From Hevea brasiliensis (taxonomy: Eukaryota > Streptophyta > Magnoliopsida > Malpighiales > Euphorbiaceae): a stretch of DNA of 64,000 nucleotides. The notes beneath the pieces were generated by a model. It worked only from the letters and a program-made list of their open reading frames with translations, was not told where the DNA came from and ran no database searches. Both the position numbers and the translations under genes were made by a program. This document shows, piece by piece, positions 1 to 64,000 of this stretch (the stretch's first letter is position 1; each line of letters opens with the position of its first letter). The DNA lies in assembly GCF_030052815.1 (NCBI RefSeq), contig NW_026614728.1:1-64000 (forward strand), given 5' to 3'.

Positions 1-434
1 TGTCACCATGGAAGAAGGTATTGAGGTTTGAAGGAAAGGTGTTAAGCCCTAGGTTCATTGGCCCCTATGAAGTCATTGAACGTGTGGGTCCAAAGTGGGC
101 CTATAGGCTAGCTTTACCACCGTGAGCCGACAAGATCCACAATGTGTTCCATGTATCCATGCTCGTAAGATACCGCCTTATCCTTCACATGTCATCTCCA
201 GAGAAGAAATTGAAATACAGCCCGATTTGACATATGAAGAAGAACTCTACGAATCCTAGCTCGGGAAGTAAAAGAGTTGAGAAACAAGCAAATTCCATTG
301 GTGAAAGTGCTTATGAGGCACCACAACACCGAGGAGGCAACTTGGGAAAGTGAAGAGACGATGAGGCAACAGTTCCCTCAACTGTTTGCATCAGGTAAAT
401 TTCGAGGACGAAATTTAAATTAGAGGGGAAGAGT
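1..434 (+). pseudogene. 3' end of pol (integrase C-terminus and chromodomain), A-type element A1
   Basis: This is the last part of a gypsy polyprotein whose remainder lies left of the window. In pieces of three frames it matches the integrase C-terminal domain found at 15537-15770: the SPWKK start, the SPRFIGPYEV block, and NVFHVSML near 140-165. It continues into a chromodomain-like tail (EEATWE at about 330-350). The frame is broken by small indels near 40, 95 and 165 and by a stop near 125, so it cannot encode protein. The purine-rich tract and LTR follow directly. In this family the domain helps integrase bind DNA and the chromodomain guides insertion to heterochromatin; here both are relics. 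Confidence 0.85.
420..434 (+). other. Polypurine tract of A1
   Basis: The purine-rich run TTAGAGGGGAAGAGT lies immediately before the TGTAACACCC start of the LTR. It matches the tract at 15904-15917 of A2. In LTR retrotransposons this tract primes plus-strand DNA synthesis. Confidence 0.8.
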
Positions 435-3351
435 TGTAACACCCTTCCGATAACCACCCGTGACATCCTACTGCTCCTAAATGATCGGTATCGGTCTGAC
501 AATAGAATGTCCTAAAATATTCAAACTAAAGTCAGGAACCATAATTAACTCAAATATTAACAAGAAAATTTAGTAAAAATTTTAGAAATAAAATACAATC
601 AAGTTAAACGAGCGTTCTAGCGATGGGTAATCGAGGGAAGTTGCTGCTTCGCAACGAGGAGCCCTAGACTGGGAAAATTATAAAATAATTTTTGGGACTC
701 CAGAGAAGGGTAATTGAGGTTCCCATGGCATTAGAATGCCAAGAAAATACCTAGAAAAATTTTTCAATCATGCATATTTTGACCCGTTAAGCCAAACGAA
801 GGGCATTTTGGTCATTTTCCGAGGTGATTTTTGGCCGACTTGCCCAGTTGAGTAAATAATTAATATGACATCAAATATGAAGAAATATTACTAGAAATGA
901 AAATTGAAATGAGTAGTGAAAGAAAAGAAAAGAAAATGCAAAAATAAGGCAAAATGACATCATTTAAAAATGTGGACCAATCACATTTAAGCCATCCTTT
1001 GACTAACAATTAAAAAGACAAATGAAGACCAAATTCAACAAAGAAACCAGCAGCCATCCTCCTCCCCTTAGTGCAGCTGAAATCCCTCTTCAACACCCTC
1101 CATTGATGTTCACTCCAAAACTTCAATTTCTCCTTCATTTCACCCTAAAACCCTAGTACCCTTTCACTAAAATTTGTTCTAGTACCTTGCATAGTCTTTG
1201 GCAGCCAAGGAAAGGTAGAAAAGTGAGGTTTAGGGCTTTGGAAAAATCTGCCCAAACAAGGTTAGTGCCTAATTTATACTCTCTCTCACTCAATTTATGT
1301 TTAAGGACATGATTTAAGTTGAAATTGTAAGTTAATGTATAAATTGAATTTTGAGAACTTGGAGACTTGAACAAAAATTAGGGTTTGCTTAGGAAATTGT
1401 TAGAGGACATTTTAATGGTCAATTAGTGACCATTTTAGGTAATTTCACTAACAAATGGACTGAAAAATGAGGTTGCAAATTGAGGTTGCAAGCTGCCCTA
1501 TGGACAGCAGCATAGGGACTGAAATTTCAGTCCCTTTGCACTGCCATAACTTGGGCAGTGGTAGTCCAATTGAAGTTTTGCCAATTGGACATGAAATTAG
1601 GCTTATAATGGCACATTTTTGCTGAAGAAACCATGCCCAAAAGACCAAAGCAAGAGGACCAAAACTTGGCCCCAATCCGGAACCCTGAAACTGCCTCTGC
1701 AGAATTGAGCAAATGAACAGTAACTGTTCATTTGGCCATAAGTCACTGTAGATTTGGTCAATTGGTCTGAAATTTTTACAGCAACAAGTTAAGACATAGA
1801 AAAACAACTTTCATGAAGGAACCTACCCCAAATTATGGCCAGAACCCATTCAACCAAGTGACTCAAGTCACTGTTCATGCACTGTAGATATGGTAAATTT
1901 CTGCAGACTGCATATCCGGACAGCTTGGGTTTTTGAGCCATATCTGGAGCTACAAAACTCCAAATGGAGTGATTCAAAAAAGTAAATTCAACAAGACAAA
2001 ATAAGGAACAACTTTTATGTTTTACATTTCTTCAAATTCCAACATTAACAGTGTCCAATGGAACAGTGAAGTTATGGTACAAAATCTGAAAAATCTGCTC
2101 CTTTGGTTTAATGTTTAGAAATGGTAAAAACACTTAATGCCAACAAGTTTTAAACACCAAATGTGGTATGTTGGGAGTGTCAAAGTTGATGTACACATTT
2201 TTATTCTAAAAGTCAACATTTTTGTTGACCAATGATGAATAGTGACACAAAAAAAAGTTGAAATTCACAAGTTGACAAATTTAAGAGTTTCAAATGCCCT
2301 AGTATACCTAACAAGATTGGTTTGGATAGTTTGGCATGCCAATAGGGTTCAGTTAGCAGTACTGCACATGGCAAAAATGCCATTCTGTGATTTCATGGCT
2401 TTTAGCCATTCTGACTTTGTATTGAGACTTGGCCTTGTGCCTGATATTATTTACAAATTGTTAGTCGCTCGCTGCACACCGAGATGCATATGTGACCGAT
2501 GGTGTGACGGCCCGAGGTACTAGGTACCCAGCGCCAGTTTACCCGTTATCCAGTCCAGTCGTCTAGTGTAGGTTACTTGGGGCAACCAAATGAATAAAAG
2601 TGAACAAAGTTAATGAATTAATGAATATACCAAGATCAAACAAAGAAAGCATACACATTGTATACACATTTATATTCTTGCTATTTTCTTCTATTATATT
2701 ATTGCACCACTAAGCATTATTGCTTAGCGCGTTGCTTTTGCCACGCGTAGGTACTGGAGATCCCGATCGTGAGCCCAAAGAGACCACGATGGTGAGTCCA
2801 TCCGATTCGCCGTTGTCCGTATCACCTCACTACCTGCAGTGCATCGGTAGGGCACTAGGTGTCATTTTGTCATTTTGATATTTTGTAGCAGATTTGTATT
2901 TCCTCATATGTAGTTGAACTCATGTAATATATTTTGATGTTTATGTAAATAATGAAAATTATGACTATGAATGCAAGATTTGAGCATGTATTTATTGCTT
3001 GTATATGAGAAAAGGTTGTTGAAACCTGAAACTGAAAAATTGTTGAAATCTTGATATTGAGTTTTGTGATGACATTGAAGTTGAGAATGAATGAATTTGT
3101 TTATTGGAAGTGTTTTTAACAGGTTCCGAAGAACGATTTTCTCCATTTTTAGCCGGTACTCCGCCGGATTTTCTTTAAAATTTTCGGAACCTCAAATAAA
3201 TAATAATTTTGATAAATGGCTTAAATAAATTATATTTCACAAGTTATATTCAAAAGGAAGAATAAAAATGAATTTAGATAAAATAGAGTGCTCGGCACAC
3301 TGAGTGGCATAACTTGCTCGGCTACACTGTAGTCGGGTAAGGGGTGTCACA
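435..3351 (+). repeat. A-type 3' LTR of element A1 (2.9 kb)
   Basis: The LTR starts TGTAACACCC after a polypurine tract and ends GGGGTGTCACA. It aligns along its whole length with the two LTRs of A2 (8086-11167 and 15918-19006) but is visibly more diverged, so it belongs to an older or separate copy. Landmarks are a donor-like AAG|GTTAGTG at 1261, three ~200-bp units starting near 1540, 1735 and 1930, and the double hairpin at 2710-2747. The bases after it (3352 onward) are an inverted A-type fragment, so A1 apparently inserted into another A-type LTR. The left partner LTR is outside the window. Confidence 0.9.
2710..2747 (+). other. Tandem double hairpin in A1 LTR
   Basis: Hairpin 1 pairs CTAAGCA with TGCTTAG across a TTAT loop. 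Hairpin 2 pairs CGCG with CGCG around TTGCTTTTGCCA. An acceptor-like TAG follows at 2748-2750. The same arrangement with different stem bases recurs in the other LTR families. Confidence 0.7.
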
Positions 3352-3518
3352 TTTTGTCTCTTTTAAGTGTATTTAGTGAATGGTGATTGGTGGAGGCATT
3401 GTAATGACATAAGCATGAGGTCATAATTCCAAATTTCCTTCATTTTCTTTTCTTTTCTTTTCTACTCATTTTTAATTTAATTTTTAGCAATATTTATTGA
3501 TATTTTAGATCATAATTA
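3352..3518 (-). repeat. Fragment of an inverted A-type LTR
   Basis: Read on the minus strand, this 167-bp stretch matches the part of the A-type LTR around 8570-8710, including the GTGATTGGTGG block (reverse of CCACCAATCAC) and the TTTTCTTTTCTTTTC tract. It is cut on the left by the end of LTR A1 and on the right by the B-type LTR at 3519. It is probably what remains of the LTR that A1 inserted into. Confidence 0.65.
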
Positions 3519-6500
3519 TTTAATACCCCTATTTGCATAGCCTGGTATATTTCACTGTTCCGGTGACCAGAGTCAGTCCGGACAATTGAGAGGATTAGAA
3601 CCAAATCTAAGACAACTAGATAAGCCATAAACCCGAATAATTAGTAATTGTTAATTAGTTAAGTATAAATAAGAAAAACAGAACATAAGAAGTTAAATGA
3701 GCCAAGAGTCACAGCGATGGGTGACCTTCTTGGGAAAGACTGCGAAGTCGATTTAAACTCAAATTTCGAACCGTAAAATGTGACGCCGCGGTCCTTAAGA
3801 CTATTGCGAACACAGTGGAAAAGAGAAAATCACGAAAAAGAATTGTTAAGCCAGTCAAATAATTAGGTCAGGGATTGGGAAGAAATATTGAATTATTTAC
3901 AAACCGGGTCGAACTGGCGAGGGGCAATTTGGTCAATTGACCCTGAGAGCTGACTCCTAACCTAACTATCAAATAAAATCTGAGAAAAGAAAATTTCAGA
4001 CTTGGGAATTAAATTAAAGAATTAATGGAAAAATAAAAAAAAAAGAAGAAAAAGGAAAAGTAAAAATTGGTGACATCATGCATGACATCATGCATGATGT
4101 CATAATTACTAATATAATTAAAAATTAAATTTTGGATAGTTGTGGTCTTCCATAAGACTTAAAAATTCACAAAAAAAAGGAAAATTATTTCTTCTTCTTC
4201 TTCAAAAAACGTTCCCATCTCTCTCTCAATTTTCTCTCCCAAGGTTCCTCCATTAACAAGCTTTTAAAGCTTGAAAAACTTAGTTCTTCCCCACAAATTT
4301 CAATCCTAAACCCTAAAAAGCTTCTAAGTTACTCTAGAAAAGAAGATTAAAGAAGAATAGGAGGGAAGAAAGTGAAGGAATTGAGAAGTTGAAATTCAAA
4401 GTAAAGGTTAGTGCTCTAACTCTTCACTTCCTAGGTTTGATTCATGTGTATGTCATGAAATAGTTTGGAAATTATGAGAAAATGGAAACAAATCAAAAGA
4501 AAACATAGTTGAGGGACCAAATGTAAATTTCTTTCAGCCATGGTACCTTGAAGTTTTGATATGTTCAATTTAATTTAGACATGAATTTGACATTGATTAA
4601 GGTTGAATATGTGATTAGTGTAGTAAATTAGGTATGAATTAATTAATTGCATGAATTAGGATTTTGGCACCTAGGATTTGGAAGAAAAAAATGTGAGAAA
4701 TTGTTAAATGATGTGTTTGACCTAGTTTGAGGTGAGAAATGGTCATTTGAGACCAATTGGAGTATGTTAGAAGTGCTGTAACCAAATGCAAATTCGGGTT
4801 GCTTAGGGTCATCTTTGCCTTGTGAGGATCAAAGGTCCTTTAAGGGACCAAAACTGAAAATTTACAAGTCCAATTGGTATGAGACTAATTAGGAATGAAA
4901 ATAGACACAAAATAACACATTTTTCATTTAGTAATCATGCCCAAAAAGTGACCAAAACCTAGTGAACAAATTGACCAAATCCGGAATTATGCAGTCTGAC
5001 CTGTACAAAAAATGACCAAATGAACAGTTAGCCATAACTTGAGCTAGGCAGGTCTAAATGACCTGAAATTTTACCAGTAGACAGTTGAGATATATAACTA
5101 AAACTTTCATGAAGAACACAAACCCAAATTATGCAATTAACCAAGTCATTTGGCCACCCAAATTTGGTGACCTAAAACTGCCAGAACCAAAATTTGCCCA
5201 GAAATCTGGGTGAAGTCCAATCCGGCAGCCATGATTCGAATGGCTATAACTTGAGCTAGAAAACTCCAATTGGAGTGATTCAATAAGTAGAATAAAGTTA
5301 AGACAATAGAGAACATTTCCTATGAAGGAATTTTTTCCAAATTCTAACAGAAAAATGACCAATGGAACAGTGCAACTTAAGACACCAAAACTGAAAATTT
5401 GCAAATTTGCCTAAAAGACTTAGAATTTGAGTAAACAACCAAAACCAACAAATTTATGACCAAAATGTGGTATGTGGGTGAAGTTGGAATTCCCATACCT
5501 ACTAAGCCTTAGAAAGTCAACAAATTGACTTGAATAGTATAGTGAATAGTAACCCCGAAACACAAAATTTAAAGAACATCAAGTTTTGCACATTAGAGCT
5601 AGGTATAAGTGAATGCAAATTTATTTTTGGACTAATGATGAGTTATGATAATGAAACACCGTGAAACTGTGTGTTTTAGTGAAAAAGAACACTGGGAAAG
5701 AACCCGAGGAATCGAGTCAAGGCCAAGAGGTGACTCGCTTAAGGTTTGTGGACAATGTATAATTTTTGTAAATTATCTTTTGCATTTTGTTTTAAATAAT
5801 TTGAGATATTGAATTGTGACATTACTATTATGAAGTATTTATGATGCTTTTGATTTAAATTGTTGAAAGTTATTTGTGTATATTTGAAATGGCAATGTTT
5901 AGTAAATTGTTAAGATAAGTTTTGAAACCACAGTGTCATGACCATATATTTGAACACCTCACTAGCATGACTAGTGGGGGTAATCAGTTTCGAATTTTGA
6001 TTCCTTCTCTGGCTAAAGTGTTGCGGTGTGTGCCAGTAGAAGAAGAAATTGAATGGATATCCATATATTTAAGCTAGCTAGCCTTGTGATGTGACTTCTC
6101 CTTAGCCTCTGGCTATTGAGATTATATTTGTTTCGAATGGCATGATATAACTCTGGGTTTTATGAAATGTGTTTTCATACTTCGAAATGAACTTGTTTGG
6201 ATTAAAATCTCATAATTCATGTTTTGTATTTAATTCTCATGTTCAGTCCAATTTTTGAATAAATGTGATTTAAATTCTGCATAAAGATTATTTTAGTATG
6301 TTGTGCACCACTGAGTCCTAGTACTCGATGGTATTATTCTTTGCGAGATATAGAGACTAGAGGAGCAAACGGTAGCTTGAGGTTTGAGGACCTACACTTG
6401 AAGTTATCGGGTATATTTTATACCACATCAGTAAAATTTATTTTGATGTATGTAATGTATGTAAAGGTATGGACATGTAAAATTAGTCTTAAGCAGTTTG

Positions 6501-7041
6501 TATAAAGTTTGTAATAAATTTTAGTTTGAATTTCTCTTAATGTAAATTTTTGTAATGATGTATATAAATTGTTTTATCTTTAATGAAATATGAATGGAAG
6601 TATTTTGTTTTAAATTGAATGAAATTCATTAATGGTATTTTGATGATTGTTGAATATTGGAAATTGTGGATTTGAATTTTTGGAGATTGATAAATGATGT
6701 TGAAATTGATTGTGAATTTGAAGAAGTTGTTGAGACAGATTATTGGAAGTGCTTTTTACGGGAATTTGAAAAACTGTTTTCTCAAAATACAGACGGCACT
6801 CTGCCGAAATTTTTATAAAATTTGCGGAAAAATAAAATGGACAAAAAATTTTAACTAGTTTTCAATTTTAATTAAATGATTTTAATACCTATTAGAAAAT
6901 GCTCACCACTTATAAAAGTAAGAAATTTTGTTTTAAAATGCCTTGTTGGGTACTTAATGAGTTATCGGTAGGTGAAGTTCGGTAGTTCATTAGGTATTCT
7001 ACTGAATCATGTTATGCCTTACAGAGGGGTAAGGTGTGACA
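3519..7041 (+). repeat. B-type LTR, apparently solo (3.5 kb)
   Basis: It aligns with the LTRs of element B (26001-29456 and 44985-48395, reverse). The start is degraded (TTTAATACCCC for TGTAACACCCC). The end is the family-typical GGGGTAAGGTGTGACA. It carries the donor-like AAAG|GTTAGTG at 4407, three ~200-bp units near 4835, 5031 and 5231, and a decayed double hairpin near 6310-6350. No internal region follows on either side and the flanking 5-mers (AATTA left, GAAAC right) do not match. It is therefore a solo LTR whose site was later rearranged, or a product of recombination between elements. Confidence 0.85.
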
Positions 7042-7695
7042 GAAACAAACACCGATGAGAGGTCTATTTTAATGTTGGAGATTCAGTTTTTTCTGAAACT
7101 TAGGCCTTATCGTCGAAGCACTCTCAAACAGGTTGTTCACTCTAAACTGGCTGCTCGTTACTTTAGGCCCTTTACTATTAATAAGAAAGTGGTAAGTGTT
7201 GCTTACAAACTGCAATTACTAGAACATGTAAGAATCCACCCAGTATTTCATGTTTCTCAACTTAAAAGGGTTATTGGCCAGCATCATGTGGTTCCAGCAT
7301 TACCTAAGGAATTGGAAGTGGATGAAGAGTTAATTAAACTTAAAGATGTTTTGTAGCATAGAATTTCTACTATCAATGGCAATTCAATTTCTCAATTGTT
7401 AATCAAATGGAATGGTAAACCAATTGAAGAAGCAACATGGATGGCCTATTTTGATGTTGTCAACTAGTTTCCTTCCTTCAGCCTTGAGGACAAGCCTATT
7501 CTTCAAGGGGTGAGCAATGATATAGGTCTTAATGCTAATCCAGAGAATGTGATCTGAGGTCCAAAACCATTGAGAGTCTATTACAGGAAGAATTTTAAGA
7601 AAAAGGAAGATTCTGGAATAGGACAGTTAGAAGGGATTAATTTGAAGGTTATTCATTTAGAGGGAATCTCAGATGGCACTCCTCGCACTTCCTAA
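7042..7695 (+). pseudogene. pol tail (integrase C-terminus and chromodomain) of a different chromovirus
   Basis: One reading frame runs from about 7060 to the stop at 7693. It begins with an integrase C-terminal region: LRPYRRSTL, a KLAARYFRPF block, then HPVFHVSQLKR. It continues past an in-frame TAG (7354) into a chromodomain-like stretch (LLIKWNGKP, EEATW at about 7400-7440), a second TAG (7465), and a basic tail after a TGA (7555). The residue pattern differs from the RYRSDPSH type of elements A and B, so this is another chromovirus lineage, perhaps Reina-like. The upstream pol is missing. Both TAG codons sit where the context suggests glutamine, as expected from C-to-T change. Confidence 0.75.
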
Positions 7696-8080
7696 AGTAG
7701 CAATACAAATATAAATAAGAGCTTCTGAGCTGATATAGGCATTCTAGTTTTTATCTCATTTAATTTAGCATTGCTGGGGCAAGCTTGAGCTAGTTCAGGA
7801 GAGGTCTCATGATTATTTCTTTTCTATTTATTTCTTCTGTGTCCAAAAGTGAGGAGATGAGAGTATTGCTACATTGAGAGACTTATTATAATCTTGAGAT
7901 AATTTCAATAATATAATATTAATTTTTTCTCCCATTTCTATCACATTTGTTTTGCCTCATTCCTAACTCTATCAGCAGTGGGTTCAAAATTTGGCTTTTT
8001 GAAGCTTTTTATCAAATTAAAAAGTGACAGAATAGAGACAATTGGAAGAGGTGAATTCTTTTTGGGTAAGTAGTATGAAG
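7696..8080 (+). repeat. 3' flank and possible short LTR of the chromovirus remnant
   Basis: No coding is seen. A short LTR may run from TGATATAGG at 7731 to CTATCA near 7943 or 7974; a compact 3' LTR directly after the pol tail would fit. No partner LTR or target duplication is available to confirm it. From about 8000 the sequence may already be the 5' part of the Mutator-like pseudogene that resumes at 19012. Confidence 0.3.
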
Positions 8081-8085
8081 AAAGA

Positions 8086-11000
8086 TGTAACACCCTCCCG
8101 GTAGCAACTCTGTACATTCTACTGTTCCGGTGACCGGTGTCGGTCCGGACAGCTAGAACGTCCGGAAAAATATTTAAACTAAAGTGAGGGACCATAATTA
8201 ACTCAAATATTAATAAGAAAATTTTGGTAAAAAAATTTTAGAAATAAAATATAACCGAGTTAAATGAGCCGGTGCCCAAGCGATCGGTAACCAGAGGGAA
8301 GTTGCGGTTCTCGCAATGAGGAGCCCTAGACCTAGGGGAAAAATTATAAAATAATTTTTGGGATTCCAGAGAAGGGTTATTGAGGTTCCCATGGCATTAG
8401 AATGCCAAGAAAATACCTAGAAAAATTTTTCAATCGGTACAGACAATTTTGACCCGTTAAGCCAAACGGAGGGCATTTTGGTCATTTCGCCTTCAGAGGT
8501 GATTTTTGGCCGACTTGTCCAGTTAAGTAAATAATTATTATGACATAAAATATGAATTAATATTGATAATAATTTAATTTAAAGTGAGTATAGAAGAAGA
8601 GAAAAGAAATTACAATAAAATGCCAATTATGACATATTATGAGGTCATTTAAAATTGTCCACCAATCACAATTAAGTAACCATCAAATTAACTAATAAAA
8701 AGAGTCAAAAGAGACCAAAGAATTAAAAAGCAAACAGCAGCCCTTCTTCTCCTTCAAAAACGTTTTTCACCTCCTCCCTCACTCCTCCATTAACAAACTT
8801 TCTAAAGCTTCAATTTCCATGCTTTCCTCACCCCAAAACCCTAAGTCCCTTCACTAAAAACTTGTCTCTACCTCTTGAGAATTGTTTGGCAGCCTAGAAA
8901 GGGAAAGAAAGTGAAGATTAACTTGGGAAAATTCTGCCCTATTCAGGGTTAGTGCATTAGATACTTAAAACTCTTTATTTTTTTTGATTTGTAACTTGAA
9001 TTGAGTAAGAATTGTAACTAAAATGAACAAGAATTATGTGTATACATACTATGAATTTTCAGCAGCCCTTGTGAAGGAATTATTTTGATTGTTTTGATGG
9101 ACTTAGAGTGAACTAGAGCTTATGTTTAAAGTGTATACATGTACATATACAAAGAATGAAAGAGTTGAATAAGGAATTTGTGAAAACTCATATGGGAATT
9201 AGGGTTTTGAGAAGTGAAAAATTGACTTGGCTTAGGAAATTGTTAGAGAACATTTTAATGGTCAATTAGTGACCATTTTAGGTAAGTTGACCACAATTTG
9301 GACTGAAAAATAGTATGGCAAAGTGAATGTGTAGGCTGCCCTAGGACAGCAGCAGGGTGACTGAAATTTCAGTCCACTTGGACTGCCATAACTTGGGCTG
9401 TATTGGTCAAATTGGTGTTTGGCCAATTAGACATGAAACTTGGCTTATAATGGCACATTTTTGCTGAATAAACCATGCCCAAAAGACCAAAGCAAGAGGA
9501 CCAAAAGTTGGCCCCAATCCGGACACCCTGCAACTGATTCTGCAGAATGACCAAATGAACAGTAACTGTTCATTTGGCCATAACTCACTGTAGATTTGGT
9601 CAATTGACCTGAAATTTTTACAACAACAAGTTAAGACATAGATAAACAACTTTCATGAAGGAACCAACCCCAAATTATGGCCAGAACCCATCCAAAAAAG
9701 TGATTTCAATTACTGTTCATGTTATTGTAGATATGGTAATTTCTGCAGAATGGAAATCAGGCCAGCTGTGGTTTTTGGACCATATCTAGAGCTAAAAAAC
9801 TCCAAATGGAGTGTTTCAAAAAAGGAAATTCAACTAGACAAAATAAGGAACAACTTTCATGTTTTCCATTTCTTCAAATTCCCACTGAAACAGTGTCTAA
9901 TGGAACAGTAAAGTTGAGTTACAAAAACTGAAAATTCTGCTTCCCTTGGTTTAAACTTTGAAATGGTATAAATGCTTAATGCCAACAAGTTTTGAATGCC
10001 AAATGTGGTATATTGGGAGTGCCAAAGTCAATGTACATATTTTCTATCCAAAAGTCAACATTTTTGTTGACCAATGAGGTAAATAGTGACACCAAGAACT
10101 TGAAATTCACAAATTGAAGAATTTAAAAGTTTCAAATGCCCTAGTATACCTAACAAGATTGGTTTGGATAGTTTGGCATGCCAATAGGGTTTAGTTAGCA
10201 GTACTGCACATGGCAATATACCATTCTGTGATTTTATGGTTTTTAGCCATTCTGACCTTGTATTGAGATTTGGCCTTGTGCCTGATATTATTCTGACTTG
10301 TTAGCTCTATTACACCGGAGATGCATATGTGACCGATGGTGTGACGGCCCGAGGTACTTGATACCCAGTGCCAGTTTACCTGTTTATCCAGTCCAGTCGT
10401 CTAGTGTAGGTTACGTGGGCAACCAAATGAATTAAAGTGGACAAAGTTAATGATATACAAATTCAAAACAAATGAAACATATACATTCACTACATATCTA
10501 TTTTCTTGTCTTTTATTTTATTATTGCACCACTAAGCATTATTGCTTAGCGTGTTGCTTTTGCCACGCGTAGGTTCTGGAGATACAGATCGTTAGCCCAG
10601 TAGACCGCAGACTGTGTGAGTTCATCTTGCAGCTCACGATGTCCGTGTCACCTCACTACTGCAGATTGCATTGGTAGGGCACTAGGTGTCATTTTGTCAT
10701 TTTGTAATTAAATTTTTATTTTCTCATATGTATTTGGATTTATGTAATGTATTTTGAGGTTCATGTAAATAATAAAGATTTATGGTTATGTATGGAAGTA
10801 ATTTGAGTATTTAATTGTAGTTTATATGTGAGAACCACGAGAAATGATGATTGAATCTAAACTGAACAATGTGAGATTTTGATATTGAGACTCGTTGATG
10901 AATTGAAGTTGGGATTGTTTGGAAAATTATTTGGAAGTGTTTTAACAGTTCAAGAAGCTGCTTTCTCCATTTTTAGCCGGTACTCCGCCGGATTTTCTTT

Positions 11001-11167
11001 AAAATTTTCGGAACCTCAAATAAATAATAATTTCGATAAATGGCTTAAATAAATTATATTTCACAAATCATATTCAAAAGCATGATATAAATTAATTAAG
11101 GTATATTAGAGTGTGCTTGCACCGTGTGGCATTACTTATTCGCATATCGTACGTAAAGGGTGTCACA
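8086..11167 (+). repeat. 5' LTR of A2 (3082 bp)
   Basis: Starts TGTAACACCC and ends GGGTGTCACA, followed six bases later by the primer-binding site. A CCAATCA box near 8662 and the weak TATA-like AATAAAAAG near 8692 precede a CT-rich leader-like stretch (8750-8880). A donor-like GTTAGTG lies at 8948. Three ~200-bp degenerate units begin near 9380, 9576 and 9778. The double hairpin is at 10532-10568 and an acceptor-like TAG at 10570-10572. Promoter and splice assignments are inferred from sequence alone. Confidence 0.93.
10532..10568 (+). other. Tandem double hairpin in A2 5' LTR
   Basis: Hairpin 1 pairs CTAAGCA with TGCTTAG. Hairpin 2 pairs GCGTG with CACGC (CGCG with CGCG in A1), a paired change. 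The acceptor-like TAG is at 10570-10572. Confidence 0.7.
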
Positions 11168-11172
11168 TTTAG

Positions 11173-11184
11173 TGGTATCAGAGC
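11173..11184 (+). other. Primer-binding site of A2 (initiator Met tRNA)
   Basis: TGGTATCAGAGC lies six bases after the LTR end. It is the standard plant primer-binding sequence complementary to the 3' end of initiator methionine tRNA, which starts minus-strand DNA synthesis. Confidence 0.9.
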
Positions 11185-11294
11185 ACGGTTTAGGCGTTTC
11201 TGGGCCTAGATTGAGTCCATACCATGCATTGCATTTGTAAGAGTCGAGGTGACACTAATGCAGATATGTTTGTCTTTCTTATTTTGAATAGGAT

Positions 11295-12441
11295 ATGGAC
11301 CCTTCATCTCAAAGAGCAGTCGATGAGGAAGTGGATAGTCATGCTCCACCTGCAGCAACGGAGACTGGGGGCATGGGAGAACTGCTCACGGCTCAAGCCG
11401 AGCACCTTTCGGCCTCCACGAGCCATGTTCCAACAAATGGCCGACTTCTTTAGACAAATGGCTGGAGTAATGCCAGCACCACCACCACCACCACCACCAC
11501 CAGCTCCACAGCAGAAATCACACCTGGAAAGGCTAAGAAAGTTTGGAGCAGTGGACTTTTTCGGTAAGAGAGAAGATGACTCTGTTGCAGCTGAGAATTG
11601 GTTTAACAGAATGGGCAGAGTCTTAAAACAACTCCACTGCACCCCGGAGCAAAACTTAGAGGCTGCCATATCTTTGTTGCAAGATGATGCCTACGAATGG
11701 TGGGACACGGTATCCAGTGAAGTGCAGCCAGAAGCTATAACTTGGGATTTCTTTCTCTCAGAATTCAAGAAGAAATATGTGGGTACTGTATACCTGGAAG
11801 AGAGAAGAAGAGAGTTTATTAACCTGAGGCAGAGACAGTTGTCAATGGCCGAATATGAGAAGGAATTTGTTCGATTAAGCCGCTATGGAAGGGAGATAGT
11901 CCCTAATGAAGCTGAAAGATGTAAGAGATTTGAAGAGGGACTAAATGACAACATCAAGATCCAGCTCACTGCCCTGGAAATCACAGAATTTACCAAGTTA
12001 GTGGAAGCTGCTATAAAGGTTGAAAAAGTAAGAATCAGTGAGCAGACTAGAAGGGAAAGACAGCAGAGAGGGGACCGGGTCAGTCTAGCTCATCTCCTGC
12101 ACCTGGGAAGAAGTTCAAAGGTCCACCTGCACAGAGTTCAGGGCAACCACAAGGCAGTCGGTCTCGGGGCCCAGCCACGATTCACCCCTAGGAGAGGTCA
12201 GTCCACACCATCAGTGGGCAGCTCTCCAGGGATGGGGTTCAGGGGACCAGCCCCAGCATCTTTTGCATGTCCACACTGTTTGAAATGGCATAAGGGGGAG
12301 TGTTGGAGAGTGACTGGTGCCTGCTTGAGATGTGGGTCGACAGAGCATCAGTTAAGGCTACTACAGCTGCTCCAACACAAGCAGACAGACCTGTTCCTGC
12401 ACCATAGAGAGGTAGAAAATCTGGCAAGTCTGAGGCTGTAG
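11295..12441 (+). pseudogene. gag: gag of A2 (capsid and nucleocapsid), frameshifted
   Basis: The likely start is the ATG at 11295 (MDPSSQRAV). That frame runs to a stop near 11450, while the rest of Gag lies in another frame, entered about 11420-11430. This second frame is open to 12441 and holds a proline run, the capsid core (AVDFFGKREDD, YEWWDTV, FKKKYVGTVYLEERRREF) and a zinc-binding region (CPHC, then CLRCGSTEH at about 12322-12348). The knuckle's last cysteine is missing because of a deletion and frameshift just after EH. The ATG at 11224 belongs to the shadow frame and is not a credible start. Gag would form the cytoplasmic particle; this copy cannot make a normal one. Confidence 0.85.
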
Positions 12442-12980
12442 GACCATCACAGAGGCCTGCATCTGAGCCAGCAGAGAGGCCTGACAGCAGACCACCTGCC
12501 AGAAATTATGCCCTGAGAGCTCAGGAGGAGCAAGATGCCCCGGACGTCATCAGGGGTACGTTCTCCCTCTACAATACACCTGTGCATGCATTGGTGGATC
12601 CAGGATCCACCCATTCATATATCTGCATCAACTTACCCGTAGAAAGGGGGATACTAGTAGGGGAGAGTGACCAAGACATTCTGGTCACTAATCCATTGGG
12701 CCACAGTGTAGTGGTGAACAAAGTATACAAGGGTTGCCCGTTAAGGATTCAGGGGTATGAATTCTTGGCCGACCTGATTGAGTTGCCCTTCCACGAGTTT
12801 GACGTGATTTTGGGAATGGACTGGTTGTCACGTCATCAGGCAATGGTTGATTGTAAATTGAAGAGAATTTCTCTGAAAACTTCTGAGGGTAATGAGATCA
12901 CTGTTGTGGGTGAAAGGACAGATTTCTGTCAATGTTATCTCAACCACGATTACAAGAAGAATGATGAGAAAAATTTGTGA
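12360..12980 (+). pseudogene. Protease region of A2
   Basis: Downstream of the broken zinc knuckle the frame continues (with a stop near 12400) through a linker ending in NYALRAQEEQDAPDVI. It then enters an aspartic protease: DPGSTHSYI at about 12598 and ILGMDWLSRH at about 12810-12840, the two family landmarks. The frame ends at a TGA at 12978. This enzyme normally cuts the Gag-Pol polyprotein inside the particle. The fold looks complete but is cut off from both gag and reverse transcriptase by frameshifts. Confidence 0.85.
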
Positions 12981-13860
12981 AGCCTACCTAGCACATGTGG
13001 TGGATACTAGGCAGGCTAAGCCAAACTGAGTGACATACCCACGAAGAGACTTCCCAGTATTTCCTAAAGAATTGCACAGTTTGCCACCGAGAAAGGGAAG
13101 TTGAATTTGCTATTGAGACAACTGTAAGATCTGACACCCATTTCCATTGCTCCTTATAGGATGGCACCCACCGAATTGAGGGAATTGAAAACTCGGTTGC
13201 AGAGTTGCTTGATAAGGGGTTCATACGCGATGTGTCACCATGGGGAGCTCGGTCTTTGTTGTGAAAAAGAAGGATGGGACCTTGAGGCTTTGCATTGATT
13301 CTGGCGATTGAATAAAGTGACTGAAGAATAAATATCCGTTGCCTAGAATTGATGATCTGTTTGATCGGTTGAAGGGAAGCGAGTATTTTCTAAGATTGTT
13401 CTCGAATCGTATCATCGGTTGAGGGTGAAGGATGTAGATGTGCCCAAGACGCTTTCGGGACCCGATATGGACATTATGAGTTTACGTGATGCCCTTTGGC
13501 CTAACAAATGCACCAAATGCATTCATGGACCTTATGAATCGTATCTTCCATCCATACTTAGATCAGTTCGTAGAGGTCTTTATTGATGATATTCTGGTGA
13601 ATTCCAAGACCAGTGAAGAACATGATGAGCATTTGAAGATTGTTCTGCAAACCCTGAGAGAGAAGAAGCTGTATGCTAAGTTGTCCAAGTGTGACTTTTG
13701 GTGAATGAGATTGCATTCCTTGGACACATAGTGTCGACTGATGGGATAGGGTGGATCCCAAGAAAATAGAAGCGATGATGGAATGGAAGCCTCCCGGGAA
13801 TACAACTGAGTCGAAGCTTCTTGGGGCTAGTGGGTATTACAGAGATTTGTGAAGGGATTT
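12981..13860 (+). pseudogene. Reverse transcriptase of A2, heavily broken
   Basis: Fragments in several frames cover the domain: [15 protein letters not shown] at 13262-13300, [17 protein letters not shown] at 13489-13540, and the catalytic FIDDIL near 13577-13595 followed by [10 protein letters not shown]. Only 13486-13704 remains open for any length. Small deletions occur at 13225-13320, 13380-13470, 13702-13760 and 13805-13850. Relative to element B the RT is colinear but repeatedly loses one to several bases, so no functional enzyme is possible. Confidence 0.85.
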
Positions 13861-14460
13861 TCCCTAATAGCTGCTCCAATGACCAAGTTGTTACACAAGA
13901 ATGTCCGATTTGACTGGAATGACAAGTGTCAGATCAGTTTTGAGAGGTTAAAGGCTATGTTGATAGAGGCACCAGTGTTAACACAGGCAGTGTCAGGAAA
14001 GGACTTCGTGGTCTACAGTGATGCCTCTCATAATCGGTTAGGGTGTGTATTGATGCAAGAGGGGAAGGTGGTCGCCTATGCTTCCAGGCAGCTAAGGCCA
14101 CATGAACAGAATTACCCTACCCATGATTTAGAGCTTGCAGCAATTATCTTCGTGACCAAGATATGGAGGCATTACTTGTATGGTGAAAAGTGCTACATTT
14201 ACACAGACCACAAAAGCTTGAAATACTTGCCAACCCAGAAGGAGCTCAACCTTAGACAGAGGCGATGGATTGAATTCTTGAAGGACTATGATTGTGTAAT
14301 TGACTACCATCCTGGGAAAGCAAATGTAGTTCTTGATGCTTTGAGCGTAAAATCCATGACACCTTGAGATCATTGAATGCCCGTCTAACTTTGATTCGAG
14401 ATGGAGCTATTTTGGCTGAGTTGCAAGTGAGGCCAAACCTGCTACAATAGATTTTAGATG
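13849..14460 (+). pseudogene. RNase H of A2
   Basis: An open stretch from 13849 to 14367 holds the connection and RNase [54 protein letters not shown], and the last catalytic aspartate in VLDALS (VADALS in element B). The acidic residues D, E, D, D are all present. A frameshift after SVKSM ends it and a TAG follows at about 14448. RNase H removes RNA from the RNA:DNA hybrid during reverse transcription. Confidence 0.88.
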
Positions 14461-15895
14461 GGAAAAAGGCAGATGAGAAGCTAATGGCTATTATGAGCAA
14501 AATCTCAGAGGGAAAAGCAACTGATTATGAGGTGAAAGCAGATGGGTGTCTCAGATACAAAGGAAGACTGTGTACGGATGATGGGGAATTGAAGGCCAGA
14601 TTCTAAAAGAGGCACACACCAAGATATATGCTATGCACCTGTGAAGTACAAAGATGTATCATGATCCAAGCTTCAGATTCGTGGCACAGTATGAAGAAGG
14701 ACATAGCTGACTATGTGACTAAATGCTTGACATGTCAACAAGTCAAGGCAGAACATCAAGTTCCATCAGGTTTGCTACAGCCTATACGCATACCTGAATG
14801 GAAATGGGATCGGGTCACCATGGATTTTGTAAGTGGTCTACCTCTCACTCGGAAGAACCATGATGCAAAGATGGGTGATAGTTGATAGATTGACTAAGTC
14901 GACACTTTCTCGCCGATTAGGACTGACTACTCACTAGAGAAGATAGCAGAATTGTATATCAGTGAGATAGTTAGACTGCATGGAATTCCACTTTCCATCA
15001 TATCTGATAGAGACCCAAGGTTCACATCGAGATTTTGGAAGAAGTTACATGAGTCCTTGGGTACACAACTCCATTTCAAAGATGACTTTCCATCCTCGAC
15101 GGATGGGCAATCTGAAAGAGTAATCTGTAAACAATTGAAACCAATTAGATAAATACACATATTGAACAAATGATAACAATAACATGAAAAATATGTCGAG
15201 TCCTTGAGGATATCTTTGAGGAGTTGTGTCATTGAGTTTGAGGGAAGTTGGGATAGATACCTCCCATGGCGAAATTTGCATACAACAATAGCTACCAAGC
15301 TAGCATCCAAATGGCCCCATATGAAGCCTTGTATGGGAGAAAATGTAGAACTCAGCAGTCTTTGGACTGAATTGGCGAAGACAAGCGGTAGGGCGGACAC
15401 GGTGAAACGATGCGAGGAGAAGGTAAAATCAATCAAAGCCAACTTAAAGGTTGCCTCAGATAGACAGAAATCCTATGCCGACTTGAAGAGAAAAGAAATA
15501 GAATACACAGTTGGCGACAAAGTGTTCCTCAAGGTGTCACCGTGGAAGAAAGTATTGAGATTTGGAAGGAAAGGTAAGTTAAGCCCTAGGTTCATTGGCC
15601 CATATGAAGTCATTGAACGTGTGGGTCCAGTGGCCTATAGGCTAGCTTTACCACCAGAGCTGGACAAGATCCACAATGTGTTCCACGTGTCCATGCTTAG
15701 AAGATACCGCTCAGATCCTTCACATGTCATCTCCAGGGAAGAAATTGAAATACAACCGGATTTGACATAAGCAGATTCCACTGGTGAAAGTGCTTTAGAG
15801 GCACCACAACACCGAGGAGGCAACTTGGGAAAGTGAAGAGACGATGAGGCAGCAGTTCCCTCAACTGTTTGCATCAGGTAAATTTTGAGGACGAA
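14461..15895 (+). pseudogene. Integrase and chromodomain remnant of A2
   Basis: The zinc finger is partly preserved (CLTCQQVKAEHQ near 14728-14762). The core follows with MDFVSGLPL (first aspartate, about 14821), IISDRDPRF (second, about 15000) and QSER (glutamate, about 15110-15120). Between them are frameshifts near 14868-14950 and 15130-15200. 15204-15770 is open and carries the C-terminal domain (YTVGDKVFLKVSPWKK, LSPRFIGPYEV, HNVFHVSMLRRYRSDPSH). The chromodomain follows out of frame (EEATWESEE at about 15815-15845). The enzyme would insert the cDNA; this copy is inactive. Confidence 0.88.
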
Positions 15896-15903
15896 ATTTA
15901 AAT

Positions 15904-15917
15904 TAGAGGGGAAGAGT
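15904..15917 (+). other. Polypurine tract of A2
   Basis: TAGAGGGGAAGAGT lies directly before the 3' LTR start TGTAACACCC. It would prime plus-strand synthesis. Confidence 0.85.
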
Positions 15918-18900
15918 TGTAACACCCTCCCGGTAGCAACTCCGTACATTCTACTGTTCCGGTGACCGGTGTCGGTCCAGACAGCTAGAACGTCCGGAAA
16001 AATATTTAAACTAAAGTGAGGGACCATAATTAACTCAAATATTAATAAGAAAAATTTGGTAAAAAAATTTTAGAAATAAAATACAACCGAGTTAAATGAG
16101 CCGGTGCCCAAGCCATGGGTAACTGAGAGGAAGTTGCGGTTCTCTGAACGAGGAGCCCTAGACTGGGAAAAATTATAAAATAATTTTTGGGACTCCAGAG
16201 AAGGGTTATTGAGGTTCCCATGGCATTAGAATGCCAAGAAAATACCTAGAAAAATTTTTCAATCGGTACAGACAATTTTGACCCGTTAAGCCAAACGGAG
16301 GGCATTTTGGTCATTTCGCCTTCAGAGGTGATTTTTGGCCGACTTGTCCAGTTAAGTAAATAATTATTATGACATAAAATATGAATTAATATTGACAAAA
16401 AATTAATTGAAAGTGAGTAGAGAAGAAGAGAAAAGAAAATACAATAAAATGCCAATTATGACATATTATGAGGTCATTTAAAATTGTCCACCAATCACAA
16501 TTTAGTAACCATCAAATTAACTAATAAAAAGAGTCAAAAGAGACCAAAGAATTAAAAAGCAAACAGCAGCCCTTCTTCTCCTTCAAAAACGTTTTTCACC
16601 TCCTCCCTCACTCCTCCATTAACAAACTTTCTAAAGCTTCAATTTCCATGCTTTCCTCACCCCAAAACCCTAAGTCCCTTCACTAAAAACTTGTCTCTAC
16701 CTCTTGGGAAGTGTTTGGCAGCCTAGAAAGGGAAAGAAAATGAAGATTAACTTGGGAAAATTCTGCCCTATTCAAGGTTAGTGCATTAGATACTTAAAAC
16801 TCTTTATTTTTTGATTTGTAACTTGAATTGAGTAAGAATTGTAACTAAAATGAACAAGAATTATGTGTATACATACTATGAATTTTCAGCAGCCCTTGTG
16901 AAGGAATTATTTTGATTGTTTTGATGGACTTAGAGTGAACTAGAGCTTATGTTTAAAGTGTATACATATACATATACAAAGAATGAAAGAGTTGAATAAG
17001 GAATTTGTGAAAACTCATATGGGAATTAGGGTTTTGAGAAGTGAAAAATTGACTTGGCTTAGGAAATTGTTAGAGAACATTTTAATGATCAATTAGTGAC
17101 CATTTTAGGTAAGTTGACTACAATTTGGACTGAAAAATAGTATGGCAAAGTGAATGTGTAGGCTGCCCTAGGACAGCAGCAGGGTGACTGAAATTTCAGT
17201 CCACTTGGACTGCCATAACTTGGACTGTGTTGGTCAAATTGGTGTTTGGCCAATTGGACATGAAACTAGGCTTATAATGGCACATTTTTGCTGAAGAAAC
17301 CATGCCCAAAAGACCAAAGTAAGAGGACCAAAAGTTGGCCCCAATCCGGACACCCTGCAACTGATTCTGCAGAATGACCAAATGAACAGTAACTGTTCAT
17401 TTGGCCATAACTCACTGTAGATTTGGTCAATTGACCTGAAATTTTTACAGCAACAATTGAAGACATAGACAAACAACTTTCATGAAGGAACCTACCCCAA
17501 ATTATGGCCAGAACCCATCCAACAAAGTGATTTCAGTTACTGTTCATGTTATTGTAGATATGGTAATTTCTGCAGAATGGAAATCAGGCCAGCTGTGGTT
17601 TTTGGACCATATCTGGAGCTACAAAACTCCAAATGGAGTGATTCAAAAAATGAAATTCAACTAGACAAAATAAGGAACAACTTTCATGTTTTCCATTTCT
17701 TCAAATTCCCGCTGCAACAGTGTCTAATGGAACAGTAAAGTTGAGTTACAAAAACTAAAAATTCTGCTTCCCTTGGTTTAAACTTTGAAATGGTATAAAT
17801 GCTTAATGCCAACAAGTTTTGAATGCCAAATGTGGTATATTGGGAGTGCCAAAGTCAATGTACATATTTTCTATCCAAAAGTCAACATTTTTGTTGACCA
17901 ATGAGGTAAATAGTGACAACAAGAACTTGAAATTCACAAATTGAAGAATTTAAAAGTTTCAAATGCCCTAGTATACCTAACAAGATTGGTTTGGATAGTT
18001 TGGCATGCCAATAGGGTTTAGTTAGCAGTACTGCACATGGCAATATACCATTCTGTGATTTTATGGTTTTTAGCCATTCTGACCTTGTATTGAGATTTGG
18101 CCTTGTGCCTGATATTATTCTGACTTGTTAGTTACATTTGCACACCGGGAGATGCATATGTGACCGATGGTGTGACGAGGTACTTGATACGGTGCGGTTT
18201 ACCCATTTATCCAGTCCAGTCGTCTAGTGTAGGTTATGTGGGCAACCAAATGAATTAAAGTGGACAAAGTTAATGATATACAAATTCAAAACAAATGAAA
18301 CATATACATTCACTACATATCTAGTTTCTTGCTATTTCTTTTATTTTATTATTGCACCACTAAGCATTATTGCTTAGCGTGTTGCTTTTGCCACGCGTGA
18401 GGTTACGGAGATCTGGTCGTTAGCCCATGAGACCGCAGGTGTGAGTTCATCTTGCGACTCTTGCAGTGTCCGTGTCACCTCACTACCTGCAGTGCATTGG
18501 TAGGGCACTAGGTGTCATTTTGTCATTTTGTAATTAAATTTTTATTTTCTCATATGTATTTGGATTTATGTAATGTATTTTGAGGTTCATGTAAATAATA
18601 AAGATTTATGGTTATGTATGGAAGTAATTTGAGTATTTAATTGTTGTTTATATATGAGAACCCTGAGAAATGATGATTGAGAACTGAAACTGAACAATGT
18701 GAGATTTTGATATTGAGACTCTGTTGATGAATTGAAGTTGGGATTGTTTGGAAAATTATTTGGAAGTGTTTTAACAGGTTCCGAAGAACTGTTTTCTCCA
18801 TTTTTAGCCGGTACTCCGCCGGATTTTCTTTAAAATTTTCGGAACCTCAAATAAATAATAATTTCGATAAATGGCTTAAATAAATTATATTTCACAAATC

Positions 18901-19006
18901 ATATTCAAAAGCATGATATAAATTAATTAAGGTATATTAGAGTGTGCCGGTACACCGTGTGGCATTACTTATTCTGGTATACTGTACTCGGGTAAGGGGT
19001 GTCACA
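15918..19006 (+). repeat. 3' LTR of A2 (3089 bp)
   Basis: Partner of 8086-11167 with the same ends (TGTAACACCC and GGTGTCACA). The donor-like AAG|GTTAGTG is at 16777 and the double hairpin at 18360-18397. Differences from the 5' LTR cluster at 16120-16160, 18135-18200 and 18400-18470. In the last cluster the acceptor-like TAG reads TGAG. The duplication AAAGA follows at 19007. Confidence 0.93.
18360..18397 (+). other. Tandem double hairpin in A2 3' LTR
   Basis: Identical in both stems to the 5' LTR copy (CTAAGCA with TGCTTAG, then GCGTG with CACGC). Confidence 0.7.
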
Positions 19007-19011
19007 AAAGA

Positions 19012-20575
19012 GGTAGAAGATATATAAATACCAATAGTCAATATGTTGGTGATGTAGGTGTTGGTATGGAAAGTGCATTTAATTTACAATCAATACTGAG
19101 GGAGATATAGATACTAATGTGCAAATTGAAGAAGAAGCAATTGAGGGGCAAATGAATGATCCACTTATTTTTTATGAGAGTAGTAATGAAGATAGTAGGG
19201 ATGTTGACCATGCACTAGCTAAGGACAATGTGGAAGAAAAATATATTGATGAGAATTTAGTTTTTGAATGTCAAATATATGATGATTAGTTATAGTTGTA
19301 ATGTAAAAAAAAAGTGACTTTAAGAAAGGTGAAAAGGGAGAGAATGTAAATGGGTTTAGAATATATGGTGTAGCAAATGGTATTGGTGAAACTGGAAATA
19401 GTGAGACAAAAAACAAACAACATGGATACTTGAGGGACTATGATGATGCAGATGATGATGGTTTTGATACATCGTATTCCAGTGCTAAGAATGATATTGA
19501 TGTAGGGAGGGAAAAAAAAAAGGAAAAGGAACATAGTGTATAATCCAAGTTGTCAACACAGTTCCTTTGAATTTGAAGTAGGAATGATGTTTAAGAATGC
19601 AAAGTAGTTTAAAGAATGCATAACTAAGTATGGGATAACTAATGGCTACAGAATTAGGTGAACAAGAAGTAATCCTAATAGATGGGCAGCAAAATGTAGT
19701 ACCAAGTGTATATGGAAGATTTCTACTACTAAGCTAAAAGGGGAAAGGTCAGTGCAAATTAGGGTATATAATGGTAATCATTCTTGTTATAAGGTCTTAA
19801 CAAATAGACTTGCTACTTCAGATTGGATTGCTAAAGAATTTATGCAAAGACTTAGGAGGAACCCATATTATGAGATTAATGCAATGGTGAATGAAATTGA
19901 AGAGAAATATTTTGTAACAGTTATTAAATGGTTGTGTTATAAGTTAAGGTCAAAGGCTTTACAAATTTTAAGGGGTAACTTGGATGGTTATTATGTAAAA
20001 GTCAGCTTCTTATAAAACAAAATTACCAAAGATAGATAAGGGAGGGAAATTTGAGTTGCTAACTGAAGCCAGTGGTCTCAATGGGAGTCAAGTGTATAAG
20101 AGATTTTATATTGGCTTTTGAAGTTTACGAAATGGATATATGGAGGGATGCAGACCTTGCATTTGGATGTTTTTTATAAAGTGGTGTTGGTAGAGCCTTA
20201 TTAATTGGTGTTGCTAGGGATGGGAACAATCAAATGTTTCCCATCTCTTGGTGTGTAGAGGGTGAAAATGAAAATAGTTGGAGATGGTTCATTAAGAGGT
20301 TGTTTGTAGACTTGAATATAGTTGATGGGCTAGGCTTGATAATTATTAGTGACCAACAGAAGGCATATTACCCTTAACTACAAAATATTTTGGAATTTCA
20401 ATTTCACTTAATATTTGATTGAATATCATGTTTTCCTTACTATTATTTTAAATCTCAGGGGCTTACAAAAGCAATCAAGGATTTGGTGCCTTATGTAGAG
20501 CATCGTAATTGTGCTAGGCATATCTATGCTAATTGGAAGAAGATTGATAAAGGGGAAGGCTACATAAGCTACTTA
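19012..20575 (+). pseudogene. Mutator-like (MULE) transposase pseudogene
   Basis: An acidic N-terminal stretch (19100-19290) is followed by the DNA-binding region of MULE transposases: FEFEVGMMFKNAK near 19570, a CSTKCIWKI zinc motif near 19695, and NRLATSDWIAKEF near 19800-19840. The longest open part is 19752-20015. Further on, in other frames, come GDNGNNQMFP-like residues near 20218-20245, SWRWFIKRLF near 20275-20310, IIISDQQKAY near 20340-20370, and VEHRNCARHIYANWKK near 20495-20540, which are landmarks of the catalytic domain. Several stops and frameshifts are present. The 3' end is cut by the LTR at 20576. The 5' end is cut by A2; a few residues may remain at 8000-8085. No terminal inverted repeats are visible. 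Confidence 0.8.
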
Positions 20576-20991
20576 TGTCATGACCCGGCCAGAAGGTCGT
20601 AACAAGCTTTAGGGAACGGATCATCTTAAGGTTGTGAAATCTATAGTAAGCCTAAAACTATATACTTTGACTTTCTAAGGGCCCACATAACTGCTTTAGA
20701 ACTTTCTTAAAGTCTAATGCTCAAACTTATTAGAAAGATCTTAAAACTTTAAAAGCATTTTGCAGAATTTTTTGTTCTATTTCTGTCTTTTATTATTATT
20801 ATTATTATACTAAATTTTATTTGTACAAAATTAAGCTCATTCTGTAACCTTTACATGACTACTATAAAAGCACATAACTTTTTTTGAATTGCTTTCTTAG
20901 TAAGAGCATGCTATAGACCTTTGCTTTCTTATCTATGTTATGACTATTCATCATTTTCATACATAAGCTTAGGAAAAGCTACCCTTAAGAA
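20576..20991 (+). repeat. Left part of a fourth LTR family (I-type, TGTCATGACCC start)
   Basis: The MULE reading frame stops abruptly at TGTCATGACCCGGCC, a start typical of plant gypsy LTRs (compare TGTCACGACCC). No coding follows. The sequence is interrupted by the C-type solo LTR at 20992 and resumes at 23102. The family's 3' end is not seen because F cuts in at 23288. The LTR reading is inferred from the start motif and the sharp junction. Confidence 0.5.
20789..20808 (+). repeat. TTA microsatellite
   Basis: A short run of about six to seven TTA/ATT units, with no link to other features. Confidence 0.9.
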
Positions 20992-23101
20992 TGTTAGTAG
21001 TATGCCCTAGAGCATATCATTTAGTATGTATCTTGTACATGCTTTATTAATAAAAGGCATTTTCAATTTTCCGTTTACATAATATATTTATGTGCAGTAG
21101 AAAAGGTCCATTGATATTTTGTTAGAAATATTATTCTTAAGTTGTTAAGAATATGAGTGATAGTATTTCTAGTACAAAGTATCATAAATAGGTTCACAAT
21201 CGAGGATACTTCACAATAAGGACATGACTTATCCAGTAAGATTGTATTCATGTTTGTTCCCAAGTTATTTAGATGAGATATAAATAAGATAGAATGGTGA
21301 GTCTCATGCCATATAACAAACATGATAGGCACTTATACATGATAAGTAGGTCAAACAAGTGACATTTATGATAAACACATGGAGTTTACTCTTGTCAATG
21401 TATTGTCATAAATCATATCAGTGCACATAATCTTTAGACTTGAGATAGCATAGTTATCTTGTATATAAGTGGTTTGAGTTTGATACTGCTTTCATACTTG
21501 TACTGTGTATGGGTATATGGGCATGTGTTGGCTCCTACTAGTTATATATGGAGGTAGGTGTTGATCAAGATGGAATCTGTTCCTCTAAGTAAATAGGGAT
21601 AAAATCCTATGTTCATTTAATTGTTCTTGATGTTTTAAGTTCCTAGCTAGGACAGATAGATTTATTCAGAAAAGAGTTTATAATGAGAAAATCTTTTTAA
21701 TCAAGAACTGGAATTAAAAGAGAACATAATATTCGTAGCAAATGGGGTTTGACATAAACCATGACTCCAGCTCGAATTGTGATTTTGTAACAGAGAGATT
21801 CTAGTGCATGGTAAAATATGATTATAGGTTTATTTAAGGTAAACCTTATTACTAATTGGGTGGCCATGGCATGCTATGCTAGATGTTAACCATGGTCTAT
21901 GAGGTGCATAAAATGATTTAGAGAAATCATTTATGGTAAGAAAGAGTTCTGATGATATTAAGAGTTGATATCATATCTCATTGCTAGGTAGTGATGAGCC
22001 TAGTAAGTCACACACATACACAAGTAATCACCAAATTAAATATGATTTAATTAATTAATTAAAGAGTTTAATTGTTTAATTAAATAGGTTTGGTTTGCAA
22101 TTAGATTGCAAAGTCCCTAGCATGGCTTGAAACCAAATCTAGGTTATTGGATGTATAGTATAAGTTAAATTTATATTTAAAGTGTTTAAATATGAATTTA
22201 ATTAATGAGAAATTAATTAATAGAGATTAATTAATTAATTTATATTTGATATAAATTGATTAGAAGAAGAGAAATAATTATTTTGAGTTGAAAACTCAAA
22301 ATTAAGACACAGGGGTATTTTGGTCATTTCACAGGGTGATATGTGGCACCATGAGATGGTGACACATGGCACTACACATAAGCTTACCATATGTCTTTTA
22401 ATCACATAAGATGATCAAAGTCAAGATTAATATAGGTTTGACACCTGGCACAATGTGATTGGGTCAATTAAACCTAGAGCCAATCAGAAGGTGACATGTG
22501 ACAAGGGTTTTAAGTGGTGACCTAGCTATATAATGTGTTGTTATGAAAAAATAAAAACATAAGCTACTATTCTCTTTGGTGCTACCACCCTTGGCTGCCT
22601 CTCCCTTCTCTTCTTCTTCATCTCTCATCAATTCAAAGAGATTAGCAAACAATCTCTTGAATTAAAAATACTAGAAATCGTTTCTAGTATTCTGTTTACA
22701 TCTGTAATCTCTCAAAAGGCAAAACTTGATTTTCTAATTCATAGAAAAAGCTTTAGAAGCTGTTCAAGGGCTACCATTGGTGATCTTGGTGTGGACAAGC
22801 TAGATGGACAACATCTAGTGTCCTAGACGCATCCCAAAGGTGCCAAACACACTGCAGTGCATCAAAAAGGTTAGTGCACTTGTTCTTGATTTAATCTAGG
22901 ATTTTAATGAATTAATCTATTAATTCTAAAATCTTAAATGGTAAATGTAGAACCATAAACATGTTAAAAGAGTTTTAATATGCTGTTTATCATTGAAATC
23001 AAATAGATAACAATAAATCTTGCATGATGCATGTGACCCTAGATGAAAAATTTTGAATTTCAATGATCTAAACTTATGTTTTTCATGCTTCTGCTCCTTC
23101 A
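20992..23101 (+). repeat. C-type solo LTR (2110 bp) with perfect target duplication
   Basis: Starts TGTTAGTAGTATGCCC and ends CTGCTCCTTCA, flanked on both sides by AAGAA (20987-20991 and 23102-23106). It aligns end to end with 49880-51957 in the opposite orientation. No internal region is attached, so it is a solo LTR left by recombination between two LTRs. The superfamily cannot be decided from an LTR alone. It carries a clear TATA box (22527-22533) and the GGGGTATTTTGGTCATTT motif near 22313, which also occurs in the gypsy LTRs here. Confidence 0.93.
22527..22533 (+). promoter_or_regulatory. TATA box of C-type LTR
   Basis: TATATAA within GACCTAGCTATATAATG is conserved at the same place in the other C-type LTR (50445-50451, minus strand). 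A CT-rich stretch starting about 40 bases downstream fits a transcribed leader. Confidence 0.6.
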
Positions 23102-23287
23102 AAGAAACCACTTTTTCTTAGTCAATGCATCTTAAATTTAACTGCTTCCTATTAATCACACTATCTTTACGTCTTTGTGAATATTCGGTCTACCCTTGGT
23201 ATTGAGATACTCAAGAAGGTCACTGATTACCCTAGTAGATTTTCATTAACTTTCTCAAATTTAGTGTGACTAGTAAAATAGTACTTT
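23102..23287 (+). repeat. Continuation of the I-type LTR fragment
   Basis: This continues 20576-20991 after the solo LTR and its duplicated AAGAA. No coding or recognisable element is seen. It ends where the reverse A-type LTR F begins at 23288. Confidence 0.45.
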
Positions 23288-23333
23288 TGTGACACCCCTC
23301 ACCCATCTACAGTGTAGCCGAGCAAGGCATCTC
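23288..23333 (-). repeat. F: reverse A-type LTR, segment 1 (its 3' end)
   Basis: TGTGACACCCCTCACCC is the reverse complement of the A-type LTR end, and the next bases match the reverse of the GCTCGGCTACACTGTA block at 3317-3332. After 46 bp it is split by LTR D and resumes at 49271. The flanking 5-mers of the split are ATCTC and ATATC. Confidence 0.8.
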
Positions 23334-26000
23334 TGTCACTCCCTACCTCTCTGTAAGGCATAACATGATCCCGTAGTATACCTAATGAATTACCAAACTT
23401 CACCTATTGATAACGCATTAAATACTCTACAAGGGATTTTAAAACTTTTCTTACTTCTTTTTACAGTAGTGAGCACTATTGACAGGTGTTAAAATTTTTT
23501 TTAACTGAAGTGAAACCAAATAACACATTTGAAGTATTAATAATTTCTGTAAAAATTTTGGCAGAGTGCCATCTGTATTTTGAATTAAACAGTTCTTCAA
23601 AAACCTGTAAAAAGCACTTCCAATATTTTTCTCAATCCCAAACTCCAATAACAATTTAACACAATAATTTTCTCAACATTTATCAACTCAGTTCAACAAT
23701 CAATTTTCCAGTGTTTCCAAAAGATGAGATAAAAGAAATATGTCACAATATTTTTACAAGCTAAAATAATTTACACTTTTAATTTACAACTGCTCAAGAC
23801 CAAGTACAATATATATATACAGTGCACATACATTACAACAAAAACTACACAAAATGGTATACTTGATATACCCGACGAAATCTCAAAATGTGGTACAAGC
23901 AGCCTACTCTGCTGCTCTGTCCGTTTGTCTACCTATGACAGCAATGAAAAAGCTATCGCTGAGCCAATGTCTCAGTGGTGCATAACATTAAGAAAATACA
24001 ATTTAAAAACCATAAGCCATAAATCATATAAATAGTGGATACTTAAAATTATAGTTAAATTCAAAAGACAGTGAATGTCATAAAGAATTTAAACTCCATT
24101 TCACAATATCACAATAAATATCAATAAATCACACACACAGCTTAATCATGATTCCATAGCCCAATTCGTCCCAAAAGCCGATGGCTACTGAGGAATAACA
24201 TAGGTAGCTAGCAATAATATGAGTACTCATTCTATTCATCCTTATCAAACACACACCTCAACAAATCAGCTAGAGAAGGAATTCAAAGTCATTTCGTCCC
24301 ACTAGACAAGCTAGCGAGGAATTCAATCAATATACATGATAGCTGTGGTTTCAAACCATTTACAATGTTTTTCAAGTAAAAAGTATCCATCAAATATCAT
24401 TCAAACAAATTTTTACAATTTAAACAATAACAGACAATTTGTCATAATTCATTTCAATTGACAATTCAAAAGAAATAATTATTGTGCACAAACCTATGAT
24501 AAATGTCTCTTGGCCCTGAATCAATGTTTCCTTCCCCTTCCTTGAGTCTTTGCTAACTGAAACACACAATTTGAAGTGTTTCAATACTCATTTAAACTGT
24601 CTCTAACAATAAGGCTTAATAATTAATTTATTGAATTCTATTATTGTCCTTAGTCAACCTAAAATGTTGACCCTCGATGCACTATAGGTGAATTAGGTTT
24701 AATGTTACCAATATGTCACATTTTATAGCCTTTTAGTGTTGGTATATGTTACCAATTTCATTTCCAAGTGTATTGCATTTTATTGCAATTTATCAAATTT
24801 CGGTATACTATTTTGACCTAGCCGGACGACCTAGTTCCCTTGGTTTTTGGGTTTCGGTCCAAACTATAAACTTGTAGGTCTATGTCTTATTGCACGCGGG
24901 GGAAAATTTCAGGTCATTCTAAGTTGTATAGACAAAGATATTGTTAATTTACCAATGCTGGACAGAATGCACTAAAATGGTAGGCTTAGGTCATTTTTAG
25001 GTCACTTTTGGTTCGGCCAGTTTTGGTACCTGAAATTGTGCAAGCTATTTGGCTTGGTTCTGGTCATTTATGGGCTTTGGTGTCTTCATAATAATTGTAG
25101 ATATATGTCTAAACTATTCATGGTAAAAATTTTAGGTCAATTGGACCTGTTTTGAGTAAGTTATGGTGAAAACACTAACTGCTGCCCAAATGGTCAATTT
25201 TCAGGCTTTCAAGTCACTAATCCGGATTTGGTCATTTTTCAAGTCACCTTCTAGGCAGAATTTAGGTGAGCTTCCTTCATAAAAGTTGGCACATTTTGTG
25301 CCTAGTTTCACCTCCAATTGGTCTCATACCAATTGGAGTCACACACTTAAGGTTCTAAGTAAAACATACACTGCCCTACTACACATTCTTCATCACTTAC
25401 CAATTACACATTCTATACTTACCAAGCTAACTCTTTCATGCCAATTCTGGTTTGTACCATACCATTAACACACTTAACAACACATTTTGGTCATTTTGGA
25501 CAGCTTGTAACCATTCTCAACATACACATTATAACTCAGAATTTTCCAAAGTCCATTTACACAATTTAACCACATGAACATACCCCATTTACATATCTAA
25601 ATCCAATCTATTATACACATATACATGCTGTCACCATAAACAACATAATTCAATAAACCAAACCATGAAACAACACATTTCTAACCACACTTTAAAGTTG
25701 CCGATTCACCTCATGGAAAATATCTCCTTCAAATTGCTTTCAAGCTTCCAAAACCAAGTGCACCATTACACATACTCTTAATATACATTGTCTAAATCAT
25801 TTCTATACACATGAACACTTACATCAACATCTTAAACTACCATTAACAAGTAAAAACAAACTAAATATGCTGAGTTCCCATGGCTGTCGAAATGGTGTAC
25901 CACCATTAAATCATCAAACTTCAAAACTTCTTCCACAAAACAACTCACCACAACATCCACTTAAAGTTTAATGAAATAAGAATGGAAAATACACACTTAC
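23334..26000 (-). repeat. D: reverse D-type solo LTR, segment 1
   Basis: Starts TGTCACTCCC and matches the reverse of LTRs H and G (58400-59020, 60109-60751) through the ATGATCCCGTAGTATACC block and the double hairpin. It is split at 26000 by element B and completed by 48396-49270, for about 3.5 kb in all. The 5-mers bounding the reassembled LTR are ATCTC (23329-23333) and ATATC (49271-49275), a target duplication with one change. There is no internal region of its own, so it is a solo LTR. Confidence 0.85.
23936..23975 (-). other. Tandem double hairpin in LTR D
   Basis: On the minus strand, CTGAG pairs with CTCAG around ACATTGG, then GATAGC pairs with GCTGTC (one G-U). The order and spacing match the other LTRs. 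Confidence 0.65.
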
Positions 26001-29000
26001 TGTCACACCTTACCCCTCTGTAAGGCATAACATGATCCCGTAAAATACTTAATGAACTACCAAACTTCACCTATTGATAACTCATTAAGTACCCTACAAG
26101 GGATTTTAAAATAATTTTCTTACATTTTGGAAGTGGTGAGCATTTCGGTAGGAATTAAAAACCATTTATTCAAAATTTAAATACTAGTAAAAATTTTTGT
26201 CCATTTTAATTTTGCCACAAATTTTATAAAATTTTTAACAGAGTTTCATTTGTATTTGGAGAAAACAGTTCTTCAAATACCTGAAAAAAAAAAACACTTA
26301 CAATAATTTTCTCAACTCCCAACCTTCAATTAATCTCAAATCAACTCAATTCAATTCACTTCAAAATAATTCCATAATCCAAATCAAAATTTATCATCTC
26401 AAAATATTTAATAACTTCATTCCCAAGGCATAAATTATGAAATTCACAAGTACAAATATTAAATTACAGAAGGAAATCCAAAAATAATATTATTACAATT
26501 TATTTTATAACTGCTCAACTTTACATTGATACATAAAGTGTTATAATATTTACATCAAAATTAACTATAAGGGTATAAAATAATACCCGTACAAAAGATC
26601 AGTGTGGTCCTCAATTCAATAGCAGCTCACTCTGCTGCTTTTTCCTTGCTCTTATCTGTGACAGCAAAATAAGCTATCGCTAAGTATAAAAATACTCAGT
26701 GGTGCACAATAAAAATTTGAAATACAATACATAAATCATTCATTGATGAAACACAATTTAAATATTTCTCAATCACATTTCACAAATTATCAAAGCTTAT
26801 AATAACACAATTTAGTCAAATAATTTAATAAACACACTGTTGCCAAAATCATACACAACTTAAGCCATGACACAAAATTTCCGATCAATGCCGTGTTGTA
26901 TACCACGACAAAGCAATCTACAACCCCATTAATCGAAATCAATGAGGGAGGTGGCTAGCTAGCTAATGAGCACTCATCCGATCTCAACCTCAACTGGCAA
27001 GCCAGAGAGGGAGGAAAATAAACGATCTCAACCCCATAAATGAAGGAGGAATAATGTGATGCTGTCAGGCTAAGTGTGAACACAAAATCAATTTAAAACA
27101 ATTTATTTAAATAATTTATGAGAAATCTGATCAATTTCCAAAGTCATATTTGCGATTATAAAATGACAACATAGTACATAATTAATCACAGAAGTCAAAT
27201 TTTTGGAAATAAAATATTTAAACAAGAATTAATGTGCACAGACCTGACGTGAGTCGCCTCTAGGCCTTGACTCAGTCTCTCAGAGCTTCCAAGCCTTTTT
27301 CAGCTGAAACACACAGTTTCATAGTGTTTCAGTAACATAACTTAGCATAAATCCAAAAATAAATTTAACTTCACTTTTACCTAGCTCTAACGTGCTAAAT
27401 TCGACGTTCTCGAAGTTTTTGTGTTTCGGGTTACTATTTACTATACTATTCAAGTCAAATTGTTGACTTTTTAAGGCTTAATAGGTATGAGAACTCCAAC
27501 TTCACCCACATACAACATTTTGGTCATTAAATTTGTTGGTTTTGGTCATTTTCTCAAAGCTTAAGTCCTTTAGGCAAAATTGTCAAATTTTCAGTTTTGG
27601 TATTCCTAGTTGCACTGTTCCATTAGTCATTTTACTATTAGAATTTGGCAAACCTTTCTTCATAGAAAGTGTTTCCTATTGTCTTAAGTTTATTCTCCTT
27701 TCTGAATCACTCCAATTGGAGTTTTGTAACTCAAGTTATAGCCATTTGAACCATGGCTGCCGGATTGGAAACAACTCAGATTTTCTGGGTAATTTTGGTG
27801 CTGGCAATTTTGGGTCACCAACTTGGGGTGGCCAAATGGCTTGGTTGCTGGCAGAATTTGGGTTTGTGTTCTTCATGAAAATTTTAGGTCTATATCTCAT
27901 CTAGCCTCTGGTAAAATTTCAGGTCATTTTGACCTGCCTAGCTCAAGTTATGGCCAAATGAACAAACACTGTTCATTTAGTCAGTTTGTGCAGGGACGGA
28001 CTGAGATTTTCCGAATTGAGTCAATTTGTTCACTAGGTTTTGGTCACTTTTTGGGCATGGTTCCTAAATGAAAATTGTGTCATTTAGTGTCTAGTTTCAT
28101 CCACAATTGGTCCCATACCAATTGGACTTGTAAAATTTCACTTTTGGTCCCTGAAAGGAAGTTTGGTCATGCTGCCAGCAGCATGACCACACTCCCTCCG
28201 AATTTAGCTTTAACTCCAACCATTCCAACACAACTCATTTGGTCACAAATGACCATTTTTCACTTCACAATAGGTCAAACATATCATTTACCCATTTCTC
28301 CAAATTTTTGCCTCAAAGCCCTAGGTCTCAAACCCTCATCACACTAATTCATTGCATTTAATCACATTTAAGCATTTCAATCTTACTACCACTTTCATAC
28401 AAGCTTACTAACAAATTTAATTCATTCAAAACACATCATATTCTCATACATCCATGGCTGGCTGAAATTCCCTTTCTACAAATGTTTTCTTTTGATTTTA
28501 ATTAAATTTCTAGGTTACTCAAACCACAAACATAACCAATAAACTAAAATTTTCAATTTAGATTGCTTACCTCAACTTTGATATCCAATCATCAATTTTT
28601 CTCCTCTTTTCTTCTTTATTTCTTGTTCAATTTCTTTCTCAAGGGAAGGGAATAAGGTTTTATGGAGTGATTATGGAAGAAGTTGTGATTTGGTAAGAGT
28701 TTCAAAGCTTGAAGACAAGCTTTAATGGAGGAATTTTCATGGAGAAATAAGGGAGAGAGTGAGGCGGCAATGGGAGAAAGGAAGATGACTTATTTTTTTT
28801 TTCTTTTCTTTTATTTAATTTGTCTTATGAAAGACCCAAAAAAAATCTAATTAATTAAATATATTAATTATTACTTTTATGGCATCATGCATGATGTCAA
28901 GCATGATGTCATCTCCCTACACTTTTTCATTTTCTTTTTTTTTTTTCTATTAGTTCTTTAATTTAATTCTCGATTCCGAAATTTTCTTTTCTCCGATTTT

Positions 29001-29456
29001 ATTTGACAGTTAGGTCAGGAGTCAGCTCTTGGGGTCAATTGACCAAATTGCCCCTCGCCGGTTCATCCCGGTTTGCAAATAATCTAATATTTCTTCCGGC
29101 TCCCTGACCTAATTATTTGACTGGCTTAACAGTTCTTTTTCGTGATTTTCTTTTTTCCACTGTGTTTGTAATGGTCGTAAGGACCGCAGCGTCACATTTT
29201 ACAATTCAAAATTTGAGTTTAAAATGACATCGCAGTCCTTCCCGAGAAGGTTACCCATCGCTGTGACTCTCGACTCGTTTAACTTTTTATATTCTGTTTT
29301 TCTTATTTATACTTAACTAATTGGCAATTACTAATTATTTGTATTTATGGCTTCTCTAGTTGTCTTAAGTGTGGTTCTAATCCCCTTAATTGTCCGGACT
29401 GACACCGGTCACCAGAACAGTGAAATATACCAGGCTATACGAATAGGGGTGTTACA
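26001..29456 (-). repeat. 3' LTR of element B (3456 bp)
   Basis: On the minus strand it starts TGTAACACCCCTATTCG and ends GGGTAAGGTGTGACA. The donor-like GAG|GTAAGC is at 28570 and an acceptor-like CAG at 26658-26656. The double hairpin is at 26658-26699 and the hairpin array near 26880-27065. It pairs with 44985-48395; scattered differences show B is older than E. Confidence 0.93.
26658..26699 (-). other. Tandem double hairpin in B 3' LTR
   Basis: On the minus strand CTGAGTAT pairs with ATACTTAG (one G-U, a full match in the other B LTR), then GCGATAGC with GCTGTCAC. Confidence 0.7.
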
Positions 29457-29471
29457 ATTCTCCCCCCCTTT
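29457..29471 (-). other. Polypurine tract of element B
   Basis: Minus strand AAAGGGGGGGAGAAT lies directly before the 3' LTR start TGTAACACCCC. Confidence 0.85.
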
Positions 29472-29489
29472 AAATAAATTTCATCTCAA

Positions 29490-30960
29490 AATTTTACCTG
29501 GTTTCAAACTCTGAACAGCTGTGGGTGTTATCGCCTCATGTCCTCCTCTCGTTCCCAAGTAGCCTCCTAGCCCGAATGATGGTTCCACAGTGCTTTTACT
29601 AACGATATCTGCTTGTTCCGTAGCTGCTTCATCTCATAAGCCATAATCTTTATGGGTTCTTCTTCATATGTGAGGTTTGGATTCACTTCAATTTCTTCTA
29701 CTGGTAGTACATGAGATGGGTCTGATCGATACCTCCTCAACATAGACACATGGAAGACATTATGTATCTTCTCCAACTCTGGAGGTAGTGCCAAACGATA
29801 TGCCAAAGGACCCACTCTTTCCAGAACCTCATATGGCCTGATAAAACGAGGACTTAGTTTCCCCTTTCTGCCGAATCTCATAATCCTCTTCTATGGAGAA
29901 ACCTTGAGGAAAACTTTCTTACCCACTGTATACTCAATATCCCTTCTTTTCAAATCAATATAGGACTTACGGCGATGCGATAGTTTAAGTCCATCTCTGA
30001 TCACCCTGATTTTCTCTTCAGTCTGTTGAACAAATTCGAGTCCAATCATTTTTCTTTCACCCACGTCATCCCAACACAATGGGGTTCTACATTTTCTGCC
30101 ATACAAAGCTTCATATGGAGGCATCCCAATGCTTGATTGGTAGCTGTTGTTATAAGCAAACTCAATCAAAGGCAAGTGTGTATCCTAACTACCCTCAAAC
30201 TCAATTACACAAGCCCGGAGCATGTCCTCCAAGATCTGAATTACCCTCTCAGACTGGCCATCTGTCTGTGGGTGGAATGCAGTACTAAAGTTCAATCTAG
30301 TTCCTAGGGCTCTCTGAAGGCTAACCTAGAATCCAGAAGTTAACCTAGGATCTTTGTCTGATGCAATGGATACTGGCACTCCATGAAGTCTCACAATCTC
30401 ATCGATGTACAACTGCCAACTGTCTAAAGCGTAGTCCATTGATTTGGCGCGAAAATGAGTAGACTTAGTCAGTCTGTCGACAATGACCCATACTGCATCA
30501 TGACTCTTCTGTGTCTTTGGTAGTCCCATTACAAAATCCATCGTTATTCTTTCCCATTTCCATTCTGGTATTGGTAGTGGATGTAACAACCCAGTGGGTA
30601 CTTGATGCTCTGCCTTTACTTGCTAACAAACTAGGCATTTGGATACAAACTCTGCCACATCTCTCTTCATACCCATCCACCAGTAATGCTCCTTTAGCCC
30701 TCTATACATTTTTGTACCACCAGGGTGCATGGCAAAAGGAGACTCATGTGCTTCTTTCAAAATGATCTGTCTCAAATCAACATCATTAGGAACACATATT
30801 CTGCCCTGATATAGCAATAGACCGTCATCTTTAATTGAGAATTATAGTTTCTTGCCCTACTAAACTTCTTCTAATAGCTTCTGATACCTTTCATCATTCT
30901 GAGCAGCCATTCTGATCTGATCAATCAACACTGGCTGTACATGCCATGCAACTGCTGTCT
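29490..30960 (-). pseudogene. Integrase and chromodomain of element B
   Basis: One minus-strand frame carries the zinc finger (ESPFAMHPGGTKMY to KCLVC, about 30760-30620), the DDE core (MDFVMGLPKT about 30560, ASDKDPRLTSGF about 30360-30326, TDGQSERVI about 30245), the GKKVFLKVSP and LSPRFIRPYEV C-terminal domain (29950-29830), RRYRSDPSHVL, and a chromodomain (LVKALWNHH, EATWEREEDM, about 29620-29535). It is broken only by in-frame stops. Comparison with A2 puts tryptophan at three of them (after TSGF, EGS and KVSP; TGG to TAG) and glutamine at the one after KCLVC (CAG to TAG). No frameshift is seen. Confidence 0.9.
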
Positions 30961-31470
30961 ACCCCTCATCATTAATCTCTAAACTGGCATGTAATGATCT
31001 CAACTCATGTACTAAAGACAAAGGAGTAACCCGTAGACTTGCCATAGTCTTGCGACTTAGGGCGTCAGCTACAACATTATCTTTCCCTGGCTGATAGTCT
31101 ATCAGACAATCATAGTCTTTTATTAACTCTAACCATCTCCTCTGTCTAAAATTCAACTCTTTCTAGGTGCACAAATACTTCAAACTCTTATGATCTGTGT
31201 AGATGTAGCACTTCTCCCCATACAAATAATGTCTCCAAATCTTAAGAGCAAACACAATAGCTGCAAGCTCCAAATCATGTGTTGGATAATTCCTCTCATG
31301 CGGTTTTAGCTGGCGTGATGCATAGGCAATAACATTTCGATCTTGCATCAACACACAACCTAACCCATTGTGAGAAGCATTGCTGTAAATTGTATATTCT
31401 TTACCCGGTGTAGGTAAAGTCAGGACTAGAGCCTCAGTCAAACATCTTTTCAATTCATCAAAACTTTGCT
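30961..31470 (-). pseudogene. RNase H of element B
   Basis: The minus-strand frame is continuous with RT. It holds [45 protein letters not shown] and [10 protein letters not shown]. The first catalytic aspartate appears as asparagine (SNAS where A2 has SDAS), a G-to-A type change. Two TAG stops (after TDKC and after KYLCT) both sit at glutamine positions in A2 or by context. Confidence 0.9.
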
Positions 31471-31995
31471 AGCATTTGTCCGTCCACTGAAATTTCACAT
31501 CTTTCCTAAGCAGTTTGGTCAATGGAGAAGCCAAAATGGAGAATCCCTTCACAAATCGACGGTAGTATCCAGCTAAACCCAGAAAACTGCGAATCTCTAT
31601 GACATTTCTGGATGGCTTCCAATTAAGGACAGCTTCAATCTTACTAGGATCTACCTTTATACCCTCTGCTGATACAATGTGCCCCAAAAATGATATCTCC
31701 TTCAGCCAAAATTCACATTTTGACAATTTGGCGTATAGCTGTTTCTCCCTCAAAGTTTGTAGTACAATCAGCAGATATCTATCATGCTCTTCTGCATTCC
31801 TCAAATAGACCAATATATCATCAATAAATACCACAACAAACTGGTCAAGGTATGGTCTGAAGATAGTGTTCATCATATCCATAAAAGAAGCCGGGGCATT
31901 AGTTAACCCGAATGGCATGACCAAGAACTCATAATGGCCATAGCGGGTTCTAAAGGCAGTTTTAGGAATACTCTGCTCTTGTACTTTCAACTGAT
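31471..31995 (-). pseudogene. Reverse transcriptase of element B, C-terminal part
   Basis: This is the continuation of 42702-43050 after the insertion of E. It starts at YQLKVQEQ, then holds [20 protein letters not shown], the catalytic [10 protein letters not shown] (about 31822), [21 protein letters not shown] and the connection region up to FQWTDKC. It is fully open for 170 codons. E and its duplicated AATAA add 10,701 bp, a multiple of three, so both halves share one frame by chance. Confidence 0.93.
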
Positions 31996-32610
31996 AATAA
32001 TGTCACACCCTACTCCCTTGTAAGATGTAACATGATCCCGTAGTACACCTAATGAATTACCGTTCTTCGCCTACCGATAACCCATTAGATATACTACAAG
32101 GGATTTTAAAACAATTTTCGTGAAATTTAAATCATCGGTTAAAATCTGGTGTTAAAATTTTTTTTTTTTCAAAATTTCGGCAAAGTGCCGGCTGTATTTT
32201 GAGAAAACAGTTCTTCAATCCTGCAAAAGAAAATGCTCCCAATATGTTTTCTCAAATACAACTTCAATAACTTCATTTCAATTCACAATTCAATTCTCAA
32301 TAAACAATCAATTCATTTTCAAACTACTCTCATCATAAAGAAACATTTCATTGATTACAAGACTCAAAATTTATAATACAAAACTATTCAAGTAAATGAA
32401 ATCTCAACTTTATATTTACAATAATTTACATTTAATTACATACCAAAATATTTTACAAGAGTTTTTATACAACTGCTCAAATAATTTACATACATATTAT
32501 TACATGCATACATCAAAACCTATGTACATGGGTATACCTATGATATACCTGGAGCTGATCTGAATATGTCTTCAAGGAAACTTATTCACTACTCTATGCT
32601 CTTTTTACCT

Positions 32611-32649
32611 GCGACAGCATACAAAGTTGTCGCTGAGTGGTGAACTCAG
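32611..32649 (-). other. Tandem double hairpin in E 3' LTR
   Basis: On the minus strand CTGAGT pairs with ACTCAG, then GCGACA with TGTCGC. The second stem has C-G where D, G and H have U-G, a compensatory change. Confidence 0.75.
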
Positions 32650-33014
32650 TGGTGCACAACTACAATTTAAAACATAGTACTATATACATTGACAAAATTT
32701 ACAGTAAATAATTTGGAAATCTGAATACTCATCAAATTCCAAAACTCAAAATATTCATTGCCAATAATGTAAATCATTTGTATAAATGACTTTGATCACA
32801 AAATTCAATTTATCAAATCATGACTAACCATTTAAATAATTCCAACAAAATCAATTATACATAAACCATAATTGAAATCACAATTCTTTACCATTCAAAA
32901 GCCATTCTGTATCTCAAAAATCATTATGTATCTCAAAAACCATGTTGTATCTCAAAAATCAATCTTTATCGCACTAACTATGCAAGACTAATCCGAAAGG
33001 GCCATATTCGATGT

Positions 33015-33083
33015 GATTCTAACTCCCTATGGTCGGGGAGGTCGAATCAGATTCTAACTCCCTATGGTCGGGGAGGTCGAATT
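33015..33083. repeat. 35-bp tandem duplication in E 3' LTR
   Basis: Two adjacent copies begin GATTCTAACTCCCTATGG, each holding a CTCCC...GGGAG hairpin. Present identically in the other E LTR (39689-39758), so it predates insertion. Confidence 0.9.
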
Positions 33084-36017
33084 ATCGTGCACAGTACCAT
33101 CACAATAATGAATCTTCCGCAAGGGCCATAACAATAAAATAAACTTAGATCTAACCTCAAATTAGAGGAAAATCTAAGCCTGTGCATGTCCCATGGTAAT
33201 CAAAACACAACTAACTCCATTGTCTTCTCAACAAATGAGAGAGATGGGTAATAACCTAATCAAGCATCTATAGTGAGATATAAAACAATATCACAATCCT
33301 TTTAGTGAGCATAAATCATAATATAATTTGATTTAAAGTCAATTCCAATATCCAATAATTTTTATGCTCATCACAAATCAGATCATAAATTTGCATTTTT
33401 CCATGAAAATTACCATCACAATTCAAAACATGTTCTATCACAATTTTTCAAAACATAATTTATTCAATCCATAACAATGCTTAATACTTGTGGAAATACC
33501 ATTTCACAAAGCTAAATTCATACATACTATAACAATTTCAATAATCATTGAATTAAATCCAATGCTTGCTGAACATAATACATAAGAAAAATATGTCATT
33601 TAATCATACGAAATATTCAAAACAAAATCAGTTAAAAACTAGTTGTGCACAAACCTCGGATAACGGTCTCCTGGTCTTGACTCAGTGTTTCCTTCCCTTT
33701 CCCTGAGTCTTTGCTAACTGAGAAACACAATTTGAAGTGTTTCAGTACTCATTTAAACTGTCTCTAACGATAATGCTTAATAAGTAATTCACTGAATTCT
33801 AAGTCAACCTAATATGTCGACCCTCGATGCATTCTAGGTAAATTAGGTTTTAATGTTATTAATATGTCACATTCGATAGTATTTTAGGGTTGGTACATGT
33901 TACCAAATCCATTTTTATGTATTTTGCATTTTCTCGCAATTTGCTGGATTCTGGGATACTAGTTTGACCTAGCCGGACGACCTAGTTCCCTCAGTTTTCG
34001 GGTTTCGGTCAAAACAACAAACTTGTAGATCTATGTCTTATTGCATGCAAGGCAAAATTTCAGGTCATTCCGAGTTATGTAGACCAAGTTATGGTCATTT
34101 TACTATTGCTGGTCAAATTGCACCAAAATTGGTCATTTTAGGTCACTTTAGGTCATTTTAGGTTCGGCTAGTTTTTGGACCCGAAATTATGCAAGCTGTT
34201 TGACTTGCTTATGGTCATTTCTGGGCTTTGGTGTCTTCATAAGACTTGTAGATATGGGTCTTAACTATTTATGGTTAACATTTCAGGTCAATTGGACTTG
34301 TTTTGAGTGAGTTATGGCCTAAATACTAACTGCTGCCCAAATGGTCAATTTTCAGGCCTCAATTGCACTTAATCCGGATTTGGTCATTTTTCAAGCTACC
34401 TTGCAAGCAGAATTTTGGCAAGCTTCCTTCATGAAAGTTGGCACATTTTGTGCCTAGTTTCACCTCCAATTGGTCTCATACCAATGTAGCCACACACTTA
34501 AAGTTATAGGCCTAAAACTCAAACTGCCTTATTGCATTTCTTGCATACACATCAAGCATCACTTTTAATACTCACCAAACTTAACATTCAAACCAATACT
34601 GGTTGTACCACAACCTAAAAATAATTTACAACACATTATAGGTCATTTTGGCAGCTTACAATTACCTTCAACATACACCAACAAGTGCAGAATTTTTTCA
34701 ATCCAATTTACAACAATTCAATCACCTTTTTATGCTCATTTACATGTCCCACTTCACACCACCTTACACACACTCAAACTGCCATAACAACCAACACATT
34801 TTAACATTATTATTCCATAAACTAAGAATGAATTCCAGCATTCCTCAAGAGTTAGCAAACTGCCACAATGGTACACTTACATTCCATTACTTTCGAAGCT
34901 TTAAATCTCATTTTACATTTACATATACTAAGTATACATTACCCAAACAATTTCCTACACAATATACATTTAATAAATCATTTAATTCACCATTTACAAG
35001 AACAAATAAACTGCCTTCAAGGTGTTTCCATGGCTGCCAAAAGTACACACTCCCATTCAACATCAAACCTAAAAAATTTCTCCATAAATCAAACACCCAT
35101 AACCTCCTCACAAACTTTAATGAAGCACTAATCAAAAATACATACTTACCACTTTGGAAACTCTTCAAAACTTCACCAAAACTTGATCTTCTTACTGCCT
35201 ATCTACTGCCCATGGTGTGAGGATTAACTTTAATGAAGGGAAGTGGAGAGAAAGAAGCTTGGATCACCCTTGCATAGAGCTCCAAAACCATGCGGCAATG
35301 GAGTTCTTCCCTTCTCCATTTTTGGCTGAATTTTAAGAAATAAGGAAGATGACAATCTGCTGGTCCAAGATGAAGATTAAATGGTCCACTTTAATGAGTT
35401 AGTGGAGTACTATTGCAAGTTTAATGTTAATTTATTCAAAAGTTTCAATTTCCCACATTTAACTCCCCATTTTTGCTATTTACATTAGGTACCCCTAAAT
35501 TAATTTTTCATTATATTTTCCAAGTGTAATATTATTTATTTTTGATGGACATTTAGGTCAAAAGACAACTCGGGGTGTCAAATGACCACAATGCCCCTGT
35601 TCGGGTTGCATTCTCAATTTTTCGGTAACATCGGATTTTGTCCGTTTTTTGATTTCTCACTTTTCTTTGTACTAATTAATTAATTTTTATTTGATATTTC
35701 TAATGGTATTTGTACTTCAATAGGTGTCTATTTAAGTCCTAAAAGTATTTTCTAGGGTTCCGCGGTCCGTATTAGTCAACGGTCCACGCCGTGACTTCCC
35801 AAGTCTGATCACCATCGCTAGGGTTCTCGGCTCGCTTAACTTGGTTACATTTCTTTGTTATTATTTTTCCTTTGTTTTTCTTGTATTTTCTTTTCTTGTA
35901 TTTCATTATTTTATGTCTCCTCAATCATAATGAAGTGTAGTTCTAGGTATCCTAGCTGTCCGGATAACACTGGTCACAGGAACAGTAGAACGCACTACCG
36001 AACTTAGGGGTGTTACA

Positions 36018-36031
36018 ATTCTCCCCCCCTT
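36018..36031 (-). other. Polypurine tract of element E
   Basis: Minus strand AAGGGGGGGAGAAT lies directly before the 3' LTR. Confidence 0.85.
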
Positions 36032-37022
36032 AAAATAAATTTCGTCCACGAACTTTTACCCAATAGCCATCTTACAATAGTCATACGTTTATTTTCTCCT
36101 TTCTATACGATCGTATAATCTTCTTTTCCTCAAATTTGTATAAGACTTTTAACAATCTAATACAACGTTTAATTTGTTTGTATAACACCAATCTCCTCTT
36201 ACTATTGTGCTGTCTAATATTTCGGTTCATGTTCCTTTTTGAATGACCCTTGAGGTCATGTTAGAACGATTTATCTAGTCATTGGTTCTCTGACCATTCT
36301 AATCAATAGTCTTCCTCATTCGTAATATTTCTTTGTTATATATGAATCAACTGTTCAAATCTCTACTTCCATAACTCTTTTTATCTGTCAATATTCTATA
36401 ACTTACTTCCTTTTGTACTGAACTATAACCTTTCAATATTCTAACTTTTGAGTTTTAGATCCCTAAGTAGGATTTTCAAACTTATTTCTAACAATTAAAT
36501 TCCGTCCTGGCATAACTATACCAAAATAGATGCCGTTGGTAACTATTATTATCTAGGTATACTATCGAGCAGTACGTAGCTCTACACAATAATCTCAAGT
36601 CAGTACTGTAATCTGCAGCTTACAGTATAAACATCAAGAACATTGCATAGTTACAACGATACATCCCAATAGATCAAACTTTCCTATCTTTTATCCTTTT
36701 CGAATTCACCGATATCTGAAACTTATTCTGATTACAATATCCATTAACAATTAACAACTGTAACATCTCTGCCTTCATCTAGAACAATTCTATTACTGCA
36801 TCTTACTTTTACATCCTCTTGCCTTACATTAAGTAGGCTTGCCGTTTAGCTTTATAATTTATGGTGTGTTAGAAAATACTTTTCGCCGATAAACTCTTCC
36901 AAAACTAATTTCACTTATTATCACAATCCTTATCTTAAGGACTAATCACTAATGCATCAAAATTTATTCCCCTGTAAAGGAATAACAACAGAACATATAG
37001 TTCTAAGTCTAACATAAAAGTA
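36032..37022 (-). other. Noncoding 3' internal block of E, shared with G
   Basis: About 1 kb with no open frame of note. It aligns with 61660-62547 of element G in the same relative position, just before the polypurine tract. Shared landmarks include GTATTGTTTGACCTAGGGT, GATAGGAAAGTTT and TGTAGAGCTACGTACT. It replaces the lost pol. Its source is unknown; it does not match the pol tail of A or B. Confidence 0.75.
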
Positions 37023-37940
37023 TGCAGACCCTAGGTCAAACAATACATAAACGAAGAGTGCCATCCTTCTTCTTAACAAACAATACTGGTGCTCCCCATG
37101 GTGACACACTAGGGCAGATGAAGCCCTTTTCAAGTAGTTCTTGCAACTGTACCTTCAACTCCTTTAACTCTGCTGGTGCCATTCTGTATGGTTTTTATGG
37201 AGATTGGATCCACACCAGGCATAACATTAATTTCAAACTACACCTCTCTTTCCGGAGGTAATCCTGGTAATTCATCAGGAAACACGTCTGGAAAGTCATA
37301 TACTGTAGGGATGTCCCTCAATGCTGGACTCCCCACTTGGGTGTCTACCACATGTGCCAAGTATGCTTCACACCCCTTTCTGATCATTTTCTGGCTAGTG
37401 CAGCCAAAATAATGTTTGATTGCAATAGATGCCTCTTCCCATGTATTACCACATCACTGTACTGAGGGAGACTGAAAGTGACTGTCTTCATCCTACAGTC
37501 AATCATGGCATGATGCCTAGCTAACCAATCCATGCCCAAGATGATATCATAATCTCTGAAGGGCATTTCAATGAAATCAGATATAAAAGTGTGTCCTTGG
37601 CTCACCTACGGACAATCTCTATACATTCTATTAACCTCGACCTCTGTCTAGCGGACTTGTTACTAGCACCTCAAAGTCCATTTTTGTACATGGAACAGCA
37701 ATGCAATCAATGATGCTAGCACTCACATAAGAATGGGTAGAACCCAGATCAAATAACACAAACACTTCTTGGTTAAAAGTTGAGAAGGTACCAGCCACAA
37801 CATCAGATGTCTCGACTTCTTCCCTCTGTCTCGTTGTGTAGACTCTAACCGGAGCACTGTCTTGCTCTGATTGTTTCACTGTTCCTTGGCTATCTGCTGG
37901 GCTACCTCTACCCCCGCTCTACCTCGCTAGGTGGTTGTGA
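37023..37940 (-). pseudogene. Protease and start of reverse transcriptase of element E
   Basis: On the minus strand: DLGSTHSYV protease active-site region (about 37750-37720), [13 protein letters not shown] (about 37545), then the linker to RT with [34 protein letters not shown] (37110-37040). Right after LRLC the homology stops and the noncoding block begins. The protease has a stop and a small gap (about 37605-37630); RT also has shifts near 37190 and 37380. Only the first fingers region of RT was ever present in this copy. Confidence 0.85.
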
Positions 37941-38480
37941 ACTTCTAGTGACAGTGGCTCAACCGACCCTTCCGCAGAGTAGAAGGTGGTCCAACTTCGC
38001 GATCAGTGCAGTCCTTGGCAAAGTGTCCTGTGCCTCCACAGTTATAACAGGCTCCAATAGCCTTATAACATATCCCACCATGATATTTTCCACAAGCTTC
38101 ACATTGACAAGAAGGGTAGGAACTTCTAGTTGTTCGACGACTGGACCTTGGTGGTCTCGCCTTGATGATCCACCTCTGTTATATCCTTGAGCCTGGGGCT
38201 CCTCAATTTCTTTTCTCTTTCTCAAATTACTGCTTGAGCTCTGACCCATAGGTTTCTCCCTCTTCTCTATTTCATGTTGCCCTTATGGGGGTTGGGTCTG
38301 TACTTGGGCTTGGGCGGACAAATTATCAGCCATTTATTGAAAGAAAGTGGCCATTTGCTGGGCCATTTGTGCAAAGAATTTGTACTGCAGAAAACTAGTC
38401 TGATCGGACCTTCGACATTTTGTGGAGCTGGGGCCTCAACTTGTTCTTCTGCCATCACAGACTATTCTATTATCTCATTC
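37941..38480 (-). pseudogene. gag: gag remnant of element E (N-terminus joined to nucleocapsid)
   Basis: The frame read from about 38455 (MAEEQVEAPAPQN) has QMATFF-type repeats, with two TAA codons where glutamine is expected. It runs straight into EKREKPMGQSSSS and a basic glycine-rich stretch, then a CYNCG-type zinc knuckle region near 38060-38010 that is frameshifted. The capsid core, about 200 residues in A2, is absent. The same join occurs in G, so the deletion is ancestral to both copies. Confidence 0.8.
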
Positions 38481-38658
38481 TTCTCTTCCATATCTTTTCA
38501 CAAGTTTTTCTATTCCTGTACAACCAACATAAGGAGATTCCTCTCTATTAGTTCATATTTATGATGTAAATGTACTACATGTATCAAACATTTGAGCAGT
38601 TGTAGTTACCGACAAAAAGATTTCAAATTCACAGTTCGAAATTCACTTTAAAACCATT

Positions 38659-38670
38659 GCTCTGATACCA
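38659..38670 (-). other. Primer-binding site of element E (initiator Met tRNA)
   Basis: Minus strand TGGTATCAGAGC, eight bases from the 5' LTR end. Confidence 0.9.
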
Positions 38671-39284
38671 CAAAACATGTCACACCCTACTCCCCTGTAA
38701 GATGCAACATGATCCCGTAGTACACCTAATGAATTACCGTACTTCGCCTACCAATAACCCATTAGATATACTACAAGGGATTTTAAAATAATTTTCGTGA
38801 AATTTAAATCATCGGTTAAAATCTAGTGTTAAATTTTTTTTTTTTCAAAATTTCGGCAAAGTGCCGGCTGTATTTTGAGAAAACAGTTCTTAAATCCTGC
38901 AAAAGAAAATGCTCCCAATACGTTTTCTCAAATACAACTTCAATAACTTCATTTCAATTCACAATTCAATTCTCAATAAACAATCAATTCATTTTGAAAC
39001 TACTCTCATCATAAAGAAACATTTCATTAATTACAAGACTCAAAATTTATAATACAAAACTATTCAAGTAAATGAAATCTCAACTTTATATTTACAATAA
39101 TTTACATTTAATTACATACCAAAATATTTTACAAGAGTTTTTATACAACTGCTCAAATAATTTACATACATATTATTACATGCATACATCAAAACCTATG
39201 TACATGGGTATACCTCTGATATACCCGAGTGATCCGAATATGTCTTCAAGGAAACTTATTCACTGCTCTATGCTCTTTTTACCT

Positions 39285-39323
39285 GCGACAGCATACAAAG
39301 TTGTCGCTGAGTGGTGAACTCAG
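39285..39323 (-). other. Tandem double hairpin in E 5' LTR
   Basis: Same stems as in the 3' LTR: CTGAGT with ACTCAG and GCGACA with TGTCGC. Confidence 0.75.
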
Positions 39324-39688
39324 TGGTGCACAACTATAATTTAAAACATAGTACTATATACATTGACAAAATTTACAGTAAATAATTTGGAAATCAGAAT
39401 ACTCATCAAATTCCAAAACTCAAAATATTCATTACCAATAATGTAAATCATTTGTATAAATGACTTTGATCACAAAATTCAATTTATCAAATCATGACTA
39501 ACCATTTAAGTAATTCCAACAAAATCAATTATACAAAAACCATAATTGAAATCACAATTCTTTACCATTCAAAAGCCATTCTGTATCTCAAAAATCATTA
39601 TGCATCTTAAAAATCATGTTGTATCTCAAAAATCAATCTTTATCTCACTAACTATGCAAGACTAATCCGAAAGGGCCATATTCGATGT

Positions 39689-39758
39689 GATTCTAACTCC
39701 CTATGGTCGGGGAGGTCGAATCAGATTCTAACTCCCTATGGTCGGGGAGGTCGAATCA
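39689..39758. repeat. 35-bp tandem duplication in E 5' LTR
   Basis: Two copies of the unit found at 33015-33083. Confidence 0.9.
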
Positions 39759-42701
39759 TCGTGCACAGTACCATCACAATAATGAATCTTCCGCAAGGGC
39801 CATAACAATAAAATAAACTTAGATCTAAACTCAAATCGAGGAAAATCTAAGCCTGCACGTACCATGGTAATCAAAACACAACTAACTCCATTGTCTTCTC
39901 AACAAATGAGAGAGATGGGTAATAACCTAGTCAAGCATCTATAGTGAGATATAAAACAATATCACAATCCTTTTAGTGAGCATAAATCACAATATAATTC
40001 GATTTAAAGTCAATTCCAATATCCAATAATTTTTATGCTCATCACAATTTAGATCATAAATTTGCATTTTTCCATGAAAATTACCATCACAATTCAAAAC
40101 ATGTTCTATCACAATTTTTCAAAACATAATTTATTAAATCCATAACAATGCTTAATACTTGTGGAAAAACCATTTCACAAAGCTAAATTCATACATACTA
40201 TAACAATTTCAATAATCATTGAATTAAATCTAATGCTTGCTGAACATAATACATAAGAAAAATATGTCATTTTCGAAATATTCAAAACAAAATCAGTTAA
40301 AAACTAGTTGTGCACAAACCTCGGATAACTGTCTCCTGGTCTTGACTCAGTGTTTCCTTCCCTTTCCCTGAGTCTTTGCTAACTGAGAAACACAATTTGA
40401 AGTGTTTCAGTACTCATTTTAACTGTCTCTAACTATAATGCTTGATAAGTAATTCACTGAATTCTAATATTTGCTTAGTCAACCTAATATGTCGAACCTC
40501 GATGCATTCTAGGTAAATTAGGTTTTAATGTTATTAATATGTTACATTCGATAGTATTTTAGGGTTGGTACATGTTACCAAATCCATTTTTATGTATTTT
40601 GCATTTTCTTGCAATTTGCTGGATTCTGGGATACTAGTTTGACCTAGCCGGACGACCTAGTTCCCTCAGTTTTCGGGTCTTGTTCAAAACTACAAACTTG
40701 TAGATCTATGTCTTATTACACGCGGGGAAAAATTTCAAGTCATTCCGAGTTATGTAGACCAAGTTATGGTCATTTTACTATTGCTGGTCAAATTGCACCA
40801 AAATTGGTCATTTTAGGTCACTTTAGGTCATTTTAGGTTCGGCCAGTTTTTGGACCCGAAATTGTGCAAGCTGTTTGACTTGCTTATGGTCATTTCTGGG
40901 CTTTGGTGTCTTCATAAGACTTGTAGATATGGGTCTTAACTATTCATGGTTAAAATTTCAGGTCAATTGGACCTGTTTTGAGTGAGTTATGGCCTAAACA
41001 CTAACTACTGCCCAAATGGTCAATTTTCAGGCCTCAATTGCACTTAATCCGGATTTGGTCATTTTTCAAGCTACCTTGCAAGCAGAATTTTGGCAAGCTT
41101 CCTTCATGAAAGTTGGCACATTTTGTGCCTAGTTTCACCACCAATTGGTCTCATACCAATTGGAGCCACACATTTAAAGTTATAGGCCTAAAACTCAAAC
41201 TGCCTTATTGCATTTCTTGCATACACATCAAGCATCACTTTTAACACTCACCAAACTTAACATTTAAACCAATTCTGGTTGTACCACAACCTAAACATAA
41301 TTCACAACACATTATAGGTCATTTTGGCAGCTTACAATTACATTCAACATACACCAACAAGTGCAGAATTTTTTCAATCCAATTTACAACAATTCAATCA
41401 CCTTTTTATGCTCATTTACATGTCCCACTTCACACCACCTTAAACACACTCAAACTGCCATAACAACCAACACATTTTAACATTATTATTCCATAAACCA
41501 AGAATGAATTCCAGCATTCCTCAAGAGTTAGCAAACTACCACAATGGTACACTTACATTCCATTACTTTCGAAGCTTTAAATCTCATTTTACATTTACAT
41601 ATACTAAGTATACATTACCCAAACAATTTCCTACACAATATACATTTAATCAATCATTTAATTCACCATTTACAAGAACAAATAAACTGCCTTCAAGGTG
41701 TTTCCATGGCTGCCAAAAGTACACACTCCCATTCAACATCAAACCTCAAAAATTTCTCCATAAATCAAACACCCATAACCTCATCACAAACTTTAATGAA
41801 GCACTAATCAAAAATACATACTTACCACTTTGGAAACTCTTCAAAACTTCACCAAAACTTGATCTTCTTACTGCCTATCTACTGCCCATGGTGTGAGGAT
41901 TAACTTTAATGAAGGGAAGTGGAGAGAAAGAAGCTTGGATCACCCTTGCATGGAGCTCCAAAACCATGCGGCAATGGAGTTCTTCCCTTCTCCATTTTTG
42001 GCTGAATTTTGAGAAATAAGGAAGATGATAATCTGCTGGTCCAAGATGAAGATTAAATGGTCCACTTTAATGTGTTAGTGGAGCACTATTGCAAGTTTAA
42101 TGTTAATTTATTCAAAAGTTTCAATTTCCCACATTTAACTCCCCATTTTTGCTATTTACATTAGGTACCCCTAAATTAATTTTTCATTATATTTTCCAAG
42201 TGTAATATTATTTATTTTTGATGGACATTTAGGTCAAAAGACAACTCGGGGTGTCAAATGACCACAATGCCCCTGTTCGGGTTGCATTCCCGATTTTTCG
42301 GTAACACCGGATTTTGTCCATTTTTTTATTTCTCACTTTTCTTTGTACTAATTAATTAATTTTTCTTTGATATTTCTAATAGTATTTGTACTTCAATAGG
42401 TGTCTATTTAAGTCCTAAAAGTATTTTCTAGGGTTCCCCGCGGTCCAGGGCTAGTCAACGGTCCACGCCGCGACTTCCCGGTGCGGTCACCCATCGCTAG
42501 GGTTCTCGGCTCGCTTAACTTGGTTACATTTCTTTGCTATTATTTTTCCTTTATTTTTCTTGTATTTTCTTTTCTTGTATTTCATTATTTTATGTCTCCT
42601 CAACCATAATGAAGTGTAGTTCTAGGCATCCTAGCTGTCCGAATAACACTGGTCACAGGAACAGTAGAACGCACTACCGAACTTAAGGGTGTTACAAATA
42701 A

Positions 42702-43640
42702 CCTGATCTCAGGTCAATTTTGGAGAACACAGTTGCACCTCTCAACTGATCAAATAAGTCATCAATGCAAGGCAATGGGTATATGTTCTTTATTGTCACC
42801 TTATTCAACTGCCGATAGTCAATGCATAACCGGAGAGTGCCATCTTTCTTCTTTACAAATAATACTGGTGCTCCCCAAGGTGACCCACTAGGGCAGATAA
42901 AGCCCTTATCAAGCAGCTCTTGCAACTGTACTTTCAATTCTTTTAGTTCTGCTGGTGCCATTCTGTATGGCGTTATGGAGATTGGGTCCACACCATGCAT
43001 AACATTAATCTCAAACTGCACTTCTCTTTCTGGAGGTAATCCTGGCAATTCATCAGGAAACACATCCGGAAAGTCACATACAGTAGGAATGTCCCTCAGT
43101 GCTGGACTCCCCACTTGGGTGTCTATCACATGTGCCAAGTACGCCTCACACCCTTTCCTAATCATTTTTCTGGCCAGTGCAGCTGAAATGATGTTTGAAG
43201 GTAATAACTGCCTCTCCCTATGTATTACTACATCACCATACTGAGGGAGACCAAAAGTGACTGTCTTTAGTCTACAGTTAATAATGGCGTGATGCCTGGC
43301 TAACCAATCCATGCCCAAGATAATGTCATAATCTCTGAAGGGCATTTCAATTAAATCAGATAGAAAAGTGTGTCCTTAGATCACCAAAGGATAATCCCTA
43401 TATAGCCTATTTACCCTGACCTCCTGGCCTAATGGACTAGTTACTAGCACATCATAGTCCATTGGTACACACTAAATAGCAGTAGAACACATCACACTAG
43501 CACTAACATACAAATGTGTGGAGCCAAGATCAAATAACACATGTACATCTTGGTCAAGGACGGAAAAATTACTACCATAACGTCGATGTTTCACCTCCTC
43601 CTCTCGACGCATGGTATACACTCCGTGCGCAACTGGTACC
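42702..43640 (-). pseudogene. Protease and N-terminal reverse transcriptase of element B
   Basis: The minus strand is open from 43345 to the insertion of E. It holds [13 protein letters not shown], the cysteine-containing linker with [41 protein letters not shown], and RT motifs [26 protein letters not shown] and [10 protein letters not shown]. The frame is the same as the RT half at 31471-31995. Upstream, the protease active site DLGSTH (about 43530) and flanks are broken by small changes near 43350-43400 and 43560-43640. Confidence 0.9.
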
Positions 43641-44830
43641 GGCCGTTAATGCTTTGACTACTGTGAGTGTTACCAGACCCCTACCGCTTCTACCTCTAGC
43701 ACCGATCGTGACCCTCTAGGTGTAGAGACTTGGTGATCCTCGATGTAGCAGAAGGTCCAGATCAGCGGACTAGTGCAATCCTTAGCGAAATGTTTGCTCC
43801 CTCCACAGTTAAAACATGCACCGGTGGCCTTGAAACAAACCCCACTATGAGTTCTACCACAAGTTTCACACTGCCATACTGATAGAGCTCCTCGGGTGCT
43901 CTGGTCCGCCGACTGCATCGGGTGGTCTTTGGCCGTAAAATCTGCCTCACGGATCTACGGGAGCTGGATCCCCCAAACTGTTTCCTCTTTCCAGAACCAC
44001 TCTTAGATGCTTGTCCCGTAGTCTTTTCAGTCTTCTCTTTCTCTTGTGTACCCTTCTTCACTGCCCCTTCTGATTCTATCCTTTCCAGTTCTAGGGCCTG
44101 TGAGATCAACTCAGCAAAATTCTGATGTCGAAACCCACGACTTGCATCCTCGATTCGGCCTTAACCCGGACTCAAACCTCTTACATCTATCTCTCGGGTG
44201 GAGACTAAGCTTCCAAAGATAGTGGCTTAGCCTAGAAAAGTCTCTCTCATACTCTGCTATGGTTCTGTCTCTTTGTTTCAAACTCAAGAATTCTTGTAAT
44301 TTCATATCTACATACGCATCAGGAACCCATTTCTACCTGAATTCCCTCAGGAAGTCTATCCATGTCAGTACAGGTGGCTCAACCAGGCTGTGGGGGATGG
44401 TCTTCCACCATTCATACGCATCCCCTTGGAGAAGAGATACTGAATACTCAAATTTTAATTTTCAAGATAATCGCAGCTTTCTCAAAACCTGCTCCATTCT
44501 TTCCAACCACTTTCTACCTCGGTGGATCCACGGTTTTAAACTCGGTGGCCCCAAATTTCATCAATTTTTCATATTGCCGAGTTGAGGGTGGTTGTGCTCA
44601 GTGCTTGCATTTGAGCTTGGGGTGGCACATTACTCACCATTTCTTTGAAAAACGCAGCCATCTCTGCATAAACCGAAAGGTGGAATCGGTCTTTGGAGTA
44701 GGAGCCGGAGTGGTGACCCACTCACGTTCCGAGGCCGGGCTTCCTTGAACCTCAGCCTCAACAGATTATTCTACAGAATGATCTCCTTCTTCCATTAAGT
44801 TTTCCCAAAATTTCTACTTCCTGAGATCAA
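43641..44830 (-). pseudogene. gag: gag of element B, frameshifted
   Basis: On the minus strand the order is an N-terminal stretch (FFKEMVSNVPPQAQ region, about 44660-44600), capsid pieces (FLSLKQRDRTIAEYERDF, about 44290-44230; RDRCKRFESGL about 44185), a basic linker (EKTEKTTGQASKSGSGKRK, about 44035-43975), and the zinc region CETCGRTHSGVCFKATGACF with knuckle CFNCGGSKHFAKDC (about 43825-43785). Several frameshifts and stops separate the pieces. Unlike E and G, the capsid core is present. Confidence 0.82.
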
Positions 44831-44964
44831 ACACAAGGAGGTTGACCTCCGTTAGTGCATATTCATAATGTAAATATGTCATATGTATCAATTAAAGACA
44901 CTTGAGCAGTTGTACTTATCAAAGAAATATTCATACACATAGTCAAAATTTATTGAAAAACCAT

Positions 44965-44976
44965 GCTCTGATACCA
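44965..44976 (-). other. Primer-binding site of element B (initiator Met tRNA)
   Basis: Minus strand TGGTATCAGAGC, eight bases from the 5' LTR end. Confidence 0.9.
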
Positions 44977-44984
44977 CTAAAACA

Positions 44985-47900
44985 TGTCACACCTTACCCC
45001 TCTGTAAGGCATAACATGATCCCGTAGAATACTTAATGAACTACCGAACTTCACCTACCGATAACTCATTAAGTACCCTACAAGGGATTTTAAAACAATT
45101 TTCTTACATTTTGGAAGTGGTGAGCATTTTGGTAGGAATTAAAAACCATTTATTCAAAGTTTAAATACTAGTAAAAATTTTTGTCCATTTTAATTTTGCC
45201 GCAAATTTTATAAAAATTTTGACAGAGTTCCGTTTGTATTTGGAGAAAACAGTTCTTCAAATACCTAAAAAAAACACTTCCAATAATTTTCTCAACTCCC
45301 AACCTTCAATTAATCTCAAACAAACTCAATTCAATTCACTTCAAAATAATTCCACAATCCAAATCAAAATTTATCATCTCAAAATATTTAGTAACTTCAT
45401 TCCCAAGGCATAAGTATGAAATTCACAAATACAAATATTAATTTACAGAAGGAAATCCAAAAGTAATATTATTACAATTTATTTTACAACTACTCAACTT
45501 TACATTGATACATAAAGCGTTATAATATTTACATCAAAATTAACTACAAGGGTATAAAATAATACCCGTACAAAAGATCAATGTGGTCCTCAATTCAATA
45601 GCACTCACTCTAACGCTTTCCTTGCTCTTATCTGTAGGATAAAATAAGCTATCGCTGAGTATAAAAATACTCAGTGGTGCACAATAAAAATTTAAAATAC
45701 AATACATAAATCATTCATTGATGAAACACAATTTAAATATTTCTCAATCACATTTCACAAATTATCAAAGCTCATAATAACACAATTTAGCCAAATAATT
45801 TATTAAACACAGTGTTGCCAAAATCATACACAAATTAAGCTATGACACAAAATTTTTGATCAATGCCGTGTTGTACACCACGACAAAGCAATCTACAACC
45901 CCATTAATCGAAATCAATGAGGGAGGTGGCTAGCTAATGAGTACTCATTCGATCTCAGCCTCAACTGGCAAGCCAGAGAGGGAGAAAAATAAACGATCTC
46001 AACCCCATAAGTGGAGGAGGAATAATGTGATACTGTCAGGCTAAGTGTGAACACAAAATCAATTCAAAAAAATTTATTTAAATAATTTATGAGAAATATG
46101 ATCAATTTCCAAAGTCATATTTGCGATTATAAAATGACAACACAGTACATAATTAATCACAGAAGTCAAATTTTTGAGAATAAAATATTTAAACAAGAAT
46201 TAATATGCATAGACCTGACGTGAGTCGCCTCTAGGCCTTGACTCAGTCTCTCAGAGCTTCCAAGCCTTTTTTTGCTGAAACACAGCTTCATAGTGTTTCA
46301 GTACCATAACTTAGCATAAATCCAAAAATAAATTTAACTTCACTTTTACATAGCTCGAACGTGCTAAATTCGACGTTCTCGAAGTTTTTGTATTTCGGGT
46401 TACTATTCACTACACTATTCAAGTCAAATTATTGACTTTTTAAGGCTTAATAGGTATGAGAACTCCAACTTCACCCACATACCACATTTTGGTCATTTTC
46501 TCAAAGCTTAAGTCCTTTAGGAAAAATTGTCAAATTTTCAGTTTTGGTATTCCTTGTTGCACTGTTCCATTGGTCATTTTACTATTAGAATTTAGCAAAC
46601 CTTTCTTCATAGAAAATGTTTCCTATTTTCTTAAGTTTATTATCCTTTTTGAATCACTCAAATTGGAGTTTTGTAGCTCAAGTTATGGCCATTTGAACCA
46701 TGGTTGCCGGATTGGACACAACCCAGATTTTCTGGGCAATTTTGGTGCTGGCAGTTTTGGGTCACCAACTTGGGGTGGCCAAATGGCTTAGTTTCTGGCA
46801 GAATTTGGGCTTGTGTTCTTCATGAAAGTTTTAGGTCTATATCTCATCTAACCTCTGGTAAAATTTCAGGTCATTTTGACCTGCCTAGCTCATGTTATGG
46901 CCAAATGAACAAATACTGTTCATTTGGTCAGTTTGTACAGGGACAAACTGAGATTTTCCGAATTGAGTCAATTTGTTCACTAGGTTTTGGTCACTTTTTG
47001 GGCATGGTTCCTAAATGAAAATTGTGTCATTTAGTGTCTATTTTCATCCCCAATTGGTCCCATACCAATTGAACTTGTAAAATTTCACTTTTGGTCTCTC
47101 AAAGGAAGTTTGGTCATGCTGCCACACTCCCTCCGAATTTAGCTTTAACTCCAACCATTCCAACACAACTCATTTGGTCACAAATGACCATTTTTCACTT
47201 CACAATAGGTCAAACATATCATTTCTCCAAATTTTTGCCATTTCTCCAAATTTTTGCCTCAAAGCCCTAGGTCTCAAACCCTAATCACACTAATTCATTG
47301 CATTTAATCACATTTAAGCATTTCAATCTTACTACCACTTTCATATAAGCTTACTAACAAATTTAATTCATTCAAAACACATCATATTCTCATACATCCA
47401 TGGCTGGCTGAAATTCCCTTTGGTCCTCTATAAATGTTTTCTTTTGATTTTAATTAAATTTCCAGGTTACTCAAACCACAAACATACCAATAAACTAAAA
47501 TTTTCAATTTAGATTGCTTACCTCAACTTTGATATCCAATCTTCAATTTTTCTCCTCTTTTCTTCTTTCTTTCTTGTTAAATTTCTTTCTCAAGGGAAGG
47601 GAATAAGGTTTTATAGAGTGATTATGGAAGAAGTTGTGATTTGGTAAGAGTTTCAAAGCTTGAAGACAAGCTTTAATGGAGGAATTTTCATGGAGAAATA
47701 AGGGAGAGAGTGAGGCGGCAATGGGAGAAAGGAAGATGACTTAATTTTTTTTTCTTTTCTTTTCTTTTATTTAATTTGTCTTATGGAAGACCCCAAAAAA
47801 AAAATCTAATTAATTAAATATATGAATTATTACTTTTATGGCATCATGCATGATGTCATCTCCTTACACTTTTTCATTTTTTTTTCTATTAGTTCTTTAA

Positions 47901-48395
47901 TTTAATTCTCGATTCTGAAATTTTCTTTTCTCCGATTTTATTTGATAGTTAGGTCAGGAGTCAGCTCTCAGGGTCAATTGACCAAATTGCCCCTCGTCGG
48001 TTCATCCCGGTTTGCAAATAATCCAATATTTCTTACGGCTCCGTGATCTAATTATTTGACTGGCTTAACGGTTCTTTTTTGTGATTTTCTTTTTTCCACT
48101 GTGTTCGTAATGGTCCTAAGGACCGCAGTGTCACATTTTACAGTTCGAAATTTAAGTTTAAAATGACTTCGTAGTCCTTCCCGAGAAGGTCACCCATCGC
48201 AGTGACTCTCGACTCGTTTAACTTCTTATATTCTGTTTTTCTTATTTATACTTAACTAATTGGCAATTACTAATTATTTGTATTTATGGCTTCTCTAGTT
48301 TTTTTAAGTGTGGTTCTAATCCCCTTAATTGTCCGAACCGACACCGGTCACCGGAATAGTAAAATATACCAGGCTATACAAATAGGGGTGTGACA
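44985..48395 (-). repeat. 5' LTR of element B (3411 bp)
   Basis: Partner of 26001-29456. The donor-like GAG|GTAAGC is at 47521. Hairpin 1 of the double hairpin (45655-45674) is a perfect CTGAGTAT/ATACTCAG stem, while hairpin 2 has lost part of its stem. Confidence 0.92.
45655..45674 (-). other. Hairpin 1 in B 5' LTR (hairpin 2 decayed)
   Basis: CTGAGTAT pairs perfectly with ATACTCAG across TTTT. The neighbouring second hairpin reads GCGATAGC without an intact partner. Confidence 0.65.
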
Positions 48396-49270
48396 CTTAT
48401 CACCTTTGAAGCTTGATCAAAACTTCACTAAACCTCCTTAAAATTGCTACCAAAATCTTCCTTGCAAGGTGAGGATTAACTTTAAAGAAGGGACTTAATG
48501 GAAAGGATGGCTCAAAGTGGGTTGCATGGAGCTTGGAAGATCTCGGTTATGGAGTTTTTCTCCCAAGGGACTTCTGGTTGGCTCAAGGAAGAAGATGAAG
48601 GAATCTTCTGCCACAAATCTGATTAATGGTCCACTTTGAAGATGTTAGTGGAGCACTAAGATAATTTTCAATATTTGTTTAATCAAAATTTTCATAATTC
48701 CTACATTTAACCTCTTTTCTTTAACTATTTACATAATGTATCTCATTTTAATTTTTCATGACATTTTCCAAGTGTAATATCATTTATTTTTAATGGAAAT
48801 TTAGGTCAAAAGGCAACTTGGGATGTCAAATGACCATAATGCTCCTATTCGGGTCGCATTCCCGATTTTTCAGTAACACCGAGTTTTATCGTTTTCTCGA
48901 TTTCTCATTTTTCTTTGCACTAATTAATTAATTTTTTGTTGATATTTCTAATGAAATTTATACTTCAATAAGTCTTTAATTATGTCTCGAAACTAAATTC
49001 CAAAGGTTCCCTGCAGTCCTGGGGTCGGCTATTGCCTGCGTCGTAACTTCTCCATGCAGTCACCCATTGCTGCGGTGTTGGCTCGTTTAACTTAGTTTCA
49101 TTTCATTGCTATTATTTTTCCTTTGTTTTTTCTTGTATTTTGTTTTCTTGTATTTCATTATTTTATGTCTCCTCACTAACTTTTAAATGTAGTTCTAGGC
49201 ATTCTAGCTGTCCGGACAGACACTAGTCACCGGAACAGTAGAACGCACTACCGAACATAGGGGTGTTACA
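48396..49270 (-). repeat. D: reverse D-type solo LTR, segment 2 (its 5' end)
   Basis: This continues 23334-26000 after the insertion of B. On the minus strand it starts TGTAACACCCCTATGTTCGG, like G and H. The junction with B falls in the GTAAG of the splice-donor-like site. Confidence 0.87.
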
Positions 49271-49879
49271 ATATCACACTCGATGTCGAAGCACCTTAAC
49301 TTATCTTATTATAATTCTTAGTATTCACATTTTATTTTATTGATTTGGGGTTAAGTTATTAACCGGAGAAACTGACAGAGTTTCCCTTAAATTATTCACA
49401 ATTTTGACGATTTTCACCTGTTAAAAATCTCAATAATAATTTTAAATATATATATAATTTTACCCAATTTCAAATTTCATTTCAATATCTCAAACTCAAA
49501 TTTTTGTTCATTCCATGCATAAATAAATTCATCATCACATTCATAAATAAAATACTCAATTTCATTAATTTATAAAATTTATAAATAATTACATAAGTTC
49601 ATAATTTACATGACAAAATGAAAGTCTAACTATGAAATACAAAATCACTGATAGGCCTAGTGGGTCCTACCTAAATACATTGCACTAATGAGATGACACA
49701 GTCTGACACTAATGCAGATCCAAAGCTCAAACTCCCAGTCTATGGTCTATTGGGCTCTCACTCTTGATCTCCAGTACCTACGCGTGGCAAAAATTGACGT
49801 GCTAAGCTTAAAGCTTATTAGTGCGAATATAATATAAAAATAAACTAAATAATGAAATATGTAGAAATTATGCTGTTAT
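49271..49879 (-). repeat. F: reverse A-type LTR, segment 2
   Basis: The minus strand matches the A-type LTR around 10520-11120 with considerable divergence, including the GTAGGTACTGGAGAT block and the double hairpin. It is interrupted at 49880 by a C-type solo LTR. F is the most diverged A-type copy seen. Confidence 0.75.
49781..49821 (-). other. Double hairpin in LTR F (first stem strong)
   Basis: On the minus strand CTAATAAGC pairs with AGCTTAG (imperfect), followed by CGTCAATTTTTGCCACG, a weak form of hairpin 2. Confidence 0.5.
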
Positions 49880-51957
49880 TGTAGGAGCAGAAGCATGAAA
49901 AACATAAGTTTATATCATTGAATTCAAAATTTTCACATAGGGTCACATGCATCATGCAAGATTTATATTTATCTATTTGATTTCAATGATAAACAACATA
50001 TTAAAACTCTTTTAATATGTTTTGGATCTGTATTTTCCATTTAAGATTTTAAAATTAATCAGATTAATTTTAGAATCCTAGATTAGATTAAGAACAAATA
50101 CACTAACCTCTTGATGCACTGCAGCGTATTTGTACCTTTGGGATGCGTATTCAGGACACCAGATGTTGTCCCTCTAGCTTGTCCACACCAAGTTCACCTA
50201 TGGCAGACCTTGAACAGCTTCTAAAGCTTTTTCTATTAATTAGAAAATCAAGTTTTGCCTTTTAAGAGATTAAAGATGTGAACAGGACACTAGAAACAAT
50301 TTTTAGTATTTTTAATTCAAGAGATTGTTTGCTAATCCCTTGAAATTGATGAGAGATGAAGAAGAAGAGAGAATGGGAGCTTCAAGGGTGGTGGCACCAA
50401 GGGAGGCAGCAGCTGGTTGTGATATTTCTTTTTCATAACAACACTTATATAGCTAGGTCACAACTTAAAACCCTTGCCACATGTCACCTTCTGATTGATT
50501 CTAGGTTTAATTGACCCAATCACATTGTGTCAAGTGTCAAACCTATATTTAATCTTAATTTTAATCATCTTACATGATTAAAAGACATTTGGCAAGCTTA
50601 TGTGTAGTGCCATGTGTCACCATCTCATGGTGCCATAGGTCACCCAGTGAAATGACCAAAATGCCCCTATGTTTTAATTTTGAGTTCTCAACCCAAAATA
50701 ATTATTTCTCTTCTTCTAATCAATTTATATCAAATATAAATTAATTAATTAATCTCTATTAATTAATTTCTCATTAATTAAATTGATATTTAAACACTTT
50801 AAATATAAATTTAACTTATACTATACATCCAATAATCTAGATTTGGTTTCAAGCCATGCTAGAGGCTTTGCAATCTAATTGTAAATCAAACCTATTTAAT
50901 TAATCAATTAAACTCTTTAATAAATTAATTAAATCATATTTAATTTGGTGATTACTTGTGTATGTGTGTGACTTACTAGGCTCATCACTAATTGGCAATG
51001 AGACATGATATCAACTCTTAATATCACCAGAACTCTTTCTTACCATAAATGATTTCTCTAAATCATTTTATGCACCTCATCGACCATGGTTAACACCTAG
51101 CATAGCATGCCATGGCCACCCAATTAGTAATAAGGTTTACCTTAAATGAACCTATAATCATATGTTACCATGCACTAGAATTACTTTGTTACAAAATCCC
51201 AATTCAAGCTGGAGTCATGGTTTATGTCAAATCCCATTTGCTATGAATATTATGTTCTCTTTTAATTTCAGTTCTTGATTAAAAAGATTTTCTCATCAGA
51301 AACTCTTTTTTGATTAAATCTATCCTGTCTGCCAGAACTTGAAACATCAAGAACAATTAAATGAACATAGAATTTTATCCTCACATTTAGAGGAACAGAT
51401 TCCATCTTGATCAACACCTACCTCTATATATAACTAGTAGGAGCCAACACATGCCCATATACCCATACATAGTACAAGTATGAAAGTAGTATCAAACTCA
51501 AACCACCTATATACAAGATAACTGTGCTATCTCAGGTCTAAAGATTATATGCACTGATATGATTTATGACAATACATTGACAAGAGTAAACTCCATGTGC
51601 TTATCATAAGTGTCACTGGTTCGGCCTACTCATCATGTATAAGTGCCTATCATGTTTGTCATATGGCATGAGACTCACCATTCCATCTTATTTATATCTC
51701 ATATAATCTTTCTGGATAAGTCATGTCCTTATTGTGAAGTATCCTCGATTGTGAACCTATTTATGATACTTTGTACTAGAAATACTGTCACTCATATTCT
51801 TAATAACTTAAGAATAGAATTTCTAACAAAATATCAATGGACCTTTTCTATTACACATAAATATGTTATGTAAACGGAAAAGTGGAAATGACTTTTATCA
51901 ATAAAAACATATACAAGATACATACTAAATGATATGCTCTAGGGCATACTACTAACA
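49880..51957 (-). repeat. C-type solo LTR (2078 bp), reverse, perfect target duplication
   Basis: On the minus strand it starts TGTTAGTAGTATGCCC and ends CTGCTCCTACA. The target duplication GTTAT lies at 49875-49879 and 51958-51962. Its homologue is 20992-23101. Like that copy it has a TATA box (50445-50451, minus strand) and lacks any internal region. Confidence 0.95.
50445..50451 (-). promoter_or_regulatory. TATA box of the reverse C-type LTR
   Basis: Minus strand TATATAA in the same context as 22527-22533. Confidence 0.6.
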
Positions 51958-53273
51958 GTTATTTCATACAGACTGAATTTTTAGTAATTATTTGTAATAT
52001 TCTTAATTTAGTGATTTTTATGCTTTTTATTTAGTTGTAAATTTTTGAGAATTATTTTAATTGCCCAAGTAACCTATACCAGTTGATTGGACTGAAAAAA
52101 TAGGTAAACTAGCACTGAGTACCAAGTACCTCAGATTATAACATCATCGGTCACATAGTGTCTGCCAGGTGTGCAATAGAATGGCTAACAAGCCATAATA
52201 ACAATCAGGCATAAAATCGAGTATGTCAAAGAATATCAAAATGGCCAAAAGCTATAATATCACAAAATGGCACTAAAAGCCATAATACCACAAAATGGCA
52301 CTAAAAGCCATAAATTATGAAATGGCACGAAGCCATAGGTAGTACTGCAATCGGAACCCTATTGGCATGCTAACCTATCCAAACCATTCATACTAGGCAT
52401 ACTAGGGCATATTAACAAAGTTAGATTTTGGTTCTTTGCATTTGATGTTATTGGGGTTACTATTTACATTAGTATTCATGCAAATCTTGATTATCTCATA
52501 AATGATAGGTATACAAGTTCTAAACACATGGTCATACCACATTTTGAGTTATAAACTTGTTGGCATTAGTTGCCAATTGAAAATCAAAGCCTCCTAGAAG
52601 TAATTTTAAAATTTCAATTTTTGTTACTTATGTTTACTGTTCCATTAGACCAATCTACAGTGGGAATTTGGCTAAACTTTCTTCTTCAAAGTTGTTCCTT
52701 AATGTCTCTGATTTAATTCTCTTTTTGAATCACTCCATTTAGAGTTTTTTAGCACAAGTTATGGCATTTTTACCATAACTGCCCAGATTGGCCAATGTCC
52801 AGAATTTCTGTGCAGATTTTGGTTTTGGCAGTTTTGATGAGCTAACTTTGGTTGGCAATTTGATTAGGTTATGGTCATAATTTGGGTTTATATTCTTCAT
52901 AAAAGTTGTTATACTATGTCTAAGCTTTCCATGGGTTCAAGAATTAGGTCATTTGGACCTCTCTACAAAAAGTTATGGCCATTTGAACAAACACTGTTCA
53001 TATAGTTATTTTTCCAGGTCCAAATTTTGGATACCCGGATTCAAGCCAAATTTAGGTCACTTTATGTTAGTTTTCTGGCAGGGCTTCTTCATGAAAAATG
53101 TGACATTATGTCCCTAGTTTCATCTCTAATTAGCCTTACACTAATTGAAGTTACACAATTTAACTTATGGCTGCCCAAACCCATTGGACTCAAAGTCCAG
53201 AATTTCCAGCACAAAGGGCAGCACAACAAATGTACAATTCATTGCTGCAATCACTTTCATTTTAAGGTCAAAC
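51958..53273 (-). repeat. F: reverse A-type LTR, segment 3
   Basis: This continues F after the solo LTR and aligns in reverse with about 1500-2600 of LTR A1. Just inside it, at 52255-52340, a short run of GGCACTAAAAGCCATAA-like units is a local tandem expansion. F is cut at 53273 by element G; about 1 kb of F should lie beyond the right edge of the window. Confidence 0.75.
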
Positions 53274-55390
53274 TGTAACACCCTTATGTTCGGTAGTGCG
53301 TTATACTGTTTCGGTGACAGTGTCTGTTCGGATTGCTAGGATGCCTAGAACTACATTTAAACGTTAGTGAGGAGACATAGAATAATGAAATACAAGAAGG
53401 AAAACACAAGAAAAAAAAAAGGAAAAATAATGGCAATGAAATGAAACTAAGTTAAATAAGCCAATACCGTAGCGATGGGTGACCACACGGGAAAGTTATG
53501 GCGTAGGCAATAGTCAACCCCAGGACTGCAGGAAACCCTCGAAATTTAGTTTCAAGACATAATTAAAGACTTATTGAAGTATAAATGTCATTAGAAATAT
53601 CAAAAAAAAATTAATTAATTAGTACAAAGAAAAACGAGAAATCGCGAAAAAGACAAAACTCGGTGTTATCGAAAATCAGGAATACAACCCGAATCGGGGC
53701 ATTGTGGTCATTTGACACCCATAGTTGGCCTTTGACCTAAATTTCAATGAAAAATAAATGGTATTACATTTGGGAAAATCAAATGAAAAATGGAATTAAA
53801 GATAAAATATAAATTAAGAGAAATTAAGGTTAAAATTGTAATTTTTGAAATCTCAGATTATAATACCATTAATCTAGGTTTAGTGGAGCACTAAGTGGAT
53901 ACATTAATACTTAAAATGGGGGCAAAATCTTCCACTCACTTCATCATCCTCACCAAGCTCTCCCATGGCTGAAAGTGGTGTCCTAACTTTCCTCCATGGA
54001 AACCACCCATGCAAGCTTGAGATCACCTTCATTTCAAGCTAAATTCTTGAACTTTCTTCATTAATCTGTGCCTACACACCTTGGGCAGCAATAAGAGAGC
54101 AAGAAAGATAAGTTTTGATGGAGTTTTGAAGAAGTCCAAAAGAGTTAAGTGGTTATTTTCAATTCTTGTTTCATTAAAAGTGTAACTAAGGTTGTGGGTA
54201 ATTGAATTATGGAAGAATTTTTGAGGTTTGATGAATTGTTGGTGATGGAGCATTTTGGCAGCCATGGAACTTCATCATGTACAGCTTGTATTTGCATGTA
54301 AATGGTTGTTGAGATGTTAAATTAAGTGTTTAAATGTATTGGAGTTGGTTTTCATGTATAAAGTTTGATTTGTAAGCTTGAAAAGTAAAAATGGAAGCTG
54401 ATGTGTATGTGTAATTTTTAGACAGCCTTAAAATGGAAATTGATAAGGTTCAAATTCATGAAATGTTGTTGAAATATTGTACAAAAGAATGGTAGCATAT
54501 ATGTGTGTGGAATAGTAGTGATAGGTATGTAATTTGATGATGGAAGTTTGTGTGATAATTAGAAGTATTTATGTGTATATATTATTGGGATTGAACTAAT
54601 GAATTGTGACTGCATTTGGTGTATTTTGGAAGTGGTTATATTCTGTCCATGTTGACCTATAATGTAGAGAATTGAATGGTTTTGGTTAGTTCCAAATGCA
54701 GAGTGGTATGGAGAAGTGAGGAGGTAGTTGGTGAATGTGTGTTGGTTTGGTGTTTGGAAAGCATGTAGAAGGCAGTGTGCAAATGGATCTGTAACCCTAA
54801 GTGTGTGGCTCCAATTGGTATGAGGATAATTGGAGGTGAAACTAGGCATAAAATGTGCTAACTTTCATGAAGGTAGCCAACCTAAAATCTGTCCACAAAG
54901 TGACATAAGAATTGACCAAATCTAGATTAGTGACTTGAAAGCCTGAAAATTGACCATTTGGGCAGCAGTTAGTGTTTTGACCATAACTTACTCAAAACAG
55001 GTCCAATTGATCAGAAATTTTTACCATGAATAGCTTAGACATAGATCTACAATTCGTATGAAGACACCAGAGCCCAGAAATGGCCAGAACCAAGCCAAAT
55101 AGCTTGCATAAGTTCAAGTACCGAAACTGGCCGAACCAAAAGTGACCTAAAAATGACCTAAGCCTACCATTTTAGTGCATTTTGTCCAACATTGGTAAAT
55201 TGACTATATCTTGGCCTACACTACTTAGAATGACCTGAAATTTTGCTCCGCGTGCAATAAGACATAGATCTACAAGTTTGTAGTTTGGAACAAAACTCGT
55301 AAACTGAGGGAACTAGGTCATCCAGCTAGGTCAAAATAGTATACTGAAGTCCGGTAAATTTCAATAAAATGCAATACACTTGAAAATGAA
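53274..55390 (+). repeat. 5' LTR of G, segment 1
   Basis: Starts TGTAACACCCTTATGTTCGG and aligns closely with 62567-64000. The donor-like site reads AGAGTTAAGT near 54144, where the 3' LTR has AGAGGTAAGT (63439), so this copy has lost the GT. It is interrupted at 55390/59021 by solo LTR H. Confidence 0.92.
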
Positions 55391-57622
55391 TGTAACACCC
55401 CTATGTTCGGTAGTGTGTTCTACTGTTCCAGTGAACAGTGTTGTCCGAATAGCTAGAATGCCTAGAACTACACTTCGATATGAGTGAGGAGACATAAAAT
55501 AATGAAATACAAGAAAAGAAAATACAAGAAAAACAAAGGAAAAATAATAGCAAAGAAATGTAACCAAGTTAAGCGAGCCGAGAACCCTAGCGATGGATGA
55601 CCGCACCGGGAAGTCACGGCGTGGACCGTTGACTAGCCCTGGACTGCGGGAAACCCTAAAAAATATTTTTAGGACTTAAAGAGACATCAATTGAAGTATA
55701 AATATCATTAGAAATATCAAAGAAAAATTAATTAATTAGTACAAAGAAAAGTGAGAAATCAAAAAACAGACAAAATCTGGTGTTACCGAAAAATCGGGAA
55801 TACAACCCGAACAGGGGCATTATGGTCATTTGACACCCCGAGTTGTCTTTTGACCTAAATGTCCATTGAAAATACGTGATATTATATTTGGAAAATGTCA
55901 TGAAAAATTAAATTAGGGGTACCTAATGTAAGTAGCCAAAAGTGGAATATAATTTGAGTAATTAGCACTTAAACATATAATATAATTAAAAATGGGTGAA
56001 TGGAGCACTATGGGGATTAAATAAACACTAAGTGGGCAGGTTACTTCCACTCACACTTCATCTTCAACCTTTCAAAACCACCATTGCCGAAATGAAACCC
56101 ATCCAAACCTCCATAGCCGAAACTTGAGTGAAGCTTCATAACCTCCTCCATTCCACCTCCAAACACCAAAGTTGCTTCACTAATCTTGATCCCCACCTCA
56201 CAAGGAAGAAGTAGATACTAATTTCAAGGGAGTTTGGTGAAGATTTAACAAGCCTCATCAATAGGTAAGTTTGTATTTTTTATTGTTGTTTTGTTAAAGT
56301 TTGTAAGGATGTTATGGGTGTTTGATTTATGGAGAAATTTTTGAGGTTTGATGTTTAAAGGGGGAAGTGTACTTTTGGCAGCCATGGAAACACCTTAAAG
56401 ACAGTTTATTTTTGCTTGTAAATGGTGAATTAAAGGATTGATTAAATATATATTGTGTAGGAAATTATTTGGGTGATGTATATTTAGTATATGTGTATTG
56501 AAATTTGAATGCTTAGAAATTATGGGAATGTAATGCATGAAATGGCAGCCCGGTTTGGTGAACCATAAGGATGTTATTACATGTTTGGATTATGGAATAT
56601 TAATGTTGAATTGTGATAGTGGTTATGGCAGTCTGAGTGCATTTATGATGGTGTGAGGTTGGACATGTAAAAATGTTATTGTTAGGTGATTGAATTGTTA
56701 TAAATTGGGTTTGAAAAATTCTGTACTAAATGGTGCACATTGAATGTAATTTTAAGCTGCCAAAATTACCTATAATATGTTGTGAATTATGTTTAGGTTA
56801 TGGTACAACCAGAATTGGCTTGAATGTTGAGTTTGGTAAGTGTTAAAAGTGATCCTTAATGTGTATGAAGGAAATGCAATAAGGCAGTTTGTGTTTTGGG
56901 CCTAGAACTTTAAGTGTGTGGCTCCAATTGGTATGATACCAATTGGAGGTGAAACTAGGCACAAAATTTGCCAACTTTCATGAAGAAAGCTTGCCAAAAT
57001 TCTGCTTCCAAGGTAGCTTGAAAAATGACCAAATCCGAATTAAGTGCAACTAAGGCCTGAAAATTGACTATTTGGGCAGCAGTTAGTGTTTAGACCATTA
57101 CTCACTCAAAACAGGTCCAATTGACCTGAAATTTTGACCATGAATAGTTAAGACCCATATCTACAAGTCTTATGAAGACACCAAAGCCCAGAAATGATCA
57201 TAAGAAAGTCAAAAAGCTTGCAGAAGTTCGGGTCCAAAAACTGGCCAAACCAAAATTAACCTAAAATGACCTAAAATGACCAATTTTGGTGCAATTTGAC
57301 CAGCAATAGTAAAATGACCATAACTTGGTCTACAAGTTTGTAGTTTTGACCGAAACCCGAAAACTGAAGGAACTAGGTCGTCCAGCTAGGTCAAACTAGT
57401 ATCCTGGAATCCAACAAATTGCAAGAAAATGCAATATACAAGGAAATGAATTTGGTAACATGTACCAACCCTAAAAGACTATTGAATGTGACAAATTAGT
57501 AACATTAAAACCTAATTTACCTAGAACGCATTTAGGGTCAACATATTAGATTGACTAAGCAAATAATAGAATTCAGTGAATTAATTATCGAGCATTATCG
57601 TTAGAGACAGTTTAAATGAGTA

Positions 57623-57650
57623 CTGAAACACTTCAAATTGTGTTTCTCAG
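57623..57650 (+). other. Conserved CTGAAACAC hairpin in LTR H
   Basis: CTGAAACAC pairs with GTGTTTCTCAG (one bulge) around TTCAAATT. Equivalents occur in B1 (about 5654), B 3' LTR (27304-27334), D (about 24558), E (about 33719) and G (about 59208) at the same relative place. Confidence 0.65.
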
Positions 57651-57939
57651 TTAGCAAAGACTTAGGAAAAGGGAAGGAAACACTGAGTCAAGACCAAGAG
57701 ACAGTTATCAGAGGTTTGTGCACAACAGTTAATTCTTTTGAATTTTTCAATTGAAATGAATTATGACTATTTGTACGTTATTGTTTTAAATTGTGGAAAT
57801 GTGTTTGAATGGATACTTATTGCTTGAAAAACATTGTAAATGGTTTGAAACTGTGAAAAATTGTGTGAATGATATTGATGGATAAGAATGGATTGACAAG
57901 CAGTGGAAAAGGTTTGAAACCACAGCTATCATGTATATT

Positions 57940-58140
57940 GATTGTATTCCTCACTAGCTTGTCTAGTGGGACGAATTGAATTCCCTCTCTGGCTGAAGTG
58001 TTGAGGTGTGTGCCTGTTGAGGACGAATTGAATGAGTACTCATATTTTTGCTAGCTAGCTATGTTGTTCCTCATTAGTCATCGACTTTTGGGACGAATTG
58101 AATACCTCATTAGCCATCGGCTTTTGGGACGAATTGAACT
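57940..58140 (+). repeat. Hairpin array with GGACGAATTGAA repeats in LTR H
   Basis: GGACGAATTGAA occurs four times (about 57969, 58021, 58091, 58127). Three copies follow or sit beside a short hairpin: CACTAG with CTAGTG, and AGCC with GGCT. Related arrays with different stems are in LTRs D, B and E. Confidence 0.6.
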
Positions 58141-58399
58141 TTGGAACATGATTAAACTGTGTGTGATTTATTGATATATATTATGAGATTGTGAAATGGA
58201 GTTAAATTCTTATTGACATTCACTGTCTTTTGAATTTAATCATAATTTGATTTATTGAAATTATTGTGATATTGAGAAATGGAGTTTAAATTCTTATTGA
58301 CATTTACTGTCTTGAATTTGACTATGGTTTTAAGTATCCACTATTTATATAACTTGTGACTTGTGATTTAAAGTTGTATTTGGTTAATGTTGTGCACCA

Positions 58400-58439
58400 C
58401 TGAGACATTGTCTCAGCGATAGCTTTTCATTGCTGTCGC
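58400..58439 (+). other. Tandem double hairpin in LTR H
   Basis: CTGAGA pairs with TCTCAG around CATTG, then GCGATAGC with GCTGTCGC (eight pairs, one G-U). The acceptor-like CAG ends at 58441. Confidence 0.75.
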
Positions 58440-58570
58440 AGGTAGAAAGACTGTGGCAAAGAGACTAAGTCGCTAGAGCATTCAAATGAGAGATCATCGT
58501 ATATTGAGTACACCTCATTTTGCATTTTGTACTGTAATGTATGTTCACTGTATGTATATTTTGTTCTTGG

Positions 58571-58860
58571 TGGTGTTAAAAACCTTGTTGAACTGAAGTA
58601 AATTAGCTAACACATTTAGACTACTAGTAATTTCTGTAAAAATTTTGGCAGAGTGCCATCTGTATTTTGGATAAAACAGTTCTTCAAAAACCTGTAAAAA
58701 GGCACTTCAATATGTTTCTCAAACTCAACTCCAACAGTTAAACAACACAATATATTTTTCAACTCAATTCCATAATAATTTTTCAAAGACTGAGATTAAA
58801 GAGATACAGTACAAAATTTAAAAGTCAAAATAATTCATAATTTATTTTACAACTTCAAGG
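58571..58860 (-). repeat. Inverted segment inside LTR H
   Basis: This ~290-bp piece matches the reverse complement of the corresponding parts of LTRs G and D. It carries ATTTTGGCAGAGTGCC in the orientation expected on the opposite strand. The flanks on each side are in normal orientation, and flipping the piece restores alignment with G at both junctions. Confidence 0.85.
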
Positions 58861-59301
58861 TACAATTTTATTTTATAGTGCTCACCACTGTAAAAAAAAG
58901 TAAGAAAAGTTTTGAAAATCCCTTGTAGTGTATTTAATGGGTTATCAGTAGGCGAAGTTGGTAATTCATTAGGTATATTATGGGATCATGTTATGCCTTA
59001 CAGAGGGGTAGGGTGTGACAATGAAATTGGTAATATATACCAACACTAAAGGGCTATAAAATGTGACATATTTGTAACGTTAGAATTGACTCACTTAGAG
59101 TGTATCAAGGGTCAACATTATTGGTTGACTAATGAAATGAATTGAAGGGAATAGTACCAAGAAAATTTAAATATTGGATTTTACGATTAGAAACAATTTA
59201 AATGAGTACTGAAACACTTTAAATTGTGTGTTTCAATTGAAAAGGATATTGAGAAGCATAAGGGACATTGAGTCAAGGCCTAGAGGCGACTCAAATTAGG
59301 T

Positions 59302-59680
59302 TTGTGCACAATACTTTTTATATTCACTGCTTTTACTAGAAACTTTATTTGGAGAAATGAGTTGTGAGTTTATGACTTGGAAAATTTTATTTGAGAAAAG
59401 TGTATTGCCTATTTTAGAAATGGAAATTCGAAAATGCGGTTTGTTTGATTGTTGCCTGAATTATAATTGAACATTATAGTTTTAAATTGTGTCTGTGCAC
59501 AATACGTTTTATATTCACTGCTTTTACTAGAAAATTTATTTGGAGAAATGAGTTATGAATAATTTTTTATTGTTTTGGCTTTGGGAATCTTAATTGGAAA
59601 TTATTGTGTTGCCTACTTTGCAAATGAAAATTTTGAGATAAAATATGATTTGTGATTTGTATGAAATATTTAAATATTGT
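59302..59680 (+). repeat. ~190-bp tandem duplication in G 5' LTR
   Basis: TGTGCACAATAC...TATATTCACTGCTTTTACT occurs at 59303 and again at 59494, followed in both by TTTATTTGGAGAAATGAG. Spacing is about 191 bp. The related LTRs D and H show a single copy. Confidence 0.85.
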
Positions 59681-60108
59681 GATTTGGAATTATTTTGATT
59701 CACACTTGGCATGACAATATTACTATATTCCTCCTCCATTTATGGGGTGAGTGTGATTATATTCCTCCCTCTTTGACTTACCAGTCTGAGATGAGTGTAG
59801 ATGAGTACTCATTATCTAGCTAGCTTCCTCCCTCATTGATTTCGATTATTGGGGTGAGTGTGCCTTATCGTGATGTACACATGGCATGTTCGGTAAAATT
59901 TGTGTCATGGCCTAAATTGTGTTATTGATTGGCAAAACTGTGTTATTCAGTTATTTGATCAAATTGTGTTATTGATTGGTAACACTGTGTTATTTAATTG
60001 TTTGATCAAATTTGTGTTACATGAGCTTTGAAACATTGTGAATTGTTTGGATTGTAAATTGTCAACAAAAGTTTTACATACCGCATTTTAAATTTTTATT
60101 GTGCACCA

Positions 60109-60151
60109 CTAAGTAAATTTTACTCAGCGATAGCTTTTTCATTGCTGTCGC
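60109..60151 (+). other. Tandem double hairpin in G 5' LTR
   Basis: CTAAGTAAA pairs with TTTACTCAG (one A-C mismatch), then GCGATAGC with GCTGTCGC. Confidence 0.72.
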
Positions 60152-60759
60152 AGGTAGACAGACGGACAGAGCGGCAGAGTAGGCTACTTGTACCACATTT
60201 TGAGATTTCGCTATATTGAGTATATCATATTGTGTAGTTTTTGTTGTAATGTATGTGCACTGTATGTATACATTGTACTTGGTCTTGAGCAGTTGTAAAC
60301 TAAAATTATAAATTATTTTGGCTTGTAAAAATATTGTGACATATTTCTTTTATCTCATCTTTTGGGAACACTGGAAAATTGATTGTTGAACTGAGTTGAC
60401 AATTATTGAGAAAATTATTGTGTTGAATTGTTATTGGAGTTTGGGATTGAGGAATTATATATTTGAAGTGCTTTTTACAGGTTTTTGAAGAACTATTTTA
60501 TTCAAAATACAGATGGCACTCTGCCAAAATTTTCACAAAAATTATTAATATTTTAAATTTGTTATTTGGTTTCACTTTAGTAAAAGAAAATTTTTAACAC
60601 CTGTCAATAGTGCTCACCATTGTAAAATGAAGTAAGAAGAGTTTTAAAATCCCTTATAGTGTATTTAATGGGTTATCAGTAGACGAAGTTGGTAATTCAT
60701 TAGGTATACAACGGGATCATGTTATGCCTTACGGAGGGGTAGGGTGTGACATGTTTTAG

Positions 60760-60771
60760 TAGTATCAGAGC
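60760..60771 (+). other. Primer-binding site of G, one base changed
   Basis: TAGTATCAGAGC, one G-to-A change from the usual TGGTATCAGAGC, eight bases after the LTR. Confidence 0.85.
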
Positions 60772-60940
60772 AAGTTTTTAAATTATGTTTTGACCTGTAA
60801 TTTGAATATTCTTTCTTCATAGTACAACTGCTCAATGTCATTGTTTGATACATACAGTACATTACATTATAAATATGCACTAACAGGAGGAAATCTCCTC
60901 GTGTTGGTTGTATAGGAAATAAAAAATCATGTGAAAAGAT

Positions 60941-61660
60941 ATGGAAGAGAAAAATGAGATAATAGAACAGTCTGTGATCAAGTTGAGGCCCCAGCTCCAC
61001 AAAGTATCGAAGGCCCGACTGTACCAGTTTTACCGTTACAAATTACTGCACAAATGGCCTAGCAAATGGCCACTTTCTTTTAACAAAAGGCTGATACTCT
61101 ATCAACTCAAGCTCAAGTACAAACCCAACCCCCACAAGGGCAGTGTGAAATTAGAGAAGAGGGAGAAACCTATGGGTCAGAGCTCGAGCAGTAATTTGGG
61201 GAAGAGAAAAGAATTTGAGGAACCCCGAGCTCAGGGATATAACAGAGGTGGATCATCAGGGCAGAGACCACCAAGGTCTAGTCGTCGAATAACTAGAAGT
61301 TCCTACCCTCCCCGCCAATGTGAAACTTGTGGTAGAAATCATGGTGGGGTATGCTACAAGGCCATAAGAGCCTGTTATAACTGTGGAGACATAGGACACT
61401 TTGCCAAGGACTGCACCAGTGCCCGTAGAGTTGGGCCACCTCCTACTACTGTTGAAGGGTCAGTTCAGAATCCTGTCACCAGAGGTTCACAACCACCTGG
61501 CAGAGGTAGAGGCCGGGGTAGATGTAGTCCATCAAGCAACCAAGGCACAGTGAATCACTCAGAGCAAGGTAGTGCTCCGGTCAGAGTCTATGCAATGAGA
61601 CAGAGAGAAGAGGCTGAGACTTTTGACATTGTTGCTGGCAATTTCTTGATTAGTAACTAA
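60941..61660 (+). pseudogene. gag: Nucleocapsid-type gag of G (239-codon ORF with a shifted middle)
   Basis: The ORF is open from ATG to TAA. Residues from about 68 are genuine gag: EKREKPMGQSSSS, a glycine/arginine-rich basic stretch, CETCGRNHGGVCYKAIRAC, and a full CX2CX4HX4C knuckle (CYNCGDIGHFAKDC, residues 145-158), then a GRGRGRGR linker and the first residues of protease. Residues about 13-67 are gag N-terminus read in the wrong frame: compared with E there is a 10-nt deletion near 60979 and a compensating 1-nt insertion near 61151. The capsid core is missing. If made, the product would be a small RNA-binding protein, not a particle former. Expression is unknown. Confidence 0.75.
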
Positions 61661-62547
61661 GATATATATATGTATTGTTTGACCTAGGGTTTGCATACTT
61701 TTATGTTAGTACCAGTATTGTTTGCCTTCCTAATGTCCCTCGTATAAAACAAAAAAATTTAGTTATCTAAAAGTAAGTTACAGTAATGGAATTGCTCTAG
61801 ATGAGGACAAAGATATTACAGTTAGTAATTGTCAATGGATATTGTAATCAGAATAAGATTCGAACATCAGTAAATTCGAAAAGGATAAAAGATAGGAAAG
61901 TTTAATCTACTGGAATGTGTCGTAGTAACTTTGCAATGTTCTTAATGTTTATAGTGCAAGCTGCAGATTACAATACTGACTTTAGATTATTGTGTAGAGC
62001 TACGTACTACCCAATAGTGCACCAAGATGAGAATAATTGCCAACGGGATCTGTTTTGGTATAGTTATGCCAGGACAAATTTTATTGTTGGAAATGAGTTT
62101 AGAAATCCTACTTAGGGATTTATAACTCAAAAGTTAGAATATCGAAAGATTATAGTTTATTACAAAAGGAAGTAAGTTATAGAATATTAATAGATAAAAA
62201 GAGTTGTGGAAGTAAAAATTTAAACAGTTGGTTCAGATATAACAAAAATGTTACGAATGTGAGTAAGATTATTGACTAGAATGGTCAAAGGACCCATGAT
62301 TAGATAAGTAATTTTAATACGACCATAATGGTCATTCAAAAAGGGAACATGAATCGAAATATTAGACGAAACGATAGTAAGAAAAGATTAGTGCTATATA
62401 AACAAAGTAAATGTTATATTAAATTGTTAAAAGTTTTACACAAATTCAGAGGAAAGAAGATTATACGATGATATAGAAAGGAGAAAATAAACGCGTGAAT
62501 ATTGTAAGACGGCCATTGGGTAAAATTTAGCGGACGAAATTTATTTT
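61661..62547 (+). other. Noncoding 3' internal block of G, shared with E
   Basis: No credible coding. It aligns with 36032-37022 (minus strand) of E over most of its length and ends at the polypurine tract. It has taken the place of pol. Confidence 0.75.
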
Positions 62548-62566
62548 AAAGGGGGGGGGGGCGAAT
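62548..62566 (+). other. Polypurine tract of G
   Basis: AAA followed by eleven G residues and CGAAT, directly before the 3' LTR start. Confidence 0.85.
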
Positions 62567-64000
62567 TGTAACACCCCTATGTTCGGTAGTGCGTTCTACT
62601 ATTCCGGTGACAGTGTCTGTCCGGACTGCTAGGATGCCTAGAATTACATTTAAATGTTAGTGAGGAGACATAGAATAATGAAATACAAGAAAGAAAAACA
62701 CAAGAAAAACAAAGAAAAAATAATGGCAATGAAATGCAACTAAGTTAAATGAGCCAGTATCGCAGCGATGGGTGACCGCATGGGAAAGTTACGGCGCAGG
62801 CAATAACCGACCTCAGGACTGTAGGGAACCCTCAGAATTTAGTTTTGAGACATAATTAAAGATTTATTGAAGTATAAATGTCATTAGAAATATCAAAGAA
62901 AAAATAATTAATTAGTACAAAGAAAAACGAGAAATCGAGAAAACGACAAAATTCGGTGTTACCGAAAAATCGGGAATACAACCCGAATTGGGGCATTGTG
63001 GTCATTTGACACCCAGAGTTGGCTTTTGACCTAAATGTCAATGAAAAATAAATAGTATTACATTTGGGAAAATCAAATGAAAAATGGAATTAAAGAAAAA
63101 ATGTAAATTAAGAGAAATTAAGGTTAAAATTGTAATTTTTGAAATCTTAGATTATAATATCATTAATCTAGGTTTAGTGGAGCACTAAGTGGATACATTA
63201 ATACTTAAAATGGGGGCAAAATCTTCCACTCACTTCATCATCCTCACCAAGCTCTCCCATGGCCGAAAATGGTGTCCCAAATTTCCTCCATGAAAACCAC
63301 CCATGCAAGCTTGAGATCACCTTCATTTCAAGCTAAATTCTTGAACTTCCTTCATTAATCTTTGCCTACACACTTTGGGCAGCAATAAGGGAGCAAGAAA
63401 GATAAGTTTTCATGGAGTTTTGAAGAAGTCCAAAAGAGGTAAGTGGTTATTTTCAATTCTTGTTTCATCAAAAGTGTAACTAAGGTTGTGGGTAGTAGAA
63501 TTATGGAAGAATTTTTGAGGTTTGATGAATTGTTGGTGATGGAGCATTTTGGTAGCCATGGAACTTCATAATGTATAGCTTGTATTTGCATGTAAATGGT
63601 TGTTGAGATGTTAAATTAAGTTTTTAAATGTATTGGAGTTGGTTTTCATGTATAAAGTTTGATTTGTAAGCTGGAAAAGTAAAAATGGAAGTTGATGTGT
63701 ATGTGTAATTTTTGTGTAGCCTCAAAATGGAAATTGGTAAGGTTCAAATTCATGAAATGTTCTTGAAATATTGTACAAAAGAATGGCAGCATATATGTGT
63801 GTGGAATAGTAGTGATAGGTATGTAATTTGATGATGGAAGTTTGTGTGATAATTAGAAGTATTTATGTGTATATATTATTGGGATTGAACTTGTGAATTG
63901 TGACTGCATTTGGTGTATTTTGGAAGTAGTTATATCCTGTCCAAGTTGACCTATAATGTAGAGAATTTAATGGTTTTGGTTAGTGCCAAATGCAGAATGG
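62567..64000 (+). repeat. 3' LTR of G (5' 1.4 kb; continues beyond window)
   Basis: Starts TGTAACACCCCTATGTTCGG and aligns with 53274 onward with few differences. The donor-like AGAG|GTAAGT is intact at 63439. Confidence 0.93.

Follow-up and report, generated by a model that had tools for sequence, protein, structure and literature searches.

In the Ogre elements of pea and Medicago (Ty3/gypsy), an intron between gag-pro and RT-RH-INT lets the polyprotein be read. Retroviral leaders follow the order donor, packaging signal, gag, and in most retroviruses the primer binding site (PBS) is upstream of the donor, so that spliced RNAs keep it; foamy virus gag is translated from unspliced RNA. The foamy viruses (Spumaretrovirinae) have their major donor in the R region of the LTR, 5' of the poly(A) signal (excerpt of PMC3694450). 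Plant LTR elements are generally intron-free according to the excerpted text of a 2025 review naming Ogre and EVADE as exceptions (PMC12786077), and the Ty1/copia elements BARE1 and EVADE are described as producing a subgenomic RNA through splicing (excerpts of PMC3735527 and PMC12786077). BARE1 uses its spliced RNA for Gag and other RNA for replication, capped and uncapped BARE RNAs arise from two TATA boxes, and the use of one LTR-element RNA as both message and genome is called a major question (PMC3735527, in excerpt).

The window considered here, a 64,000-nucleotide stretch of Hevea brasiliensis DNA, contains long-LTR elements for which we propose, with an even chance of being right, that a donor in the LTR is joined to a main acceptor by gag, the spliced RNA acting as gag message and the unspliced RNA as genome, marked by hairpins. 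The predicted donor position would resemble that of foamy viruses, with the difference that gag here would require splicing. Unlike in Ogre, the donor sits in the LTR and splicing would remove no coding sequence, the predicted intron lying 5' of gag and not between gag-pro and pol. The splicing-derived subgenomic RNA is a likeness to BARE1 and EVADE, which in the excerpted descriptions have neither an LTR donor nor a PBS-containing intron (PMC3735527, PMC12786077). A structured element 3' of the donor, present on unspliced RNA only, would be reminiscent of retroviral leaders, but the PBS, in contrast to most retroviruses, would be intronic.

Long-LTR elements and their donor-like site

Elements in the window show the features of Ty3/gypsy LTR retrotransposons, namely LTR pairs, a PBS, target duplications and Gag, protease, RT, RNase H and integrase domains. 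The Pfam domains Retrotrans_gag, RVP_2, RVT_1 and RT_RNaseH and an integrase-end SH3 domain are dispersed across several elements, while Pfam Chromo matched an A1 fragment below its cut-off (E 0.0012, 19.2 against 25.1 bits) and an A2 piece weakly (E 0.016), and gave no match to a B piece. The LTR start TGTAACACCC and the very long LTRs are taken by us as a lead towards the Tekay clade. Four elements have their leader in the window (A2, B, E and G, of which E and G are closely related), with 5' LTRs at 8086–11167 (A2, forward strand), 44985–48395 (B, reverse), 38678–42696 (E, reverse) and 53274–60751 (G, forward). The last is interrupted by the solo LTR H (55391–59020, forward, target duplication ATGAA/ATGAA), the copy behind the finding; the G 3' LTR (62567–64000, forward) runs into the window end, and the D LTR (49270–48401 plus 26000–23334, reverse) had been absent from the original list. 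The A2 PBS TGGTATCAGAGC (11173–11184, forward) is presumably complementary to initiator tRNA-Met, and ARAGORN returned no tRNA genes. Starts of gag were assigned by eye. The A2 gag has a frameshift soon after its putative ATG.

Donor-like sites had been proposed at a nearly constant distance from the LTR start, and the motif was verified at all ten coordinates given. GGTWAGY occurs 826–888 nt from the LTR start in 11 of 12 copies, as GTTAGT in A1, in A2 twice (one at 8948–8953, forward) and in B1, as GTAAGC in both B copies (one at 47516–47521, reverse), and as GTAAGT in E twice (one at 41820–41825, reverse), in H (candidate 5' splice site, 56265–56270, forward), in the G 3' LTR (intact, 63439, forward) and in D, where it stands at +871 (25995–26000, reverse, where the inserted B element adjoins) and was read from the target-duplication copy at 26000. 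In the G 5' LTR the donor is lost through a GT>TT change (TTAAGT at 54145). The hallmarks of a plant U2-type 5' splice site (AG|GTAAGT, U1 complementarity) were thus found in 11 of 12 LTRs, and in each of the 11 the site ranks 1–3 in U1 complementarity among 101–268 GTs. All eight representatives have a U1-complementary site within a single 63-nt interval, as against at most four of eight in 3000 shuffles, a comparison whose energy threshold (−7.5) and interval width were both derived from the observed sites, and whose threshold the A2L donor (−7.2) would fail.

It is unlikely, in our estimation, that the elements have no notable intron, gag RNA arising from another promoter downstream of the donor-like site and the motif being kept for some other reason. 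BARE, with two promoters and two RNA pools, offers a precedent for this (PMC3735527, in excerpt), and no conserved or clear TATA box was found upstream of the donor, TTAAATA about 250 nt upstream occurring only in Ba, Bb and H. Yet between −1 and +6 the motif agrees with a 5' splice site, and it is shared by families whose flanks are hardly alignable, with pairwise identities of 0.41–0.55 from +550 onward. That the LTR holds a conserved 5' splice site, exon-like before and intron-like after, is in our view well supported by the sequence.

Averaged over the LTRs, C content rises from 0.14 to 0.30 at −220 from the donor, purines reach 0.60–0.74 across the final 60 nt upstream of it, and the first 40 nt downstream have T at 0.47–0.51 and C at 0.09–0.11. 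From these averaged composition breaks, which like donor conservation are read directly from the sequence, we infer that transcription likely starts 220 nt upstream of the donor, giving H a predicted leader exon 1 of about 220 nt (56045–56264, forward). The CT-rich leader and T-rich continuation of the original prediction hold in this averaged composition, but over the first 600 nt past the donor T is enriched in E, H, G and D (0.39–0.40, against 0.24–0.31 in exon 1) and only slightly so in A and B (0.28–0.32 against 0.27–0.30). At individual donors the composition change falls anywhere from the top 0.3% to the top 71% of positions, varying with copy and window size. In 5 of 11 LTRs (E twice, H, G and D) unbiased segmentation places a segment start close to the donor. 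Over the same 11 LTRs it did not locate the acceptor consistently, and only Bb (19 nt off the T-tract AG described below) and, by GC skew, A2L (9 nt off the same AG) have a segment that ends close to a candidate. Upstream ATGs in the exons were, by a hand estimate, not clearly below base-composition expectation, so that no depletion is claimed.

Tandem hairpins and the TGTA-rich zone

A conserved hairpin with an AG at its base had been placed about 0.6 kb from the LTR end and is found there, 579–655 nt before the end. The motif TGCACCACTRAG occurs without mismatch in 11 of the 12 LTRs reaching this region (C has three mismatches), and two hairpins that show compensatory changes follow it. Of 200000 shuffles, 340 reached the inner pairing that six representatives have in hairpin 1, and the arms of hairpin 2 pair at 7 of 8 positions within A and 6–8 of 8 within the other group, but at 1–4 of 8 across the two. 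Invariant motif, tandem hairpins and AG span 58393–58441 in H (forward, with motif TGCACCACTGAG and an acceptor-like CAG ending at 58441), 10525–10572 in A2 (forward, AG ending at 10572), 45632–45681 in B (reverse, 3' arm of the second hairpin degraded) and 39283–39330 in E (reverse); in the G 5' LTR the hairpin motif is at 60102 (forward), and in D the first base of the invariant motif, ahead of the tandem hairpins, is at 23982 (reverse). Rfam gave no match at gathering thresholds. A second pairing site for the initiator tRNA was considered for the invariant motif and dropped, as such pairing would retain a conserved A-C mismatch.

Further downstream, TGTA occurs at 1.7, 3.0 and 2.1 per 50 nt between 550 and 400 nt from the LTR end, as compared with 1.1 in the preceding bin and 0–0.8 in the other 16 bins of the final 1 kb (10 LTRs; by their mean, 10618–10767 in A2, forward). 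This enrichment makes a poly(A) site within the predicted intron likely. The donor lies upstream of this zone and inside the presumed R, the same order as in foamy viruses, where U1 at the donor blocks the 5' poly(A) site (PMC3694450, in excerpt), and the donor could accordingly serve mainly to recruit U1 snRNP, which would keep the 5' LTR from being cleaved prematurely for poly(A) addition, splicing being secondary. However, in the families measured the two are well over 1 kb apart, which would be far for direct U1 suppression, and the acceptor-like site near gag would be left unexplained; we regard this reading as very improbable.

Three candidate acceptors

The original prediction ended the intron at the AG of the conserved hairpin base, some 600 nt short of the LTR end, and overlooked two other conserved candidates, one at a T-tract nearer the LTR end and one adjacent to gag. 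An intron ending at the hairpin AG now appears quite improbable. The AG is kept in all ten copies with recognisable hairpins, nine of them as YAG (A2R has GAG), and C has TAG; a T-rich stretch (T 0.50) lies 100–60 nt ahead of it. No other acceptor candidate precedes the poly(A) zone, so that in the 3' LTR this one could bound a terminal exon. In a cruder score it ranks 1–2 in H, G, D, Ba and Bb, 4–5 in E and 11–15 in A1 and A2L; it outranks the T-tract AG in G, D and Bb and is outranked by it in Ba, Ea and Eb. Against it, a second score ranks it 3 to 111, behind the T-tract AG in all nine copies compared, and with a hairpin-AG intron the LTR-derived portion of exon 2 would retain 8–17 upstream ATGs. 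An in-range branch point with YAG (for plant U2-type introns, CTRAY 18–50 nt ahead of YAG) accompanies it in none of the four elements under six of eight rule sets and in two and three of four with YTNAY, as against four of four for the gag-proximal site under all eight, and its conservation could come from RNA structure alone. The two sites listed for G do not form a pair, the proposed acceptor (60153) being in the 5' LTR and the donor (63439) in the 3' LTR, so that the acceptor would precede the donor. For H, both GTAAGT and CAG are present as predicted, but the LTR is solo and a segment inverted relative to the G and D LTRs (58572–58859, from LTR comparison) begins just past the acceptor.

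A second candidate is the T-tract CAG 219–280 nt before the LTR end, at 10946–10948 in A2 (forward), 45265–45267 in B (TAG, reverse) and 38897–38899 in E (reverse), ending at 60480 in the G 5' LTR (forward) and at 23605 in D (reverse). Its AG is kept in 10 of 12 LTRs reaching the region, including C, which was not used in defining it; the exceptions are B1, which has CGG, and H, whose segment is inverted. It ranks 1–2 of 174–238 AGs in A1, Ba, Bb, Ea, Eb, G5 and D, and 5 and 9 in A2R and A2L. C is 0.01–0.04 between −100 and −10 and reaches 0.24 between +20 and +50, and in 25 of 27 comparisons, covering 9 copies at 3 window sizes, composition changes more here than at the hairpin AG, although C drops again to 0.08–0.09 at +50 to +110. 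An intron ending here, entirely within the LTR, would take out most upstream ATGs together with the poly(A) zone. Opposed to this are a second AG 12–16 nt upstream, a fall out of the top six in all but Ba, Ea and Eb when the cruder score penalises such an AG, and the branch point, no in-range CTRAY being found in any of the four elements under the four CTRAY rule sets (two looser sets matched one of four). Any intron confined to the LTR would also leave the PBS on a spliced RNA that could still be reverse-transcribed, so that intron-less LTRs could arise, yet there are none among the 11 LTRs showing both ends, admittedly a small sample. On balance this ending is improbable.

The preferred acceptor candidate lies by gag, as TAG at 11289–11291 in A2 (forward, 3 nt separating it from the putative gag ATG at 11295), CAG at 44821–44823 in B (reverse, ATG from 44795), CAG at 38516–38518 in E (reverse, ATG from 38491) and TAG at 60913–60915 in G (forward, ATG at 60941). 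A strict rule set after the sites had been seen (CTRAY, 22–45 nt, YAG|G) matches the sense strand of each element just once between donor and gag ATG, and in all four it does so at the gag-proximal site; antisense matches outnumber sense ones (7 versus 4, or 6 versus 4 in another count), and only the placement is striking. Looser branch-point rules gave up to 75 sense matches, with antisense controls equal or denser in seven of the eight sets, the rule being partly post hoc. Scored crudely without a branch point, the site ranks 2 in A2, 1 in B and 3 in E, and falls outside the top six in G. The first ATG beyond it is the putative gag ATG in three of four elements; in G one earlier ATG intervenes, immediately followed by TGA.

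Predicted fates of the two RNAs

Hairpin covariation and the positions of the acceptor-like sites and putative gag ATGs are read directly from the sequence; site use, the fate of both RNAs and the role of the hairpins are our inferences. With a 5' splice site about 870 nt from the LTR start, some 220 nt past the likely transcription start, and a main 3' splice site outside the LTR, in the internal leader just 5' of gag, the intron would measure 2.3 kb in A2, 2.7 kb in B, 3.3 kb in E and 3.1 kb in G (nested H left out), and would consequently hold most of R, the tandem hairpins, the poly(A) zone, U5 and the PBS. Splicing would yield a gag or gag-pol mRNA with a short leader, removing nearly all of the 59–111 ATGs between donor and gag, and this RNA could not be reverse-transcribed because it would be devoid of the PBS. 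RNA escaping splicing would be the genome and alone could undergo reverse transcription. Being intronic, the tandem hairpins would mark unspliced RNA, possibly as a packaging, export, poly(A) or splicing-control element. The original suggestion that the donor separates translated from packaged RNA fits this scheme.

If true, a PBS-holding intron would cleanly part message and genome roles, would explain the 3–4 kb LTRs and would make the elements dependent on host splicing. More tentatively, and with less than an even chance, this may hold throughout one group of plant Ty3/gypsy elements with long LTRs, with Gag made only from spliced RNA, an irreversible choice between message and genome, the double hairpin marking the genome and the intron accounting for LTR length. 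An intron in the LTR of this group is not described in the titles and abstract openings of the literature found; the terms 'intron', 'spliced' and 'splicing' are absent from a CRM survey (PMC3059260), and 'spliced' and 'splicing' from a LORE1 paper (PMC2832683). The excerpted sunflower direct-RNA study reports spliced isoforms from an expressed set without a Tekay element (PMC7730604).

Among sequence collections, an RT piece had no match in viral_contigs and an integrase piece no confirmed match in genome_contigs, and two hairpin-pattern matches in viral_contigs, devoid of LTR context, were judged to be chance. A pattern of LTR end plus PBS matched one entry in viral_contigs and nine contigs of bacterial assemblies resembling plant contamination; these nine resemble other families, are uninformative on generality, and contain no GCACCACTRAG at up to one mismatch. 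Six of them (L004, L005, L007, L008, L011 and L012) were scanned for donors upstream of the LTR end, and the best U1 energies lay between −6.2 and −7.7 for five of them, while L012 reached −11.5, but at a distance of 3.3 kb upstream of the LTR end.

The nested elements and their repeats

Related plant Ty3/gypsy elements lie nested in this window; their LTR bounds were set by self-comparison, target duplications and terminal motifs. On the forward strand lie the LTRs of A1 (435–3351), B1 (3519–7041), A2 (A2L and A2R; 8086–11167 and 15918–19006), H (55391–59020) and G (G5, its 5′ copy, 53274–55390 plus 59026–60751; G3, its 3′ copy, 62567–64000, cut), and on the reverse strand those of B (Ba and Bb; 29456–26001 and 48395–44985), E (Ea and Eb; 36017–32001 and 42696–38678) and D (49270–48401 plus 26000–23334), while of an additional LTR, C, the 3′ part is seen within the window. 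Among the open reading frames are matches to gag, protease, RT, RNase H and an integrase-end domain, with weak matches only to a chromodomain, and the named proteins among the best 120 of 7997 matches come from angiosperms (e.g., Tanacetum, Hevea, Xanthoceras). Since E (32001–42696, young, with 96.8% identity between its LTRs) and G (53274–64000) lack most of pol and have similar non-coding internal sequence, they look like non-autonomous relatives mobilised in trans. A pair of ~2.1-kb sequences in opposite orientation (20992–23102 and 49879–51957, 90.6% identical) flanks the D-B-E nest, and H LTR segment 58572–58859, with sequences resembling GGTGTTAA/TTAACACC near its ends, is inverted relative to the corresponding parts of G (60284–60601) and D.

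A probable splice donor inside the LTR

The motif GGTWAGY, found 826–888 nt into the LTR, is very likely a genuine 5′ splice site. When the 12 LTR copies were aligned over their first 1100 nt (MAFFT, site unmarked), 11 showed it in the same columns, and the original prediction proved accurate here, as all ten of its donor coordinates carry the motif. The donor is lost in the G 5′ LTR (GT to TT), and D, absent from that earlier list, has GTAAGT. The B element is inserted exactly at the D donor, and the target-duplication copies (25996–26000 and 48396–48400) differ by one base, one being CTTAC and the other CTTAT, so that the D donor was read, with caution, from the first. Ranked by complementarity to U1 among the 101–268 GTs of each LTR copy, the donor comes first in four copies (Ea, Eb, G3, D), second in four (A2L, B1, Bb, H) and third in three (A1, A2R, Ba). 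Kinship of the families is barely visible in its flanks: among eight representatives mean pairwise identity beyond ~+550 is 0.41–0.55, and at least five of seven columns are invariant there in just two windows, the donor and a CTCCAT ~155 nt upstream. A strong U1 site lies inside one 63-nt window in all eight, versus a maximum of four in 3000 dinucleotide-preserving shuffles, a result that gives no formal probability of function since threshold and width came from these very sites, in families related to one another.

Base composition, averaged over families, changes 220 nt before the donor (C from 0.14 to 0.30, A from 0.48 to 0.26), a break that probably marks the transcription start. C stays at 0.26–0.40 up to −60, purines make up 0.60–0.74 of the final 60 nt, and the first 40 nt past the donor have T at 0.47–0.51 and C at about 0.1. 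The change at the donor is clear in some single copies and weak in others; T enrichment over the following 600 nt is slight in A and B, and a best-segment analysis placed a start at 811–871 in both E copies, H, G and D, and not in A1, A2, B1 or B. According to work cited in the BARE paper (PMC3735527), the U content of plant introns exceeds that of the adjoining exons by about 15%. Some 260 nt before the donor, near the presumed promoter, E and D carry GTGCTCCACTA (one mismatch in Ea) and G and H a reverse-complement core, GGAGCACTA; these resemble the invariant TGCACCACT.

Three candidate acceptors

Three conserved acceptor candidates were found, of which the one nearest gag is favoured, with about an even chance of being correct. 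The original prediction placed the acceptor at a hairpin. TGCACCACTRAG, exact in 11 of 12 LTRs reaching its region (three mismatches in C), is followed by two hairpins with no spacer. Hairpin 1 stays paired although its inner bases differ (CA/TG in A, TAT/ATA in B, T/A in E, AC/GT in H, TAA/TTA in G; none in D), the inner pairing summed over six representatives being reached by 340 of 200000 shuffles, and the arms of hairpin 2 pair at 7/8 positions within A, 6–8/8 within the other group and 1–4/8 between groups. B1 has degraded copies of both hairpins and Bb of hairpin 2, minimum single-sequence folds do not always show both, no Rfam match was found, and since wobble pairs and A–C mismatches are both present the hairpins prove neither RNA nor strand. 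The hairpin AG itself is present in all ten copies with recognisable hairpins (YAG in nine, GAG in A2R), and C has TAG at this position. A first crude score ranked it 1–5 in H, G, D, B and E and 11–15 in A1 and A2L, a second score ranked it 3–111, and the composition change there is smaller than at the T-tract CAG in 25 of 27 comparisons. The AG originally proposed more likely forms part of a conserved structure inside the predicted intron.

The T-tract CAG, 219–280 nt before the LTR end and followed by GAAGAAC in several copies, is kept in 10 of 12 (CGG in B1; inverted along with its segment in H). It ranks 1–2 in seven of nine copies by the second score, whereas by the first only Ba, Ea and Eb place it among their top six; an extra AG lies 12–16 nt upstream, and the first score penalises such AGs at close range. 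C content is 0.01–0.04 upstream, 0.24 at +20 to +50 and 0.08–0.09 thereafter. In plants TGTA acts as an upstream signal for poly(A) addition; its density peaks 550–400 nt before the LTR end (1.7–3.0 per 50 nt), within the predicted donor-to-gag intron, so that RNA from the 3′ LTR would end before this CAG. The final 220–280 nt, presumably U5, hold a conserved block (e.g., GAAGAACTGTTTTCTC) and then a short hairpin (e.g., CGGCACTCTGCCG).

The gag-proximal YAG|G lies in the internal leader of A2, B, E and G, 124–164 nt past the LTR end and 3–25 nt upstream of the putative gag ATG, with the A of a CTAAC/CTAAT 31–33 nt upstream and a small hairpin (by eye) separating the two in B, E and G. Each of the four elements has just one sense match to a strict rule (CTRAY, 22–45 nt, YAG|G, no late AG between) in the interval from donor to gag ATG, and the gag-proximal site is that match; this rule was fixed after the sites were seen and the antisense control gave 6–7 matches versus four, so only the positions of the matches carry weight. 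Across eight rule sets it was matched in four of four elements every time, the hairpin AG in 0–3 and the T-tract CAG, which has no good branch point, in 0–1, some sets demanding a G after the AG that is absent at the hairpin AG in B and the T-tract CAG in A2L.

A proposed intron extending to gag

An intron starting in the LTR is likely, and one reaching to just before gag would fit best. Donor and gag ATG are separated by 59 (A2), 72 (B), 111 (E) and 76 (G) ATGs, exon 1 has 1–4 per 200 nt (nine copies counted), and between the gag-proximal AG and the putative gag ATG there is none in three of four elements and in G one, closed at once by TGA. Splicing to this AG would remove the primer binding site, yielding a message unable to serve as template, which would account for the interval still being present in the 11 LTRs, a small sample, that show both ends. 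E and G retain the splice sites (the G donor solely in its 3′ LTR) despite lacking most of pol, which suits a role in cis.

Splicing is known in the plant LTR elements Ogre, BARE1, EVADE, Bagy2 and CRR, but the accounts consulted describe no donor in their LTRs; in foamy viruses the donor lies in R, ahead of the poly(A) site (PMC3694450). An intron containing the PBS and followed by gag was not found among the open-licence titles and abstract openings searched. Plant-type junctions of LTR end and PBS also occur in nine small contigs (L004–L012; seven named bacterial assemblies), likely plant contamination.
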